This document shows positions 1-64,000 of a stretch of DNA of 64,000 bases, piece after piece. The DNA comes from Larkinella soli (GTDB taxonomy: Bacteria > Bacteroidota > Bacteroidia > Cytophagales > Spirosomataceae). Made by a program: the position numbers and the translations under genes. The stretch spans positions 310,001 to 374,000 of the forward strand of contig NZ_QTJY01000001.1 in NCBI RefSeq assembly GCF_003703975.1, given 5' to 3'. Below the pieces are notes generated by a model, which searched no databases, was not told where the DNA came from, and saw only the letters and a program-made list of their open reading frames with translations. Each line of letters begins with the position of its first letter. Position 1 is the stretch's first letter.

Positions 1-50
1 TCCAACTTAGTCCTGTTAATAGATTGGTAACCATTAACTTGCCATTTGCC

Positions 51-269
51 ATGGAGGACTTAAACGACCGGTTAGCCCGTCTCCGGAGAGAGACCAACGC
101 CCAGGGAGTCTTGATCGCCAATCTGAAAAGATCACCGCTCCTTCAGATGCCCGAGGTATCTCCCGAAGTAAAAAAGCAGAAGCTTGATGAAATTGAACGC
201 CAGGAGCAGCTCTATAACCGGAACCTGTTCCTGATTAAAGAACTGGAAAACCAGCTTCAGACCAGTTGA
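51..269 (+). CDS. small coiled-coil protein, unknown function
   Basis: A 72-residue, highly charged protein starting MEDLNDRLARL. It is rich in Leu, Glu, Lys and Arg with heptad-like spacing in the first 25 and last 35 residues, so it is probably a helical hairpin or short coiled coil. There is no signal peptide, membrane segment or catalytic motif. An upstream in-frame TTG at 24 would add nine residues, but the ATG at 51 is the better start because the extension is not charged like the rest. It is followed closely by a strong hairpin terminator, so it ends its own transcript. I do not recognise a family; function unknown. Confidence 0.6.
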   Translation: MEDLNDRLARLRRETNAQGVLIANLKRSPLLQMPEVSPEVKKQKLDEIERQEQLYNRNLFLIKELENQLQTS

Positions 270-297
270 GGGTTTGTTGAACGGTTTTTAAAAGAAA

Positions 298-340
298 GGG
301 CTAAAAAGGGTTACTATTCCAGAGTAACCCTTTTTAGCCC
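298..340. terminator. bidirectional hairpin terminator
   Basis: A perfect 18-bp inverted repeat (298-315 with 323-340) encloses a 7-nt loop. The stem contains AAAAA on the left and TTTTT on the right. It lies between two convergent genes, the small coiled-coil gene and dapA, and can end both transcripts. Confidence 0.85.
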
Positions 341-359
341 TTTAGTTATAAAGATGGCT

Positions 360-1256
360 TTACGCCACCAGTTCCACTAACCGGTCCTTCTGAAGGACGG
401 TTTTCATCCGCTCGCCCAGGTCATCGGAGGCCGTATACAGCGGCAGGCGGACGCCTGAACCGGTGATGCCCAGGATTTCCAGGATTTTCTTCACCCCGAC
501 GGGGTTGCCCTCTTCATACAGCAGGGGATCGATGCGGAGGAAGTGGCCCAGTTCGCGGGAGGCAAAACCGAAATCCCCCTGAAGGGCCGCGTGAATCATG
601 CCGGAGAACTTCGTCGGAAAGGCATTGGCGATGACCGACATGACCCCGGAGCCCCCGATGCTGATGATGGGTACGGCCTGGACGTCATCGCCGGAAATGA
701 GCAGGAAGTCCTCCGGCTTGTCGCGGACGATCTCCATACACTGCTCGATGATGCAGGAAGCCTCTTTCACCCCGATGATGTTCGGATGCTGGGCCAGCGT
801 ACAGATCGTCTCGGCCGACATGTTGATCCCGGTCCGGGGCGGAATGTTATAGAGGATGACCGACACCGGGCTGGCCTCGGCAATCCGCGTAAAATGTTCG
901 ATAACTCCCCGTTTTCCCGGCTTATTGTAATAGGGACAGACCGACAGAATGGCGTCGACGCCCTGAAAATCTGTACTCTTTATCGTTTCCACCACTTCGG
1001 AGGTGTCGTTCCCGCCCACCCCGTAGACAATCGGAAGCTGCCTTGTGTTATTCTCCTTCAGAAACCGCAAAAGCTCCTTTTTTTCGGATTTGCCCACCGT
1101 CGGGGATTCACCGGTGGTACCTTGCAGCACAAAATAATCGACGCCACCGTCGGAAATGTGCTGAATAAGCCGCCCGAATCCAGCATAGTCGATGGAAAGG
1201 TCGGCATTGAAGGGGGTAACCATGGCAACCCCAACGCCTTTGAAACGAGAATTCAT
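360..1256 (-). CDS. dapA: 4-hydroxy-tetrahydrodipicolinate synthase
   Basis: Condenses pyruvate with aspartate semialdehyde, the first committed step of lysine and diaminopimelate synthesis, in the cytoplasm. The 298-residue protein has the normal family length and a (beta/alpha)8 layout. Visible motifs are QGTTGES (about residues 46-51), YNIPPRTG with the catalytic Tyr136, and GVKEAS with the Schiff-base Lys164. The start MNSRFKGVGVAMVTPF at 1256 is chosen because the open frame upstream (to 1340) adds 28 residues unlike the family and reaches the end of ligA. It lies about 80 bp downstream of ligA in the same direction and probably shares its transcript. Confidence 0.95.
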   Translation of the reverse strand: MNSRFKGVGVAMVTPFNADLSIDYAGFGRLIQHISDGGVDYFVLQGTTGESPTVGKSEKKELLRFLKENNTRQLPIVYGVGGNDTSEVVETIKSTDFQGVDAILSVCPYYNKPGKRGVIEHFTRIAEASPVSVILYNIPPRTGINMSAETICTLAQHPNIIGVKEASCIIEQCMEIVRDKPEDFLLISGDDVQAVPIISIGGSGVMSVIANAFPTKFSGMIHAALQGDFGFASRELGHFLRIDPLLYEEGNPVGVKKILEILGITGSGVRLPLYTASDDLGERMKTVLQKDRLVELVA

Positions 1257-1336
1257 GTACTTGATCTGGAAAAATAGGGATAAACGAACCGGGATCTCTA
1301 TACAAAGGTAGGGTTTTTGGCCGTAAAACAGTAGGC

Positions 1337-3457
<2,121 letters not shown>

Positions 3458-3513
3458 GACCTTCCGGGGCTGAAAGGTTCACTGGAATATTATAAACCGG
3501 TATATAATTTTAC

Positions 3514-4200
3514 ATGAAACACCCATTGATTGCGCCATCCATTCTGGCCGCGGATTTTGCCAACCTGCAGCATGACGTTGAAATGCTGAACCGCAGCGAG
3601 GCCGACTGGATCCACGTGGATGTAATGGACGGGGTGTTCGTGCCCAACATTTCTTTTGGTCTGCCGGTATGCGAGGCCGTTCACCGCCACGCAGCCAAGC
3701 CGCTCGACGTTCATCTGATGATCGTCCAGCCGGAACGTTATCTGGAAGCCTTCGCCCAGGCCGGAGCGGCTACGCTGACTGTTCACCTCGAAGCCTGCAC
3801 GCACCTTCACCGTACCCTCGAACTGATCCACCGGCTCGGTTGCCGGGCGGGGGTGGCCCTGAATCCGCATTCCCCGGTTCACCTGCTGGAGGACGTGGCC
3901 GCCGACCTCGACCTGGTCCTGATCATGTCTGTCAATCCGGGGTTCGGCGGCCAGTCGTTCATTCCCCGCACCCTGACCAAAATCCGGGCGCTGCGGACCC
4001 TTCTCAAACAGGCGGGGAGCCGGGCGCTCATCGAAGTGGACGGCGGGGTCGGACTGGAGAATGCGGGGGAGTTGGTCGGGGCCGGGGCCGAAGTGCTGGT
4101 GGCCGGCAGTTCCGTTTTCAAAGCTGCCGACCCGTCGGCCGTGATTCATGCGCTGAAATTCGATCATCAGACCCTGGTAACTTCCGACGCCAAATCCTGA
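3514..4200 (+). CDS. rpe: ribulose-phosphate 3-epimerase
   Basis: Interconverts ribulose 5-phosphate and xylulose 5-phosphate in the pentose phosphate pathway. The 228-residue TIM barrel has normal length. Family signatures are APSILAADF at the N terminus, HVDVMDG (metal ligand and catalytic Asp), VHLMI, MSVNPGFGGQ, and VDGGVG carrying the second catalytic Asp near the C terminus. It is divergent from ligA and stands 36 bp before the GH13 gene, so the two could be co-transcribed. Its product is a substrate of transketolase, and a split transketolase lies downstream in the surface-glycan locus; any metabolic link is inference. Confidence 0.95.
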   Translation: MKHPLIAPSILAADFANLQHDVEMLNRSEADWIHVDVMDGVFVPNISFGLPVCEAVHRHAAKPLDVHLMIVQPERYLEAFAQAGAATLTVHLEACTHLHRTLELIHRLGCRAGVALNPHSPVHLLEDVAADLDLVLIMSVNPGFGGQSFIPRTLTKIRALRTLLKQAGSRALIEVDGGVGLENAGELVGAGAEVLVAGSSVFKAADPSAVIHALKFDHQTLVTSDAKS

Positions 4201-4236
4201 AGAAGACTTTTATCCACCCGAGCTTAACCTTACGGT

Positions 4237-5652
4237 ATGTTGTTAAAGCAAATTTGCGGAGTAATGGCGGGAAGCCTGCTGCTGTTATCCTCCTTTTCCT
4301 GCGAACGGACGCCCCGGCAGGGTGCCGATTTACCCGTCTCAACCGATACCTCTTTCCGTCAGAATTACGTTCCTGCTCCCGAGTGGGCTCAAAATGCCAG
4401 TATCTACGAGGTCAACGTCCGCCAGTTCTCCAGCGAAGGGACCTTCAAAGCCATTGAAGCGCAGCTGACCCGCCTGCGGGAAATGGGCGTCGACATCCTG
4501 TGGCTCATGCCCATTCACCCCATCAGCAACGAGAAAAAACGCGGCACCTACGGCAACCCGTATGCCGTCGCCGACTATAAAGGCATCGATCCGGCATATG
4601 GTACCATGGGAGATTTCAAGGCCCTGGTGAAGCAGGCCCACGACCTGGGTATGCACGTCATCATGGACTGGGTTCCGAACCATACCGGTCTGAGCCACCC
4701 CTGGGTGAAGGAACATCCGGACTGGTATACGAAAATCAACGGCAAAAAGACGCCCCCCATCAACGAAACCGGCAGCATCACCGAGCGCCCCGACGTGGTT
4801 GAGCTGAACTACAAAAACGCCGGCCTCCGCAAAGCCATGATCGATGCGATGGAGTTCTGGGTGCGGGAGTGCGACGTGGACGGATACCGTTGTGAGGTGG
4901 CCGGCTATGTGCCGAACGATTTCTGGGGGGAACTCCGGCCGCACCTCGACCGCATCAAACCGGTTTTCATGCTGGCCGAATGGGAAGACGACCCGGAGCA
5001 TTTCAAAAAATGCTTCAACATGAACTACGGCTTCAGCCTGCACCACCTCATGCAGCAGATTGCCAAAGGCAAAGCGCCGGCGACGGCCATCGACTCGCTG
5101 CTGATCCGGAACCACCGGCGGTTTCCGAAGTGGTATTTCCAGATGCATTTCATTCAGAATCACGATCAGAATGCCTGGGTCGGAACCGGAGCCGAACTGT
5201 TCGGTAACGGAGTCGACGCCTTTACGGTGCTGGCCTTCACGCTCGACGGGATGCCCCTGGTTTACAACGGAATGGAAGCCAACCTCAGCAAGCGGCTGAA
5301 ATTTTACGAAAAAGACCCGATCTACTGGGGCAATTACTACAAATCCGATTTTTACAAAACCCTGCTGACCCTCAAACACCGCAACCAGGCCCTCTGGAAC
5401 GGTCTGGCAGGCGGTACGGCCATCAAAATCCCCACCGAGAAAGACGATAAGGTCTATGCCTTCTTCCGTCAGAAGGAGAACGACCGCGTGATCGTGATCG
5501 TCAACCTCAGCCCGACCCCGCAGACCGTCCGGCTCAACGGCGACGGTTACGAGGGCATCTATACGGAGGTGTTCAGCCGCCAGCCGGCCGAACTCCGGAA
5601 CTCCCTCACCTTTGCGCTGAAACCCTGGGAGTATAAGGTCTATACCAATTAG
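4237..5652 (+). CDS. GH13 alpha-amylase-family lipoprotein with altered nucleophile motif
   Basis: A 471-residue lipoprotein with a signal peptide ending LLSSFSC, so it is exported and lipid-anchored, probably on the outer membrane or periplasmic side. The rest is a GH13 (beta/alpha)8 barrel: region I DWVPNHTG, region III AEWE with the acid/base Glu248, and region IV QNHD with Asp310, followed by a C-terminal beta domain. In region II, where GH13 enzymes have GxRxD with a catalytic Asp nucleophile, this protein reads GYRCEVAG, with Glu220 at the Asp position. It may have changed or reduced activity. The substrate is presumably an alpha-glucan or maltodextrin; the exact specificity cannot be read. 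Confidence 0.85.
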   Translation: MLLKQICGVMAGSLLLLSSFSCERTPRQGADLPVSTDTSFRQNYVPAPEWAQNASIYEVNVRQFSSEGTFKAIEAQLTRLREMGVDILWLMPIHPISNEKKRGTYGNPYAVADYKGIDPAYGTMGDFKALVKQAHDLGMHVIMDWVPNHTGLSHPWVKEHPDWYTKINGKKTPPINETGSITERPDVVELNYKNAGLRKAMIDAMEFWVRECDVDGYRCEVAGYVPNDFWGELRPHLDRIKPVFMLAEWEDDPEHFKKCFNMNYGFSLHHLMQQIAKGKAPATAIDSLLIRNHRRFPKWYFQMHFIQNHDQNAWVGTGAELFGNGVDAFTVLAFTLDGMPLVYNGMEANLSKRLKFYEKDPIYWGNYYKSDFYKTLLTLKHRNQALWNGLAGGTAIKIPTEKDDKVYAFFRQKENDRVIVIVNLSPTPQTVRLNGDGYEGIYTEVFSRQPAELRNSLTFALKPWEYKVYTN

Positions 5653-5677
5653 GCCCCCAAATGGGGTATACCACCTG

Positions 5678-5721
5678 ATACAAACTTTTTTTATATTGTT
5701 ACCCAAAAAAAACGTTTGTAT
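5678..5721. repeat. A/T-rich inverted repeat in 5' region of the OmpA-PD40 gene
   Basis: ATACAAAC (5678-5685) followed by seven T is mirrored by eight A, a C and GTTTGTAT (5714-5721), giving a long stem around a 12-nt loop. It lies between the GH13 stop and the next ATG at 5756. The T run makes it usable as a terminator of the upstream gene, but it may equally be a regulator site. Confidence 0.45.
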
Positions 5722-5755
5722 ACCAGAACGTAGCCTAACCTGAAGGATTGCAAAG

Positions 5756-7783
5756 ATGCGGGGTGTATTTCTGTTATTGGGGAGTTTGCTGCTGGCCGTT
5801 TCCACGGTAATGGGACAGACCATATACTGGGCCGCTTCGGTGGTCGGTTTTTCGTCCGAGGGGAAGGGGGAACCCTACTCCCAGCAATACCGGGCCAACC
5901 AGATTCTGGGAAAACCCAACCGGCTGCCCCAGGTCGGAGATAATCCCTGTGCCTGGTCTCCCCTGTTCCCGGATGGCCTGAACGACGAATGGATCACCGT
6001 CCGGTTTGCTCAATCCATTCCGCTCCGGCAGATCGCCGTTTTTCAAAGCGGTCAGCCGGGCGCCATCAGCAATGTGCTGGCAATCGACGGCCGGGGCCGC
6101 GAAATTTCGGTGTTCAACCCGGCTGCCGGCGCATCCGAATCCGGAAACCCCTCCCTCCTGCTGATTTTTCCGAAAGATCCTTCGCTGGTTTCGAATACTC
6201 TCAAAATCGTAGTTAGCCCCAACCGGGTGAAAGGCCTTAACCTGATCGACGCGGTCGGCATTTCCTCCGATACCCAGCCCATTTCCGTTTCCATCCACGT
6301 CTCTAAAGACGCTCCGAAGGAAATCGTGAAGGAAAACATCGGAAAGCAGATCAACACCCGCGGCCAGGAAGTCGCCCCGGTGATTTCTCCGGACGGGAAA
6401 ACCCTTTACTTTACGCGGGGCCAGCATGAAAAAAATACCGGCGACCCCCGGAGTCAGGACGTCTGGTATTCTACCCTTCAGGGCAACGGAGAATGGGGAG
6501 AAGCCGTCAACATGGGCGCCCCGATCAACAATGCCGACGACAACGCCATCAACGGCATGTCGCCCGACGGCCGGACGGCCTACCTCATCAACGTCTACAA
6601 ACCGGACGGCTCGGTGGCCTTCGGACTCTCCCGGTCCACCCGAACCAAAAAAGGCTGGTCCTTCCCGGTCGAATGCGTCATTAAGGACAATTACAACCTC
6701 CACAAAAACAACTATACCGAATATGCCATCGCCCCGGACGGCCGGACGCTGGTTCTTTCGGTCCAGCGAAAGAATTCCCTCGGCAATAAGGACTTATATG
6801 TGTCGTTCCGACAGCCGGACCTGTCCTGGAGCGAACCGAAAAGCCTCGGGCCGATACTGAATACCGCCGAATACGAGGGTGCGCCGTTCGTAGCGGCCGA
6901 CGGACGAACGCTGTATTTCACCTCGGCCGGGCGCCCCGAATACGGGAACGGGGACATCTTCGTCAGCCGTCGACTGGACGACACCTGGACGAACTGGTCG
7001 GAGCCGGAGAACCTGGGACCTTCCATTAATACGCCGGAATGGGACGGCTATTTTACGATTCCGGCGACGGGGGATTACGCCTACCTCAGCTCGATTCAGA
7101 ACTCGGTCGGTGGGGAGGACATTTTCCGCCTGAAGCTATACCCTGCCATCAAACCCGATCCGGTCGTGATCGTGGCCGGCCAGATTCTGGACGCCTTCAC
7201 CAAAAAGCCGATCCCGGCGGAGCTGATTGCCGTCATCGCCGAAGAAAACAAGGAGTTCAACAAACTGGATTACGACCCGGAATCCGGTGATTATAAGCTC
7301 ATTCTGCCCGCCCAGAAGTTGTATAACCTGTCGGCCAAACGGGAAGGTTATTTCCCCGTGACGGAGGTGGTCGATCTGGTAAAGGAAAAGCGGTATAAGG
7401 AAATCCGGAAAAATATCCTGCTGGTCCCGATCAAATCCGGCCAGAAGGTAACCCTTCATGAAGTTCTGTTCGAACAGAGCAAAGCCGTCCTGATGCCCGG
7501 CTCCGATCACGAACTGGACCGCGTCATCGAAATGCTCAACCAGTTTCCGACCATGGAGATCATGGTGGAAGGCCACACCGACAACCAGGGCGAATGGGAC
7601 AAGAACATGAAGCTGTCGGAAGACCGGGTCCGGATCGTGAAGGAATATTTCGTGGAGAAGGGCATTGCCGGGGCCCGCATCCGGACCAAAGCCTGGGGGC
7701 CGAGCAAACCCATCTCCAGCAACGAGACCGAGGAAAAACGGCGGCTGAACCGAAGAGTAGAATTTACGATCCTGAAAATGTAA
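5756..7783 (+). CDS. PD40 beta-propeller / OmpA C-terminal domain envelope protein
   Basis: A 675-residue exported protein: signal peptide (ending about VMGQ, residue 21), an N-terminal beta domain that may bind carbohydrate or OM partners (about 25-175), WD40-like PD40 repeats (VISPDGKTLYFTRG, MSPDGRTAYLIN, IAPDGRTLVLS, VAADGRTLYFTS; about 200-460), a carboxypeptidase-regulatory-like beta sandwich (VAGQILDAFTKKPIPAELIAV, from about 473), and a C-terminal OmpA peptidoglycan-binding domain with VEGHTDNQG and the final RRVEFTIL. Such proteins tether the outer membrane to peptidoglycan in Bacteroidota and are often near type IX secretion or gliding genes; that role is not proven here. Confidence 0.88.
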   Translation: MRGVFLLLGSLLLAVSTVMGQTIYWAASVVGFSSEGKGEPYSQQYRANQILGKPNRLPQVGDNPCAWSPLFPDGLNDEWITVRFAQSIPLRQIAVFQSGQPGAISNVLAIDGRGREISVFNPAAGASESGNPSLLLIFPKDPSLVSNTLKIVVSPNRVKGLNLIDAVGISSDTQPISVSIHVSKDAPKEIVKENIGKQINTRGQEVAPVISPDGKTLYFTRGQHEKNTGDPRSQDVWYSTLQGNGEWGEAVNMGAPINNADDNAINGMSPDGRTAYLINVYKPDGSVAFGLSRSTRTKKGWSFPVECVIKDNYNLHKNNYTEYAIAPDGRTLVLSVQRKNSLGNKDLYVSFRQPDLSWSEPKSLGPILNTAEYEGAPFVAADGRTLYFTSAGRPEYGNGDIFVSRRLDDTWTNWSEPENLGPSINTPEWDGYFTIPATGDYAYLSSIQNSVGGEDIFRLKLYPAIKPDPVVIVAGQILDAFTKKPIPAELIAVIAEENKEFNKLDYDPESGDYKLILPAQKLYNLSAKREGYFPVTEVVDLVKEKRYKEIRKNILLVPIKSGQKVTLHEVLFEQSKAVLMPGSDHELDRVIEMLNQFPTMEIMVEGHTDNQGEWDKNMKLSEDRVRIVKEYFVEKGIAGARIRTKAWGPSKPISSNETEEKRRLNRRVEFTILKM

Positions 7784-7800
7784 AGTCACGGAAATCGCCT

Positions 7801-7808
7801 TATTTTTG
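7801..7808 (+). promoter_or_regulatory. TAnnTTTG promoter-like box
   Basis: TATTTTTG matches the Bacteroidota -7 consensus exactly and sits 30 nt before the glycosyltransferase ATG, just where a promoter for the glycan locus would be expected. No TTTG -33 element is clear upstream, so this is only a candidate. Confidence 0.35.
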
Positions 7809-7837
7809 CCCGACCTTTGCATTTCCACGATCCATTG

Positions 7838-9610
7838 ATGCCATTTTCGACAAATCCCCGTAGCTATTTCATACTTGCCGGAATTATTCTTCTCGCCTTT
7901 TTCCTCCGGGTGTACCGGTCCGGAACCTATTCTATTTTCTTCGACGAAAAATCGACCCTGCTCATCAGCCAGGGGGTGGTGCTGGAGGGAGCCAACCAGC
8001 ACGACGTTTTCGATAAAAAGGACAGTCCTTATTTTACGCCGAAAGAATTCTGGAAGCAAAAGACGTTCGCCGATTTTATCGAAGCCAACATCCGGGGCGA
8101 TATCGGCAACAGCCCGGCTTATTACGGCGTCCTCTGGCTCTGGATGGAGGTGTTCGGCCGGAGCGATTTTTCAATGCGGTTCCTTTCGGTCCTGTTCAGT
8201 ACCCTGACGATCCCGCTGCTTTTCTTCTTCGTCCGCCGGCATTTCCGGTCCGATGGCCTCGCCCTGATCAGTGCCCTGATCGCCACGATCGAACCGTTCT
8301 TCATCGCCTATAGTCATCAGGCCCGGAATTATTCGATGACCTTTTTCCTGACGCTGCTGACGACGCACCTCTTCCTGATCATTCTGGAAAAGGAGAATGA
8401 CCGCAAACCGGCGACCGGCCTCTATGTAGCCTACGCTCTTCTGGTAGCCACGTCCGTGTTGTCCCATTACCTGACGGTGACGGTTTTTCTGGGTCATGCG
8501 CTCTATGCCGTACTTTTTCTCCGAAAGCCGCAGGTCTGGGTCCGGCTCGGCCTTGCGGCCATCGCCGGTCTGGCGGTCGTCTCCACCTGGTTCATTTTCG
8601 GGGCCGGCAAATACACCTTCAGTACCTTGAACTATCAGGCCAATTTTTACCGGAAGTTTGCGGAGACCAATCCATACAACAACCCCTTCGGCATCATCCT
8701 TCCGGCCACGGTGCCGAATGTGTTCTGGCGGTCGCTGCCGGTTTTCAGTGATCTGATCATCTTTACGAACGGCCTTGCCAACGCACTTTCCGGGTTCAAA
8801 AACGTGCTTCTGGCGCTGCTGCTCGGCATTCTGGCCACCGGGGTGATCCACTTTTACGGAAACCAGCGTCGGCCGCCGGTCTGGGTCAGGCCGGCGGTGG
8901 GGGTAGTGCTGGCGGCCGGGTTGCCGTTTTACACCGTCAGCCCGTGGCAGAACCTCGTCCTGTCCGGTTCCATCCCTCTCTTTTACCTGCTGATCGTCAG
9001 CATCTTTGATCAAAAAACGCTTCGGGAACGTCACCTCGTCGTCTTTCTGATGATTTTGTCGCTGCTGCCGACCTTTTTCCTGATCTTCATGGCCTTCCGT
9101 TCGGGTCATACCTACGGGATCACCCAGCGGTATTCCGGCTTTTCGTTTCCCTACGTGGTCATTCTGCTGGCGATGATGTTCCGCCGGTTGCCGGGGCTGA
9201 AACCCTGGGTCAGCCTGCCGCTGGTGGCCGTATTGGTAATTCAGGGCGTCTTTCTGGTGGGGCTGCTGCAACGGATTTACGGCGATTCGGATCCTAAGTA
9301 CACTTATTTTGCCCAACCCCGCCTTCCGAATCCCTTCTGGGAGTCGGCCCGGAAAATCCGGGAGCAGTATGCCCCGGGCGATACGGTATTGTATCCTTCC
9401 CTGAAACGCCATGAATATACGGAAGTGGACCGTTCGGGCCGGCCGTTTTCAGTCATCGACGCCCAGTTGGTAAACGTATATTTGCCGAAGGATGCGACTT
9501 ATTATCAGCGCATTGACCAAAACGAGCCGGATAAGATTGTTCTGGTGAAAGGCAAGTCCGGCCGGAAAATCACTATCTTTGACTTTGAAGGAATGAAATA
9601 TCGGTATTGA
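7838..9610 (+). CDS. GT39-like membrane glycosyltransferase (GT-C fold)
   Basis: A 590-residue polytopic protein with roughly 11-12 membrane helices. The first loop after helix 1 carries FFDEKST, the acidic motif expected of GT-C enzymes (ArnT/PMT/GT39 type), which move sugars from a polyprenyl-phosphate donor to acceptors on the outer face of the inner membrane. A second loop motif, SHQARNYS, is also typical. The ATG at 7838 is preferred to an upstream TTG at 7817. It is the first gene of the rightward surface-glycan locus and ends 1 bp before the transketolase N-terminal gene. Donor and acceptor are unknown. Confidence 0.8.
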   Translation: MPFSTNPRSYFILAGIILLAFFLRVYRSGTYSIFFDEKSTLLISQGVVLEGANQHDVFDKKDSPYFTPKEFWKQKTFADFIEANIRGDIGNSPAYYGVLWLWMEVFGRSDFSMRFLSVLFSTLTIPLLFFFVRRHFRSDGLALISALIATIEPFFIAYSHQARNYSMTFFLTLLTTHLFLIILEKENDRKPATGLYVAYALLVATSVLSHYLTVTVFLGHALYAVLFLRKPQVWVRLGLAAIAGLAVVSTWFIFGAGKYTFSTLNYQANFYRKFAETNPYNNPFGIILPATVPNVFWRSLPVFSDLIIFTNGLANALSGFKNVLLALLLGILATGVIHFYGNQRRPPVWVRPAVGVVLAAGLPFYTVSPWQNLVLSGSIPLFYLLIVSIFDQKTLRERHLVVFLMILSLLPTFFLIFMAFRSGHTYGITQRYSGFSFPYVVILLAMMFRRLPGLKPWVSLPLVAVLVIQGVFLVGLLQRIYGDSDPKYTYFAQPRLPNPFWESARKIREQYAPGDTVLYPSLKRHEYTEVDRSGRPFSVIDAQLVNVYLPKDATYYQRIDQNEPDKIVLVKGKSGRKITIFDFEGMKYRY

Positions 9611-9611
9611 A

Positions 9612-10430
9612 ATGATCCTGCCAGCCACATCCATCGACATAAAAACCCTCAGCGGACAACTCCGGCTGAAAGTGCTCGAACTGTATCATATGGCCCACGC
9701 GGGTCACATCGGATGCTCCCTGAGCTGCCTCGATCTGATGATTGCCACCCTGGTGCTTCAGAAGCGGGAGGAAGACACCTTCATTCTTTCCAAAGGCCAC
9801 GCGGCCGCAGCCCTGTACGTCTGCCTGAACCACCTCGGCGAAATCCCGGATGAGCAGCTTCAGACCTTTTATAAAAACGGCACGACCCTTCCGGCCCACC
9901 CGGCTCCCAATAAACACCGGGGGATTCCCTTCGCGACGGGTTCCCTGGGCCACGGCCTGCCCATTGCTTCCGGTATTGCCCACGCCAATAAGCTTCAGGG
10001 GAACGACCAGGTGGTGTACGTCCTGCTTTCCGACGGAGAAACCAACGAAGGGACGACCTGGGAAGCCGCCCACTACGCCCTGCAGAACGGCCTCGACAAC
10101 CTGATCATGATGATCGACCGGAACGGCCTACAGGGTTTCGGGAAAACAAAGGATGTGCTGGGCGATACCGCCGAGCCCGAAAAGTGGCGGGCCATCGGCT
10201 TCGAGGTGGTCGAAACGGACGGACATGATATCGAAAAGCTTCAGTCCATCGTTGAAAGCCTTCAGCGGCAGGCCAATGGCAAGCCCAAAGTAATCATTGC
10301 CCACACCGTGAAAGGAAAAGGCGTTTCCTACATGGAAGACCGGATGGAATGGCACTACCTGCCCATGACCCCGGAACTTTATGAACAGGCCAGAGCCGAG
10401 GTTCAGGAGCGGTACCTGTCCGGCCGGTAG
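9612..10430 (+). CDS. transketolase, N-terminal (thiamine-diphosphate) subunit
   Basis: A 272-residue stand-alone N-terminal half of transketolase. Seen are the substrate loop HAGHIGCSLSCLD, LSKGHAAAALY, GSLGHGLPIASG, and the thiamine-diphosphate/metal motif SDGETNEGTTWEAA ... DRNGLQG (canonical GDG is SDG here). It needs the partner subunit encoded two genes downstream to form an active enzyme that transfers two-carbon ketol units. The gene directly follows the GT39-like gene and lies in a glycan operon, not with other pentose-phosphate genes, so I infer a role in making a special sugar, not in core metabolism. Confidence 0.9.
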   Translation: MILPATSIDIKTLSGQLRLKVLELYHMAHAGHIGCSLSCLDLMIATLVLQKREEDTFILSKGHAAAALYVCLNHLGEIPDEQLQTFYKNGTTLPAHPAPNKHRGIPFATGSLGHGLPIASGIAHANKLQGNDQVVYVLLSDGETNEGTTWEAAHYALQNGLDNLIMMIDRNGLQGFGKTKDVLGDTAEPEKWRAIGFEVVETDGHDIEKLQSIVESLQRQANGKPKVIIAHTVKGKGVSYMEDRMEWHYLPMTPELYEQARAEVQERYLSGR

Positions 10431-10449
10431 AATCTTTTTGAACCCACCA

Positions 10450-12462
10450 ATGTCTGAGCAACTTCTCCCATACCGGGACAAAATTCTTCAACTGAAAGGA
10501 CCCATTTTCGTATTCGGGGCCAGTGGTTTTATCGGGGCCAACCTGGTCGAGCAGCTTCATCAAATCCGCAGGTCGGCCGGCCACAGCGACGTGTTCGCCC
10601 TGACCCATGATGCCACCAGGGCCTGGCGGTTGAAGCTGTTGGACATGCCGGCCGAAAACATCGTCCACTGCGATATTCTTTCCAATAAATCGGTCAGGGA
10701 GATTTTCGACCGCCATAAGCCCCGCACCGTCTTCAACCTGGCGGCCTACGGGGCTTACAGCAAACAGAAGAATGTTAACCTGATATACGAAACCAACGTA
10801 ACCGGAACGGTCAACCTGCTGGAAAACTGCACCCCAGAGACGGTTTATATTCATGCCGGAAGCAGTTCGGAATACGGTTTCAACTGTACCGCCCCGAAGG
10901 AAACCGACCGCGTCGAGCCGAATAGCCATTATGCCGTATCGAAAGTTTCGGCGGCCTATATGCTCGAATTTTACGCCCGGGTGCATGGCCTCAACACCCT
11001 GAACCTCCGGCTGTATTCCATCTACGGCGGATGGGAAGAACCAGACCGGCTCATTCCCCGGCTGGTCGAGGAGGCTCGCCGAAATGCCCTGCCCCCGCTG
11101 GTATCCCCGGATATCAGCCGGGATTTCGTCTACATCGACGACTGCGTGGAAGCCTTCGTCCAGGCGGCTCTGAAGGTGAACAGTTCCATCAGCGGCCGGT
11201 CCTACAACATCGCCACGGGTCGGAAAACCACCATGCGCGAGCTGGTCGAAGTGACGCGCCAGACTTTTGGAATTGCCATCGAGCCGGTCTGGGGCAGCAT
11301 GGGCAACCGGCAATGGGACCTGAGCGACTGGTACGGCGACCCGGAAGCCGCCCGTACCGACCTCGGCTGGCAGGCCCGCACCCCGCTGAACGAAGGCCTG
11401 AGGAAAACCGCCGAATGGCAGGCAGGCCACCGGTACGCCGAGCGCATCCTGCCCGCCTTCCAGAACCCGACCCTCAACCCGGTCATCACGGCCATCATCG
11501 CCTGTTATAAGGACGCCCAGGCCATTCCGATCATGTACGAGCGGCTGGTGAAAACCTTCAACGAAATGAAGGTCCGGTATGAGATTATTTTCGTCAACGA
11601 CAACTCGCCCGACAACCAGGAGGAAGTCATCGACGCCATCTGCGCCAAAGATCCGAACGTGATCGGCATCAGTCACTCCCGGAATTTCGGCTCCCAGTCG
11701 GCTTTCCTGAGCGGTATGGAGGTTTCTACCGGCGACGCCGTGGTTTTGATGGACGGCGACCTTCAGGACCCGCCCGAAATCATTCCCAGGTTCTATGAAA
11801 AATGGCAGCAGGGCTTCGACGTGACGTATGGGGTTCGGGTGCAACGCGAAATGCCTGCTCATGTCCACTTCTTTTATCGGACCTTTTACCGGCTTTTTAA
11901 GAAAATGTCGTATATCAACATCCCGGTCGATGCCGGCGACTTTTCGATGATCGACCGGAAGGTGGTGCGGGAACTGGTGTCGCTGCCCGAAACCGAGCAG
12001 TTTCTGCGCGGCCTGCGGGCGTGGGTGGGATTCAAACAAACCGGGGTGGATTATGTCCGGCCCGAGCGAATGTTCGGCGTCTCGACCAACAACTGGACGA
12101 AAAACATCTGGTGGGCCAAAAAAGCCATTTTTTCCTTCAGTTTTGCTCCCCTGGAGATCATGTCTTACGCCGGGTTCCTGCTGACGGGCCTCTCCATTCT
12201 GGGCATTTTCTGGCAGATTCTGGCCAAACTGGTGTTCTTTCCCAACACGCCGGCCGGATTGTCGACCGTGATCGTGCTGGTGATGCTCTTCGGGGGAATC
12301 AACCTGCTGGGCATTTCGTTCCTGGGAGAATACATCAGCAAGATTTTCGAGGAAACCAAAAAACGACCTAAATTCATCCGGACCCGGGTTCGCAGGGGTG
12401 AACAACTGTATAAAACCGCATCGGAAATCAGGGCGCTGGTCGAGGCCCGCAAAGCGAAATAG
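10450..12462 (+). CDS. NAD-dependent sugar epimerase/dehydratase fused to GT2 glycosyltransferase
   Basis: A 670-residue fusion. Residues about 18-335 form an extended short-chain dehydrogenase: FGASGFIG (22-29) binds NAD(P), SSSEYG and YAVSK (Tyr161, Lys165) are catalytic, as in nucleotide-sugar epimerases/dehydratases. From about residue 345 a GT2 domain of DPM1/GtrB type begins (AIIACYKD, VNDNSPDNQ, DGDLQDPPE) and ends with two membrane helices (about 575-655), as in enzymes that load a sugar onto polyprenyl phosphate. The start at 10450 follows the preceding stop; an in-frame ATG at 10381 would overlap the transketolase gene. The fusion implies that the sugar is both remodelled and transferred to lipid carrier by one polypeptide (inference). 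Confidence 0.88.
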   Translation: MSEQLLPYRDKILQLKGPIFVFGASGFIGANLVEQLHQIRRSAGHSDVFALTHDATRAWRLKLLDMPAENIVHCDILSNKSVREIFDRHKPRTVFNLAAYGAYSKQKNVNLIYETNVTGTVNLLENCTPETVYIHAGSSSEYGFNCTAPKETDRVEPNSHYAVSKVSAAYMLEFYARVHGLNTLNLRLYSIYGGWEEPDRLIPRLVEEARRNALPPLVSPDISRDFVYIDDCVEAFVQAALKVNSSISGRSYNIATGRKTTMRELVEVTRQTFGIAIEPVWGSMGNRQWDLSDWYGDPEAARTDLGWQARTPLNEGLRKTAEWQAGHRYAERILPAFQNPTLNPVITAIIACYKDAQAIPIMYERLVKTFNEMKVRYEIIFVNDNSPDNQEEVIDAICAKDPNVIGISHSRNFGSQSAFLSGMEVSTGDAVVLMDGDLQDPPEIIPRFYEKWQQGFDVTYGVRVQREMPAHVHFFYRTFYRLFKKMSYINIPVDAGDFSMIDRKVVRELVSLPETEQFLRGLRAWVGFKQTGVDYVRPERMFGVSTNNWTKNIWWAKKAIFSFSFAPLEIMSYAGFLLTGLSILGIFWQILAKLVFFPNTPAGLSTVIVLVMLFGGINLLGISFLGEYISKIFEETKKRPKFIRTRVRRGEQLYKTASEIRALVEARKAK

Positions 12463-12468
12463 ACGATT

Positions 12469-13380
12469 ATGCGTAAAGAATTTTCAGCGGCCATCGAGCG
12501 CATCGCCACCAGCGACGACCGCATCATCTTCATCACGGGCGACCTGGGTTACAACGCCCTTGAAAATGTGGCCGCAGCCCTCGGCCCCCGCTTCATCAAC
12601 GCCGGGGTAGCCGAACAGAACATGGTCGGGGTGGCCGCCGGGATGGCTTATAAAGGGTACAAGGTGTTCTGCTACAGCATCGCCCCCTTTGCGGTGTACC
12701 GCTGTCTGGAACAGTTTCGCAACGACGTCTGCCTGCATAACCTGCCGGTTTTTCTGGTCGGAAACGGGGGCGGCTACGGGTACGGCATCATGGGTTCGAC
12801 CCACCACGCCATCGAAGACCTTGCCTGCCTGAGCAGCCTGCAGAACGTCAGGACCTGGATACCGGCTTTTGCCGACGAGATCGACCCCATCGTGGACGCC
12901 ATCGTGGCGGAAGGCCGGCCTGCGTACCTGCGGCTCGGCGCCGGTCCGAAAACGCCCGAAGGCACTCAGGACGCCGGTTCCTTCCGGAAGATCGTCAGCA
13001 GCGAGCGGCCGAAAGGCACCGTGGTGGCGCTGGGCCCCGTGGCGGCCAACGTTCTGAAAGCCTTAGGTACCTCCGATGCGCTCGGCAGCCAGTTCGACGT
13101 CTACACGGCGCTGAACCTTCCCCTCGAACTGCCGGCTGAACTGGGGCGGCAATGGGCCGAAACCGGCAATCTGCTGGTCGTGGAGGAACACGTCGGCATC
13201 GGCGGGCTGGCGCAGCAGCTTTCCGTGAAATTGCTGGAGAATGGTCTGGCTTTCAATAAGTTCGTCAGCCTTTCCGCGCAGGGCTATCCCGAGGGCCTGT
13301 ATGGTGACCAGAGTTACCACCAGCGGCAGTCGGGTCTGGATGCCGTTTCCATTCAGGAAAAACTGGAATCCTTTCTATGA
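12469..13380 (+). CDS. transketolase, C-terminal (pyrimidine-binding) subunit
   Basis: A 303-residue stand-alone C-terminal half of transketolase. Signature residues include ITGDLGYNALE, NAGVAEQNMVGVAAG with the catalytic Glu that activates thiamine diphosphate, and the C-terminal regulatory fold (VVEEHVGIGGLA). It pairs with the N-terminal subunit encoded upstream, the epimerase-GT2 fusion gene being inserted between the two. It begins 6 bp after that gene and its stop overlaps the next gene by 4 nt, so tight co-translation is likely. Confidence 0.9.
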   Translation: MRKEFSAAIERIATSDDRIIFITGDLGYNALENVAAALGPRFINAGVAEQNMVGVAAGMAYKGYKVFCYSIAPFAVYRCLEQFRNDVCLHNLPVFLVGNGGGYGYGIMGSTHHAIEDLACLSSLQNVRTWIPAFADEIDPIVDAIVAEGRPAYLRLGAGPKTPEGTQDAGSFRKIVSSERPKGTVVALGPVAANVLKALGTSDALGSQFDVYTALNLPLELPAELGRQWAETGNLLVVEEHVGIGGLAQQLSVKLLENGLAFNKFVSLSAQGYPEGLYGDQSYHQRQSGLDAVSIQEKLESFL

Positions 13381-15080
13381 TCGTCCGGCGGACAGTGAAG
13401 GCATCGGACCCGGTTTCCCCACCCCTCCCGAAAGCCGGGCAGTTCGCCCGGATCGGCGCGGTTCTGCCGGTCCTTCCGGTGCTGGTCTTCGCCTGGGTGT
13501 TCAGCCGGTATGCCATCAATGTCCCCAAATACGACGATCATGCACTGAAATATTTCCTTCTGTATTTCGAGAAGGCCGATTCCCTTCATGATAAACTGTA
13601 CGCCCTGTTCCGGCAGCACAACGAGCACCGGATCGTCTATGACCGGGTGGTCACGCTGCTGGATTACTGGCTGACCGGCCGGCTTGATTTCGTTCATCTG
13701 ATGGTGCTGGGCAACCTGAGCCTGGTAGCCCTGCTGGGGGTCTTCATCCGGGTGCTGAAACGGTCCGCCAGCCCGCTCTGGATGGCCTTACCGGTCTCAT
13801 TGCTTCTGTTCAATCTTTCGCAGTGGGAGAACATGTTCTGGGGAATGGCCGCCCTCCAGAATTTTACGGTCATTGCCCTCGTGATGGCCGTTTTTTACCG
13901 GATCGCCTACCAACGAAAAGCCGACTGGCTGACCCTCGGCCTGGCCGTGGCCGCCACGACCACCTCCGGGAACGGGCTGCTGGTCTGGCCGGTCGGGCTG
14001 GTCCTGGTTTTGCTGAACCGGGATTTTACTGGAACAATCCGCTGGCTGGTTGCGCTGGCCGTGACCATCCGGCTTTATTTCTTCGGGTACGAAAAGCCGC
14101 CCGGCAATCCGGCTGCCAAAGGGACGATCTCCGACCTGCTGCAGGGCTGGCTGCTGTTCAACGGAGCGGCCGGGGAAGCTTTCCCGATCCGGAATTACTT
14201 TCTGGCCTGCCAGGTGGTCGGCCTGCTGGCGGTGGCGGCCTGCCTGTTTATTGGTATCCGGGCGCTCCGGCGCCATTTTGAAGGCCATCGGCTTCCGTCC
14301 AATGACATTTTCTTTCTGGGGGGAGCGGCTTTCATGGTCGGTACGGGCCTGATCGTCGCTTTCAACCGGGTTGGCTTCGGCATGGAGATTCTAATCACAA
14401 GCCGGTACAAAATTTATTCCCTGACGCTGCTTGGGCTGATTTTCTGTTACGCCATCGCCAACAGCCGGCCGTCCCGCAAAGTCCTGACCGCCGGGCTGGC
14501 CGCCGGGTTCAGCTTTCTGCTGGCGCTGTTCTCCTACAGCACCTATCTCGACGAGATCGTGTTTTTACGGAAGTTCATGGCGACGTTTCAGTTCAACTTT
14601 ACGTATACGACGAACCGTCCCGTTCAGACCATTGATCCCGTCACCCGTCGGATGACCCGGCCGGCCCCGGCCTTTTACGATCCCTACGTAAAGGAGCTTT
14701 TCGGGTCGCCGGTCCCGGAAACGACCTTCCCGCTCGACTCGGTTTTCCGGGCCGGGCAGGAGTTTGTCGTCCGGGCGGATTCGTTGCCGGTCCTTGGGTA
14801 CCGGGATGAGGGAGCGTACCTGCTCGCCCGGTCCGACCGCAGACAGTATCTCTTTCCCGGCCGTCAGTATCAGACCGATAGCCGCCGGGCCTGGGTTCGT
14901 CCGGCCCGGAAATTCATCTCCGGTTTTACGGCCAATTTGCCGGAGGTCGATCTGCAACCCGGGTATTATGACCTTTTTGTGGTGACCTACGGACCGCAGG
15001 AACAGATCAGGATGTACCGGACCGGCCGCCGGATCTTCACCCGGGGTGCTTCCCTTCCGCCCCTTGAAAAAAACTGGTGA
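13377..15080 (+). CDS. polytopic GT-C-like membrane protein, paralogue A
   Basis: A 567-residue protein with about 9-10 membrane helices (residues 25-400) followed by a soluble C-terminal beta-rich domain (about 420-567). An acidic pair in the first extracytoplasmic loop (VPKYDDH), then QHNEHRIVYDR, SQWENMFWGMAALQNF and TSGNGLL, recall GT-C glycosyltransferases, but I cannot place it in a named family. It overlaps the transketolase C gene by 4 nt (ATGA). The next gene encodes a clear paralogue with all these motifs in the same order. Probable role: sugar transfer or polymerisation on the periplasmic side (inference). Confidence 0.6.
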   Translation: MIVRRTVKASDPVSPPLPKAGQFARIGAVLPVLPVLVFAWVFSRYAINVPKYDDHALKYFLLYFEKADSLHDKLYALFRQHNEHRIVYDRVVTLLDYWLTGRLDFVHLMVLGNLSLVALLGVFIRVLKRSASPLWMALPVSLLLFNLSQWENMFWGMAALQNFTVIALVMAVFYRIAYQRKADWLTLGLAVAATTTSGNGLLVWPVGLVLVLLNRDFTGTIRWLVALAVTIRLYFFGYEKPPGNPAAKGTISDLLQGWLLFNGAAGEAFPIRNYFLACQVVGLLAVAACLFIGIRALRRHFEGHRLPSNDIFFLGGAAFMVGTGLIVAFNRVGFGMEILITSRYKIYSLTLLGLIFCYAIANSRPSRKVLTAGLAAGFSFLLALFSYSTYLDEIVFLRKFMATFQFNFTYTTNRPVQTIDPVTRRMTRPAPAFYDPYVKELFGSPVPETTFPLDSVFRAGQEFVVRADSLPVLGYRDEGAYLLARSDRRQYLFPGRQYQTDSRRAWVRPARKFISGFTANLPEVDLQPGYYDLFVVTYGPQEQIRMYRTGRRIFTRGASLPPLEKNW

Positions 15081-15101
15081 TTCCGGGGACCCGGTTTTTC
15101 G
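15066..15101. terminator. possible hairpin terminator overlapping gene end
   Basis: GAAAAACTGG near the stop codon can pair with CCGGTTTTTC at 15091-15100 with one G-U pair, and the T run lies inside the right arm. The distance to the next gene (about 230 bp) supports partial termination here. Confidence 0.35.
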
Positions 15102-15311
15102 AAAATGCCGTATCCTGTCGGAAAGGAGTTTTACGCCGTCGCCTTCCCTAAGCGTGAGCCTCCGGCGCCATTTTTTCACAAAAAAACAATAGTTCAGATA
15201 AGAAAAAGCGGCAGGAAAGAAGTATATCGAAATAAATTAAGAGTTTGTACGGGGAAATGCGTTTATTAAGTGGCCCAGTTGCGACCTTAAACAGATCAGA
15301 CTGACCTCCAT

Positions 15312-17000
15312 ATGGTGTCAAAGCAGAATCCGCTTCATTTCTTTCCCGTTCTTCTCCCGGTTGGGATCGTTGGTGCCACGGTTCTGAAATTTGCGATTAA
15401 CCTGCCCTACTGGGATGATTTCATGGTTCATTCCCACCTGATTTCCATGAAATCCGAACCGGGTCTGGTCCAAAAGGTGAGCCGGCTGTTCGACCAGCAC
15501 TGGGAACACCGGATTCTCTGGACCCGAATTATTTTTTCCCTTTACTACAAACTGACCGGAGAACTCAACTACATCGGCCTGACGCTCATTGGGTTTTCGG
15601 GCCTGCTTCTCCTGGGTGGGTTGCTTTACCGGGCCTTCCGGAAAACCGGGTTACCGGTTTATTATTTTTTGCCCGTCACCTTCTGGCTGTTTACCCTCCA
15701 GTCCCATGAGAACCTGACCTGGGCGATGGCTTCCATTCAGAACTTTCATGTTCTGGTGTTTATTTTCGGTGCGTACTATCTCCTGGCTCTCAACACCCGA
15801 CCTGCCTTCTTTGGAGCGTTGATTCCGGCGTCTATGGCTTGTTTTACGAGCGGCAACGGCATTCTCTGCTTTGTGGCCGGAGCGATCGTGCTGGTCCTGC
15901 TGGGTCATTATAAACGCAGTATGGTCTGGGCTCTGGCCGGGGTGGTCTGCGCATTTCTCTACTTTTTCGATTACCAGCGGATCAACTTTTTTCCATCGGC
16001 TTTCCGGTACGGCCTTTTCACGTGGGTAAAAGCGTTTTTCGTATTTCCGGGCGGTTTCCTCGATACGTACCCTTACACAAGGCCGGTCGCCATCGGTTAT
16101 AACAGCCCCACCTACCTGACCTTCGCCCTCGGACTGGGTCTATTTGCCTCCCTGCTCATTCTGCTATTTCAGGGCCTGATCAAACCCCGATTTTTCAGCA
16201 GGCGGCTTTCAACCTTCCAACCCACTTTCTGGGACATTTTCTTTGGATGTGGAATTCTCTTCCTTCTGGGTACCGATGCCATGCTGGTGTATGCGCGGGT
16301 AGGTTTCGGCGGGGCGGAATATATGCTTCAGGGCCGGTATAAAGTCTATTCCCCGCTGTTTCTCAGCCTTTGTTACCTGTATTTTCTCTGGCGTAACCGG
16401 GAAGACGTTCGCCTGCCGGCCTACTGGGCCGTGGTCAGCCTGATTACGATTCCGGTCAGTTTATATTCAGATTACCAGTGCCTTGAAAGCCTGGTGAACC
16501 AGCAGCGGAAAGCCATTGCGGGCTACCTGACCTGGCGACTGCAAACCCCTATTCAGAATCAGAAAACGTTTGAATCGGTATTTCCCCGGCCCGACCTTCC
16601 GCTTGAGATTCCGGCATCAGTCCGGGCCGAGGCCGGTACCGTTCCGAAGGCAAAGGTCGATCAGGTCATGGAAGAACCGTTTTATTACCAGCTCTTCCGG
16701 AAAAACTCGGTCAACCCTGACTGGGACCGGCCGGAAGAGGGTTCTTTCATTATCCTGAACGGCCGCGACAGTATCTACGTCTTCCCGGCCCGCCCGCTCC
16801 GGCCCTATTCTCTGCCGGACAGCCTGATGGGACGGGTGAAAAAAAATGGTTATTTTACCGATGCCTTTCAGGCCCAGATACCGAAAGAAAGCCTGAAGCC
16901 CGGCACCTACCGGATCGGGCTGCTGACCAGCCGAAACCGCTCCATTCGGTACAGCATTACGCCGGTCGTTATTCGTTACACCACACCCGTTTTTCAATGA
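15312..17000 (+). CDS. polytopic GT-C-like membrane protein, paralogue B
   Basis: A 562-residue paralogue of the preceding gene. Matching blocks appear in order: LPYWDDF, QHWEHRILWTR, SHENLTWAMASIQNF, TSGNGIL, RVGFGGAEYMLQGRYKVYS, then a soluble C-terminal domain with YVFPARP and a final beta segment (GTYRIGLLTS). About 10 membrane helices are expected. The conserved Asp-Asp and Glu-His-Arg in loops facing the periplasm are candidate catalytic residues. It overlaps the downstream acyltransferase by 4 nt, so the two products are probably made together. Function unknown; a GT-C glycosyltransferase is the leading idea. Confidence 0.6.
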   Translation: MVSKQNPLHFFPVLLPVGIVGATVLKFAINLPYWDDFMVHSHLISMKSEPGLVQKVSRLFDQHWEHRILWTRIIFSLYYKLTGELNYIGLTLIGFSGLLLLGGLLYRAFRKTGLPVYYFLPVTFWLFTLQSHENLTWAMASIQNFHVLVFIFGAYYLLALNTRPAFFGALIPASMACFTSGNGILCFVAGAIVLVLLGHYKRSMVWALAGVVCAFLYFFDYQRINFFPSAFRYGLFTWVKAFFVFPGGFLDTYPYTRPVAIGYNSPTYLTFALGLGLFASLLILLFQGLIKPRFFSRRLSTFQPTFWDIFFGCGILFLLGTDAMLVYARVGFGGAEYMLQGRYKVYSPLFLSLCYLYFLWRNREDVRLPAYWAVVSLITIPVSLYSDYQCLESLVNQQRKAIAGYLTWRLQTPIQNQKTFESVFPRPDLPLEIPASVRAEAGTVPKAKVDQVMEEPFYYQLFRKNSVNPDWDRPEEGSFIILNGRDSIYVFPARPLRPYSLPDSLMGRVKKNGYFTDAFQAQIPKESLKPGTYRIGLLTSRNRSIRYSITPVVIRYTTPVFQ

Positions 17001-18139
17001 TTACCAGCACGGAATCCGTTAAAAAGGAAAAGAACTATCTCATTCAGCTGGATGGCCTCCGGTTTCTGGCGGTGACGCTGGTGATGGTCGACCACTGGCT
17101 GGGCGAGCGCAACGGGCTGCCCCTGGGTTACTTCGGGGTGAACCTGTTCTTTGTCCTGAGCGGTTTTCTGATCACCCGGATTCTCATCACGAGTAAACTG
17201 AACGACGAACGGCAGGGGCGCTCGCACGGCCACTCGCTGCGGCAGTTCTACATCCGGCGCAGCCTTCGAATTTTTCCGGTTTATTACCTGACTATTCTGG
17301 TGTTGGCTCTGATCGGCTTCCCGGCCGTCCGGGAACACCTCGGCTGGCTGCTGACCTACACCCAGAATCTCTGGATCGCCATTCACCAGACCTGGCTCGG
17401 GGCCATCGATCACCTGTGGTCGCTGGCCGTCGAGGAGCAGTACTACATCTTCTTTCCCTTCCTGGTGTTCATGATTCCGACCCGGAATCTGTTCCGGATG
17501 CTGGTCTGGCTGATTTCCGTTTCCATCCTGCTCCGGATGTATCTGTTCATGACCGGCGTTCACTGGACGGTCCAGTTCGTGATGATGCCGACCTGTCTGG
17601 ACGCCTTCGGCATGGGGGGAATCCTGGCTCACCTGCTGGTGTTCCGAAAAGAACAGTTCACCCGCATTGCGAACAGCAACCGGTATCTGCTGATCGGTTT
17701 TCTGCTGTACGCCTTCAACCTGTATATGGCCGTGACCGGGGCGCCGGACCGGAGCTTCTTCACCGATGTTTTCGACCGTTTCGTCACTTCCCTGTTCTGC
17801 TTTTTCATCATCGGCCGGGGGGTGGTCGGGTATGGAGGACTGATGAAACGCGTGCTGGAAAATCCGCTGAGCAACTATCTGGGCCGGATCAGTTACGGAT
17901 TGTACCTTTTCCATAACCTGGTTTTCAACGCCTACCACACGCCGTCCGATTTCATAACGGTCCGGGCGCTGAACCGGTTGATGCGCGAGATGCCGTTTCT
18001 ATCGCATCCGGCCGTGGAACCCGTGGCGATGCTCCTGTTTTTCTACGGTCTGACGGTCCTGCTGGCATCACTCTCCTGGATGGTGATCGAAAACCCCGCC
18101 AACCGGCTGAAAGACCGTTTCGCCTACGACCGTTCGTGA
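16997..18139 (+). CDS. acyltransferase-3 family (OafA-like) membrane protein
   Basis: A 380-residue protein with about 10 membrane helices. The N terminus carries LDGLRFLAVTLVMVDHW, with the Arg and His pair found in acyltransferase-3 enzymes, then FFVLSGFLIT and DHLWSLAVEEQYY, all diagnostic. These enzymes acetylate or otherwise acylate sugars of O-antigens, exopolysaccharides or peptidoglycan using cytoplasmic acyl-CoA. There is no SGNH domain fused. It overlaps the GT-C-like paralogue B by 4 nt and is followed by its own paralogue about 250 bp downstream, suggesting two acylation positions. Confidence 0.92.
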   Translation: MITSTESVKKEKNYLIQLDGLRFLAVTLVMVDHWLGERNGLPLGYFGVNLFFVLSGFLITRILITSKLNDERQGRSHGHSLRQFYIRRSLRIFPVYYLTILVLALIGFPAVREHLGWLLTYTQNLWIAIHQTWLGAIDHLWSLAVEEQYYIFFPFLVFMIPTRNLFRMLVWLISVSILLRMYLFMTGVHWTVQFVMMPTCLDAFGMGGILAHLLVFRKEQFTRIANSNRYLLIGFLLYAFNLYMAVTGAPDRSFFTDVFDRFVTSLFCFFIIGRGVVGYGGLMKRVLENPLSNYLGRISYGLYLFHNLVFNAYHTPSDFITVRALNRLMREMPFLSHPAVEPVAMLLFFYGLTVLLASLSWMVIENPANRLKDRFAYDRS

Positions 18140-18156
18140 AGAAATGGCACCGGATT

Positions 18157-18189
18157 TTTGGATAATTAACCGAAAGATTACTAAATTTG
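18157..18189 (+). promoter_or_regulatory. Bacteroidota-type promoter for second acyltransferase
   Basis: TTTG at 18157-18160, 21 nt spacer, then TAAATTTG at 18182-18189: an exact fit to the TTTG ... TAnnTTTG consensus with allowed spacing. Transcription would start near 18195 and leave a leader of about 190 nt before the GTG start at 18386. Confidence 0.6.
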
Positions 18190-18245
18190 GTCAGTACCAC
18201 CCATCGTAGAAGAACCCATTGCCCACTTTCTTTAATACGTCCGGA

Positions 18246-18299
18246 CGCGCTGCATCTCCGAAAACGGGAAAATTTTCCCTTCGGATGTGCCGCGTTTTT
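18246..18299 (+). terminator. terminator-like hairpin in acyltransferase leader
   Basis: A long imperfect stem: CGCG (18246-18249) with CGCG (18291-18294), TCCGAA with TTCGGA, and an inner GGGAA/TTCCC, followed at once by TTTTT. It lies downstream of the promoter-like site and upstream of the gene, so it may act as an attenuator, or end read-through from the upstream genes. A 16-codon open frame starts inside the right arm (ATG at 18285, stop 18333-18335). Confidence 0.5.
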
Positions 18300-18385
18300 A
18301 TGTTTTATGGCTTTGCCGGCAATGGGTCTGTTTAATCTTCTGTTTGTACGAAACCTCTTTTACCTGTATTCAATCTGCTTAAAAC

Positions 18386-19573
18386 GTGGAGCAAGTTAAA
18401 GAATTTGAAGTAGTCCCTTCCGAGTTCGTTTCGCATCCTTCGGTACCGGTCAAGGTCCGGAAACCAAAATTATCCCAGGCCATTTCCTATTTGAAGCAAC
18501 TGGACGGTCTCCGTTTCATTGCGGTTGCCATGGTATTGGTCGATCACTGGCTGGGGGAAATGAATCGCCTGCCGCTGGGGGCGCTTGGTGTTACCATCTT
18601 TTTTGTTCTGAGCGGTTTTCTGATCACCCGCATTCTCCTTTCCAGTAAGGATAAACTGGCCGGTGAAACCAATGGGCTGGGCCGGTATCTGAAGACCTTT
18701 TACATTCGCCGGACCCTGCGGATTTTTCCCCTCTACTATTCCTGCCTGCTCATCCTGCTGATTGCCGACGTCCCCCCGGTTCGGGAAACGATCGGCTGGT
18801 TTCTGCTGTATGCCAGCAACCTGTATATCGGGCTGAACGCCCACTGGATGGGTGTAGTCGATCATTTATGGTCGCTGGCCGTCGAGGAGCAGGTATACCT
18901 GTTTTTCCCGTTCCTGCTGTTTTTCGTACCGAAACGGTACGTGCCGCTGACGATGTGGACCATGATCGCGGGCAGCATCGCCTTTCGGTATATTCTTTTT
19001 GTCGGAGGCAGTTCCTGGATCAAATCCTACGTTCTGACCCCTTCCTGTCTGGATTCATTCGGGCTTGGGGCGCTGCTGGCCTACGTCTGGCTGTACCGCC
19101 GGACCTGGGTCAATCTGTTATTCTCCCATTCGGCCGGCGTGGTGGTCAGCCTGCTGGCTTATGTTCTGGTCATCGCGGCTTCCAAAGCATTCGAAAATCC
19201 GCACAATATCCTGACGGAGGTGTGGGAGCGTCTGGCCGGATCGGTACTCGGTTTCTTCCTGATCGGGCGGGCGGCCTACGGTTTCAAAGGATGGATGAAG
19301 GCCCTTCTGGAAAATTCGATCTGCCGGTATCTGGGGCAGATCAGCTACGGAATGTACATTTTTCACAATTTAATCTACAATCCGTACCATACCCCTGCGA
19401 CCCATCCAACACTGCAAATCTGGAATAAAATGGTCGGCATCGCCCCGGTACTCGATGAATTATTCGTATTAAAATTTTTCTATTTTGCTGCCCTGACCAT
19501 CCTGGCGGCATCGATCTCCTGGTTCTGCCTCGAAAAGCCGATTAACTCGATGAAAGAGCGATTTTCGTATTAG
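18386..19573 (+). CDS. acyltransferase-3 family (OafA-like) membrane protein, second copy
   Basis: A 395-residue paralogue of the preceding acyltransferase with an extra charged N-terminal stretch of about 35 residues. It shares LDGLRFIAVAMVLVDHW, FFVLSGFLIT, YIRRTLRIFPLYY, VDHLWSLAVEEQ and SYGMYIFHN, so it belongs to the same O-acyltransferase type with about 10 membrane helices. The start is GTG at 18386; no better ATG precedes the conserved block. Unlike its partner it has its own promoter-like site and a structured leader, so it may be switched separately. Confidence 0.9.
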   Translation: MEQVKEFEVVPSEFVSHPSVPVKVRKPKLSQAISYLKQLDGLRFIAVAMVLVDHWLGEMNRLPLGALGVTIFFVLSGFLITRILLSSKDKLAGETNGLGRYLKTFYIRRTLRIFPLYYSCLLILLIADVPPVRETIGWFLLYASNLYIGLNAHWMGVVDHLWSLAVEEQVYLFFPFLLFFVPKRYVPLTMWTMIAGSIAFRYILFVGGSSWIKSYVLTPSCLDSFGLGALLAYVWLYRRTWVNLLFSHSAGVVVSLLAYVLVIAASKAFENPHNILTEVWERLAGSVLGFFLIGRAAYGFKGWMKALLENSICRYLGQISYGMYIFHNLIYNPYHTPATHPTLQIWNKMVGIAPVLDELFVLKFFYFAALTILAASISWFCLEKPINSMKERFSY

Positions 19574-19655
19574 GAGCAATTTTAAGGGGGCCGGCATCGG
19601 CTCCCATTTAATAATAAGTCCTTTTTACAGGCGCAAATAAATAATACTATTTTTC

Positions 19656-19726
19656 TATATTTGTTGCGTAGGAAATCGTCAAACCGGCAATACGGGCTTC
19701 CACACTTGACATAAACGGGTATTGCC
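19656..19726 (+). promoter_or_regulatory. promoter-like box and leader hairpin before GT2
   Basis: TATATTTG at 19656-19663 fits the -7 consensus; no clear TTTG precedes it. The leader then holds an 8-bp stem GGCAATAC (19686-19693) with GTATTGCC (19719-19726) around a 25-nt loop, ending 22 nt before the ATG at 19749. Confidence 0.4.
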
Positions 19727-19748
19727 ATCATTCAACTGCAATTAACTA

Positions 19749-20525
19749 ATGGGTTTACTGCTATCGATTGTCATGCCGGCCTACAATGAGGAAGAGTGTA
19801 TCGACCTGGTTGTGCATAATTGGATTGACCTCCTGAATCGGCAATTTCCTTCCGACAATACCCGTCTGGTCGTGATCAATGACGGTTCCAAAGACCGGAC
19901 CGGGGCCATTCTCGACACGCTGAAACCTAAATATCCGGACAAGCTGGTCGTTGTTCACCAGCCGAACGGCGGGCACGGCAATGCGGTCGTGAACGGGTAT
20001 CGTCATGCCGTCGCCTTAGGGTCGGACTATGTTTTCCAGACCGACAGCGACGATCAGTTCATTACCGACGACTTCTCCAAACTCTGGGAAAAACGGCATC
20101 AATCGCACTTTATCCTGGGATACCGCCAGATCCGGTTCGACGCTCCGGCCCGTCTGGTCATCACCCGGATCCTGCGTTTCAGCCTGTTTTTCATCTACGG
20201 CACCTACATCCGCGACAGTAACATTCCCTTCCGGCTGATCAACGGCCAATACCTGAAAAAACTGCTCGAACAACTGCCCTCCCCCCCGCCTTTCGCGCCG
20301 AATATCTTTCTGGCGGTGATGGCGCGGAAAGCCGGTCAGAAGACGTTCGATATTCCCATCACCCACAAGGAACGCCAGACCGGTACGGTTTCCATCCTGA
20401 AGTGGAAACTGATCAAAGTCTGTATGCAAAGCTTCCGGGAACTGGCGGAATTCCGGATGGAGCTGGGTTCGAAGGTGAAGGCCCTCAAAGCCGTAGACGT
20501 CAAGCAGCCGGTTGCGGCCAAATAA
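19749..20525 (+). CDS. GT2 family glycosyltransferase
   Basis: A 258-residue cytoplasmic glycosyltransferase of the GT-A fold. Motifs: SIVMPAYNEEECI at the start, VINDGSKDRT, GHGNAVVNGYRHA, and TDSDDQ as the metal-binding DxD-type site. One hydrophobic stretch (about 140-155) may touch the membrane, but there is no terminal anchor like that of DPM1-type enzymes with extra helices. It probably adds one sugar, or loads polyprenyl phosphate, in the same surface-glycan pathway as its neighbours. Donor sugar unknown. Confidence 0.85.
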   Translation: MGLLLSIVMPAYNEEECIDLVVHNWIDLLNRQFPSDNTRLVVINDGSKDRTGAILDTLKPKYPDKLVVVHQPNGGHGNAVVNGYRHAVALGSDYVFQTDSDDQFITDDFSKLWEKRHQSHFILGYRQIRFDAPARLVITRILRFSLFFIYGTYIRDSNIPFRLINGQYLKKLLEQLPSPPPFAPNIFLAVMARKAGQKTFDIPITHKERQTGTVSILKWKLIKVCMQSFRELAEFRMELGSKVKALKAVDVKQPVAAK

Positions 20526-20536
20526 ATTTCGGATAG

Positions 20537-20616
20537 GAACACGGATCCGGCGGTTTCAACGGTTCGACACGGTGCTTTTTCCGTGAAAACCCGTTCAAGC
20601 GGTTTGATCCGTGTTC
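20537..20616. repeat. long-range inverted repeat between GT2 and next gene
   Basis: GAACACGGATC (20537-20547) is an exact inverse of GATCCGTGTTC (20606-20616). Inside lies a smaller hairpin, CACGG (20568-20572) with CCGTG (20581-20585) around a T-rich loop. The right arm ends 18 nt before the ATG at 20635. It could be a terminator-like element for GT2 or a folded leader. Confidence 0.45.
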
Positions 20617-20634
20617 TTTATTTATATTACCACC

Positions 20635-23358
20635 ATGACTAAAAAACAGCTCTGGTTTGGTGTCGGTGTTCTGGTCCTGATTCTCGGCGGTTACCTGGCT
20701 TACCGCTGGTGGAAGGCCCCCACCCGCTCCGCCTGGATGCTGATTCCGTCCGACGCCCTGCTGGTCCTCGAAAGCGGTACCCTTCAGGATACGATTCCCC
20801 GGCAGGCCCGGTATTCGGAAATGACTCTCCAGCATACGCCGGTTTTTCAGGAAGCCCTGAAAAGCGTCGAACAGTTCGTCTGGGCTCCGCTCGACACCAC
20901 CGATGCGCTGAAACTCCTGCACGGCAAGGGCGTCTGGTATTCGCTGCATTCAACCTCGAAAGACCGGCTGGGTTTTATCTTTTACATCCCCATCAAGTCC
21001 CTGGAAGACCGCCGTCTGGTCAACCGGATCCGGAATCCCGACGCCGACCGGTTCCGGGTTCTGAGCCATCCTTACGAGGACGAACGCATCCATGAATTGC
21101 TGACGGTCCGCAACGAGTCGCTCGGGTCGTTCATCATTCTGGACGATTATCTCGTCGGCAGCCCCTCCACCATCCTGATCGAGAGCGTGGTCCGGCGCAT
21201 GAAACAGCCGTTCACCGAAACCCCGCTGCAACGCGCCGACATTGCGCTGAACCGCCCGGGAACGATGGCCGGCATGTATGTCCGCAGTTCCGTCCTGTCG
21301 GCCATCCTTTCGCCCAAAGGCCAGAACGTCGATGACCAGACCCGGTATGTGAAAGCGTTTCTTCCGACCGAATTGCTGACGAGGTTCCGGCAGTCGGCCT
21401 CGCGTTCGCACCTCATCGGCCTTTCCACCGACGATATCGGTTCCAAACGGGATCTGGCCAACCTGTTCGACCGGCAGACGCCCCTGCGCATCAGCTGCGG
21501 CCCCCTGATTCCTGAACAGACCGCCACCCTGTTCCACATCAGCCTGAGCGACGGCCCCCGTTTCGGCCGGGCGCTGACCTCCTTCATCAATGCCGAGGAC
21601 GATGCCGATACCCGCGAAGGCCGCCGGAAACTCCGGCCTTTGCTCCAGAATGAAGAGAACGGCTTTTACCGGTACGTCGGTAACGAAATTGCCCTGGTTC
21701 GGCTGGATGCTCCCGGTTCGGACCGCCGGCTGGTGATGATGATCCAGTCGCCCGACCCGGACCGGCTGTTCGACCGTTTCCAGCTGGCGGCTCTTCTGAC
21801 CTCCGGCGTGGAACGGCTGCCCGGTTCCAAACCGTTTCTGAAATACCGCATTTCCGCCGTCAACGCGCCCAACCTCCCGGCCGACCTGTTCGGAGGCCTG
21901 TTCCGGGGATTCGACCAGAGCTGGGTCACTCAGGTCGGGGAGTATCTGGTGATCGGCAATGGCGAGGGTGTTTTACAGGAATTTCTGCAAGCGGTCGAAC
22001 AGCGGACGGTCTGGTCCGAGTCCTTCCGTCATCGGAACCTTCTCAACCAAACCCTTCGGCCGGCCAATTTCACGGCGTACACCCGCTTCAACCGGGCCGG
22101 AGAATCCGTGGCGGCCAACTGGTCGGCGGGATGGCAGCAGTTGCTGAACCACGACGAAACCGCCCTGGACAACGTCGAGGACCTCATCTATCAGAGCAGC
22201 TACGGCCGGGAGCGGATCTACTCCACGCTGATCCTGGGTCGCAGCACCCGCCGGGCCACCGAAGCCGTGCTAAACCGGGTGTTCCTCCAGAAAAAAATTG
22301 CCCTGAATGCCCCTCTACTCGGGCCGCCGATGGCCGTCGGTGATTTCGTCGGAGGGTCGGGGTCGATCTGGACGGTCGACAATGCCCGCCAGTTTGTTCT
22401 GATTACCCCCGAAGGTGAAAAGCACACGTTGGGTACCGTGAACGGCGAAGTGCAGAGCGGCCTGGTTCCGGTCGAGTTTCTGGACAACGGCCGGGTACAA
22501 TATGCCTTTACCACCCCTACCACCCTGTATATTGCCGATCCGGTAAACGGGCTGGCCAGACTGCGGTCCCTCCCGTTGCCGGACGGTATCGACCCGACCT
22601 ATCTGGTGGCCCCCCGTCGGGACGAAAACCGGGCGCTGGTGCTTCTCATGCAGCACCGCGACGGCAGTGTATATGCGTTTGACCGGAAACTGGGGCGATT
22701 TGTCCGTCAGTTTGCCGTCACCCAGGTTGGGGAAGCCGCAGCGCCTTTCCAGTCCATCGTCCGGAACCGTTCGATGACCGTGGTGGGAACCCAGAAAGAA
22801 GGGAAGGTCTATGCCTGGAACGAAAACGGGGGCCGCCTGCCGGGCTTTCCGGTCGATCTGAAAGCGGAGGTGATCGGGCCGGCCTGGCTGGAACCCGGCA
22901 ACCCGGCCGTCCTGACCATAATGACGAAGGAGGGCGAACTGGTCCGAATGGCGGAAGACGGCCAGATTCAGGAACGGACCCAATTATATCGACCCATCCG
23001 GCGCGGGTCCTTCCGATCGCTGCCTGAAGTTAGCCAGAACGGGTTCCTGCTTCTCCGCGTTTCCGACACCGAAGCCGCTTTCCTCGACCGCCAGGGACGC
23101 CAGCTGTTCGAGGTTCGGGGATTACGGGCGGGCCAGACCCTCATCCGGTATCACGTTCTGGGGTCCGGCCTGAATCTGGTCAGCATAAAATCCGGTAACT
23201 TTACAACGCTTTATCGGCTCAACGGAAGACCCGTCGGTGACCGCCCGATTCCAAGCCAGTATCCGGTCGGGTTACAGTATTCTCCCACCCGGAACAAACT
23301 GTTTGTTTACAGTTCGGCCGAAAAAGCCGTTCAGGTCTGGTCCATCAAGGTCCGATAA
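20635..23358 (+). CDS. large membrane-anchored protein, DUF3352-like with C-terminal propeller-like region
   Basis: A 907-residue protein with one N-terminal membrane helix (about residues 6-24, LWFGVGVLVLILGGYLAYRWW) and the rest outside the cytoplasm. Residues about 30-540 resemble DUF3352-type proteins (SDALLVLESG, then weak alternating alpha/beta sequence). From about residue 560 the sequence has repeated beta-strand units (TVDNARQFVLI, SVYAFDRKLGRFV, KVYAWNENGGRLPGFPV) like a PQQ/FG-GAP propeller. The ATG at 20635 is chosen because it directly precedes the Lys-Lys and membrane helix. It sits between a GT2 and an SGNH lipoprotein, which suggests an envelope role; function is unknown. Confidence 0.6.
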   Translation: MTKKQLWFGVGVLVLILGGYLAYRWWKAPTRSAWMLIPSDALLVLESGTLQDTIPRQARYSEMTLQHTPVFQEALKSVEQFVWAPLDTTDALKLLHGKGVWYSLHSTSKDRLGFIFYIPIKSLEDRRLVNRIRNPDADRFRVLSHPYEDERIHELLTVRNESLGSFIILDDYLVGSPSTILIESVVRRMKQPFTETPLQRADIALNRPGTMAGMYVRSSVLSAILSPKGQNVDDQTRYVKAFLPTELLTRFRQSASRSHLIGLSTDDIGSKRDLANLFDRQTPLRISCGPLIPEQTATLFHISLSDGPRFGRALTSFINAEDDADTREGRRKLRPLLQNEENGFYRYVGNEIALVRLDAPGSDRRLVMMIQSPDPDRLFDRFQLAALLTSGVERLPGSKPFLKYRISAVNAPNLPADLFGGLFRGFDQSWVTQVGEYLVIGNGEGVLQEFLQAVEQRTVWSESFRHRNLLNQTLRPANFTAYTRFNRAGESVAANWSAGWQQLLNHDETALDNVEDLIYQSSYGRERIYSTLILGRSTRRATEAVLNRVFLQKKIALNAPLLGPPMAVGDFVGGSGSIWTVDNARQFVLITPEGEKHTLGTVNGEVQSGLVPVEFLDNGRVQYAFTTPTTLYIADPVNGLARLRSLPLPDGIDPTYLVAPRRDENRALVLLMQHRDGSVYAFDRKLGRFVRQFAVTQVGEAAAPFQSIVRNRSMTVVGTQKEGKVYAWNENGGRLPGFPVDLKAEVIGPAWLEPGNPAVLTIMTKEGELVRMAEDGQIQERTQLYRPIRRGSFRSLPEVSQNGFLLLRVSDTEAAFLDRQGRQLFEVRGLRAGQTLIRYHVLGSGLNLVSIKSGNFTTLYRLNGRPVGDRPIPSQYPVGLQYSPTRNKLFVYSSAEKAVQVWSIKVR

Positions 23359-23378
23359 TTACTGAAAATCATTGACCC

Positions 23379-24449
23379 ATGCCCATTCGCATCCTGGTTC
23401 GATACGTTGTTTTATTCCTGGCCGGCGTCATTTATATCGGAGGTTGCTCGACGGACGTCATGCAGTCGTTTTACCGGAACAGGCTGATCCCGGATGATTA
23501 CCGGTTCGGTGATCTTTACCGGCTGGCCAATCTGCCGCAGTTCAAAGCCGAGCAGCATCCCTGCCCGCCGGCCTACCCTGCTGACGGTCCCCGACAACCC
23601 ATTCACCTGTATCTGATCGGCGACAGCTTTACCGAACCGCAACGCATCAGCCGGCAGGACTTCCCGGTAGAGTCGCTGCACCGGACCAAATGGGATTTTC
23701 CGCGGTATGCGCAGCTCGATACTTCCAAAACCAATATTCTGATCATTGAAACCGTCGAGCGGCATTTCCGCGATCACTTTGACCGGTACGTAGGAGATCT
23801 GCATATCGTGGAGGATAACAACCGGGTCGAAGTGGCTGCCGAACAGCCGGCGACCTGGAGAAACCGGATGAAGCAACTGGAAGACCAGCTTTCGTCCAAG
23901 GCCGTCGAATCCCGGCTGGAAACCATCCTTTTCTTCTCCGACTGGTCGCTTTGGTTCAAGGAGCTGAAGGCCCGGCTGACGCAGAACTGGTTCGGGCGGG
24001 TGGACCCGAAAACGTCGGTAACGCCCGACGGCCGGCACCTGCTTTATTATCTCGATACGGATACGACCGGAAAGAACTCTTCCTTCAAACCCCTGCCGGA
24101 CACCCTGCTGAACCGCTACGTCGACAGCCTGAACCGGATTGCGGACCGGTATCGGGGCCTGGGTTTCGATCAGGTCTATCTTTCGATCATTCCGAACAAA
24201 ACGAGCATCGTGGCGCCGGATATGGGCCCCCTCCCCTACAATCGCCTGATTGAGCGGATACAGCAGAGCCCCCGGCTGACCGTCCCGACCATCGATATTT
24301 TTTCCGACTACAAAGCCAGCCGGATTCCGCTGTATGAGGTCAGTGACGCCCACTGGAACTGCAACGGCCGGGCCATCTGGATTCGGCGGGTTACCGAAGT
24401 GCTGAACCGGAAAGGCCGGAAAGAAGAAAGGCTTACCACCTCCCGGTGA
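23379..24449 (+). CDS. AlgJ/AlgX-like SGNH lipoprotein
   Basis: A 356-residue lipoprotein (lipobox YIGGC, Cys23). It has the SGNH catalytic pieces seen in AlgJ/AlgX and DltD-like O-acetyltransferases: LIGDSFTEP with Ser83 and, near the C terminus, SDAHWN with Asp323 and His325. Such proteins move acetyl groups onto extracellular polysaccharides, normally with a membrane acyl donor. Here the two acyltransferase-3 proteins upstream could supply acyl groups, although the usual partner AlgI/MBOAT is not in the window. It is the last gene of the glycan locus; its stop codon lies within the terminator hairpin. Confidence 0.72.
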   Translation: MPIRILVRYVVLFLAGVIYIGGCSTDVMQSFYRNRLIPDDYRFGDLYRLANLPQFKAEQHPCPPAYPADGPRQPIHLYLIGDSFTEPQRISRQDFPVESLHRTKWDFPRYAQLDTSKTNILIIETVERHFRDHFDRYVGDLHIVEDNNRVEVAAEQPATWRNRMKQLEDQLSSKAVESRLETILFFSDWSLWFKELKARLTQNWFGRVDPKTSVTPDGRHLLYYLDTDTTGKNSSFKPLPDTLLNRYVDSLNRIADRYRGLGFDQVYLSIIPNKTSIVAPDMGPLPYNRLIERIQQSPRLTVPTIDIFSDYKASRIPLYEVSDAHWNCNGRAIWIRRVTEVLNRKGRKEERLTTSR

Positions 24450-24461
24450 TAAGCCTTTTTT
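24427..24461 (+). terminator. Rho-independent terminator of the glycan locus
   Basis: AAAGGCTTA (24427-24435) pairs exactly with TAAGCCTTT (24450-24458), with an inner CACC/GGTG stem, followed by a T run to 24461. The stop codon of the SGNH gene is inside the hairpin. Confidence 0.85.
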
Positions 24462-24462
24462 G

Positions 24463-24537
24463 TAGGATGTAGCGGGCTCGAACCGCTGACCTCCGCCCTG
24501 TCAAGACGGCGCTCTGAACCAACTGAGCTAACATCCT
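24463..24537 (-). tRNA. tRNA-Val (anticodon GAC)
   Basis: On the reverse strand the acceptor stem AGGATGT/ACATCCT (7 bp), D-arm GCTC...GAGC, anticodon stem CCGTC/GGCGG with loop TTGACAG, and T-arm AGCGG-TTCGAGC-CCGCT form a full cloverleaf. The anticodon is GAC, reading GUC/GUU valine codons. CCA is not encoded. It lies just after the terminator of the opposite-strand glycan locus. Confidence 0.93.
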
Positions 24538-24559
24538 GTCGTGGATTGGGACTGCAAAA

Positions 24560-25879
24560 CTAAGAAATTTCTTCAGCTTCCAAACGGACGCGATAAACTT
24601 TTTGCGAAGGAATTCGCCACAAAAGCAGCAGCCCGATCGCAAAAACGACCAGCAGCGCCAGCACGCTGTTGCGCATACTGCCTGTAACCTGCTCGATCAG
24701 ACCGTACATTGCCGTTCCGATCACGATGGAAAGCTTTTCGGTTACGTCGTAGAAACTGAAATAGGAAGCGGTGTCGTGGGTGCCCTCCGGAATAAATTTC
24801 GAGTAAGTAGCCCGCGAAAGTGCCTGCACCCCGCCCATCACCAGGCCGACGAGGACGGCCAACCCGTAAAACTGATACTCGGTGGTCACGAAATAGGCAC
24901 CGATGCAGATACCGACCCAGATGGTGACGGCCACCATCAGGGCGTAGATGTTACCGAACCGCCCCGACAGGCGCGCAAACAGGGTTGCTCCGGCAATACC
25001 GACCAGTTGGATCAGCAGAATGGTAATGATCAGACTCTGGCCGGGTAGTTTCAGTTCGTCGCTGCCGAAAATGGTGGCGATATACATGACGGTTTGCACA
25101 CCCATGTTATAAACGAAAAAGGCCAGCAGGAACCGCTTCAGAAGCCCCTGCTGCCGCACCTGTCCGAACACTTTTTTTAGCTCCCGAAACCCGTTGAAGA
25201 TCCAGCCCGACGAGTTTTCCTCCCGTTCTACCCTGACCGGATCGGTCAGGCGACGGAAGGGAATCTGGGCAAACCCGATCCACCAGACGCCAACGGTAAG
25301 AAAGGAAATCCGGGAGGCCATGCCGCCGGAAATGCCGCCGTACCACTGGGGAAAAAGGATCATGGACAGGTTGAACACCATCAGGATCACGCTGCCTACG
25401 TACCCCATCGAAAAGCCGCGGGCGCTGACCCGGTCGAACTGGTCTTCCGAAGCGATTTCGGGCAGGTAGGAATTATAGAAGACGATGCTCCCGCTCCAGC
25501 CGATCAAACTGAGAATGAAGCAGATGACGGCGAACGTAGTCGTTTCCCGGGTAAAAAAATACAACAGGGAGCAGTTGATGGCGCCGAGGTAGCAGAAGAA
25601 CTTCATGAACGATTTCTTCAAACCGCTATAGTCGGCGATGGCCGTACAGAACGGGCTCAGGAGCGCAATCAGCAGGAACGAAGCCGAAACCGAATACGAA
25701 AAAAGGACCGAATTCTTCACCGAAACCCCCAGAAACTCGATCACCGGTCCCCCTGACTCGTTCACGGCCGTCGCACTGAAATAGACCGGAAAAATGCTGG
25801 AAACGATCACCAGCGAATGCACCGAATTGGCCCAGTCATACAGACACCAGGCGTTGATGATACGGGGGGAGTTTTTCAT
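24560..25879 (-). CDS. MFS transporter of the UMF1 (Atg22-like) type
   Basis: A 439-residue inner-membrane transporter with 12 predicted helices. The N-terminal INAWCLYDWANS block and YNSYLPEIA, VSARGFSMGYVGS and SRATYSKFIPE are typical of UMF1/Atg22-like MFS proteins, some of which export amino acids or other small metabolites; the substrate here is not known. The start MKNSPRII at 25879 is chosen; longer frames read through an intergenic repeat. It is co-directional with the lipoprotein upstream, from which it is separated by a large inverted repeat, and precedes the tRNA-Val. Confidence 0.88.
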   Translation of the reverse strand: MKNSPRIINAWCLYDWANSVHSLVIVSSIFPVYFSATAVNESGGPVIEFLGVSVKNSVLFSYSVSASFLLIALLSPFCTAIADYSGLKKSFMKFFCYLGAINCSLLYFFTRETTTFAVICFILSLIGWSGSIVFYNSYLPEIASEDQFDRVSARGFSMGYVGSVILMVFNLSMILFPQWYGGISGGMASRISFLTVGVWWIGFAQIPFRRLTDPVRVEREENSSGWIFNGFRELKKVFGQVRQQGLLKRFLLAFFVYNMGVQTVMYIATIFGSDELKLPGQSLIITILLIQLVGIAGATLFARLSGRFGNIYALMVAVTIWVGICIGAYFVTTEYQFYGLAVLVGLVMGGVQALSRATYSKFIPEGTHDTASYFSFYDVTEKLSIVIGTAMYGLIEQVTGSMRNSVLALLVVFAIGLLLLWRIPSQKVYRVRLEAEEIS

Positions 25880-25884
25880 GAAAA

Positions 25885-25975
25885 TTGTTGAATTGTTGAA
25901 TTGTTGAATGATTGAATGTGCTCCGCAGTGCAGGAAAAGGCAACGCACCATTCAATCATTCATCAATTCAACAAC
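25885..25975. repeat. intergenic inverted repeat with 8-nt tandem units
   Basis: TTGTTGAA is repeated three times in tandem (25885-25908). The segment 25895-25918 and the reverse complement of 25949-25972 agree at 23 of 24 positions, around a 30-nt spacer; the inner 13 bp (GAATGATTGAATG) are exact. It is A/T-rich, unlike its flanks, and lies just upstream of the MFS start codon. It may be a mobile intergenic repeat or a terminator/leader structure. Confidence 0.6.
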
Positions 25976-25987
25976 TCTATCATTTTT

Positions 25988-26422
25988 TCAAAGTACGGGT
26001 TCGAATTCCAGGTTGGCATCGGTTTCGGTGCCGGAGACGGGGATTTTGTTGCGCAGAACCATTTTGCTGCGGGAGATTTCGACCAGGCCGAACCGGGCCT
26101 TGAGACCCGGAATGTCGACGTCGATGGCCGTTTCGTTATCCACCAGTTCCCAGGTGCCGCCGTTTTTGACCTGCTTTGTAATCCGGTCGGATGCGACAAC
26201 CTGTTTATTGGCTTTGAAATCAAAAATCAGCTCATACAGGACAAGGGTCTGGATGCCCATTTTTTCCTTGGCGATCAACCTGCCCTGGGTATCGGTGATC
26301 TGACGGACGGACCATTTGTTGGCCACTAGCAGGTCGGATCTTTTGATGGAGTCCTCGTCTTTTTTACAGCCCGTTAAACAAATGAAAAGAAAGAGTGTGG
26401 CAATCGCGCTGAAACGCTTCAT
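25988..26422 (-). CDS. small lipoprotein, lipocalin-like
   Basis: A 144-residue lipoprotein with signal peptide MKRFSAIATLFLFICLTGC and a Lys-Lys-Asp-Glu tail after the Cys. The mature part reads as a small beta-barrel: KWSVRQITDTQG, ELIFDFKANKQVV, GTWELVDNETAIDV, like lipocalin-like DUFs of Bacteroidota. The ATG at 26422 is preferred because a longer frame (to 26533) would run into the divergent gene's promoter and start. No enzymatic residues are seen; ligand and role unknown. Confidence 0.72.
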   Translation of the reverse strand: MKRFSAIATLFLFICLTGCKKDEDSIKRSDLLVANKWSVRQITDTQGRLIAKEKMGIQTLVLYELIFDFKANKQVVASDRITKQVKNGGTWELVDNETAIDVDIPGLKARFGLVEISRSKMVLRNKIPVSGTETDANLEFEPVL

Positions 26423-26436
26423 AATCGGTGGTAAGA

Positions 26437-26466
26437 TTGTATGTTTGATGCAATTTAGTATTTTTG
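26437..26466 (+). promoter_or_regulatory. Bacteroidota-type promoter for T9SS cargo gene
   Basis: TTG at 26437-26439, 19-nt spacer, TATTTTTG at 26459-26466, a good match to the TTG/TAnnTTTG pattern. The start of transcription would be about 10 nt before the ATG at 26482, so the leader is short. Confidence 0.5.
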
Positions 26467-26481
26467 AATAAATCCCTCTTG

Positions 26482-28137
26482 ATGTTTTCAGGACGTTTTT
26501 CTGGGTTGCGGGTATTCGGGCATCTTTCGGCAATTATTCTCCCCCTACTGATTTCCAATGCCGTCCGGGCACAGGTGCAATGTGCCGAACGGATTCCCTT
26601 TAACCCGGTTTCAAGGCCCAACACCATCGAATGGTCCAAGTTTCCGGAATTCAAACTTCCCTTTACGATCATCTTCGGAGGACCGCGCGTCGATACGCTG
26701 GGGCAGCCGCTGAAACGCGGTTTTACCGCTTTCAGCAGTTTTAAACCGACGGAGGCACTCTCGGAAGAACAGCGGGCCATCGAATGGCACGGCATCGCCT
26801 ACGGCCTGAAACAGCCCTGGGAAACCCTTGAAAGCCCCTGGGGAAACGATACGGCCGCCTACCACCGGGAATGGGATAAATACCTGAATACGCTGGCCAA
26901 CGGTCGGAAGAATCCCAAGGGGCTTTGGCTGGTTCCGGGCCGGCTTCTGATGGTCGACATCGAACGCGTTCATGAGACCGACGACCGCATTCTTCAGCTG
27001 AAATCAAATACCCTGACGCCCGAAATCTACCGACGGCTGGCGGATGCCGAATTTATCGCCCAGTATAAAAAGGACATGGTGACGCTGTATGCCGAGACGA
27101 TCCGGTATATCCGCCGGAAAGCCGACCTGACCAACGTTAAAGTCAGTACTTATAGCGACGTACCGATCCGGAATACGTGGTTCAACATCATCGGGAATAC
27201 CTGGCAGGACTGGACCACCAACGCAGGTCGTGTCAGCTTCCTCGTCAAGGACCCCGTCACGAACAAGGTCGGGGGCGCTTTTTATCAACAACTTGATTTC
27301 CTGAGCCCTTCGGCTTATTATTATTACGATTATCCGAGTCCGCTCGCCGGGGATTATCTGGCCTATATGCTCTTTCAGATCGAAGCTAACCGGGCCTGGA
27401 GCGACAAACCGGTCATCCCGTTCGTCTGGATGCGTTACCATGAATGTTGCGGTTCGGGGGGCAAATACATCCAGCCCCATATGGCCGAAGCCACCGCGGT
27501 ATTCCCGTTTTTCGCCGGAGCGAAAGGGTTGTGGCTCTGGGATGGCGTCGCCGGCCCGCAGGACGCTCCCTACGGCATTTACGAGCATTTCATTCATGGC
27601 CTGTACCGCCTGTCCCGGTTTGCCGATATGTTCGAGGGCACGTACGAGCTGATCAGCGACAAACCCGCCCGCGACCATATGGAACAGCAGACTCCCATCT
27701 GGCGGGGTGTTCTGAAAAACAACCAGCTGCTCGTGGCCGCGCAAAACCCGTATGCAGGTGAAAACCAGAAAACGGAAGTAACCGTCGCCTACAAAAACCA
27801 GAAATTCATTCTATCGCTGACGGGCCGGGAGGTCTATCTCTGCAAGTTCGACCTTTCGGTGCTGGGGGTCGAAAACCCCGCTCCTTTCACCGATCTGCGT
27901 GTCTATCCCAACCCCGCTCACACCTCCGCTACCCTGGAGTTTACCACCCCGACCGGTCGCCGGGCGGACCTTCAGCTCATCAATCTGAACGGACAGACGG
28001 TAAAAAGCCTCCCGATTCAAACTTCCGCCGGTCTGAACCGGTTTACCCTTCAGCTGCACGAATTGCCCAAAGGGGTTTACCTGATCCGCATCTCGGACGG
28101 CAACGTGGAGGCTCAGAAAAAACTGCTTAAAAATTAA
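26482..28137 (+). CDS. secreted protein with T9SS type A C-terminal sorting domain
   Basis: A 551-residue secreted protein: signal peptide (ending about NAVRAQ), a central domain of about 430 residues, and a C-terminal type A sorting domain of about 80 residues ([16 protein letters not shown] ... [13 protein letters not shown] ... KKLLKN), which directs export by the type IX system and removal at the surface. The central part ([48 protein letters not shown]) looks like a TIM-barrel glycosidase-type fold, with candidate acidic residues in VDIE, but I cannot assign a family. The ATG at 26482 is preferred to an upstream TTG (26464), which overlaps the promoter-like box. Confidence 0.75.
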
Positions 28138-28156
28138 TTCCGGATCGTTCCATCTC

Positions 28157-30190
28157 ATGAATCGACTCGCGAAGGAAACCAGCCCTTACCTGCTTCAGCA
28201 TGCCCATAACCCGGTCGACTGGTACGCCTGGGGCCCGGATGCGCTGCAAAAAGCCGCCGATGAAAACAAACCCATTCTGGTGAGCATCGGCTATTCCGCC
28301 TGCCACTGGTGCCATGTCATGGAGCGGGAGTCCTTTGAAAATGAGCACGTTGCAACGGTGATGAATCAGAATTTCGTGTGTATCAAAGTAGACCGGGAAG
28401 AACGGCCGGACGTCGATGCCATTTATATGGACGCGGTGCAGGCGATGGGAGTTCAGGGGGGATGGCCGCTGAACGTTTTTCTGATGCCCGATGCTCGCCC
28501 CTTCTACGGTCTTACCTATCTTCCCCCCAAACAGTGGGTCAACCTCCTGAACAGCGTCCGGAACGCCTTCGACGAAAATTACGACCAACTGGCCGATTCG
28601 GCCGAAGGCTTTGCCCGGCATCTCGGAATGAGCGTGGCCGAACAGTATTATCTGACCGATAACCGGCCGGTTTACACGAAGGAAGCCCTCGAAACCATGT
28701 ACGGGAAACTGGCCCGTTCGTTCGATTCGGAAAAGGGCGGTCCGCGCCGGGCTCCCAAATTCCCGATGCCGGCCAATTACGGTTTCCTGCTCCGGTATTA
28801 TCAGGTGACCAAAAATCAGGAAGCTCTGAACCATATCCGGCTGACGCTCGACCGAATCGCCCTGGGCGGGATTTACGATCAGGCCGGCGGAGGATTTGCC
28901 CGGTATTCGGTAGACGACCAGTGGTTTGCGCCCCATTTCGAGAAGATGCTTTACGACAACGGGCAGCTTCTGACGCTTTACTCCGAAGCCTACAGCCTGA
29001 TCAGAAATGAGCTATACCGGAAAACCGTCTTTCAGACCGTTGATTTCCTCCAGCGGGAACTGACCAGTCCGGAAGGAGGCTTCTATTCGGCCCTGGATGC
29101 CGACAGCGAAGGGGAAGAAGGCAAGTTTTACACCTGGACGACGCCGGAGTTACAATCTGTTCTGGGAGACGATTTTACCTGGTTCGCGGAATTATACCAC
29201 ATTAACCCGAACGGAAACTGGGAACACGGCCGCAACATCCTGCACCGCACCCTTTCCGACGAAGAGTTTGCCCGGATGCAGGAATGGAACCCGGATCAAT
29301 TGACACGCAACCTGGCCACGGTGCATCGAAAATTGATGGACATCCGGGCGGATCGCATCCGCCCGGGTCTGGACGACAAAATCCTGTGTTCCTGGAACGG
29401 CCTGATGCTGAAAGGCCTCGTAACGGCCTATCGGGTGTTCGGAGAGACCCGGTTTCTTGAAATGGCCGAAAATAACGCCCGGTTTATTCGAAACAGACTG
29501 ACGCAACCGGGTACCGGCCGGTTGTTTCACAGCTACAAAACCGGTCCGGATGGCGCAGGAAAAGCCACCATAACCGGGTACCTGGAAGATTATGCGGCCG
29601 TGATCGACGGCTATCTGGCTCTCTATCAAGCCACTTTTCAGGAATCTTACGTAGAGGAAGCCGACCGCCTGACCCGGTACGCCATCGAGGGCTTCTGGGA
29701 TGAGGAAGACCGGTTATTTTATTTTACCGACGCTTCCGGCGAAAAACTGATTGCCCGCAAAAAGGAGGTATTCGACAACGTCATCCCGGCGTCCAACTCC
29801 ATGATGGCTCACAACCTGCACACTCTAAGCCTGCTTCTCGACCGCCCCGACTATGCCGAACGGCTGGAGGCCATGATGGGCCGGGTTCAGAAACTGCTGG
29901 AACAAAACGCCGATTACCTGACAAACTGGGCTTCGCTGTATGCCCTCCACGTAACACCGACGGCTGAAATTGCCATCATCGGCCCGGAAGCCCTCCTGTT
30001 TAGAGAGGAGTTCGACCGCCGGTTCTACCCCAATAAAGTGCTGGCCGGAACGGTGACCGAAAGCCACCTTCCCCTGCTCGAAAACCGCACCCCTCTCCAC
30101 GGACAAACCGCCATTTATGTCTGCTACAACCGGGCCTGTCAGTTGCCGGTCCTGAGCGTGGAGGAAGCGTTGGGGAGTTTGGGAGTGTAG
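28157..30190 (+). CDS. YyaL-like thioredoxin-domain protein (DUF255 / spermatogenesis-associated 20 family)
   Basis: A 677-residue cytoplasmic protein, the usual family length. The N-terminal thioredoxin-like domain begins with [21 protein letters not shown], has the CHWC pair (Cys49, Cys52) and [11 protein letters not shown]; it is followed by an (alpha/alpha)6 barrel like that of GlcNAc-2-epimerase-type enzymes ([41 protein letters not shown]). The true activity of the family is not established. It starts 20 bp after the T9SS cargo gene. Confidence 0.9.
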
Positions 30191-30206
30191 GAATGGTGAG
30201 GGCTTG

Positions 30207-30235
30207 TTGTCATCCCTCCTTCGTCGGGATGACAA
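30207..30235. repeat. short palindromic repeat between convergent genes
   Basis: TTGTCATCCC (30207-30216) and GGGATGACAA (30226-30235) form a perfect 10-bp stem with the loop TCCTTCGTC. The sequence resembles the dispersed GTCATCCCGA-type palindromes common in bacterial intergenic spaces. It could also end transcripts from both sides. The following 60 nt are pyrimidine-rich and gene-free. Confidence 0.55.
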
Positions 30236-30306
30236 TTCCTGTTGAAACCCAACTCCCTTACCCTTAAACTCCCAAACCCCTCAACTCCACCAACTCCCCA
30301 ACTCTT

Positions 30307-30729
30307 TCACTCTCCCCATCCCGTCAGCACCAGGCTTCGGCTGCCGCCGTGGTTGCGGTGTTCGCAAAGGTAGATGCCCTGCCAGATGCCGAGGTTCAGG
30401 CGACCATTAGTGATGGGTATCAGGACGGAATTGCCGAGCAGGGAGGCTTTCAGGTGGGCCGGCATATCGTCCGGGCCTTCGTCATTGTGGCGGAAATAAG
30501 GGGCATTTTCCGGCACCATGCGGTTGAAGTGGCTTTCAAAGTCCTGGCGGACGGTCGGGTCGGCGTTTTCGTTGATGGTAAGAGCGGCCGAGGTGTGCTG
30601 AATGAACACCTGAAGCAGCCCGGCCCGGAGCTGCCGGATCTCCGGAAATTGCCGGACGATGTGGTCGGTGATCAGGTGGAAGCCCCGCGGAAACGCCGGA
30701 AGCCGGATTTCCTTCTGGAAGAGCTGCAT
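30307..30729 (-). CDS. yjbQ: YjbQ family protein (secondary thiamine-phosphate synthase-type, UPF0047)
   Basis: A 140-residue protein of normal family length. It shows the UPF0047 hallmarks VFIQHTSAALTINENADPTVRQD and LGIWQGIYLCEHR, where His and acidic residues line the pocket. Some members have weak thiamine-phosphate synthase activity; the main role is not settled. Its start codon is 2 bp from the ruvC stop, so ruvC-yjbQ is a two-gene operon. Confidence 0.92.
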   Translation of the reverse strand: MQLFQKEIRLPAFPRGFHLITDHIVRQFPEIRQLRAGLLQVFIQHTSAALTINENADPTVRQDFESHFNRMVPENAPYFRHNDEGPDDMPAHLKASLLGNSVLIPITNGRLNLGIWQGIYLCEHRNHGGSRSLVLTGWGE

Positions 30730-30730
30730 T

Positions 30731-31330
30731 TTATTTGAGCCGGTTTGGGTTTTCGTTCACAAAAGCCGACCAGGCACCCTTTTTGGTCTTCTTGCCGCTG
30801 GAACGTGCTCCCGGGATGGCATTTTCGTGAAAATGATGGCACACCGCAATGGCGAGCGCATCGGTGGCATCGAAAAATTCGGGGTCGAGGTCGGCCTGGA
30901 GTAGATGTCCGACCATGTGGGCTACCTGTTCCTTGGCGGCATTCCCGTTCCCGGTGACCGATTGTTTGACCCTCCGGGGTGAATATTCGACGATCGGAAT
31001 CCCCCTGGAAAGCGCGGCCGCCATCACAACCCCCTGCGCCCGGCCGAGTTTCAGCATGGCCTGAACGTTTTTTCCGAAGAAGGGGTCTTCGATAGCCATT
31101 TCGTCCGGGGTGTGCTCATCGATCAGCTGGATGGCCCGGTCGAAGAGTTTCTTTAGTTTCAGTTCGTGGGTACTATATTTGCTCAGGTGAATCACACCGT
31201 ATTGCAAAAGACTCATCTGCCCGTTCTGCACCCGGATCACCCCGTACCCGGCGATCTGGGTGCCGGGATCGACGCCCAGAATAATTTTTTCGGATACGAT
31301 ACGTTCCACAGGTGCGGCAGGAAGGGTCAT
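30731..31330 (-). CDS. ruvC: Holliday junction resolvase RuvC
   Basis: Cuts four-way DNA junctions at the end of homologous recombination. The RNase H-like fold shows the four acidic catalytic positions: Asp21 in GVDPGT, Glu81 in AIEDPFFGKN, and Asp154/Asp157 in FDATDALA. With the start at 31330 the protein has 199 residues; a longer frame to 31513 would overlap the divergent gene and lacks family similarity. The basic tail (RSSGKKTKKGAW) is about 25 residues longer than usual. Partners RuvA and RuvB are not in the window. Confidence 0.93.
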   Translation of the reverse strand: MTLPAAPVERIVSEKIILGVDPGTQIAGYGVIRVQNGQMSLLQYGVIHLSKYSTHELKLKKLFDRAIQLIDEHTPDEMAIEDPFFGKNVQAMLKLGRAQGVVMAAALSRGIPIVEYSPRRVKQSVTGNGNAAKEQVAHMVGHLLQADLDPEFFDATDALAIAVCHHFHENAIPGARSSGKKTKKGAWSAFVNENPNRLK

Positions 31331-31363
31331 GAGTCTGGTGTCCGGTGTTTCAGATGAGCGGTT

Positions 31364-32359
31364 ATGCAAAGTAACGGGATCGTCCCCCAAAGAACGTATA
31401 CTCACACCAAAAAAATCGTCATTTTGGTGAAGATCGCCATTTTGGGGATAATTGCCTATTACATCTACCTGAGTCTCTCCCGCCAGCGGCAGGATTTCCT
31501 TTCGGTCTGGCAATACTGGCAGAAGGCCGACTGGCTGAGCCTGCCGGCGGTTTTGCTTTTGGGGCTGACTCCGGTGAACTGGCTGCTGGAAGCCCGCAAG
31601 TGGCAGATCCTGGTCCGCCGGATCGAGCCGCTCTCGCTCGGTGAAGCCCTGCGGGGTGTTTTATCCGGCTTATCCATGGGCTTCGCGCTGCCCGCCCAGC
31701 TGGGTGACACGGCAGGCCGCCTGCTTTCCCTGCGTTCCGACCAGCGGTTTCAGGGCATAGGCGCTTCTTTGGTTTCGGGCGGGATGCAGTTCTACGCGGC
31801 CCTTCTGTTCGGCACCGTTGCCCTGATTTCCAAACCAGACATTTTTCAGGAAAATTTTCAGGTCACCTACCGGGCCTTGCTGGCTTCCCTGCTGGTCTGC
31901 CTCTTTCTGGGAGGTATAACGGCCATGAACCGGCACCGTCTGGCTCAGTCCGGGATTTCCTGGCTGAAACGCTGGGAAAAATACTGGTCGGTTGCGGCTT
32001 ATTACTCCTCAAAAGAACTCTGGCAGGCACTGGGAACAGCTATGCTTCGTTACCTGACCTTTTCCCTTCAATTTTACCTGTCCCTCCGGCTTTTTGAAGT
32101 CATCCTCCCGGCGTTGGATATGGCCGCCGGGATCGGTCTGGTATATCTCGGAAAAACCATCATTCCGGCCTTCAATCTGCTCAGCGACCTCGGCATCCGG
32201 GAAGCTACCTCACTGTGGGTGTTCGGTCAATGGGACGTTCGGGCGTCGCAGGTACTTTCCGCCACGCTGACCCTCTGGCTAGTGAACATTCTGACTCCAG
32301 TCCTGGCCGGCTTCTTTCTTATCTGGAAAATTAAAATTGGCCAACGGCGTGATCCATAA
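31364..32359 (+). CDS. lysylphosphatidylglycerol synthase TM-region family protein
   Basis: A 331-residue polytopic protein (about 7-8 helices) of the LPG_synthase_TM/UPF0104 type: LEARKWQILVRRIEPLSLGEALRGVLSG, ALPAQLGD, and the late SDLGIREA motif. Family members include membrane parts of MprF, and some act with glycosyltransferases as glycolipid flippases. There is no catalytic synthase domain here. Its stop overlaps the start of a membrane GT2 by 1 nt (TAATG), so it most likely works with that enzyme on a glycolipid or lipid-linked sugar (inference). Confidence 0.82.
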   Translation: MQSNGIVPQRTYTHTKKIVILVKIAILGIIAYYIYLSLSRQRQDFLSVWQYWQKADWLSLPAVLLLGLTPVNWLLEARKWQILVRRIEPLSLGEALRGVLSGLSMGFALPAQLGDTAGRLLSLRSDQRFQGIGASLVSGGMQFYAALLFGTVALISKPDIFQENFQVTYRALLASLLVCLFLGGITAMNRHRLAQSGISWLKRWEKYWSVAAYYSSKELWQALGTAMLRYLTFSLQFYLSLRLFEVILPALDMAAGIGLVYLGKTIIPAFNLLSDLGIREATSLWVFGQWDVRASQVLSATLTLWLVNILTPVLAGFFLIWKIKIGQRRDP

Positions 32360-33495
32360 TGTTTTATATACTCCTAGCTATAGTTACAATTTATTCAGTT
32401 TTTACCCTCGTGCTGACCGCAGCCTGGTGGAAAAATCCATCCCTTCCGACGTTGGAAACGAATGGTTCAGGGCCTCCGGCGGTGCGGATCAGTGTTATCA
32501 TCCCGGTTCGGAACGAGGAACAAACCCTGCCGATACTGTTGAAGGATCTCTGCGCACAAACCTTTCCTTCCGAAAGTTTTGAGGTCATTGTCGCCGACGA
32601 CGGTTCGACGGACAATACTCCAAACATTCTGGCAGCTTTCGTCAGTCAGGTTCCCTTCCGCCTGCGCCCACTGACCCTGACCGAGGGGCCGACGACCTCG
32701 CCCAAGAAAAGGGCCATCCGCCAAAGCATCGCCCTTGCCACCGGAGACCTGATCGTGACCACGGACGGCGATTGCCGGGTAGGTCCCCGCTGGCTGGAGA
32801 TCATTGCCCTTCATTACCGGCAAACCGGCGCCCGAATGATCACGGGTCCGATCACCTTTCTTCCGGAGCATACGGCCTTCGATTATCTTCAGACAGTGGA
32901 GAGCAGCAGCCTGATCGGTTCCGGGGCGGCCACGCTGGCGTTGGGTCTGCCCACCATGTGCAACGGAGCCAACCTGATCTACGAAAAACGGGCTTTTGAG
33001 GAAGTGGGAGGATTTGACGGTACCGAACACATTGCCTCAGGCGACGACGAATTTCTGATGCACAAAATCGCCAAACGCTTTCCTAACGGTGTTAGATTCC
33101 TGAAAAACCCCGATGCCGTCGTCCGGACTACCCCCCAGCCGACGCTAAAGGCGTTCTACCACCAGCGGAAGCGGTGGGCCAGCAAATGGAAAGCCTACGA
33201 AAGTTATCTCCCGTCCCTCCTGGCCTTTTTTGTGTTCACCAGCAATCTGTCCGTCCTGATCACACTGGCCGGATGGGCAGCCGCTGCGCTTAGTTCCAGC
33301 CAACTAATCTGGCTGATCGGCTTGAAAGCTGTTCCGGAGTGGTTATTTTTGGGGTCGGTCCTCGTATTTCTGGGAAAGAGGAAAACCCTGCCTTGGATAC
33401 CGGTTACCCAATTGGTTTACCCGTTCTATGTGGTCTTTTTCGGGCTGGTGGCCCAGCGAAAAGGGTTCAGGTGGAAGGGCCGGGATTTACGCTGA
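32359..33495 (+). CDS. membrane-bound GT2 glycosyltransferase (cellulose-synthase-like)
   Basis: A 378-residue protein with one N-terminal helix, a GT-A domain, and two to three C-terminal helices. Motifs: SVIIPVRNEE, VADDGSTDNT, TTDGDCRV (DxD), and QRKRWASKW, the QxxRW acceptor signature of processive synthases. This layout suggests chain synthesis with export or elongation of a glycolipid. It overlaps the upstream gene by 1 nt and is followed 18 bp later by a NodB deacetylase, a pairing seen for aminosugar polymers or lipids such as poly-GlcNAc. Confidence 0.85.
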   Translation: MFYILLAIVTIYSVFTLVLTAAWWKNPSLPTLETNGSGPPAVRISVIIPVRNEEQTLPILLKDLCAQTFPSESFEVIVADDGSTDNTPNILAAFVSQVPFRLRPLTLTEGPTTSPKKRAIRQSIALATGDLIVTTDGDCRVGPRWLEIIALHYRQTGARMITGPITFLPEHTAFDYLQTVESSSLIGSGAATLALGLPTMCNGANLIYEKRAFEEVGGFDGTEHIASGDDEFLMHKIAKRFPNGVRFLKNPDAVVRTTPQPTLKAFYHQRKRWASKWKAYESYLPSLLAFFVFTSNLSVLITLAGWAAAALSSSQLIWLIGLKAVPEWLFLGSVLVFLGKRKTLPWIPVTQLVYPFYVVFFGLVAQRKGFRWKGRDLR

Positions 33496-33513
33496 AGACC
33501 GAGCCTGATCGCG

Positions 33514-34128
33514 ATGTTCTTATTCAAAACCAATTTCATTCTCCGAAGCCTCTATCCCCGTTTCCGGTGGCGGGTCCGCACCCGGGAGAAAGTGATCTAC
33601 CTGACGTTCGATGACGGGCCGATCCCGGAGGTGACCGAGTTTGTCCTGGCTACCCTGAAGGAGTTCGGTGCCAGGGCTACCTTTTTCTGCATCGGAGACA
33701 ACGTCCGGAAGCATCCCGAGATTTACGAAATGGTCTGCCGGAGCGGGAATTCCATCGGTAATCATACGTTTAACCACCTGAACGGCTGGAAAACGGAGGA
33801 CGGGCCCTATCTCGAAAACTTCCGGCAATGTCAGACGCAGCTCGGCCTGCCGACCCGGCTGTTTCGTCCCCCCTACGGCCGGATCAAACGAAGCCAGGCC
33901 CGGGAGGTTCTCCAAACCCACGAGGTCGTGATGTGGGATGTCCTGACCGGCGATTTTTCGCCGAACCTTCAGCCGGAAATGATCCTTCGGAAAACCATCC
34001 ACTATTCGGAACCCGGCTCCATCCTCCTTTTTCATGACAGCCTCAAGGCCTGGCCCCGCATGAGCTTTGCCCTTCCCCGGGTGCTTTCCCACTTTTCTGA
34101 ACGGGGCTACCGGTTCGAGGGGTTGTAA
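33514..34128 (+). CDS. NodB-type polysaccharide deacetylase
   Basis: A 204-residue carbohydrate esterase family 4 protein. The five motifs are present: TFDDGP (Asp33 base, Asp34 metal), HTFNH (His84, His88 metal), RPPYGR, a WDVLTGDF block, and LLFHDS. It removes N-acetyl groups from GlcNAc-containing chains or lipids. No clear signal peptide is visible, so it may act in the cytoplasm or be membrane-associated through its basic, aromatic N terminus. It lies between two GT2 genes. Confidence 0.88.
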   Translation: MFLFKTNFILRSLYPRFRWRVRTREKVIYLTFDDGPIPEVTEFVLATLKEFGARATFFCIGDNVRKHPEIYEMVCRSGNSIGNHTFNHLNGWKTEDGPYLENFRQCQTQLGLPTRLFRPPYGRIKRSQAREVLQTHEVVMWDVLTGDFSPNLQPEMILRKTIHYSEPGSILLFHDSLKAWPRMSFALPRVLSHFSERGYRFEGL

Positions 34129-34168
34129 TCGAACGTTTTTATACTGGTTTTTCTTAACTGACAGAAAT

Positions 34169-34191
34169 CCTGTACCGGTGGCCGGTACAGG
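34169..34191 (+). promoter_or_regulatory. strong hairpin just before GT2 start
   Basis: CCTGTACCGG (34169-34178) and CCGGTACAGG (34182-34191) form a perfect 10-bp stem with a 3-nt loop, ending 12 nt before the ATG at 34204. It would cover the ribosome-binding region and may hold down translation, or be a weak terminator without a T run. Confidence 0.5.
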
Positions 34192-34203
34192 CAGGTAAAT
34201 AGA

Positions 34204-35196
34204 ATGCAGCCGACCGTCAGCATATTGATTGCCGCCCGTAACGAGGAAGCCAACATTCTCCGGTGCCTGCAGGCGCTGGAGCGGCTGGCGTTTCCGGCAG
34301 AAGACCTGGAAGTCCTGATCGGAAACGACCGGTCGGAGGACAATACGGGTCCCCTCGTGGCGGCTTTCATCGCCGAAAAATCCAACTTCCGGCTGTTAGA
34401 CATAAACAGCCGGATCGGCAATCAGGCGGGCAAGGCCAACGTTCTGGCCCAGCTGGCCCGGGAAGCCCGGGGCCGTTTTTTTCTGATCACCGATGCGGAT
34501 TGCGAGGTCTCGGCCGGCTGGATTTCCGGTATGATCCGGCCTTTTTCGAACGAAGGCGTCGGCGTCGTGACCGGATGTACCCGGATGGTCGCCCATACCG
34601 CGTTTCAGAAACTCCAGGCCATCGACTGGCTGGCGGGCCAGCATGTGATCGATCAGCTGGCCCGTTTCGGGATTCCGCTGACCACCATGGGCAACAACAT
34701 GGCCGTCCGCCGGCAGGCCTATGAGGCAACGGGCGGATATGAACATCTGCCGTTCTCCATCGTCGAGGATTTCCAGTTGTTTCGCGAAATCCTGAAACAC
34801 CGGTATAATTTCGCCCACCTGTTTCGGCCGGAGGTGCTGGCCATGACCCAGCCGCTCCCCGGATTCCGGGCGTGGCTTCATCAGCGCAAACGCTGGATGA
34901 TCGGTGCGATGGAACTCCCGTGGTATTTTCTCGCTTTTCTCCTTTTACAGACCCTGTTTTATCCGCTGCTGATTGGCCTGAGCTTCTGGTTTCCGGTCCT
35001 GGCGGTGAGTATCTGGGGCCTGAAATTCGGACTCCAGTCGTTCCAGCTGGCGGTGATCCTGAAGCGGTTCCATTGTCGGGACCTCTTGCCCTTTATCCCG
35101 CTGTATGATCCGTATGTCCATATCGGGTACCTGATGACCCTGATTTTTTATCTGTTACCAACCAAAGTAATCTGGAAGGGTCGTACGTATCCGTAA
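34204..35196 (+). CDS. membrane-bound GT2 glycosyltransferase
   Basis: A 330-residue GT2 enzyme: SILIAARNEEANIL, IGNDRSEDNTG, TDADCEV (DxD), VEDFQL and QRKRWMIGA (QxxRW-like) are visible, followed by two to three C-terminal membrane helices. It lacks the N-terminal helix of its upstream relative. It is the last of four genes (LPG-TM, GT2, NodB, GT2) likely to build one N-deacetylated glycolipid or polymer. Donor sugar unknown. Confidence 0.85.
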   Translation: MQPTVSILIAARNEEANILRCLQALERLAFPAEDLEVLIGNDRSEDNTGPLVAAFIAEKSNFRLLDINSRIGNQAGKANVLAQLAREARGRFFLITDADCEVSAGWISGMIRPFSNEGVGVVTGCTRMVAHTAFQKLQAIDWLAGQHVIDQLARFGIPLTTMGNNMAVRRQAYEATGGYEHLPFSIVEDFQLFREILKHRYNFAHLFRPEVLAMTQPLPGFRAWLHQRKRWMIGAMELPWYFLAFLLLQTLFYPLLIGLSFWFPVLAVSIWGLKFGLQSFQLAVILKRFHCRDLLPFIPLYDPYVHIGYLMTLIFYLLPTKVIWKGRTYP

Positions 35197-35218
35197 ACCA
35201 TTTTTTGAAATACCGCCC

Positions 35219-36007
35219 ATGTTGATCGATACCCACGCACACATTTACGATCCCCAGTTTGAAGACCGGGAGACCATGCTTCGTCAGGCGGCTGGAGAGG
35301 GAATCGGCCAGATCTGGATGCCCAACTGCGCCCGTGAGACTGTGGAGGGTATGATGGAACTGGCAAGTGCCTATCCGGATCGGTGCCTGCCGATGATGGG
35401 TCTGCATCCCTGCTATGTGAGCGAATCCGTGGAAGCGGAGCTGGCCGAAGTGGAAAACCGGCTTCATCGCAGCCGGTTTATTGCCGTAGGCGAAATCGGG
35501 CTGGATTTTTATTGGGATATGACCTTCGTGCCGCAGCAGTTCGAAGCCTTTCGTGTTCAGCTTCAATGGGCGTCGTCCCTGAACCTGCCGGTGTCCATTC
35601 ACAGCCGGTCCGGACACGACCGCAATGCCTTTGCGGAGGCCGCCGACCTGATCGAACAACTGGCCCTCCCGAACCTGAACGGCATTTTTCACTGCTTCGT
35701 GGGAACGGCCGACGAGGCCCGGCGGGCCATCGACCTCGGCTTTAAGCTGGGCATCGGGGGTGTCTCGACTTTCAAAAACGGCGGTTTGGACAAGGTGATC
35801 CCAGAAATTGGGCTGGAACACCTCGTGCTGGAAACCGATTCGCCCTACCTGGCCCCGGTTCCCTACCGGGGTAAACGGAACGAACCGGCCTACCTCCGGC
35901 TGATCGCCCGGCGGGTCGCCGATCTGAAACAGGTTTCTATGGAACTGGTGGAAAGCCAGACCACCACCAACGCCCTAACTCTCCTGAAAGGGATTCCCAC
36001 CCTGTAA
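35219..36007 (+). CDS. tatD: TatD family metal-dependent hydrolase
   Basis: A 262-residue amidohydrolase-fold DNase. Metal ligands: DTHAH (His6, His8), GEIGLDF (Glu), HSR and HCF histidines, and ETDSPYL with the Asp. The family trims 3' DNA ends and helps quality control; the exact role in this organism is inferred. It is followed 11 bp later by ansA. Confidence 0.93.
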   Translation: MLIDTHAHIYDPQFEDRETMLRQAAGEGIGQIWMPNCARETVEGMMELASAYPDRCLPMMGLHPCYVSESVEAELAEVENRLHRSRFIAVGEIGLDFYWDMTFVPQQFEAFRVQLQWASSLNLPVSIHSRSGHDRNAFAEAADLIEQLALPNLNGIFHCFVGTADEARRAIDLGFKLGIGGVSTFKNGGLDKVIPEIGLEHLVLETDSPYLAPVPYRGKRNEPAYLRLIARRVADLKQVSMELVESQTTTNALTLLKGIPTL

Positions 36008-36018
36008 GTACCTAACCG

Positions 36019-37086
36019 ATGTACCAAACCGTCCATATCAATCCCGCTCTCCCCAACAAACCCCGTTCGTCAGTGCTGGTCATTTATACCGGGGGCACGC
36101 TGGGAATGGTCTATGACCGGCTGAACGACCAGCTGGTTCCCTTCGATTTTGAGCAGATTCTGGACCGGGTTCCGGAAATCCGGCGGCTGGATTTCGAGCT
36201 TACCGTGGTGACGCTCAATGAACTGATCGATTCCTCCAACATGAAACCTGACCACTGGATCGATCTGGGGCGGATTATTCGGAAAAATTATGTGGATTTC
36301 GACAGCTTCGTCATCCTCCACGGAACGGACACCATGGCCTACACGGCCTCCGCGCTGAGTTTCCTGCTGGAAGGGCTGAATAAACCTGTCATTCTGACGG
36401 GAGCCCAGTTGCCGATCGGGGTAGCCCGGACCGACGCCCGGGAAAACTTCATCACCGCCCTGGAAATTGCGGCCGCGCAGGAAAACGGCCGGCCGATGGT
36501 GCCGGAGGTCTGCATCTACTTTAATTCCCTGCTGTTAAGAGGAAACCGGGCCAAGAAGAAGGAAAGTGTTCATTTCAACGCGTTCCATTCGGAAAATTAC
36601 CCCCACCTGGCGATGGCGGGCGTCAGCATCGAATACAATACGCCCTTCATCCGCTCTTACGATCCGGAGGCCCATCTGGTGCTGCATGAGGAGATGGAAA
36701 CGCAGGTAATGGTGCTTCCGCTGTTTCCGGGCATCAACCGGCAGGTCATCGGAGCCATTCTGGGCATTCCGGGACTTCGGGGGTTGATTCTGGAAACGTA
36801 CGGCGCCGGCAACGCTCCTACGGACACCTGGTTTTTGAATGCCCTGAAAAGCGCCGTCGATCGGGGGCTGATCATCGCCAACGTCTCCCAATGCGACGGG
36901 GGACGCGTCACCCAGGGCCGCTACCAGACCAGCAAGCTTTTACAGCAGATTGGGGTAGTCAGTGGCGGGGACCTGACCGTAGAGGCCGCCGTTACCAAGC
37001 TCATGTTTTTACTCGCCGGGGAACCGGACCCCGATCGGCTGAAAAAGCGACTGGCCGAACCGATCTGCGGAGAAATGAGCGTTTGA
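36019..37086 (+). CDS. ansA: type I L-asparaginase
   Basis: A 355-residue cytoplasmic asparaginase. The first nucleophile motif is IYTGGTLGM with the catalytic Thr, and the second is HGTDTMAYTAS with Thr-Asp and Lys following in the family fold. It hydrolyses L-asparagine to aspartate and ammonia. There is no signal peptide, as expected for the low-affinity type I enzyme. It is tatD's downstream neighbour, probably in one operon. The next feature is a tRNA-Ser promoter. Confidence 0.93.
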   Translation: MYQTVHINPALPNKPRSSVLVIYTGGTLGMVYDRLNDQLVPFDFEQILDRVPEIRRLDFELTVVTLNELIDSSNMKPDHWIDLGRIIRKNYVDFDSFVILHGTDTMAYTASALSFLLEGLNKPVILTGAQLPIGVARTDARENFITALEIAAAQENGRPMVPEVCIYFNSLLLRGNRAKKKESVHFNAFHSENYPHLAMAGVSIEYNTPFIRSYDPEAHLVLHEEMETQVMVLPLFPGINRQVIGAILGIPGLRGLILETYGAGNAPTDTWFLNALKSAVDRGLIIANVSQCDGGRVTQGRYQTSKLLQQIGVVSGGDLTVEAAVTKLMFLLAGEPDPDRLKKRLAEPICGEMSV

Positions 37087-37099
37087 AAAAGCCAAAGGG

Positions 37100-37130
37100 T
37101 TGGAATATTTACAAACAAACCTCATATTTG
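37100..37130 (+). promoter_or_regulatory. promoter for tRNA-Ser
   Basis: TTG at 37100-37102, 20-nt spacer, CATATTTG at 37123-37130 (7 of 8 to a TAnnTTTG pattern). Transcription would begin a few nucleotides before the tRNA at 37144. Confidence 0.5.
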
Positions 37131-37143
37131 CACTCCGTTAAAC

Positions 37144-37231
37144 AGAGAGGTGTCCGAGTGGTTGAAGGAGCACGCCTGGAAAGTGTGTATACGTCTCAAG
37201 CGTATCGAGGGTTCGAATCCCTTCCTCTCTG
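37144..37231 (+). tRNA. tRNA-Ser (anticodon GGA)
   Basis: Acceptor stem AGAGAGG/CCTCTCT, anticodon stem CACGC/GTGTG with loop CTGGAAA (anticodon GGA, reading UCC/UCU), a long class II variable arm TATACG/CGTAT, and T-loop TTCGAAT. No CCA is encoded. A terminator follows at once. No second copy of its 3' end was noticed in the window, so there is no sign of an att duplication. Confidence 0.93.
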
Positions 37232-37232
37232 C

Positions 37233-37268
37233 AAAAAGCCGTTCCTGGCACTAGGAACGGCTTTTTTT
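37233..37268 (+). terminator. Rho-independent terminator after tRNA-Ser
   Basis: AAAAAGCCGTTCCT (37233-37246) pairs exactly with AGGAACGGCTTTTT (37253-37266) around a 6-nt loop and is followed by more T. A strong intrinsic terminator. Confidence 0.92.
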
Positions 37269-37758
37269 ATGGCCGGGACAATCTCCGGGACAAAGCGCTC
37301 CATCATGATAAAAGGTTGATTCAGCAAGGGCCGCCGGTCTCAATTTCCAGACAAAAAATCGGGGCCATTGGCTCATAAAATGATTTTTTAGCCGACAGGA
37401 TGTTGGCTCCTTCAAGTTTTTAAAAAATCGTCTGAGACGGAATCAGGATCGATTTTAACCAAACCTGCCCTTCTTTTTCCTCCGGAAGTGAAACTTTAAC
37501 TGCAAAAGGACATTACCTACAATTTGGTTAGTTGCCGAGAATTGACAATTTTTGTGAATCCACGACAGTCGATGGAATAGCTATTTTAACTGGACTGAGT
37601 TAACTTTTTCCCGTTAACATTTTGTCATTCAACGCTATAAAGAAAAACAGTCCTCTTCCATAGGAAAAGGACTGTAACAATTACTAGTCATTTGTTTAAA
37701 AATTCATTAAATGTACAATTATTTCTTCCCATTGTCAACTATTGACGGTGAGTGATCC

Positions 37759-37790
37759 AAAAACCAGCCGCTGCGGCTGGTTTTTCTTTT
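37759..37790 (+). terminator. intrinsic terminator without an obvious gene upstream
   Basis: AAAAACCAGCC (37759-37769) pairs with GGCTGGTTTTT (37775-37785) around GCTGC and continues into CTTTT. It must end some rightward transcript, yet no protein gene precedes it for about 500 bp, so an unannotated small RNA upstream is plausible. Confidence 0.8.
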
Positions 37791-37869
37791 TCGGGGAGAA
37801 GCTTACAATCAGCCGCAAAGTCCAAATGGGACAAACACAAAACCCGACGCCAGGGGGTCGGGCCTGTTA

Positions 37870-37942
37870 TATCTTATCTATCGTACAAGTTAGGTGGGAG
37901 GTCATGACTCGATCGGTTCGAGAGCTAACCCGCCCGAAGATA
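37870..37942 (+). other. nested-stem element, candidate structured RNA
   Basis: Three nested stems: TATCTT (37870-37875) with AAGATA (37937-37942), GTTAG (37889-37893) with CTAAC (37925-37929), and CTCGA (37908-37912) with TCGAG (37918-37922). It has no match to RNA classes I know (not tmRNA, SRP or RNase P RNA by their core motifs). The stems are short, so chance is possible. Confidence 0.25.
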
Positions 37943-38069
37943 AAGTTAGAAAGGCAGACGGAAAGTTTTTAACAGACAGGGGCGCCTGTCTGAAAAGTGA
38001 AAGGAATTGTCCCGAAATGAACAGGTCTTAAAAAGAGCCGAACCACCGAACGGCGGGTTACCGGCCGGA

Positions 38070-38270
38070 TCAGGGCCAGTGATCGGCGGTTTTCGTTCGG
38101 GTTTCGGCCGAGAGCACCGATAAGTTATTTTCGATGACCTGCCCACGGAAATTACTTTTTTGGAAGTTCATCTGCAGGTCGTCTTCCTGTGCGATCTGCA
38201 GCTGCTCGACGATCTGTCGTTCCATTTCGCGGATGCGGACCGCCAGTTGATTGAGTTTTTTATCCTTCAT
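38070..38270 (-). CDS. small coiled-coil protein in phage-like control region
   Basis: A 66-residue protein, charged and helical in its first 35 residues (LNQLAVRIREMERQIVEQL), with no membrane or catalytic motif. It starts 4 bp after the HTH-like gene upstream, so both are in one short operon driven from the divergent promoter region. Function unknown; small proteins at this place in phages are often regulators. Confidence 0.5.
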   Translation of the reverse strand: MKDKKLNQLAVRIREMERQIVEQLQIAQEDDLQMNFQKSNFRGQVIENNLSVLSAETRTKTADHWP

Positions 38271-38274
38271 CGAT

Positions 38275-38541
38275 TTACTTTAAGGCTCTGACGAGTTTTT
38301 TCATCTTCTTTCTGCGCTCCGTTTCCACGATGCGTAATCCGTTCATAATGGCCTCCAGCGTCTTCACCCGGATGTTTCCGCCGGCTTTGGCCTTCTGAAT
38401 GACCCGAACCGTAAGGCCTGCCGCTTCGGCCACCCGCTTTTCTCCGCCAAAATCTGCCACCGCGACCAGGCGTTGATGTAATTTTTCACGCTGTTCTTGC
38501 GATAGTACCATTATTTTAGTAGAGTTGCGTTCGTTCTGCAT
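38275..38541 (-). CDS. small HTH-like DNA-binding protein
   Basis: An 88-residue basic protein. RVAEAAGLTVRVIQKAKAGG followed by VKTLEAIMNGL reads like a helix-turn-helix of a Cro/CII-type regulator, and the C-terminal tail (ETERRKKMKKLVRALK) is strongly basic. An internal ATG at 38511 would give 78 residues and is also possible. It is transcribed divergently from the S24-type repressor gene across a palindromic site, the typical arrangement of a phage lysogeny switch. Confidence 0.6.
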   Translation of the reverse strand: MQNERNSTKIMVLSQEQREKLHQRLVAVADFGGEKRVAEAAGLTVRVIQKAKAGGNIRVKTLEAIMNGLRIVETERRKKMKKLVRALK

Positions 38542-38558
38542 TCATCTTACGTTCGCAG

Positions 38559-38601
38559 ATTTGTATATGCAAATGTATATATTTTTGACTATCAATGTCA
38601 A
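38559..38601. promoter_or_regulatory. divergent promoters with palindromic operator
   Basis: An imperfect palindrome ATTTGTATATGCAAAT (38559-38574) sits between the repressor and the HTH gene. On the minus strand TTG (38599-38601), 21-nt spacer and TACATTTG (38570-38577) form a good promoter for the leftward genes whose -7 box overlaps the palindrome. On the plus strand TATTTTTG (38580-38587) with TTTG at 38560-38563 (16-nt spacer) is a weaker promoter for the repressor. Confidence 0.55.
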
Positions 38602-38642
38602 CCATTTCCAACCGAATTTTTTGAAAAAAGATTGTAAATACC

Positions 38643-39407
38643 ATGCAGGAATCTGAGTCAGAGCGTGTTGAAAAGAAGAGTTCAATAGGACAAAGAATCA
38701 AAGCCATCCGGGAAGATAAAGGACTCAGTCAGGTTGAATTTGCCAGAGCCATCGGAACGCAGCAACCGAACGTCTCCGATTATGAAACCAAGGGGGTCGT
38801 CCCCCGCCGGGGAACCATCCGGAATATCGTCGAACGGTATTCGGTCAATGAAAAGTGGCTGCTGACCGGCGAAGGGGACCGGTATCTCCCGACCGCTGAA
38901 AACGGACCCGAATACCGGAATCCGGCGACCGAAGCCGGTGCTACCGCCAGCGAACCGACCGCGCCCTACTCCTTCCATACGCTCATTACCCGGCTGCCTG
39001 AAGACCAGAAGCGGTTTTACATCCCCTATTATGACATCGACGTGGCAGGCCGCATCGAAGCCATCACCGCCGGAGACGCCAGCGCCAAAGGCTACATCTA
39101 TGCTCCGGGCTTTGCCAACTGCTTCGCCTGCCGGGTCGACGGCGACAGTATGTATGATATGATCTATCCCGGCGCCACCGTGTTCATTCAGGAGATCAGC
39201 CCCGTCACGAGTTTCGACCCCGACCGGATCTACCTCATTATCCTCGACTATCACAAAGTTCTGAAAAGCGTCCACGTCGTCCCCGAAGATCAAACCAGGG
39301 TGGTTTTGAGATCCGTAAACCGGAAATACGAGGACTGGACCATACCGCTGGGAGAAATCCGCAAACTCTTTCTGGTGAAAGGCTACTGGAATCAGATCGT
39401 CAACTGA
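38643..39407 (+). CDS. phage-type repressor: XRE helix-turn-helix plus S24 LexA-like domain
   Basis: A 254-residue regulator. Residues about 15-75 form an XRE-type helix-turn-helix (IGQRIKAIREDKGLSQVEFARAIG). After a linker, residues about 125-254 form an S24/LexA-like dimerisation and self-cleavage domain: DGDSM with Ser169 and, further on, HKVLKSV with Lys205/Lys208 as the candidate general base. A possible self-cleavage site is the Ala-Gly in DVAGR. It probably represses itself and the divergent HTH-like gene and may respond to DNA damage (inference). No phage structural genes lie nearby. Confidence 0.85.
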   Translation: MQESESERVEKKSSIGQRIKAIREDKGLSQVEFARAIGTQQPNVSDYETKGVVPRRGTIRNIVERYSVNEKWLLTGEGDRYLPTAENGPEYRNPATEAGATASEPTAPYSFHTLITRLPEDQKRFYIPYYDIDVAGRIEAITAGDASAKGYIYAPGFANCFACRVDGDSMYDMIYPGATVFIQEISPVTSFDPDRIYLIILDYHKVLKSVHVVPEDQTRVVLRSVNRKYEDWTIPLGEIRKLFLVKGYWNQIVN

Positions 39408-39541
39408 GGGTCTCAACCGTTCAATAAAGGTTTTAGCCGGCCTTCCTGCAATTTTCACCCGGATGCCTTATCTTTCCCGGCCGTTTCAAAGGCTTTTGAA
39501 TTACCTCATTCAACTTTATCTCATTCAACCTGTTAGCACGC

Positions 39542-39961
39542 ATGAAAATCAAACGCTCCGCCGATGCCCGCTGGACCGGCTCCGGCAAGGAAGGCAAAGG
39601 CACCCTGACCACCCAGAGTACGGTGCTTAACCAGACCCAATATTCCTTCAATACCCGCTTCGAGGACGGCATCGGGACCAACCCGGAAGAACTGGTTGCC
39701 GCCGCCCACGCAGGCTGTTTTTCCATGAAACTGGCCTTTAACCTGCAGGGCGCCGGCTTCACCGCCGACTCGATCGAAACCCGCAGCGTGGTCACCCTCG
39801 ACCCGGAACAGGGCGTCACGGGTTCCCACCTGATCGTCAAAGCCAGCATTCCCAATATTTCAAAGGAGAAATTCGACGAACTTGTGGCCGACGCGGAGAA
39901 AAACTGCCCGATTTCCAAATTGCTGAATGCAGAAATTACCGTAGAGGCCACCCTGGCCTGA
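39542..39961 (+). CDS. OsmC-family peroxiredoxin
   Basis: A 139-residue OsmC/Ohr-type thiol peroxidase that reduces organic hydroperoxides. The two catalytic cysteines are present: Cys59 in HAGCFSM and Cys122 in KNCPISK; TNPEELVAAAHAGC is the family signature. Normal length, cytoplasmic. The gene ends at a strong terminator and has its own upstream space, so it is probably monocistronic. Confidence 0.93.
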   Translation: MKIKRSADARWTGSGKEGKGTLTTQSTVLNQTQYSFNTRFEDGIGTNPEELVAAAHAGCFSMKLAFNLQGAGFTADSIETRSVVTLDPEQGVTGSHLIVKASIPNISKEKFDELVADAEKNCPISKLLNAEITVEATLA

Positions 39962-39981
39962 TTCCGGCTCCGGCCGGTATT

Positions 39982-40031
39982 GAAGCGGTTTTCAACGGGA
40001 TCGTAACCCGTTGGAAACCGCTTCTTTTTTT
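39982..40031 (+). terminator. Rho-independent terminator of the osmC-like gene
   Basis: An 18-bp stem (39982-39999 with 40007-40024, one G-U pair) with a 7-nt loop and a run of seven T. Strong intrinsic terminator. Confidence 0.9.
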
Positions 40032-40151
40032 GGAAAAAGAGGATTGCTTTGGCCCCGGATTTGCTTCTGAAATACGATAGACCGGGTGCTGTTCGTTTGA
40101 AAGAAAACTGAACCCGGTGAATCCTGACCAATCCCATAACCCCATTTCCCG

Positions 40152-40610
40152 ATGAGACGAATCGTCCCGTTTTTCCTCCTGTTGCTGCTGATCGTCACTT
40201 CCTGCAAGAAAGGCGGCAGCGACATCGAGAATGTTGACCCGCGAGACCAGTACCTCGGTGTGTACGACGTCGATTACTCTTCCAGAACCGTCGTCGGTAC
40301 CATCAATACCAACGGCGACAGTGGAAAAGGTACCATCACCATCAGCAAGGGCAACGCTGCCGACGAACTCCAGCTGGCCGTCGTTTTTCCCGATTACAAC
40401 GGAACTGAACTGGCCAAACTGAACGGTTCGAAATTTACGATGGGACGGACCCGTCAGCAGATCAAAATTTACAACGCCACCTACGACGGCGAGTACAACG
40501 GCACCGGTTCCTTCGACGGAAAGAACCTGACCATCACGGCCGTGGTAAAATCCAACCAGAACGGCACGCCCATCGAGTGGATCCAGAACTGGAAAGGGTT
40601 AAGACGATAA
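40152..40610 (+). CDS. small lipoprotein, unknown function
   Basis: A 152-residue lipoprotein; signal peptide with lipobox IVTSC and then Lys-Lys-Gly-Gly. The mature part has regular beta strands (QYLGVYDVDYSSRTVVG, GKGTITISKGNA, GKNLTITAVVKSNQ), similar to small beta-barrel lipoproteins of Bacteroidota. No catalytic residues. It has terminators on both sides and is probably monocistronic. Confidence 0.7.
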   Translation: MRRIVPFFLLLLLIVTSCKKGGSDIENVDPRDQYLGVYDVDYSSRTVVGTINTNGDSGKGTITISKGNAADELQLAVVFPDYNGTELAKLNGSKFTMGRTRQQIKIYNATYDGEYNGTGSFDGKNLTITAVVKSNQNGTPIEWIQNWKGLRR

Positions 40611-40633
40611 CCGAAGACCAATACACGGATAAA

Positions 40634-40672
40634 GCCCGCCCGGATCCGACCGACTCCGGGCGGGCGCTTTGT
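40634..40672 (+). terminator. GC-rich hairpin terminator
   Basis: GCCCGCCCGG (40634-40643) pairs with CCGGGCGGGC (40656-40665) followed by GCTTTGTTT. The T run is broken, so termination may be partial. Confidence 0.65.
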
Positions 40673-40746
40673 TTACGGACGTTTTCGAGGTAATTTTACT
40701 ACCAAACCACCGGCGACACCACCCGGTTTCTTAACCATCCCTTGTA

Positions 40747-42231
40747 GTGGCAGTACATTCCGACCATATTAGGCTGCTATTCGGCCTGAAACTCAAGCAG
40801 CTTCGATTAGATAAAGGACTTTCCCTCAGTGAACTCGGACAGCGTTCCGGGCTGTCGCTGTCTTACCTTACCGAAATCGAAAAAGGCCGGAAATACCCCA
40901 AAACGGATAAGATCGCGGCCCTGGCCCAGGCCATGGACGTGGACTATGATACGCTGGTTTCCCTGAAACTGAGCAAAAAACTCGAGCCGATCTCCGACCT
41001 GCTCCGGTCCAAGTTCCTGACCGAAATTCCCCTGGAGCTCTTCGGCATCGACCCCTCCGACCTCCTTGAACTGCTCGCCGAAGCCCCTGCCAAGGTAAGC
41101 GCCATGATTTCGACCGTCATGGACATCGGGCGGAGTTATCATGTCAGTGTGGAGCGCCTGTACATGGCCGTCCTGCGTTCCTATCAGGAGATGCACGACA
41201 ACTACTTCGGGGAAATCGAGGAGGAAGCCGATCGGTTTCTGACCGAATATGCCTCCGGAAGCATGCCCGTCGATGAAAATCTGCTCACGAGCCTTCTGAG
41301 AACCCGGTTTAGTTATCAGATTCAGCCCTTCGACCGCCAGTCCCATCCCGAACTGGCGGCTCTCCGTTCGGTGTTCCGGCCCGAATCCGGGACGCTGTAC
41401 GTCAATCGCCACCTTTCCGTTGAACAGAAAACCTTCCTGCTGGCCCGGGAAGTCGGTTTTCAGTACCTGAACCTGAAAAACCGGCCCTTTACCTACTCCT
41501 ATGTAGAAGCCGATTCGTTCGAACAGATTCTGAATAACTACAAGGCTTCCTATTTTGCCGGGGCCATTCTGATCCGCCGAAAGGAGCTGATCGAAAAACT
41601 CCAGCCCCTCCTCGACCGGGAGACCTGGAGCAATGAGGATTTTCTGGGTTTGATCCAGTCGTTTCATGCTACGCCCGAACGGTTTTTTTACCGGCTCAGT
41701 AACCTCCTCCCCCGGTATTTCGGCATCGACCAGCTGTTCTTTTACCGGTTTAACAATACCGCCGGCCAGAACATCTTCCATCTTACGAAGGAGATGCACC
41801 TGACCCGCCAGCAGGGACCCCGCGGCATGGCCGACGAGCATTACTGCCGGCGGTGGATTGCCATGACGAGCCTGCTCGAACTGTCGTTTCTCCAGCAGCA
41901 CAAAAATTTCGACGGCGCGCTATGCCGGGCGCAGCTGTCCACCTACGCCGATTCGGGCGATACCTTCTTCATCGTAACGGTCGCCCAGCCCTACCAGCCC
42001 CACCAGCAGCAGAACGTCAGCGTTTCGATGTGCTTCAAAATGAACGATGCACTGAAAAGCAAAATGCGGTTTCTGGACCCGCCCTCTCCCGAAATCTCGC
42101 AGCGGATCGTCAACGAAGCCTGTGAACGCTGCGGCATTTTCGACTGCCGGGAGCGGGTGGCGGCTCCGACCATTCTTCAGCGCAAACGGCAGGTGGAGGC
42201 AATGAAAAAAGCCCTCGAAGGGCTTCGCTGA
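40747..42231 (+). CDS. ScfR-like XRE regulator (HTH + degenerate ImmA/IrrE + DUF2083)
   Basis: A 494-residue regulator: an XRE helix-turn-helix (about 12-66, LRLDKGLSLSELGQRSGLSLSYLTEIEKG), a long middle domain at the place of an ImmA/IrrE metallopeptidase where HExxH is replaced (LAREVGFQYL), and a C-terminal Cys-rich block CERCGIFDCRERVAAPT. This order is that of short-chain fatty-acyl regulators (ScfR/RamB type), which sense acyl-CoA metabolism. It starts with GTG at 40747. A glutaryl-CoA dehydrogenase gene lies nearby on the other strand, a possible target (inference). Confidence 0.7.
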   Translation: MAVHSDHIRLLFGLKLKQLRLDKGLSLSELGQRSGLSLSYLTEIEKGRKYPKTDKIAALAQAMDVDYDTLVSLKLSKKLEPISDLLRSKFLTEIPLELFGIDPSDLLELLAEAPAKVSAMISTVMDIGRSYHVSVERLYMAVLRSYQEMHDNYFGEIEEEADRFLTEYASGSMPVDENLLTSLLRTRFSYQIQPFDRQSHPELAALRSVFRPESGTLYVNRHLSVEQKTFLLAREVGFQYLNLKNRPFTYSYVEADSFEQILNNYKASYFAGAILIRRKELIEKLQPLLDRETWSNEDFLGLIQSFHATPERFFYRLSNLLPRYFGIDQLFFYRFNNTAGQNIFHLTKEMHLTRQQGPRGMADEHYCRRWIAMTSLLELSFLQQHKNFDGALCRAQLSTYADSGDTFFIVTVAQPYQPHQQQNVSVSMCFKMNDALKSKMRFLDPPSPEISQRIVNEACERCGIFDCRERVAAPTILQRKRQVEAMKKALEGLR

Positions 42232-42356
42232 TTACCGCCGGTTTTCCGTCAGTTGTTCACCCGACGGGGCCTGCCGTCGATTCGGACTCGCTCCCGAATC
42301 CCGGAAGTTTCATATTTGTGTCGCCGATACGGTAACCTCAAACAACACAAATACGG

Positions 42357-43163
42357 ATGAAACCTTTCCTGAAAACCCCGGCAGTCCTGCTGGCGCTGGG
42401 CATGGCCCTGGCCCTGGCTTCCTGCGAAGACCCGGCGGGTCTGGCACCGGCCGACCCGAATACGCTGACGGCGCAAAGCGGCAGCCGGCCGACGGCCCAG
42501 AGCACCAGTGCTCTTTCCACCTACGGCAATTTCACCCTCGACTATTACCCGTCCGGGAAGTTACGCAGGGTCACCAACAACGCTTCGGAATATACGGAAT
42601 ACACCTATCCGACCGGCCGGGAGGTGGTGGCCTCCACGTTTGAAAACAAACACCTGAAAACGAAAACCACCTATACGCTCGACCCCAATGGCCGTTGCTC
42701 TCTGGCCCATGTCCGGCATTTCGAAAACGGCGTATTGAAAACCGAACGTGACCACGAACTGGTCTACAACAGTGACGGGCAACTGGTCAAAATTTATGAC
42801 CGGGAATTTCCGAATGACCGTGACGATCTGACGTATAACGGCGACGGTGACCTTGTCCGAATCGTTTCCTACTGGACCAACGGGGCGCCCTGGCGAACCG
42901 TGGAGTTCGGATATCCTGCCGGGCCTTCGCTGATCGAGGATAAGCATCCCCTGAATTTTGAATTTTTGAAGGCCGTCGACCCGTATCTGACTATTTTCGG
43001 GAAACCTTCGAAGCACCTGTACGAAACGCTGCTCTGGAAAACCATGCCCGGCAACACGACGGCTTTCGACCTGCGGTTCGGCTACAAACTCAATGCCGGT
43101 GGCTATGTAACCGAACGTCAGACTACCGGCACCTACACCCAGACCACCCAGTACGGCTATTAA
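42357..43163 (+). CDS. lipoprotein with RHS/YD-like repeats
   Basis: A 268-residue lipoprotein with signal peptide and lipobox LALASC. The mature protein has beta-strand repeats of YD/RHS style: TLDPNGRCSLAHVRHFENG, LVYNSDGQLVKIYD, LTYNGDGDLVRIV, FGYPAG, similar to DUF4595-type Bacteroidota proteins. No catalytic motif or toxin end is visible. Its function is unknown; it probably coats or binds at the surface. Confidence 0.7.
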   Translation: MKPFLKTPAVLLALGMALALASCEDPAGLAPADPNTLTAQSGSRPTAQSTSALSTYGNFTLDYYPSGKLRRVTNNASEYTEYTYPTGREVVASTFENKHLKTKTTYTLDPNGRCSLAHVRHFENGVLKTERDHELVYNSDGQLVKIYDREFPNDRDDLTYNGDGDLVRIVSYWTNGAPWRTVEFGYPAGPSLIEDKHPLNFEFLKAVDPYLTIFGKPSKHLYETLLWKTMPGNTTAFDLRFGYKLNAGGYVTERQTTGTYTQTTQYGY

Positions 43164-43188
43164 CGATTTTACAGACTGACGATAACCG

Positions 43189-43220
43189 AAAAGCCGCCCC
43201 GGGTCCGGAGCGGCTTTTTT
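43189..43220. terminator. bidirectional terminator
   Basis: AAAAGCCGC (43189-43197) pairs with GCGGCTTTT (43210-43218) and T follow. It lies between the lipoprotein gene and the convergent acyl-CoA dehydrogenase gene and can serve both. Confidence 0.85.
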
Positions 43221-43238
43221 CTGTAACTGATTTGAAGC

Positions 43239-44420
43239 TTATTTAAAGGCCGGTATTCCGGTAATGTCGCTCCCCAGGATCAGCAGGTGAATGTCGTGCG
43301 TTCCTTCATAGGTGATGACCGACTCCAGGTTCATCAGGTGGCGCATGATCGGATAATCGCCCGTGATGCCCATGGCCCCGTGAATCTGCCGGGCTTCCCG
43401 GGCGATGTTCAGCGCCATCTCGACGTTGTTGCGCTTCGCCAGTGAAATCTGGGCCGTGGTGGCACGTCCTTCGTTTTTCAGGACGCCCAGCCGCCAGCAA
43501 AGCAGCTGCGCTTTGGTGATTTCCGTGGCCATTTCGGCCAGTTTCTTCTGAACCAGCTGAAAAGAGGCAATCGGCCTCCCGAATTGACGGCGTTCCAGCG
43601 CATACCGCAGGGCCGAGGCATAGCAGTCCATTGCGGCCCCGACCGCCCCCCAGGCGATCCCATACCGGGCCTGGTCCAGGCAGGCCAGCGGGCTTCTCAG
43701 CCCATCGGAGCCGGGCAGGAGATTTTCTTTCGGAACCCGGACCTCCTGAAACACCAGTTCACCGGTGGAACTGGCCCTCAGCGACCATTTATGGTGAATT
43801 TCAGGCGTAGAGAAGCCTTCCATGCCCCGTTCCACCAGCAACCCGCGGATACGGCCCTGCTCGTTTTTGGCCCAAACCACCGCCAGATCGGCGATGGGAC
43901 CGTTGGTGATCCATAATTTTGAACCGTTCAGAACAAAATGATCACGTTTCTCCACAAACCGCGTCTGCATCCCGGCCGGATCGGACCCCTGATTCGGTTC
44001 CGTCAGTCCAAAACAACCCATCATTTCTCCTTTGGCCAGCTTTGGGAGGTAGTGCCGCTTCTGTTCCTCGGACCCATACGTAAAAATGGGCCACATGACC
44101 AGCGAGCTCTGGACCGAAACGCAGGACCGCATGCCCGAATCGCCCCGCTCGATTTCCTGCATCATCAGGCCGTATGAAATGGCATCCAGCTCACCCCCGC
44201 CATAGTCGGCCGGCAGGGTCGGGCCGAAGGCACCGATCTCCCCGAACTTCCGGGGCATGAAGGTGGGAAATTCAGCCCGCTGGGCATAATCCTCGATGAC
44301 GGGAATAATTTCCCGGTTGACGAAGTCCCGCATCGATGCCCGAACCACCTTGTGTTCCGGGCTGAGCAGGTCGTCGATTCCGTAGAGGTCCGGGGATTCG
44401 AAGGAAGTGTTATTTGCCAT
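43239..44420 (-). CDS. gcdH: glutaryl-CoA dehydrogenase-type acyl-CoA dehydrogenase
   Basis: A 393-residue FAD enzyme. Sequence blocks agree closely with glutaryl-CoA dehydrogenases: DSGMRSCVSVQSSLVMWPI, LAKGEMMGCFGLTEPNQGSDP, FSTPEIHHKWSLRAS-type region, ARYGIAWGAVGAA, and the C-terminal TYEGTHDIH with the catalytic base Glu372. It oxidises and decarboxylates glutaryl-CoA to crotonyl-CoA in lysine and tryptophan breakdown, passing electrons to ETF. Convergent with the lipoprotein gene; no partner enzymes of the pathway lie next to it. Confidence 0.88.
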   Translation of the reverse strand: MANNTSFESPDLYGIDDLLSPEHKVVRASMRDFVNREIIPVIEDYAQRAEFPTFMPRKFGEIGAFGPTLPADYGGGELDAISYGLMMQEIERGDSGMRSCVSVQSSLVMWPIFTYGSEEQKRHYLPKLAKGEMMGCFGLTEPNQGSDPAGMQTRFVEKRDHFVLNGSKLWITNGPIADLAVVWAKNEQGRIRGLLVERGMEGFSTPEIHHKWSLRASSTGELVFQEVRVPKENLLPGSDGLRSPLACLDQARYGIAWGAVGAAMDCYASALRYALERRQFGRPIASFQLVQKKLAEMATEITKAQLLCWRLGVLKNEGRATTAQISLAKRNNVEMALNIAREARQIHGAMGITGDYPIMRHLMNLESVITYEGTHDIHLLILGSDITGIPAFK

Positions 44421-44536
44421 AGACTGCGGTGGGTCAAAGCCCGAAACGTTTCTCGGCCGGATTTCCGTATTTTTTTATGAATAGCCGTTCCGCCGGTTAA
44501 CCCGGCATCCCGAAGCGAACCCAAGCCGGAACCAAG

Positions 44537-44570
44537 TTGTTCACCTTGCAGGACTTTTCATATATATTTG
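44537..44570 (+). promoter_or_regulatory. Bacteroidota-type promoter for FAD oxidoreductase
   Basis: TTG at 44537-44539, 23-nt spacer, TATATTTG at 44563-44570. This supports the ATG at 44631 as the start, because an upstream TTG at 44568 would lie in the promoter. Confidence 0.55.
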
Positions 44571-44630
44571 ATAAAATTCCTCACTCTGTTTAAGGATAAC
44601 CACCTTACCAGCGGCTACGGCCGGAAACGA

Positions 44631-46259
44631 ATGATTCAATCACTTTCATTAACTCTTGAGCCGGAAGTCGCTTTCGATGAAGCGGCTTTCGAACGGGCCG
44701 TTCTGCAACGGCTTCAATACGCTTGCGACGACCCGAATGACCCGGATCGGCCGGTGGTCCGGAAAATCCGGCAATCCATCGACGCCCGCCGGGCCAACGG
44801 CCGATCCGGTCAGGTCAAAGTACACGTCGATGCGGAGGTCTACATCGGAGAGCAGCCGGGCTCCCGGATCACCTACCGACGCGAATATCCGGACGTCGGG
44901 CCGGCTCCGCAGGCCGTGGTGGTCGGGGCCGGCCCGGCCGGCCTGTTCGCGGCCCTTCGGTTGATTGAACTCAACATAAAACCGGTTGTTCTGGAGCGCG
45001 GCAGCGACGTCCGGACCCGTCGACGCGATCTGGCAGCCATCAACAAGGACCACATCGTCAATCCGGAGTCGAACTACTGCTTCGGGGAAGGCGGAGCCGG
45101 CACCTATTCCGACGGTAAGCTCTACACCCGCTCCAAAAAGCGGGGGGACGTCCGGCGGATTCTGGAAATTCTGGTTGCCCACGGCTCTACCGAACAGATT
45201 CTGGTGGACGCGCACCCGCACATCGGGACCAATAAACTGCCCGGCGTGGTGGCCGAACTCCGCAAAAGCATTCTGGATGCCGGCGGGGAAATCCGGTTCG
45301 ATACGCGTGTGGATGACCTGATCCTGGAAGGAAGCGAAGTGAAAGGCGTCATTACGGCCGGAGGAGATGAAATCTCAGGGATCGGCGTCATTCTGGCAAC
45401 CGGTCATTCGGCCCGCGACATCTTCGAACTGCTCCATCGCAAGGGTATAACCATCGAGAGCAAGCCTTTTGCCATGGGCGTCCGGATCGAACACCAGCAG
45501 GCGCTGATCGACCGGCTTCAATACCACCTGCCGGGGAACCGGAATTCCGGCCGGGGTGACTATCTGCCGGCGGCCTCCTACAGTCTGGTGACCCAGACCC
45601 GGCATCAGGGCATCGAACGCGGGGTGTTTTCCTTCTGTATGTGTCCGGGCGGTTTTATCGTTCCGGCCGCAACGGCCCCCGGCGAGCTGGTGGTCAACGG
45701 CATGTCGCCGTCCCGGCGGGATTCGCGGTTTGCCAACTCGGGGCTGGTGGTAGCCGTTCACGACAACGACCTTAAACCTTACGGTAAGTCGGGTCCACTG
45801 GCGGGGCTGCACTTCCAGAAGGAGCTTGAACAGCGGGCCTGCCGGCTGGCTTCCCGGGCCTCCGGAAGCCCGACGCAGTTGGCCCCGGCCCAGCGGGTGG
45901 CGGATTTTGTCGGCGGTCGGGTTTCTCCCGAACTGCTGCCGACTTCCTATCAGCCGGGCCTGCATTCGGTAGACATGATGGAAGTGCTGCCGGAAACCAT
46001 CGCCATCCCATTGAAGTTAGGGTTACAGCAATTTGGCCGGATGATGCGCGGCTACGTGACCAATGAGGCCCAGATCGTGGGCGTGGAAAGCCGTACGTCC
46101 TCGCCGGTCCGGATACCGCGTCGGCCAGACACGCTGGAACACATCGGGACCGGGCGGCTGTTTCCGTGCGGAGAAGGTGCCGGCTACGCAGGCGGGATCG
46201 TGTCGGCGGCCATGGACGGGGAGAAATGCGCCGAACAACTTGTTAAGTTATATCGCTGA
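44631..46259 (+). CDS. NAD(P)/FAD-dependent oxidoreductase (COG2509-like)
   Basis: A 542-residue flavoprotein. After about 90 residues of N-terminal domain comes the dinucleotide fold VVVGAGPAGLFAALRL, then VLERG, CFGEGGAGTYSDGKLYTR (typical of this FAD-dependent dehydrogenase group), a second FAD-side motif GVILATGHSARD, and the C-terminal LFPCGEGAGYAGGIVSAAMDG that holds the flavin. The family is widespread but its substrate is not defined. It is followed 35 bp later by a NUDIX hydrolase, so both may be in one operon. Confidence 0.85.
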   Translation: MIQSLSLTLEPEVAFDEAAFERAVLQRLQYACDDPNDPDRPVVRKIRQSIDARRANGRSGQVKVHVDAEVYIGEQPGSRITYRREYPDVGPAPQAVVVGAGPAGLFAALRLIELNIKPVVLERGSDVRTRRRDLAAINKDHIVNPESNYCFGEGGAGTYSDGKLYTRSKKRGDVRRILEILVAHGSTEQILVDAHPHIGTNKLPGVVAELRKSILDAGGEIRFDTRVDDLILEGSEVKGVITAGGDEISGIGVILATGHSARDIFELLHRKGITIESKPFAMGVRIEHQQALIDRLQYHLPGNRNSGRGDYLPAASYSLVTQTRHQGIERGVFSFCMCPGGFIVPAATAPGELVVNGMSPSRRDSRFANSGLVVAVHDNDLKPYGKSGPLAGLHFQKELEQRACRLASRASGSPTQLAPAQRVADFVGGRVSPELLPTSYQPGLHSVDMMEVLPETIAIPLKLGLQQFGRMMRGYVTNEAQIVGVESRTSSPVRIPRRPDTLEHIGTGRLFPCGEGAGYAGGIVSAAMDGEKCAEQLVKLYR

Positions 46260-46294
46260 GCCTTCTGGAAAGCTCGGGTTATTGCCTTTACCCA

Positions 46295-46933
46295 ATGACG
46301 GATACTTCGTTTCATACCTTCACGAACGCGCTGCGAAACCGGCTGAGCGAACCGCTGCCCGGGCCGGAAGCCCATCTGAAAATGGCTTCCCGTTCCCGGC
46401 TCCGGATGTCGATGCTTCCGAACGAGCGAACCCGGCGCAGTGCCGTACTCATCGTATTTTATCCGTACCAGGATTCGATTTTCCTGCCCCTGATCCTGAG
46501 ACCCCAATATGACGGGGTTCATGCCGGACAGATGGCGTTCCCGGGCGGGCGGATGGAACGGACCGATGAGAACCTGGTCCGGACGGCCCTTCGGGAAGCC
46601 CAGGAAGAAATCGGCATCCGGGTGTCGGACGTGAAGGTACTCGGCAAACTGACGGAAATCTACATCCCGCCCAGCAATTTCCATGTGCTGCCGGTGGTCG
46701 GCTTTCTTCCTTACAAACCGGATTTTTATCCCGACCCGAGAGAGGTGGATCGGGTGGTGGAAGTGCCGCTGGATGAACTCATGGACGAAACCATTATCGG
46801 GGAAAGTTCGGTAGAGGTGCGCGGGGCCGTGATCGATGCCCCTTTTTACCGGATTCAGGAATTTAAGGTTTGGGGGGCCACCGCTATGATGATCAGCGAA
46901 CTGCTGACGGTCATCGGCTCGGCCACCCGGTAG
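46295..46933 (+). CDS. NUDIX hydrolase, coenzyme A pyrophosphatase type
   Basis: A 212-residue NUDIX protein. The UPF0035 signature of CoA diphosphatases precedes the box (LILRPQYDGVHAGQMAFPGG) and the NUDIX helix REAQEEIG holds the metal-binding Glu residues. It probably splits CoA or acyl-CoA into phosphopantetheine and 3',5'-ADP. Located just downstream of the FAD oxidoreductase and near acyl-CoA metabolism genes. A short hairpin (CCGGTA/TACCGG, 46936-46952) follows the stop. Confidence 0.85.
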   Translation: MTDTSFHTFTNALRNRLSEPLPGPEAHLKMASRSRLRMSMLPNERTRRSAVLIVFYPYQDSIFLPLILRPQYDGVHAGQMAFPGGRMERTDENLVRTALREAQEEIGIRVSDVKVLGKLTEIYIPPSNFHVLPVVGFLPYKPDFYPDPREVDRVVEVPLDELMDETIIGESSVEVRGAVIDAPFYRIQEFKVWGATAMMISELLTVIGSATR

Positions 46934-47321
46934 GGCCGGTAGTGCGTACCGGCGGATGGTGGAGGCAGGAAAGGTGTTTCCAAAATAGATGATAAAATAC
47001 CGTTTCCTGTGCGAATATTATTATATTTGTGATACAAGTATAACACATACTATCATAAAATATGCATACTTTTCCAAGGTAAATCCGGCATAATTTCTGC
47101 ACTTACCTGGCCGGAGCGTATTAAAGCCGGGTGGGCCGTGCGAAAAAACTGGCAAATAAAGATGCTCATCGAACCGTCAAAATCCCGCTATTTGCTGTGA
47201 TTTGGCGGATTTTTATGAAAACTTATCGTATCTTTATGAAGCTATCGACGGGTATTTCCCTCCCGCCGACCCATTCAACCCGATAGCAATTTTTCCAAGC
47301 GTTTATCCATTTACGCATCCA
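46934..47321 (+). promoter_or_regulatory. gene-free leader of parC with promoter and dyad
   Basis: About 390 bp without a gene. TATATTTG at 47022-47029 is an exact -7 consensus; -33 is unclear (TTTC, 15 nt away). Right after it a dyad AGTAT...ATACT within GATA...TATC (47031-47054) overlaps the expected start of transcription and may be an operator. If the topoisomerase begins at 47322, its leader is about 285 nt long. Confidence 0.45.
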
Positions 47322-49979
47322 ATGAGCGAAATACTGGATCCCACTGAATTACCTGAAGATAAGCATGAAGAAATCCTTCACGACCAGACCGTCGTGTCGG
47401 GTTTATACGAAAACTGGTTTTTAGATTACGCGTCCTACGTTATCCTGGAGCGGGCGGTGCCTGCGGTTGAAGATGGCCTGAAACCGGTACAGCGCCGGAT
47501 TCTGCATGCTCTCAAAGAGATGGATGACGGTCGTTTCAATAAGGTGGCCAACGTGATCGGGCAGACCATGCAGTACCACCCGCACGGCGATGCCTCCATC
47601 GGGGAAGCCATGACCACCATCGGCCAGAAGAACCTGCTGTTCGACACCCAGGGCAACTGGGGGGATATTCGAACGGGCGACGGCGCTGCGGCTCCCCGCT
47701 ACATCGAGGTCCGGTTGTCGAAGTTCGGCAACGAGGTCGTTTTTAACCCCCAGACCACCGAATGGCAGCTTTCGTACGACGGCCGGAAAAAAGAACCCGT
47801 CACGCTGCCGGTGAAATTTCCGCTGCTGCTGGCACTTGGGGTCGAGGGTATTGCCGTCGGGCTCTCCACCAAAATCCTTCCCCATAATTTCATCGAACTC
47901 GTCGATGCCTCGATCAGTATCCTGAAAGACAAGCCGGTGACGCTGTATCCCGACTTCCCGACCGGCGGTCTGATCGACGTCAGCAACTACAACGACGGCC
48001 ACCGGGGCGGCAAGGTCCGGATCCGGGCCAAAATTGAAGAGTTCGACAAGAAAACCCTGATTATCCGGGAAATTCCGTTCGGAACCACTACGACCTCCGT
48101 CAAGGATTCGATTATCAAGGCCAACGACGACGGGAAAATCAAGATCAAGAAGGTAGAAGACCTGACCTCAAGGGAGGTGGAAATCCACGTGCATCTGGCC
48201 CCGGGCGTTTCGCCCGATATCACCATCGATGCCCTGTACGCCTTCACCGAATGCGAGGTATCGGTGTCTCCGAACGCCTGCGTGATCATCAAGGACAAAC
48301 CGCATTTCGTTTCGGTAACGGATATCCTGAAGGTCAACACCCATCAGACGGTCCGGCTGCTCGAACGGGAACTGGAGATCCGGCGGAATGAGCTGATGGA
48401 AAAGCTGCTGTACAGTTCGCTGGAGAAGATCTTCATCGAGAACCGGATCTACCGAAAAATCGAGGAATGCGAAACCTTCGAAGCGGTTCTGGAAACCATC
48501 GATAAGGGCCTGAAACCTTTCAAAAAGCAGTTTTACCGCGAAATCACGCAGGACGACCTGATCCGGCTGACCGAAATCCGGATCAAACGAATTTCCAAAT
48601 ACGACGGCTTCAAGGCGGAGGAACTCATGAAGCGGCTCCAGGAAGAGCTGGCGGAAACGGAAGACAACCTCGCCAACCTGACCCGGTACGCCATCAACTA
48701 CTACAGGGACCTGCAGAAGAAATATGGCAAAGGCCGGGAACGCCGGACCGAGATCCGGGCCTTCAACACCATTGCAGCCAGCGTGGTGGCGGCCGCCAAC
48801 GCCAAACTGTATGTCGACCGGGAAGGCGGTTTTATCGGTTCCGGGCTGAAAAAAGACGAGTTCGTTTCCGACTGCTCCGACATCGACGACATCATCGTGT
48901 TCCGCAGCGACGGGAAATGTCTGGTGACCAAAATCCAGGAAAAGGTCTTCGTCGGCAAGGATATTATCTACTGTTCCGTCTTTAAGAAAAATGACGAGCG
49001 GAAGGTCTACAACATGATCTATCTCGACGGCAAGTCGGGAATTTCGATGGTCAAGCGGTTCAACGTGACGGCCGTCACCCGCGACCGGGAATATGATCTG
49101 ACCATGGGAAACCCGAAATCGAAGGTACTCTGGTTCACGGCCAACGACAACGGCGAAGCCGAAGTGGTCACCATCAACCTGACCGCCCAGAGTACGGCCA
49201 AAGTGAAACAGCAGGATTTCAGTTTTGTCACCGTGGCGATCAAAAACCGGGGAGCGCAGGGGAACATTCTGACCCGGTATCCGATCCGGAAGATCACACT
49301 GAAGTCCGGCGGGGTCTCGACCCTGGGCGGCATGGACATCTGGTACGACGAGCATCTCGGCCGGCTGAACCGCGACGAACGGGGCAAATTTTTAGGCAAC
49401 TTCGACAACGGTGCCAGCATTCTGGTCGTCTATAAGGATGGCCAGTATGAACTGACCAACTACAGCCTGACCAACCGGTACGAACCGGCGGAAATCGCGG
49501 TGCTGGAAAAATTCGACCCGGAGCGTGTGCTTTCGGCAATTTATTTCGAAGCCAATCAGAAATTTCATTACATTAAACGCTTCCGGATCGAGACCACCAC
49601 GCAGGATAAGAAATTCAGCTTTATCGGCGACGCCAAAGGCTCGAAACTGCTGGCCGTCAGTTCCGATCGGTATCCCCGGTTTGAGATCAACCATCAGATG
49701 AAAGACCGGGGGCCGCTGGAAAAGATGGTTCTTGAACCGGAAGGCTTCATCGATGTGAGAGGCTGGAAGGCGCTGGGCGCCAAACTGCCGTTTGCGAAAG
49801 TGAAGGACGTAAAACTTCTGCCGCCCCGCGAAAAACCGGGGCCTGACAAAATTGCCCCTCCGGTGCTGGTAATGGAGCAGGAACCGGACCCGGAGGAGCC
49901 GCTGGAAGAAGTATCCGAAACGGAACAGCCGGATTCGGCCGCTTCTTCGACGACGAAACAATTAGGATTGTTCTCGTGA
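47322..49979 (+). CDS. parC: DNA topoisomerase IV subunit A-like (type IIA topoisomerase A subunit)
   Basis: An 885-residue breakage-reunion subunit. N-terminal GyrA/ParC core: YASYVILERAVPAVEDGLKPVQRRIL, YHPHGDASIGEAM, and AAPRYIEVRLS with the catalytic Tyr127 that attaches to DNA; then tower and coiled-coil regions and a C-terminal beta-pinwheel. A GyrA box (QRRGGKG) is not seen; the nearest is NRGAQGN, so ParC is favoured over GyrA. The C terminus is an acidic tail (EQEPDPEEPLEEV). An upstream TTG (47202) would add 40 residues of low similarity; ATG at 47322 is preferred. The B subunit is not in the window. Confidence 0.88.
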   Translation: MSEILDPTELPEDKHEEILHDQTVVSGLYENWFLDYASYVILERAVPAVEDGLKPVQRRILHALKEMDDGRFNKVANVIGQTMQYHPHGDASIGEAMTTIGQKNLLFDTQGNWGDIRTGDGAAAPRYIEVRLSKFGNEVVFNPQTTEWQLSYDGRKKEPVTLPVKFPLLLALGVEGIAVGLSTKILPHNFIELVDASISILKDKPVTLYPDFPTGGLIDVSNYNDGHRGGKVRIRAKIEEFDKKTLIIREIPFGTTTTSVKDSIIKANDDGKIKIKKVEDLTSREVEIHVHLAPGVSPDITIDALYAFTECEVSVSPNACVIIKDKPHFVSVTDILKVNTHQTVRLLERELEIRRNELMEKLLYSSLEKIFIENRIYRKIEECETFEAVLETIDKGLKPFKKQFYREITQDDLIRLTEIRIKRISKYDGFKAEELMKRLQEELAETEDNLANLTRYAINYYRDLQKKYGKGRERRTEIRAFNTIAASVVAAANAKLYVDREGGFIGSGLKKDEFVSDCSDIDDIIVFRSDGKCLVTKIQEKVFVGKDIIYCSVFKKNDERKVYNMIYLDGKSGISMVKRFNVTAVTRDREYDLTMGNPKSKVLWFTANDNGEAEVVTINLTAQSTAKVKQQDFSFVTVAIKNRGAQGNILTRYPIRKITLKSGGVSTLGGMDIWYDEHLGRLNRDERGKFLGNFDNGASILVVYKDGQYELTNYSLTNRYEPAEIAVLEKFDPERVLSAIYFEANQKFHYIKRFRIETTTQDKKFSFIGDAKGSKLLAVSSDRYPRFEINHQMKDRGPLEKMVLEPEGFIDVRGWKALGAKLPFAKVKDVKLLPPREKPGPDKIAPPVLVMEQEPDPEEPLEEVSETEQPDSAASSTTKQLGLFS

Positions 49980-49980
49980 T

Positions 49981-50676
49981 ATGAATCCGATGCCGTACAC
50001 GACTGGCGATTATAATGCAGCCAAAACCCGCAATCCGGTGTCGCTCCTGAAACAGACCATAAAGGGCAGTATCGCCCTGGGGTTTCTGGGCGTCACGGTG
50101 GTTCTGCTTTGTAATTTCTGGATCGTGTACAGCACCCGGAGCCAGGTGTATTTCGAACTCGAGAAACTGCCCTCCAATGACGTCGGCCTGGTGCTCGGTA
50201 CCAGTAAGTTCGTAAAAAGCGGGAAGGAGAACCTGTTCTTCCGCTACCGAATGGAAGCCACCGCCCGGCTCTGGAAATCCGGTAAGATCAAATACATCAT
50301 CCTGAGCGGAAACAACGATTCCGAGTACTACAACGAACCGTCGGATATGCAGAAGGCCCTACGGAGGCTGGGCGTCCCGGAATCGGTGATGACGCTGGAT
50401 TACGCCGGTTACCGAACCTTCGATTCCGTCGTTCGGTGTAAGGAGGTGTTCAATCAGGAAAAGATTACGATCATCTCCCAGAATTTTCACAACGCCCGCG
50501 CGCTCTACATCGGCAACCACGAAGGCATCGCAGCCGTCGCCTTTGCGGCCCAGGACGTCCCGGACGGCTACTCCCTGCGAACGCTGATCCGGGAATACCT
50601 GGCCCGGCCGCTGGCCGTTCTGGACGTATACATCGTCCATCCGAAGCCGGATATGGATAACCGCGAGATCAAGTAG
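49981..50676 (+). CDS. SanA/YdcF-like DUF218 membrane protein
   Basis: A 231-residue protein with one N-terminal membrane helix (about 28-50) and a DUF218 domain outside: VGLVLGTSKFV, YIILSGNNDSEYYNEPSDMQKAL, SQNFHNARALYIG, typical of SanA-like proteins. SanA is linked to envelope barrier function and vancomycin tolerance in enterobacteria; mechanism unknown. It starts 1 bp after the topoisomerase stop, so the two are co-transcribed. Confidence 0.88.
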   Translation: MNPMPYTTGDYNAAKTRNPVSLLKQTIKGSIALGFLGVTVVLLCNFWIVYSTRSQVYFELEKLPSNDVGLVLGTSKFVKSGKENLFFRYRMEATARLWKSGKIKYIILSGNNDSEYYNEPSDMQKALRRLGVPESVMTLDYAGYRTFDSVVRCKEVFNQEKITIISQNFHNARALYIGNHEGIAAVAFAAQDVPDGYSLRTLIREYLARPLAVLDVYIVHPKPDMDNREIK

Positions 50677-50791
50677 CCGGTCGGACGTTCACGCCGGTTC
50701 TTCGCCGGTTCGCCCCCGTCTGGCGCCGATTCATAAGGATTCTCTTCAGGGCTTCATCCGAAGGAATTAATTTCGTGTAGGTATTGTCAAT

Positions 50792-52144
50792 GTGAGTAAA
50801 ACCATCCTCCGCACTATGACATTCGTCTACCATCGAAGGGAAAAAGAGGAGATCAGCCCCTATTTCAATGCCACGTTTGCTCAGGAGAACCTGAAAAGGG
50901 AAAAGCAGCGGGCGGGCCTCCTGGCCGCGATTTTTGCCGTGGGTATCCTCTTTTCCCTCCTGTTTTATTCGTTCTTCCCCATGCCGGCCATCCAGACGGA
51001 GGAGAAAAATGAAGTGATCCGGGTGGTGTTCATATTTCTGGCGTTCATGACGCTCTATGAATGGAACATCTGGAACTTCATCCGCATCTGGATCAAAAAG
51101 GGGGTCAATATGCCCCAGGCGGCCAAATTCATGAACGCCACCTTTGAAATTACGGCCCTGACGGTGCTTCTTTACCTGATTTCGGATAAGTTTCAGACGC
51201 CGATTCTTGTAATGCTGTCGCCGTTTTCGTCGGTATATTTCTTTTTCATCACCCTTTCCACCCTCCGGCTGAATTTCCGGCTTCCGGCCTACACCGGAAT
51301 CATCGCCGGCCTGGAATACCTCTGGCTCAGCCTTTTCCTGCTGGGAGAACCGTCTACCGATGCCACCTCCCTGGACGCCTACCAGATGCTGCCGTTTACG
51401 TATGCCGTCAAAGCCTCCGTGCTGGCCCTGTGCGGGCTGTGTGCCGGATACGTCTCCCGCCAGATTCAGCGGAGCATCCGGAGTTCCATCGAACGGAGCG
51501 AAACCCAGAACCAGCTTATCACCTTCTTCGGCCAGCAGGTTTCTCCGGCCATCGCCGACCTGATCATCAAGGAAAAGGGGATGCTGAAAAGCCAGCACAT
51601 GAAGGTCAGCGTGCTGTTTCTGGACATCCGGAATTTTACGAAGTACGCCGATAAACACACCGCCGACGAGGTTGTAACTTACCAGAACGCCTTTTTCAGT
51701 ATCATCGTCGATGTGGTGAACCGGTACGGCGGCATCGTCAACCAGTTTCTGGGCGACGGCTGCATGATCTCCTTCGGTGCGCCGATTCCTCTCGAAAACC
51801 CGGCCGAAAATGCCGTGCAGGCCGGCCTGGCCATTCTCTCCGAAATTGAAAATGCTGTGGCCTCGGGTCAGATCATTCCCACCAGCGTCGGCATCGGAAT
51901 TCATGTGGGGGATGCAGTCATCGGAAATATCGGCACCGAAACCCGCCAGCAGTTTTCCATCACCGGCACGGTGGTGATCCTGGCCCACCGGATCGAACAG
52001 TTGAATAAGGAATTCGGGACTAAAATGCTGGTGTCGCAGGATGTGCTGAATGAACTGTCCGATGCGCCGGCCCTGTCGGAATCGCTGGGCGTGGTGGACG
52101 TAAAAGGTATGGAATTTGGCGTAGAACTTTACAAAATTTCCTGA
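50792..52144 (+). CDS. membrane class III nucleotidyl cyclase
   Basis: A 450-residue protein (GTG start; an in-frame ATG at 50816 is possible). Residues about 40-230 hold six membrane helices; a short coiled segment (about 235-260) leads to a class III cyclase domain (about 270-450). Metal ligands are Asp278 (LFLDIRNFT) and Asp322 (LGDGCMISFG). The transition-state Arg400 is kept, but in the NxxxR motif the Asn is replaced by Ile396 (TGTVVILAHR), a trait I recall in some Bacteroidota cyclases. It may make cAMP, cGMP or another cyclic nucleotide. It converges on the HD-PycTM operon, with stop codons 6 bp apart. Confidence 0.85.
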   Translation: MSKTILRTMTFVYHRREKEEISPYFNATFAQENLKREKQRAGLLAAIFAVGILFSLLFYSFFPMPAIQTEEKNEVIRVVFIFLAFMTLYEWNIWNFIRIWIKKGVNMPQAAKFMNATFEITALTVLLYLISDKFQTPILVMLSPFSSVYFFFITLSTLRLNFRLPAYTGIIAGLEYLWLSLFLLGEPSTDATSLDAYQMLPFTYAVKASVLALCGLCAGYVSRQIQRSIRSSIERSETQNQLITFFGQQVSPAIADLIIKEKGMLKSQHMKVSVLFLDIRNFTKYADKHTADEVVTYQNAFFSIIVDVVNRYGGIVNQFLGDGCMISFGAPIPLENPAENAVQAGLAILSEIENAVASGQIIPTSVGIGIHVGDAVIGNIGTETRQQFSITGTVVILAHRIEQLNKEFGTKMLVSQDVLNELSDAPALSESLGVVDVKGMEFGVELYKIS

Positions 52145-52150
52145 CCGGGC

Positions 52151-55100
52151 TCAGAACAGAAAGCCGACCCGAAGCATCGGAATACGGTCTTCCTCCGAAA
52201 CCGCATACAGCAGCGAAACCACCGCCTGGCTGTACGGGGCCAGCCAGATACCGCCCCCGAAGCCCTGATGCCAGCGCCGGGAGCCGTCCCCGTCGACCCA
52301 GACCCTCCCGACATCGTTGAAGCCAAGTAAACCGAGGTAGGCAGGAAACAGGTAGGTTCGGATGGTTGCTACCTTCAGGCGGAGTTCGGTATTGTTATAC
52401 AAGGCGCTTTTACCGGCAAACCGCGTCCGGCGGAAACCCCGCAGATTGGATAACCCGCCCAGCGTGTTGGCCTGGAAAAACTCAAAATTCGTAAAATTAG
52501 CTCCACCGCCAAACCGGGTAGCGAAGGTGAGCAAGGCGGGAAGCCGGAAACTGACGTAAAAGGAGAGGTCCGATTGCAGGCGGGTCAGGTTTCTCGAAAG
52601 GGCCGTGATCCCGTCGTAGGCCACCAGTTCGGTATCCCAGTGAAGGCCCTTCGTCGGCAGAACCTGGCTGTCGCGGGAATCCACCTCGAACCCTGCCCGT
52701 AGCCCGGCATACCACCGACGCCGGAACAGGTCCGGGCCCTCCGGCAAACCGGTGACATATTCCCCGATAAAACGGCGCGGGTTTTCCTCCACCTCGATGC
52801 TTTCCAGGGCGGGTCCGGCAAAAAATCGGGCGGGTCCGAGCTGATGCTGAAGCAGGGCACTCAGGGCGAAATTCTCAAACCGGGTGCGGTAATAATTGAT
52901 TCCCCTGCGTTTATCAAAGACCGTTTCGTTCCCCAGCCCGAAAAAGTTGTAGACGAAGTTCGGCGCCTTCAGGTCGGCATTCAGCCGAAGGTCGGTTTTG
53001 CCGAGAACATCCGTAAAAATCCCGTCATACCGGAAATTATAAGCGCTGGTAGCGAAAGCGTGGTTGACGATGAACCGGTGCTGCTGGGCGTACGGCTCCT
53101 TCCGGAATCCCTGCTTCCGGTAGAGAACCCCTCCGCCGAGGAACAGCCCATCGTCCGGGTTATACTGAACCGATACCTGAGGGAACACGACATCATACCG
53201 GAATGCCTTTCTGTTGTAGGAATTTACGTCGGGCCGGTCGGAAAGGCGCAGCCGGGTTTCAGGGCCGGGCGTTACCCGGGTATTCCGCGTATCGTAAATG
53301 ATCGTTCTCCGGCCTCCGTCCACCCGGGAACTGTCCGTAATCCGGTCTTCTCCTATCCCTCCGATGATCCGGATCAGACTGCCCCGCTCCGAACGCCCGC
53401 CGATCAGAAACTCGTCGTTTCCGCTCAGTCCGTACAGCCGCACCTCCCGGGTTTCTGCCGGATCGAAAACCCGGCGGTACATCCGTTTCCCCGGATCACC
53501 ATCCTTTTTTAGTTTAAAAACCGAGACTTCCGTCAAACCACCGGGTTTACGGTCCACTAAAAACCGCTCTGCCTTGTCGCTTCCGGTTACATCGACGTTT
53601 CGCGCCAGAAAGCGGTACAGTTCATCCGCATACCGGCCCAGATCGGTACGACGCCGTTGCAGCCGGGATTTGATGGTGGCTGCCGTTTGCTCATAGGCCG
53701 GTGAGGGCAACTGGCGCAGGGCCTCGTCGATGCTGGCGTCGGTCAGTGAAGCCTTGAGCGAATCGGCGGTTTTCAACCAGTCGTTGCGGTCGGGTTCGGT
53801 CAGGAAGGAGCGGTCGAAATACCGGGCGTTGAAGCTTAATCCGGGCACATCCCGGATGGTGTAGTCGAAGCCCTGAATTTTCGGCATAGCCCATTTTCGG
53901 CTGGCAATCCGGGGGATCAGGCCCTCGTTAACGAAAAAGGCCTGGTCGCGGTCGCGCGGAACCGGGCGAAACACCTGGCCGCTGCCGGCTTTATAACCGG
54001 CCCAGCGCCACTGGTCGTCATGTCGGTCCCAGTCTCCCAGAAAAAGATCGAACAGACGGGCTTTCAGAACGGCCTGCTGATCGACCCGGTTATCGTTGTC
54101 ATCCGCCAGTTTCTCCAGTAATTTGGAGGTGCTGTAAATTTTTCGGGTGCCGCCGAAGGAGGTGCTGGTCCGGTAATCCCCGTCGACTCTTTCCTCAAAA
54201 AGGGCGAGCGTGTTGGCAAACACCCGCCGGTACGGCCCCAGCAGCGAATCGTCGGGAACAATGACGAGCATCGGGTTGGTGTGGTAGATGCCGGCGGCTT
54301 CGGCCAGCTTCGGCACCGCCAACGCGGCAAACGGGTGAGAGGCCGAAATCTGGTCCTGAACGATGTCGCCGACAAACCGGCTTCTCAGGACCATCGGGAT
54401 AGCATTTTCCGCGTATTTCTCGACCGACCGAAGCACGTATTCGTGTCCGTCCTTTCCTTCCAGCCGGAGAGAGAGCGTCTGCATCCCTCCTCCCCGCTGC
54501 AGGGGTTTCAGACCGCCGGCCTGCTGTCTCAGGTTCAGCACCGGCACCTCGACCGGGCTTTCCCACACCTCCCGGTAATTGTCGCCGAGGAGAAACCGAT
54601 GAAACGATCCGGCCGTATATTTCCGGCTCGGGACAACAGTCCGGGTCGGGCCCGTGCCGCCAACCCGACCGTCGGTAGGGGGATTGGCCGGCAGCCGGAT
54701 CGTTAAACTGTCCAGAATCCTGCCTTCCTCCCTGCTTTCATCCGCCGTTATAAATGAAATCTTTACCGTGCCGTTCTCACAAACATCCAGCCGGGCAAAT
54801 CCTTTCTCCCGGGAGGCAAACAGGCTGTTCCGGCCTTTCTTCACCGGGGTGGATTTCGATCCGCTTCCACTGGTCAGGTAATAGGTAGAGTCCTGTAAAA
54901 TCAGTTGTTCATTATGATCATGCCCATTCACATACAGCACGTTGCGGTTTTTTTTCAACAGGGCGACGATGCCGTTCCGCAGGAGTTTATACTTCGGATT
55001 GGGAATGTCCTGAATGCTTCCGATCCAGGAGCGATACAGCGGGTAAATGGACCCGACGACGGGGAGAGGAAAGTAGAGCCAGTCTATTTTGTTGATTAGC

Positions 55101-55786
55101 GGAAACAGGTGATCCCTGAAAACGAAATGCCCGCCGTGTGACCCGTGGCTGAACATCGGGTGATGCCCGGCCAGAATGACCCGCCTGCCCCGGTTCCGTT
55201 CCAGGGCGTCATCCAGCAGGAGTAAAAAGGAAGAAAGGTCTTTGGCCTCGCAATCGGATTCCTCGCCCGGTTTGTCCCAGGGGTGGAGCCACCACTGGGT
55301 ATCGATCAGGATCAGGGTCAGACCGGGATTCAGGGAAACTTCCACCGGTCCCGGACACCCGCCTTTTGGAAAAAACACGTCGTCCCGGCGCAGCACGGTG
55401 CTGACGAAACGTTCCTGATTTTTGATTCGCTGCCAGCCCAGACGGCCCCCTTTGTGCCAGTCATGGTTTCCGGGTATCATAAACGCCCGACCGGGAAATC
55501 TTTCCAGCAGCGAAAGCTGTTCCCGAAGCCGTCCCTCAGCTTCATCCCGACCGATTTCGGCGGAATCGGGCAATCCACTTTCATAGACGTTATCGCCGAG
55601 GAAAATCAGGCTGCTGTTCCGGCCGGCACGGCTTAGCTGGGTCTGAAGTGTTTTGAGAATCGGGTCATCCTTCGGACGAGGTTCACCGGCATCGCCCAGC
55701 AGGAAGACGGTATAGCCGCCGGTCTGGGCAACCCCCCAGGCAGGGAGGAGGATCAGCAGGAATAGAAAGCTGTAGAGGTGTTTCAT
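52151..55786 (-). CDS. secreted metallophosphoesterase / kinase-like / Omp85 barrel fusion
   Basis: A 1,211-residue exported protein. Signal peptide (to about AVAQ, residue 21); a calcineurin-like phosphoesterase (about 25-350) with LLGDAG, LGDNVYESG, PGNHDWH, AGHHPMFSHG and NGHDHN metal ligands; a middle region (about 400-860) with KLLEKLADDNDN, FLGDWDRHDDQW and PRDRDQAF, which recall the catalytic and metal loops of HipA/FAM20/CotH-type kinases; and a C-terminal Omp85/surface-antigen barrel (about 880-1211) ending in Phe. So a phosphatase and a possible kinase domain hang on one outer-membrane barrel. It is last in an operon behind the propeller lipoprotein and the HD-PycTM gene. Confidence 0.82.
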   Translation of the reverse strand: MKHLYSFLFLLILLPAWGVAQTGGYTVFLLGDAGEPRPKDDPILKTLQTQLSRAGRNSSLIFLGDNVYESGLPDSAEIGRDEAEGRLREQLSLLERFPGRAFMIPGNHDWHKGGRLGWQRIKNQERFVSTVLRRDDVFFPKGGCPGPVEVSLNPGLTLILIDTQWWLHPWDKPGEESDCEAKDLSSFLLLLDDALERNRGRRVILAGHHPMFSHGSHGGHFVFRDHLFPLINKIDWLYFPLPVVGSIYPLYRSWIGSIQDIPNPKYKLLRNGIVALLKKNRNVLYVNGHDHNEQLILQDSTYYLTSGSGSKSTPVKKGRNSLFASREKGFARLDVCENGTVKISFITADESREEGRILDSLTIRLPANPPTDGRVGGTGPTRTVVPSRKYTAGSFHRFLLGDNYREVWESPVEVPVLNLRQQAGGLKPLQRGGGMQTLSLRLEGKDGHEYVLRSVEKYAENAIPMVLRSRFVGDIVQDQISASHPFAALAVPKLAEAAGIYHTNPMLVIVPDDSLLGPYRRVFANTLALFEERVDGDYRTSTSFGGTRKIYSTSKLLEKLADDNDNRVDQQAVLKARLFDLFLGDWDRHDDQWRWAGYKAGSGQVFRPVPRDRDQAFFVNEGLIPRIASRKWAMPKIQGFDYTIRDVPGLSFNARYFDRSFLTEPDRNDWLKTADSLKASLTDASIDEALRQLPSPAYEQTAATIKSRLQRRRTDLGRYADELYRFLARNVDVTGSDKAERFLVDRKPGGLTEVSVFKLKKDGDPGKRMYRRVFDPAETREVRLYGLSGNDEFLIGGRSERGSLIRIIGGIGEDRITDSSRVDGGRRTIIYDTRNTRVTPGPETRLRLSDRPDVNSYNRKAFRYDVVFPQVSVQYNPDDGLFLGGGVLYRKQGFRKEPYAQQHRFIVNHAFATSAYNFRYDGIFTDVLGKTDLRLNADLKAPNFVYNFFGLGNETVFDKRRGINYYRTRFENFALSALLQHQLGPARFFAGPALESIEVEENPRRFIGEYVTGLPEGPDLFRRRWYAGLRAGFEVDSRDSQVLPTKGLHWDTELVAYDGITALSRNLTRLQSDLSFYVSFRLPALLTFATRFGGGANFTNFEFFQANTLGGLSNLRGFRRTRFAGKSALYNNTELRLKVATIRTYLFPAYLGLLGFNDVGRVWVDGDGSRRWHQGFGGGIWLAPYSQAVVSLLYAVSEEDRIPMLRVGFLF

Positions 55787-55824
55787 CGCAGGAAGAAAGC
55801 CAACAGCCGTTTGAGAAAAAAGCG

Positions 55825-56643
55825 TCAGGGTTGTTTCGCGAACGAGAGGATGTAGCCCGCCTGACCATCTCCTTCGCTGGCGATATACAGTGTACCGTCC
55901 GGGGCGAAACAGATGCCTTCCGGTTGCCGGAATAGCTTCGAATCGAGCGTCGCCTTCGCGGTGATGGCGCCTTTCCTGTTCATCACAAGCAGCAAACGTT
56001 CATTGGCACTGAGAAAGTAAAAGTCGCCGGTTTTCGGGTGAACCGCAATCCCGGAGGGCCGGAACTTTGCTGCGTCCACGCCGGCCTGCTTCAACACATC
56101 CCCCTTGATGGTCAAGCCGTTCCAGAACACCTTCGTAGCCAGGTCATACATATAGACCACTTTCTGGTCTTTGCGGATGCCTTCCTTGACGGCCAGCAGC
56201 AGGCGTTTCGTCTGCGGGTCATAGCCAAGTCCTTCCACCTCGATTTTGCCGGGCACGCCCGTGGGAATCCGGGCGATTTCCTTGGAAAAAGGCTTGAAAC
56301 GAAACAGGTCGCCGTTGCTTTTCAGGGCAAAAATATCCTCCCCGACCAGTTCGACCCCCTCATAATCGCCGTAACCTCCGAACACCGAGGAGTCGGTCAC
56401 CTGCTCCTTCTGGAGGTCGAAAACGTAGGCGACGGCCTTTTCGTCCTGCACACACAGCAACTGGTTCTCTTTAAAGTAACTGAGCCCGGAAATCTCTTCG
56501 AGGTCGGGGGGCAGGGCATACCGCTTAACGGGCTGGCTCAGATTGTAGCCGAGCGTCAGGCTCTCCTCCTTTTTTTCACTTCCGCCACCACAGGCCGTCA
56601 GCAGCCCGGCCAGCACCGGAAACACCAATAAGTTCTTCTTCAT
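55825..56643 (-). CDS. SdiA-regulated-type beta-propeller lipoprotein
   Basis: A 272-residue lipoprotein with lipobox LLTAC and a Gly-rich linker. The mature part has repeated propeller units: LEEISGLSYF, YEGVELVGEDIFAL, EVEGLGYDPQTKRLLLAV, PSGIAVHPKTGDFYFLS, PEGICFAPDGTLYIASEG, as in the SdiA-regulated/phytase-like family. Such domains can bind calcium or act as phosphatases; no catalytic set is certain here. Its ATG overlaps the stop of the HD-PycTM gene (ATGA), so translation is coupled, and it is followed 38 bp later by the phosphoesterase-Omp85 gene. Confidence 0.82.
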   Translation of the reverse strand: MKKNLLVFPVLAGLLTACGGGSEKKEESLTLGYNLSQPVKRYALPPDLEEISGLSYFKENQLLCVQDEKAVAYVFDLQKEQVTDSSVFGGYGDYEGVELVGEDIFALKSNGDLFRFKPFSKEIARIPTGVPGKIEVEGLGYDPQTKRLLLAVKEGIRKDQKVVYMYDLATKVFWNGLTIKGDVLKQAGVDAAKFRPSGIAVHPKTGDFYFLSANERLLLVMNRKGAITAKATLDSKLFRQPEGICFAPDGTLYIASEGDGQAGYILSFAKQP

Positions 56644-57845
56644 TTGACGGGAAAGAAATAGGCCGCAATGCCGAAAGCCAGCACCGAAGCCGCAAATCCG
56701 AACATGAAGGTAGTATATGCGATTCGAAGTAACTTGTATTTTTTACCGAGAACTTTCCCAAGGTAATAAATATCCCGGGTCATGCTGCTGTACAGAAAAT
56801 CGGCATCTTTCATCATTTCGTTCATTCCCCACTCATAATCAGCCAGTTTCATTTTGTGAAAATTGCCGAAAAACAAGAGGTTGGCCCGTTTCTGATAAAT
56901 ATCCTCCTTGGCAAACATCCCGCTGGTCACGTTCGGGCGGGTCGCCAGAATGGCAAAGATGGTGGCCAGCAGGCAGCTGAGGGTAAGCATGACGGTCGGG
57001 ATGACCAGCTGAGGCCATTCTTCCAGTTTCCGGATGAGGATACTGACGATCACGGAAATGATGATGGTGTTGACCGAGATCATGATGTTGGCCTTGTTAT
57101 CGGCCATAGCCGAGAGCTGAAAATGATTCTGGGAGGTTACCCGAAACATGGTCTCGATTCCCCGGTCGGGGCGTTTCAGCTTTTTGCCTTCCGCCTTCGG
57201 AGCGGCCTCCACCTGGGCCGCTTCGGCCGTTTCCCGGGCCTCCTCCGTTTCAAGTTCGGTCATCCTTTTCCGGACTTTTTCAAGATTCTTTTCTTTAAGG
57301 GGAGTCAGCACGGTTTTCCCGTAATCGGTGAAATAGTGGTGGTTTTCCATCATCCGCAGCGTCGAGGCCGTCCACTTTTTCTTATTGAGTTTACCAATGA
57401 GGCTTTTGATTTCCTGCCGCATCAGTTCCGAGCGTTCGAAAAACTGGGGAGTACTCAGGTGGAACAGGTCCGCGTCACAAACCACCTCCGCCGTTTTCGA
57501 TTCGGGAGCCTGGGGAAGGCGGGTCGCCAGAATGCAGGCCATGATCTCCTGAATGCGGGCGTCTCCCAATGGTAATTTTTCGAGAAAAGGCCGGGCCAGC
57601 CTGACGCTCGACTCCTCGTGTTTCTCACAACCGCTGGCGTAGCCAATGTCGTGCAGCCATGCCGCCATCACGGCATTCTCGAGTTCTTCTTCCGTCAGGC
57701 CGGTCCGTTCTCCAATCAGTCGGGCGGCCTCCACGACGCTTCGCGTGTGGGTCAGATCGTGATAGACGAAGATGTCCGGGAGGTTCCGAAGCAACGATTC
57801 GGCAAACTCCTGCGTACGGTCTACTAAGTTTATGTCGGTGAGCAT
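56640..57845 (-). CDS. HD-domain protein fused to Pycsar effector (PycTM, DUF5706) membrane domain
   Basis: A 401-residue protein. Residues about 10-190 form an HD phosphohydrolase: His33 (HTRSV), His65-Asp66 (WLHDIGY), and Asp124/Asp126 (CDADLFHL). A charged linker (about 190-228) follows. Residues about 229-400 form the PycTM domain with FQLSAMADNKANIMISVNT and three hydrophobic helices (about 256-272, 279-301, 373-397), the membrane effector of Pycsar anti-phage systems. The HD part may cut a cyclic nucleotide or a nucleotide signal and control the effector (inference). It heads a three-gene operon and is adjacent to a class III cyclase gene. Confidence 0.85.
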   Translation of the reverse strand: MLTDINLVDRTQEFAESLLRNLPDIFVYHDLTHTRSVVEAARLIGERTGLTEEELENAVMAAWLHDIGYASGCEKHEESSVRLARPFLEKLPLGDARIQEIMACILATRLPQAPESKTAEVVCDADLFHLSTPQFFERSELMRQEIKSLIGKLNKKKWTASTLRMMENHHYFTDYGKTVLTPLKEKNLEKVRKRMTELETEEARETAEAAQVEAAPKAEGKKLKRPDRGIETMFRVTSQNHFQLSAMADNKANIMISVNTIIISVIVSILIRKLEEWPQLVIPTVMLTLSCLLATIFAILATRPNVTSGMFAKEDIYQKRANLLFFGNFHKMKLADYEWGMNEMMKDADFLYSSMTRDIYYLGKVLGKKYKLLRIAYTTFMFGFAASVLAFGIAAYFFPVK

Positions 57846-58037
57846 TTTGTATCCTTCTGAAAGTCTTCTTTCTGTTTTCCAAACCGCCTGGGGAAAGATA
57901 GTGTATATCCCTCAGAATCACCAAAAATCATTGGGGGTCAACGACGGTTTATAGGACTATTTCGATGATTCACGTAGGTAATCCGATGATTCACGGACAA
58001 ATGAAATAATTTCAATTATCTGGTAAACCCTGTTGAC

Positions 58038-58045
58038 TATATTTG
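58038..58045 (+). promoter_or_regulatory. TAnnTTTG promoter-like box before DUF5686 gene
   Basis: TATATTTG fits the -7 consensus and lies 38 nt before the ATG at 58084. A -33 TTTG is not evident. It argues against the upstream TTG at 58033 as translation start. Confidence 0.4.
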
Positions 58046-58083
58046 TGTTAAAAGGGAGCCTCCTTTTTCCACCGCACAATGGC

Positions 58084-60615
58084 ATGAATTGTAATTTACG
58101 TAGGTTAACAACTATTTTTTGGCTCGGGTTCTTTGCTCTGCTTCACCCGGTGCTGGCCCAGACGAAATTCGTCATTTCGGGCCGGATTACCGACGCAGCC
58201 ACCGGCGAAGGCATCCCGTTTGCCAATGTGGCGGTGAAGGGAACAACTACGGGAACTACGTCCGATGCGGACGGCAGATATAAGCTGGAAGCCGCCCGAA
58301 TCGGCGACTCCCTGCTGGTTTCCAGCCTGGGTTACCAAAATCGGGCTTTCCGGCTCATCGCCATTACGGTTCAGACCGTCGATGCGGCCCTGACTCCGGC
58401 CGCTACCCGACTTCAGGAAGTGAAAATCTACGCCAAAGGGGGTGACCCTGCCTACCGCATCATCCGGGAAGTGATCCGCCGACGCGACCGCTTCGACCCC
58501 GACCAGTTGACTGCCTTTCAATACGAAAGTTACTCGAAAGTAGAAGCGTACGTCAACAATTTTGCTGAAAAACGCAAAAACGGCCGCAAACCGGGGCCGG
58601 TCGGACGGCTGCTTTCCCGCCTTCCGGCCATGACCGACGACTCCGGGAAACCGGCCGTGCCGGTTTGGGTGTCGGAAACCTTCTCGGAATACTACCAGCG
58701 TTCGAATCCCGACAAAACGAAGGAGCGAATCCTGAAAAGCCGGGCCTCCGGTGTCGGGATATCAGACGGCGGGGTGGCGGCCCAGTTTACCGGGGCCTCA
58801 TTTCAGCAATATAATTTTTACCGCAATTACGTCAACCTGGTCCGGAAAGACCTTCCCTCTCCCATCGGCCAATCCTGGCAGACGATGTACAATTTTCACC
58901 TGGCGGATACGGTGACGGTCGGTGAGTTTGTCTGCTACCAGATTGATTATGAACCTAAACGGCAGGCGGATCTGGCTTTTAACGGTACCGTCTGGATCGA
59001 CACTACCAGCTACGGGCTGGCCCAGATCGACGCCCGGATCGACCGGAGGGCCAACATCAATTTCGTAGACGAAATCCGGATCGAGCAGGAATGGGAATCC
59101 GTGGAAGGAACCGCCGGCGGCAATACCGCCCGCCTGCCGGTCCTGACCCAGATTCTGATCGATACCGACGAGCCGACCCCCAATGCGCCGGGGGCCCTGA
59201 TCCGGTTTTACGTAGCCGCCCGCAACCTGAAGGTCAACCATCCGATGGACGCCAAATTTTACGAACCGGGCATCGAGTTGTCGGAGAATTATAAAGAACG
59301 GTCTTCCTCCTACTGGGAAACCGTTCGGCCGGAGAGCCTTTCGGCCGATGAACTCCGGGCCTTCGAAGTGGTCGATTCGGTCCGGAACGTGCCGTTCATG
59401 AAGGTGCTTGGACGGGTCGTGGACCTGACGGTCAACGGTTATCTGCCCATCGGGAAAATTCACATCGACGAGGGACCGCTGCTGAACAGCTACGCCTTCA
59501 ACAACATCGAAGGCCACCGGCTGCGGTTCGGGTTGCGTACCAATGCCGGTTTCAGCCGGCGCTGGATCCTGGGCGGGTATGCCGCCTACGGCACCCGCGA
59601 TCAGCAGATGAAATACGGTCTCAATCTGGATTACGTCATCAGCAAAAAGCCCTGGACGGTCTTCGGCCTCCAGCACAGCTACGATCTGGAACGCCTTGGC
59701 GTATCTTCGGAAAACATCGGCGGAAATACGCTTTTTGCGGCCTATACCCGCTTCGGAGTGTATCGCAGGGCCTTCATGCAGGAGAACAATTACGCCTATT
59801 TCCGGCGGGAAATGGGAAAAGGATTCACCCAGACCATCGCCCTCCGGAACAGGACCTTCGAGCCTCTGTTTCCGTTTGCCTACCGGGTTCAGGAAGCCAA
59901 CGACCAGACCACCAGCAGCCATTACCGAACGACCGAACTGGTGTTCGAAACCCGGTTTGCCCCCGGCGAACTCATGATCCAGAATGATAACGAACGTTTC
60001 AGTGTCGAGGGCAGCAACAACCCGGTCATTACGTTTCGGTATAACCTGGGTCTGCGGAACGTTCTTCATAGTGACTTTTCCTACCACCGGTTTTCGCTCA
60101 ACCTTCGGCACACGTTCCGGGTGGGCGTTCTGGGACGGACCCGCTACAATCTGAACCTCGGTTATGTCCCTTCCACGATCCCCTATCCCCTGCTGAATAT
60201 TCCGCTGGGGAACGAGACGTTGTTCCGGGTGGAGAATGCCTATAACCTGATGAATTTCTTCGAGTTCGTCTCCGATAAATACGCCGGGGTGATGGCCGAA
60301 CACAATTTCGAGGGCCTGCTTTTCAACCGGATTCCGGCCATCCGTCGTCTCAAATGGCGCTTTTTTGTTACCGGAAGCGTGCTGGTCGGGGATGTCAGTG
60401 TGGCCAATACGGCCCTGATTCCTTCCGTCGATGAGCAGGGAAGGCCGGTTCTCGGGTTTCAGTCGCTGAACCGGGTGCCGTATGTGGAGGTCGGCTATGG
60501 GATCGAGAACATCTTCAAAGTGCTGCGGATCGACGCCATCCACCGGCTAACTTACCGCAACAACCCGAACATCGCTACGTTCGGAATTAAATTTTCCGCC
60601 TGGGTCAATCTGTAA
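58084..60615 (+). CDS. DUF5686 outer-membrane protein with CarboxypepD-regulatory-like domain
   Basis: An 843-residue exported protein. Signal peptide (to about PVLAQ), a CarboxypepD_reg-like beta sandwich (about 28-110: SGRITDAATGEGIPFANVAVKGTT), a central soluble region (DPAYRIIREVIRRRD; FSEYYQR), and a C-terminal beta-barrel region typical of DUF5686, ending in WVNL. The family is widespread in Bacteroidota and is thought to be in the outer membrane; no function is established. Divergent from the HD-PycTM operon. ATG at 58084 is preferred over a TTG 51 nt upstream. Confidence 0.85.
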   Translation: MNCNLRRLTTIFWLGFFALLHPVLAQTKFVISGRITDAATGEGIPFANVAVKGTTTGTTSDADGRYKLEAARIGDSLLVSSLGYQNRAFRLIAITVQTVDAALTPAATRLQEVKIYAKGGDPAYRIIREVIRRRDRFDPDQLTAFQYESYSKVEAYVNNFAEKRKNGRKPGPVGRLLSRLPAMTDDSGKPAVPVWVSETFSEYYQRSNPDKTKERILKSRASGVGISDGGVAAQFTGASFQQYNFYRNYVNLVRKDLPSPIGQSWQTMYNFHLADTVTVGEFVCYQIDYEPKRQADLAFNGTVWIDTTSYGLAQIDARIDRRANINFVDEIRIEQEWESVEGTAGGNTARLPVLTQILIDTDEPTPNAPGALIRFYVAARNLKVNHPMDAKFYEPGIELSENYKERSSSYWETVRPESLSADELRAFEVVDSVRNVPFMKVLGRVVDLTVNGYLPIGKIHIDEGPLLNSYAFNNIEGHRLRFGLRTNAGFSRRWILGGYAAYGTRDQQMKYGLNLDYVISKKPWTVFGLQHSYDLERLGVSSENIGGNTLFAAYTRFGVYRRAFMQENNYAYFRREMGKGFTQTIALRNRTFEPLFPFAYRVQEANDQTTSSHYRTTELVFETRFAPGELMIQNDNERFSVEGSNNPVITFRYNLGLRNVLHSDFSYHRFSLNLRHTFRVGVLGRTRYNLNLGYVPSTIPYPLLNIPLGNETLFRVENAYNLMNFFEFVSDKYAGVMAEHNFEGLLFNRIPAIRRLKWRFFVTGSVLVGDVSVANTALIPSVDEQGRPVLGFQSLNRVPYVEVGYGIENIFKVLRIDAIHRLTYRNNPNIATFGIKFSAWVNL

Positions 60616-60641
60616 AAAAGCCACGGGCCGAAACCCGTGGC
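60614..60641 (-). terminator. terminator of the FKBP gene (reverse strand)
   Basis: GCCACGGG (60620-60627) pairs with CCCGTGGC (60634-60641); on the reverse strand a run of six T follows. It overlaps the stop of the DUF5686 gene on the other strand. Confidence 0.8.
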
Positions 60642-60648
60642 CCGATTC

Positions 60649-61098
60649 CTATACGATCAGTTGGGACGGGTTGATCCCCACCAGTTCAATTTCAAAAATC
60701 AACTCCTCCCCCGCCAGCGGATGATTGGCGTCGAGGGTGACCGAGGTATCGGTGACATTCCGGACAATGACCGGCACCACGCGCGGATTTCCGTCCTGGT
60801 GCATATTCAGCGTCGTTCCGATTTCCAGATCGATGTCGTCCGGAATCAGGGAACGATCGAATTCAAAGACCATATCGTCGCTGGCCGGGCCGTAAGCGTC
60901 TTCAACGGGAATCTGGACCGTTTTCGTTTCACCGACAGCCATACCCTTCACTCCTTCGTCGAAGCCTTTGATGACCATTCCGCTTCCAACCTGGAACTGC
61001 AACGGGTCGCGTCCGGACGAAGAATCGAAAACCGTCCCATTCGTTAATCTGCCGGTATAGTGCACCTGCACCGTATCCCCAGCTTTTGCCTGTGCCAT
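60649..61098 (-). CDS. SlyD-like FKBP-type peptidyl-prolyl isomerase
   Basis: A 149-residue cytoplasmic prolyl isomerase. AKAGDTVQVHYTGRLTNGTVFDSS and GMVIKGFDEGVKGM belong to the FKBP fold; VEDAYGPAS followed by an inserted-flap domain (to about residue 130) and DANHPLAGEELIFEIELV are the SlyD signature. It lacks the metal-binding His-rich tail of E. coli SlyD. Probable folding helper. Monocistronic, with its own terminator. Confidence 0.93.
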   Translation of the reverse strand: MAQAKAGDTVQVHYTGRLTNGTVFDSSSGRDPLQFQVGSGMVIKGFDEGVKGMAVGETKTVQIPVEDAYGPASDDMVFEFDRSLIPDDIDLEIGTTLNMHQDGNPRVVPVIVRNVTDTSVTLDANHPLAGEELIFEIELVGINPSQLIV

Positions 61099-61281
61099 AA
61101 TAATTCAATTGTTTTCCAACAAAACTATCGAAACCGGTGGGAAGTCACTGATCAACCCTCTTTTTTTTACCTATAAGTCCCCAATTTTCGCCTTCCCTTC
61201 CGATTTTTTACTTACCGGTTGCCCATTCGGTTTCCTTTTGTAGCTTTAATGGAGGTTATAAACCCCAATTACGACCCTCCC

Positions 61282-62544
61282 ATGCCCTCCCGTTATCAGG
61301 TTCTGTCCTTCCTGTTTTTTCTCTCCATCATCACCTATCTCGACCGGGTCTGCATTTCGGTAGTCGGCGTCCGGATGAAAAGCGATCTGGGCCTCTCCAA
61401 CGAGCAGTTCGGCTGGGTCCTTGGGGCGTTTGCCCTGGCCTATTCCCTTTTCGAAATCCCGACCGGAGCGCTGGGCGACCGGCTGGGCCCGCGCCGGGTT
61501 CTGACCCGGATCGTCCTCTGGTGGTCGGCGTTCACGGCCCTGACCGGGACGGCCTCCAGCTACGTCTATCTCCTGGTGGTGCGGTTTCTTTTCGGCGTGG
61601 GGGAAGCCGGGGCCTATCCGAATAGTTCGATCGTGATTTCCCGCTGGTTCCCGGCGGTGGAAACCGGGCGGGCCCAGGCCTTTATCTGGGCCGCCGGACG
61701 GTTAGGTGGCGCCCTTTCTCCGCTGATCGTAGTGCCGGTTTCGGTAGCTTTCGGCTGGCGGGCTTCCTTCCTGGTTATGGGCGCCATCGGAGTGGTTTGG
61801 GCCATCGCGTGGTATCTCTGGTTCCGGGATTTCCCCCATGAGCGGAAAGGAATACCGGCCGAAGAACTCCGGCTCATCGAAGCGGGACGGCGGTTCAAGG
61901 CCCACGAACACCACCTCCCGTGGCGGGCTATCCTGCACAACCGGAACCTGTGGGCGGTCATGCTGATGTTCCACTTTTTCATGTATGGCTCCTTCTTCTT
62001 TTCTTCCTGGCTCCCGACCTATTTGCAGGAGGGCCGGCAGTTTTCGGAACAGCAAATGAAGCTGTTTGCCACCCTGCCGTTTTTTCTGGGTGCCATCGGC
62101 TGTTTTACGGGGGGATTTGCCAGTGATTATCTCGCGAAAAAGCGGGGCCTTCGGTTCGGCCGCCGGATGGTCGGACTGGTCGGGATGGGGCTGTCGAGCG
62201 GGATTATGCTGACGGCCGCCCTCACCGCCGACAATCAGACGGCGGCCTACCTGCTCGCCGTCGGCATGGCTTTCAAGGACCTCACCCTGCCGGTGGCATT
62301 CGCCGTCTGCGTCGACATCGGGAAAAGCCGCGCCGGCACGGTGGCCGGCTCAATGAACATGGCCGGTCAGCTGGGAGCTTTTTTCCTGGCGGTTCTGTTC
62401 GGCAAAATTGTCGACGCAACGGGGGATTACAATATGCCTCTATATTTCATCTCCTTTCTTCTTCTGTGCAGCAGCCTGTTATGGCTCGCCATCGATCCCG
62501 AAAAAAGCATCGAGCAGGAGGTGGCGGAAAAGGTTGCCGTATAA
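61282..62544 (+). CDS. MFS transporter, anion:cation symporter (ACS) family
   Basis: A 420-residue inner-membrane transporter with 12 helices. FFLSIITYLDRVCIS, the loop GDRLGPRRVLT, and VRFLFGVGEAGAYPNSSIVISRWFP are typical of ACS-type carriers of organic anions such as hexuronates or glucarate. Substrate not readable. In-frame upstream starts (61219, 61249) exist; ATG at 61282 right before the first helix is preferred. Convergent with proS, which supplies a terminator at the end of this gene. Confidence 0.87.
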   Translation: MPSRYQVLSFLFFLSIITYLDRVCISVVGVRMKSDLGLSNEQFGWVLGAFALAYSLFEIPTGALGDRLGPRRVLTRIVLWWSAFTALTGTASSYVYLLVVRFLFGVGEAGAYPNSSIVISRWFPAVETGRAQAFIWAAGRLGGALSPLIVVPVSVAFGWRASFLVMGAIGVVWAIAWYLWFRDFPHERKGIPAEELRLIEAGRRFKAHEHHLPWRAILHNRNLWAVMLMFHFFMYGSFFFSSWLPTYLQEGRQFSEQQMKLFATLPFFLGAIGCFTGGFASDYLAKKRGLRFGRRMVGLVGMGLSSGIMLTAALTADNQTAAYLLAVGMAFKDLTLPVAFAVCVDIGKSRAGTVAGSMNMAGQLGAFFLAVLFGKIVDATGDYNMPLYFISFLLLCSSLLWLAIDPEKSIEQEVAEKVAV

Positions 62545-62578
62545 AAAAGCCGGGACGAAGCGAACCTTCGAACCCGGC
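62542..62578 (-). terminator. terminator of proS (reverse strand)
   Basis: GCCGGG (62549-62554) pairs with CCCGGC (62573-62578) with an inner CGAAG/CTTCG stem; a T run follows on the reverse strand and overlaps the MFS stop codon. Confidence 0.8.
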
Positions 62579-62600
62579 GGAAATCCATGTATGAAAATCT

Positions 62601-64000
62601 TTAGTATGCCCGGGCAAAAACGACCCGCTTTTTCGACGGTTTCCCGGAATAGATACACGTCCCTTCTTCCTCCTCGCCCTGAAGCGGAATACAGCGGATG
62701 GTGGCTTTGGTTTCTTCCTTGATGGCTTCCTCGGTTTCGGAGGTTCCGTCCCAATGCGCCAGCAGGAAACCGCCTTTTTCGATCTGTTCCTTAAATTCCC
62801 TGTAGGTGTCCACTTTAAACGTGTTCTGCGAACGGAATTCCAGCGCTCTGGCGTAAATACTTTTTTGAATGTCGTCGAGCAGGTTTTTGATGTGATCGAC
62901 CAGGCCGTCGAAGGAGACGGTTTCCTTGGTTTTCAGATCCCTCCGGGCAATTTCGACGGTGTTGTTTTCCAGATCCCGCAGGCCCATCGCCAGCCGGACC
63001 GGCACCCCCCGGAGTTCGTATTCGGCAAACTTCCAGCCGGGTTTGTTGGCGTCGCTGTTGTCGTATTTGACCGAAATACCGGCTTTCCGAAGGTCCTGCA
63101 TCAGCGGTTTGATCTTATCCGTCAATTGGGCCAGCTGTTCATCATTCCGGAAAATCGGAACGATAACCACCTGAATGGGAGCCAGTTTCGGCGGCAGCAC
63201 GAGGCCGTCGTCGTCCGAATGCGCCATGATGAGCGCCCCCATCAGCCGGGTGCTGACGCCCCAGGACGTCCCCCAGACATAATCCAGCTGGTTATCTTTC
63301 GTCAGGAACCGGACATCGAAGGCTTTGGCGAAGTTCTGCCCCAGGAAATGCGATGTGCCGGCCTGGAGGGCTTTCCCATCCTGCATCATGGCCTCGATAC
63401 AAAGCGTTTCGTCGGCACCGGCAAACCGCTCATTCGGGGTTTTAGCTCCCCGGATCACCGGCATGGCCATCCATTCCTCGGCAAACCGGGCGTAGACCTC
63501 CAGCATCTGCTTCGTTTCGTCCATGGCTTCTTCAGCCGTGGCGTGGGCGGTGTGTCCTTCCTGCCAGAGAAACTCGGCGGTCCGGAGAAAAATACGGGTG
63601 CGCATCTCCCAGCGGACTACATTACACCACTGGTTGATGAGCAGCGGGAGGTCGCGGTACGACTGTATCCAGTTTTTGTAGGTACTCCAGATGACCGTCT
63701 CGGAGGTAGGCCGCACGATCAGTTCCTCCTCCAGTCTGGCCTCCGGGTCGACGACGACTCCGGAGCCGTCTTCGGCATTTTTCAGACGGTAGTGCGTTAC
63801 TACGGCGCACTCCTTGGCAAACCCTTCCACGTGCGACGCTTCCTTGCTCAGGTAGGACTTCGGAATGAACAGCGGAAAGTAGGCGTTGGAATGCCCCGTT
63901 TCCTTGAACATATCGTCCAGGGCCCGCTGCATTTTTTCCCAGATGGAGAACCCGTACGGCTTGATGACCATGCACCCCCGAACGGCCGAATTCTCGGCCA
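62601..64000 (-). CDS. proS: prolyl-tRNA synthetase, archaeal/eukaryotic type (5' end beyond window)
   Basis: Charges tRNA-Pro with proline. The visible 466 residues include class II motifs: [32 protein letters not shown]-region (motif 2), [11 protein letters not shown], and [21 protein letters not shown] (motif 3), then an anticodon-binding domain and a C-terminal zinc-type domain ending ARAY, the mark of the archaeal/eukaryotic (ProS type 3) form. Reading continues in frame beyond the ATG at 63971 (AENSAVRGC) off the window edge, so that ATG is internal and the gene is cut. Usual length is about 490 residues, so little is missing. Confidence 0.95.

Follow-up and report, generated by a model that had tools for sequence, protein, structure and literature searches.

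Carbon branching of a nucleotide-bound keto-sugar by a ThDP enzyme is described, in the accessible part of a review (PMC12247030), for YerE, a member of the decarboxylase superfamily which uses pyruvate or other keto acids and branches CDP-4-keto-3,6-dideoxyglucose (yersiniose, erwiniose). Section 9 of this review (PMC12247030), as far as its text is accessible, reports for miharamycin and amipurimycin that a split transketolase (TK) is proposed to add a hydroxyacetyl group to a keto-sugar, a reaction given there as unproven in vitro. The nearest solved relative, by sequence, of both TK halves discussed below is the split transketolase of Carboxydothermus hydrogenoformans (6YAJ/6YAK).

The window, a stretch of 64,000 nucleotides from Larkinella soli, contains genes for the two halves of a split transketolase, TKN and TKC, on either side of a gene fusing an extended SDR with a GtrB-like GT2. 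Like YerE, this is a ThDP enzyme, probably tied to a surface-glycan sugar, and the carbon branch which YerE, according to the accessible part of PMC12247030, forms on a nucleotide keto-sugar is also what we propose for this module. Unlike YerE, it belongs to the split transketolases, and its genome yielded no CDP pathway. With the miharamycin and amipurimycin systems, likened here by their partly accessible description only, it shares the split TK and the proposed branching of a keto-sugar; in contrast to these antibiotic pathways, the module occurs in Gram-negative bacteria together with the SDR-GtrB fusion and GT-C enzymes. On balance, it is probable that the module makes an unusual branched or extended surface sugar via C2 transfer, an SDR step and polyprenyl loading.

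TKN (9612..10430, 272 aa), the fusion (10450..12462) and TKC (12469..13380, 303 aa) are intact ORFs on the forward strand. Coordinates and domains agree with the preliminary description, which had placed separate TK halves around an epimerase-type SDR/GT2 fusion gene. All neighbouring genes named here lie on the same strand. Upstream, a GT-C glycosyltransferase of the PMT_2 type (7841..9610, alternative TTG start at 7817; PF13231, E 3.3e-14) ends just 5' of TKN and has a counterpart in 63 of the 66 full-length related loci. Downstream, the start of mem567 (13377..15080, 567 aa), a membrane protein without Pfam or NCBIfam match, overlaps the stop of TKC. It is followed by another protein of this membrane family (15312..17000, 562 aa; no Pfam match), which was placed there by cross-matches of 25-30% to mem567 in related loci, by two acyltransferase-3 family membrane proteins (16997..18139, PF01757, E 9e-27; 18386..19573, PF01757, E 1.1e-26) and by a GT2 glycosyltransferase of 258 aa (19749..20525; PF00535, E 1.2e-20; 65 of 66 full-length loci).

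For mem567, a GT-C fold is predicted. The AlphaFold model has a mean pLDDT of 86.8, and in the structural comparison rows 1-21 were GT-C enzymes or GT-C-containing assemblies (Z 16.2-9.9), followed by a row with Z 7.3, although helical models can reach such Z according to the tool's own warning. Foldseek alone gave no match to mem567 with E < 0.001.

The gene order was read in 85 loci (80 from genome contigs as well as L096 and L129-L132). The order TKN-fusion-TKC was found in 73 of these and TKN-TKC-fusion in four, besides TKN-fusion (three), fusion-TKC (two) and the fusion only (three); several of the eight partial loci end at contig ends. The order TKN-TKC-fusion occurs, with the genes contiguous, in three loci of the same taxonomic order (G656 and G683 from another family, G537 from the own family) and on one Methylobacterium plasmid, with 43-44% identity for TKC and 47% for the fusion. 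TK and fusion were thus found together in two phyla and in two gene orders. TKN is present in 65 of 66 full-length loci, and TKC was found in 80 of 150 genomes of the family. Both searches covered 29 genomes of the family; 17 of these possess fusion and TKC, 12 neither (Fisher 1.9e-8, without correction for relatedness). For six of the latter the absence of TKC was shown directly, and for the other six it is deduced from their having been sampled without appearing among the positives. TKN, fusion and TKC are one conserved module and not a chance arrangement.

TKN (PF00456, E 2.3e-31) is closest among solved proteins to the N component 6yak (E 2.2e-53), and TKC (PF02779, E 4e-26) to the C component 6yaj (E 2.6e-28). 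Beside these Transketolase_N and Transket_pyr domains, no Transketolase_C domain (PF02780) was matched in TKC at E 0.001; the phmmer alignment with 6yaj extends to residue 255. Transketolase, DXS and E1-type families were the only ThDP families matched by the pair, and the ThDP fold of the decarboxylase superfamily was not found. In the alignments, the ThDP/Mg motif, the catalytic Glu and the active-site histidines are kept (SDGETNEG...N, AEQN, KGH, AHPA, WH, THH), with Ser replacing the usual first Gly of SDGETNEG...N. TKN retains the ThDP/donor histidines typical of transketolase, and TKC retains the E418- and H481-type residues. The ThDP/catalytic and sugar-phosphate pocket positions (E418, H481, H469, D477, R528) are given in yeast TK numbering; H469 contacts the phosphate and forms, with D477 and R528, the sugar-phosphate pocket of canonical TK. 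The S386 equivalent was left out of the residue comparison, since its alignment is unsure.

TKC carries the motif GGGYGYGIMGSTHH, which recurs in 79 of 79 TKCs found. Where ordinary TK reads HxGxxxGEDG, and the C. hydrogenoformans enzyme keeps HAGLTVGEDG, the C subunit reads GGGYGYGxMG (GGGYGYGIMG in the window); the ordinary motif is thus replaced in all 79. At H469, D477 and R528 the TKC of the window has Gly, Met and Ala, whereas the core TK of the genome has H, D and R. H469 is replaced by Gly and D477 by Met, Ala or Leu in 10 of 12 glycan-locus TKCs compared, the exceptions being Azospirillum, which keeps D477, and Solidesulfovibrio b, which keeps both; among the module TKCs compared, H469 is lost throughout and R528 in all except that of Methylobacterium. 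The pocket appears to be no longer shaped for ordinary sugar phosphates. H469 or D477 is also altered in split TKs of other contexts, some of them apparently catabolic, and therefore the change alone does not prove a nucleotide-sugar acceptor.

The TK pair might instead form an unusual free sugar phosphate, e.g. a higher ketose, that is activated elsewhere, so that SDR and GT2 act on the activated end product only. The transketolase-typical histidines of TKN agree with this, and xylulose 5-phosphate could be supplied by the ribulose-phosphate 3-epimerase (rpe) encoded upstream on the same strand (3514-4200; in 49 of 66 full-length loci this gene precedes the module). However, this rpe is the sole copy of the genome and as such a housekeeping gene, alpha-amylase and OmpA-like genes separate it from the module in the window, visual inspection of the outgroup loci showed no recognisable kinase or nucleotidyltransferase next to the module, and the loss of H469 and R528 described above speaks against a sugar-phosphate acceptor. 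We regard a free sugar phosphate as rather unlikely.

The fusion combines PF01370 (residues 19-255) and PF00535 (residues 348-509) in one frame, with the SDR covering about residues 1-338 and the GtrB-like GT2 with its C-terminal membrane helices about residues 339-670. The ORF could start at 10381, inside TKN; its start was set at 10450 because the Larkinella orthologues begin at the equivalent position (MSEQ..., MSNQ...). An extended SDR of the epimerase/reductase type is indicated by GASGFIG (GxxGxxG), GSSSEYG (Ser) and YAVSK (YxxxK) in the window and in nearly all fusions, and HAG[ST]SSEYG is present in 85 of 85. Nucleotide-sugar 4,6-dehydratases possess a Thr-Asp-Glu (TDE) triad, at the position of which the fusion reads SSS; of the label "epimerase/dehydratase" in the preliminary description, the second part is therefore unlikely. 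The fold matches epimerases and dehydratases with Z of about 30-32. A substrate could not be assigned from structure, as epimerases, dehydratases and reductases are intermingled in the Foldseek and VIA rows and have nearly tied Z; the model of the fusion has a mean pLDDT of only 68.5, the GT2 half being poor. The best solved match is UDP-glucose 4-epimerase, and the SDR may be no more than a UDP-sugar 4-epimerase.

The GT2 half resembles GtrB and ArnC, aligning with sll0501 and ArnC from residue 9 to about 310 of 333; unlike these, it is fused to an SDR. Catalytic domain and C-terminal membrane helices align to the solved GtrB sll0501 (5ekp, E 5.6e-61) over residues 9-307 of the 333-residue half used as query. 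Together with the protein of predicted GT-C fold encoded next door, this GtrB-type GT2 makes the earlier proposal of loading on polyprenyl phosphate a well-grounded prediction.

PgfE/PgfS pairs offer a precedent for an epimerase acting with a polyprenyl-phosphate hexose synthase. The fusion may be such an ordinary combination, with the TK serving a separate decoration of the same glycan. PgfS is the top family model of the GT2 half (235 bits, below the cut-off of 500), the match of the SDR to UDP-glucose 4-epimerase fits, and in L095, whose fusion is 62% identical, no TK was found within the 18 kb read, so the fusion may work without TK. Nevertheless, the adjacency of TK and fusion in both phyla and both gene orders, and their common presence or absence in the family genomes covered, argue against separate roles, and we consider this explanation improbable as well.

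The canonical TK of the genome is likewise split into two adjacent genes (C1:953133-954833, with the GEDG motif). Another transketolase therefore exists in the genome, and the refuting case of the preliminary description, in which the pair would be the sole transketolase, does not apply. The split state, taken in the preliminary description as a pointer to special sugar chemistry, is only a weak argument and was rejected as such a sign. The C halves of both enzymes are only 28% identical; the TKN/TKC pair is a dedicated paralogue of the housekeeping transketolase. That it is a spare housekeeping enzyme lying in the glycan locus by chance, as its transketolase domains and ThDP residues might suggest, is very improbable in view of this canonical pair, the low identity and the replaced active-site motif.

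In the favoured pathway to a branched or extended sugar, TKN and TKC would form a two-subunit ThDP enzyme moving a two-carbon hydroxyacetyl (glycolaldehyde) unit onto a sugar. The likeliest acceptor would be a keto-sugar activated by a nucleotide, and the resulting nucleotide sugar would be C-branched or chain-extended. The SDR half would reduce (or epimerise) this product, and the GtrB-like half would transfer it to polyprenyl phosphate. After flipping, the adjoining GT-C enzymes may attach the sugar to a surface glycan or protein, and O-acylation by the two acyltransferases is possible. A speculative and doubtful redox-neutral version is that SDR-bound NAD converts a common nucleotide sugar to its C4 ketone, to which the TK adds hydroxyacetyl, the resulting NADH of the SDR reduces the side-chain ketone, and the GT2 loads a C8-type branched sugar on polyprenyl phosphate. 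This would account for the finding that the surroundings of the module showed neither a dehydratase nor a further reductase.

Related loci bear on the nucleotide sugar. In Methylovirgula, a module-related TK pair lies behind rfbF-G-H, which provides a link to YerE (rfbF-rfbG-SDR-rfbH-TKN-TKC, with GT2 and GtrA on the opposite strand). Support for the tree positions of the Methylovirgula and G356 TKs is only moderate; long branches and uneven composition were flagged there. Of 12 plasmid loci opened for unfused SDR-GT2 homologues, seven are CDP-4-keto-sugar loci in which the homologue comes after rfbF-rfbG and a DegT-type gene, five of these seven having a large SAM methyltransferase in between; the other five of the 12 are without this set. 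In the L. soli genome, no CDP-glucose 4,6-dehydratase above the family cut-off and no close RfbH (best match 36% over part) were detected, and a CDP-dideoxyhexose acceptor is unsupported there. As rfbF or rfbG was also found in none of 79 related loci in the stretch read, the CDP-sugar analogy is not directly transferable. The best match to dTDP-glucose dehydratase reached 310.8 bits (cut-off 365.1) and lies right where a contig begins.

In agreement with the favoured pathway, the order in Azospirillum is TKN-TKC-epimerase-aldo/keto reductase, but this epimerase showed no recognisable relationship to the SDR of the window. For paulomycin, the accessible part of PMC4753412 describes a C-4 acetyl branch that is reduced by an aldo/keto reductase.

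If the proposed pathway is true, transketolase-type enzymes build carbon-branched surface-glycan sugars throughout much of one bacterial family, by a reaction type that section 9 of PMC12247030, as far as accessible, presents as proposed but unproven for two antibiotics. With about 80 homologues, small membrane-free subunits and the canonical paralogue as control, ketone acceptance by transketolase is directly testable. Titles and abstracts of the open-licence literature on split, branched-sugar or O-antigen transketolases contained no paper on such a locus.

In Klebsiella aerogenes a TK adjoins a pentose kinase; it may be an apulose-phosphate TK, which would be a precedent for a ketone acceptor, but a search for apulose in open-licence papers gave nothing. 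The promoter scan gave matches at shuffle level (7 versus 8.1 in shuffles). Terminator-like matches (38 versus 23.5 in shuffles) are scattered within genes and were left unused. Finally, 18 records of a phage collection showed weak matches.

The arrangement given in the preliminary description is confirmed: the transketolase (TK) halves TKN (9612-10430) and TKC (12469-13380) lie on both sides of a gene fusing an extended SDR with a GtrB-like polyprenyl-phosphate GT2 (10450-12462). They belong to a row of plus-strand genes (7841-20525) that opens with a GT-C gene, followed by TKN, the fusion and TKC, and then by genes for two related membrane proteins, two acyltransferase-3 proteins and a GT2. 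The GT-C gene stops at 9610, directly before the start of TKN at 9612, and the stop of TKC overlaps the start of the next gene; because stops and starts almost touch, this spacing suggests a single transcript. A promoter scan of the window gave matches at shuffle level. Two proteins of 915 aa (20611-23358; present in 64/80 related loci) and 356 aa (23379-24449) had no Pfam match. The only ribulose-phosphate 3-epimerase gene of the genome (6.92 Mb) is located upstream of the module on the same strand (3514-4200), and such a gene lies upstream in 49 of the 66 full-length loci. At this locus, the closest relatives with a name are species of Larkinella, whose fusions share 87-89% identity with that of the window.

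According to the preliminary description, the lack of any other TK in the genome would count against its reading; a canonical split pair is, however, present at C1:953133-954833 (adjacent ORFs of 287 and 318 aa). The two pairs share 41% and 28% identity, and the pair in the window is a dedicated paralogue. Since the core TK is also split, a split TK is ordinary for this organism. A 650-residue frame in the same genome resembles DXS, a name which we assume from its motif.

There is good support for a dedicated TK that accompanies an SDR-GtrB fusion for a polyprenyl-linked sugar. TKC was detected in 80/150 genomes of the Spirosomataceae (E 1e-60) and in 3/395 of the Bacteroidota (E 1e-45), and the fusion in 20/241 of the Cytophagales (E 1e-130), 17 of them within the family. 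All 17 fusion-positive family genomes were TKC-positive and all 12 fusion-negative ones TKC-negative, six shown with zero matches and six (G431, G432, G446, G447, G448, G470) inferred from their presence in the 150-genome draw and absence from its 80 positives (Fisher 1.9e-8 for joint occurrence, kinship ignored). In genome G545 the contig ends beside the fusion. Genome G356 possesses a relative of the TK pair, accompanied by a DegT gene and glycosyltransferases, and no fusion in the stretch examined.

Related loci were compared with the window genes by tblastn (80 loci) and by ORF matching (85 loci). The latter gave the orders TKN-fusion-TKC (73), TKN-TKC-fusion (4), TKN-fusion (3), fusion-TKC (2) and fusion alone (3). 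TKN and TKC were each found in 65 of the 66 full-length loci, the exception being L095 of the MAG Bacteroidetes RIFCSPLOWO2_12_FULL_37_12. There, an SDR-GT2 fusion (L095:8001-9986, 62% identity) precedes a methyltransferase (45% identity to the one in G683), and no TK occurred within the 18 kb examined. The TK halves are adjacent in genomes G656, G683 and G537 and on Methylobacterium aquaticum plasmid pMaq22A_1p. G656 and G683, nearly identical to one another, represent a different family of the same order; G537 belongs to the Spirosomataceae, yet its TKC identity is 47-49% and the tree groups it with G656/G683. The adjacent order is probably older, the fusion having moved between the halves later in most of the Spirosomataceae. 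In G656, G683 and G537, two SAM methyltransferases follow the module (Pfam tested for the G683 pair).

Some loci of the family contain extra genes between fusion and TKC. This insertion spot (L022:10294-10704, L049:10072-10365, L038:9961-11718, L091:7257-8721) holds small genes, toxin-antitoxin-like by eye, in Runella an additional copy of the GT-C-like membrane protein (also by eye), and in Emticicia two methyltransferases. The locus of a Flavobacterium sp. SUN052 record (L035) is 80% identical and has the gene order of Spirosoma and kin; the name of the record may be wrong.

TKN and TKC were aligned with 6yaj (a solved split TK C component), human TK and the core TK. The histidines and the ThDP-binding loop of TKN are kept, and TKC retains its catalytic Glu as well as the T-H-H His. 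The core stretch SHAGLTLGEDGATHQ is changed to NGGGYGYGIMGSTHH in the window TKC, and GGGYGYG[IV]MG was present in 79/79 TKCs found, with Val in one. In yeast numbering, the residues lost are H469 and D477. Among the 12 glycan-locus TKCs compared, H469 is replaced by Gly and D477 by Met, Ala or Leu in ten; Azospirillum shows the Gly but keeps Asp, and Solidesulfovibrio b retains both residues. At the R528 position the window TKC has Ala, Runella and Dyadobacter have Val or Ala, and G656, G683 and G537 have Lys or Leu; Methylovirgula and Solidesulfovibrio a share Lys, while Arg is kept in Methylobacterium and G356. Judged from these residues, the lost phosphate contacts speak against ordinary sugar phosphates as substrates, and the donor histidines that are kept speak for transfer of hydroxyacetyl rather than acetyl. 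As split TKs of other contexts likewise vary at these pocket positions, the changes are support, not proof. In a 20-row tree, for which the program flagged long branches and uneven composition, the module TKCs formed a single clade (support 100/99); a wider group including Solidesulfovibrio a, Methylovirgula and G356 was set apart from the other rows at 87/92 only.

In Methylovirgula, whose TKC shows 46% identity over its first two thirds, rfbF, rfbG, an SDR and rfbH precede the related TK pair, with GT2 and GtrA on the opposite strand; the window SDR domain matches this SDR (28%) better than the rfbB (25%) and rfbG (24%) products of that locus. Behind the TK pair of Azospirillum lie an epimerase, without recognisable relationship to the window SDR, and an aldo/keto reductase. 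Twelve plasmid loci, each with homologues of the window SDR and GT2 near one another, were examined. In seven, rfbF, rfbG and a DegT-type gene lie directly upstream of these homologues, and therefore an SDR-GtrB pair after CDP-4-keto-sugar synthesis is a recurring arrangement; this set was absent from L158, L160, L161, L166 and L167. Five of the seven additionally encode a large SAM methyltransferase; its size and position prompt the speculation that it might supply carbon to the sugar. Because rfbF and rfbG were absent from the stretch examined in 79/79 relatives of the window locus, the keto-sugar there would need another source, unless the SDR itself forms it. We regard C2 branching of a nucleotide keto-sugar, with moderate confidence, as the likeliest chemistry.

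One review describes branching of surface sugars by YerE-like enzymes; for miharamycin and amipurimycin it treats split TKs as a proposal still to be proven, with 13 putative sequences, every one from Streptomycetes (PMC12247030). For paulomycin, another paper describes ketoreduction of a C-4 branch (PMC4753412). Judged by title and abstract, no report of a TK in a Gram-negative locus of this kind was found. A Rhizobium beringeri plasmid (L099:9100-10924) carries a split TK pair that neighbours genes of the acyltransferase, AMP-binding, acyl-CoA reductase and GMC oxidoreductase types, perhaps a further biosynthetic use of split TKs.

The GT2 half of the fusion matches GtrB sll0501 and ArnC. 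The 567-aa membrane neighbour (13377-15080) had no match in Pfam or NCBIfam, and Foldseek alone with its model (mean pLDDT 86.8) was not significant. This model aligns best with ALG3, ArnT, OST, AftA/B and related GT-C enzymes (Z 16.2-9.9; next rows ≤7.3), although the tool cautions that helical models may reach middling Z through arrangement alone. GT-C enzymes draw sugars from polyprenyl carriers. Two members of one membrane family without Pfam match lie at 13377-17000; the model of the first shows a GT-C fold, and the family is possibly an undescribed GT-C family.
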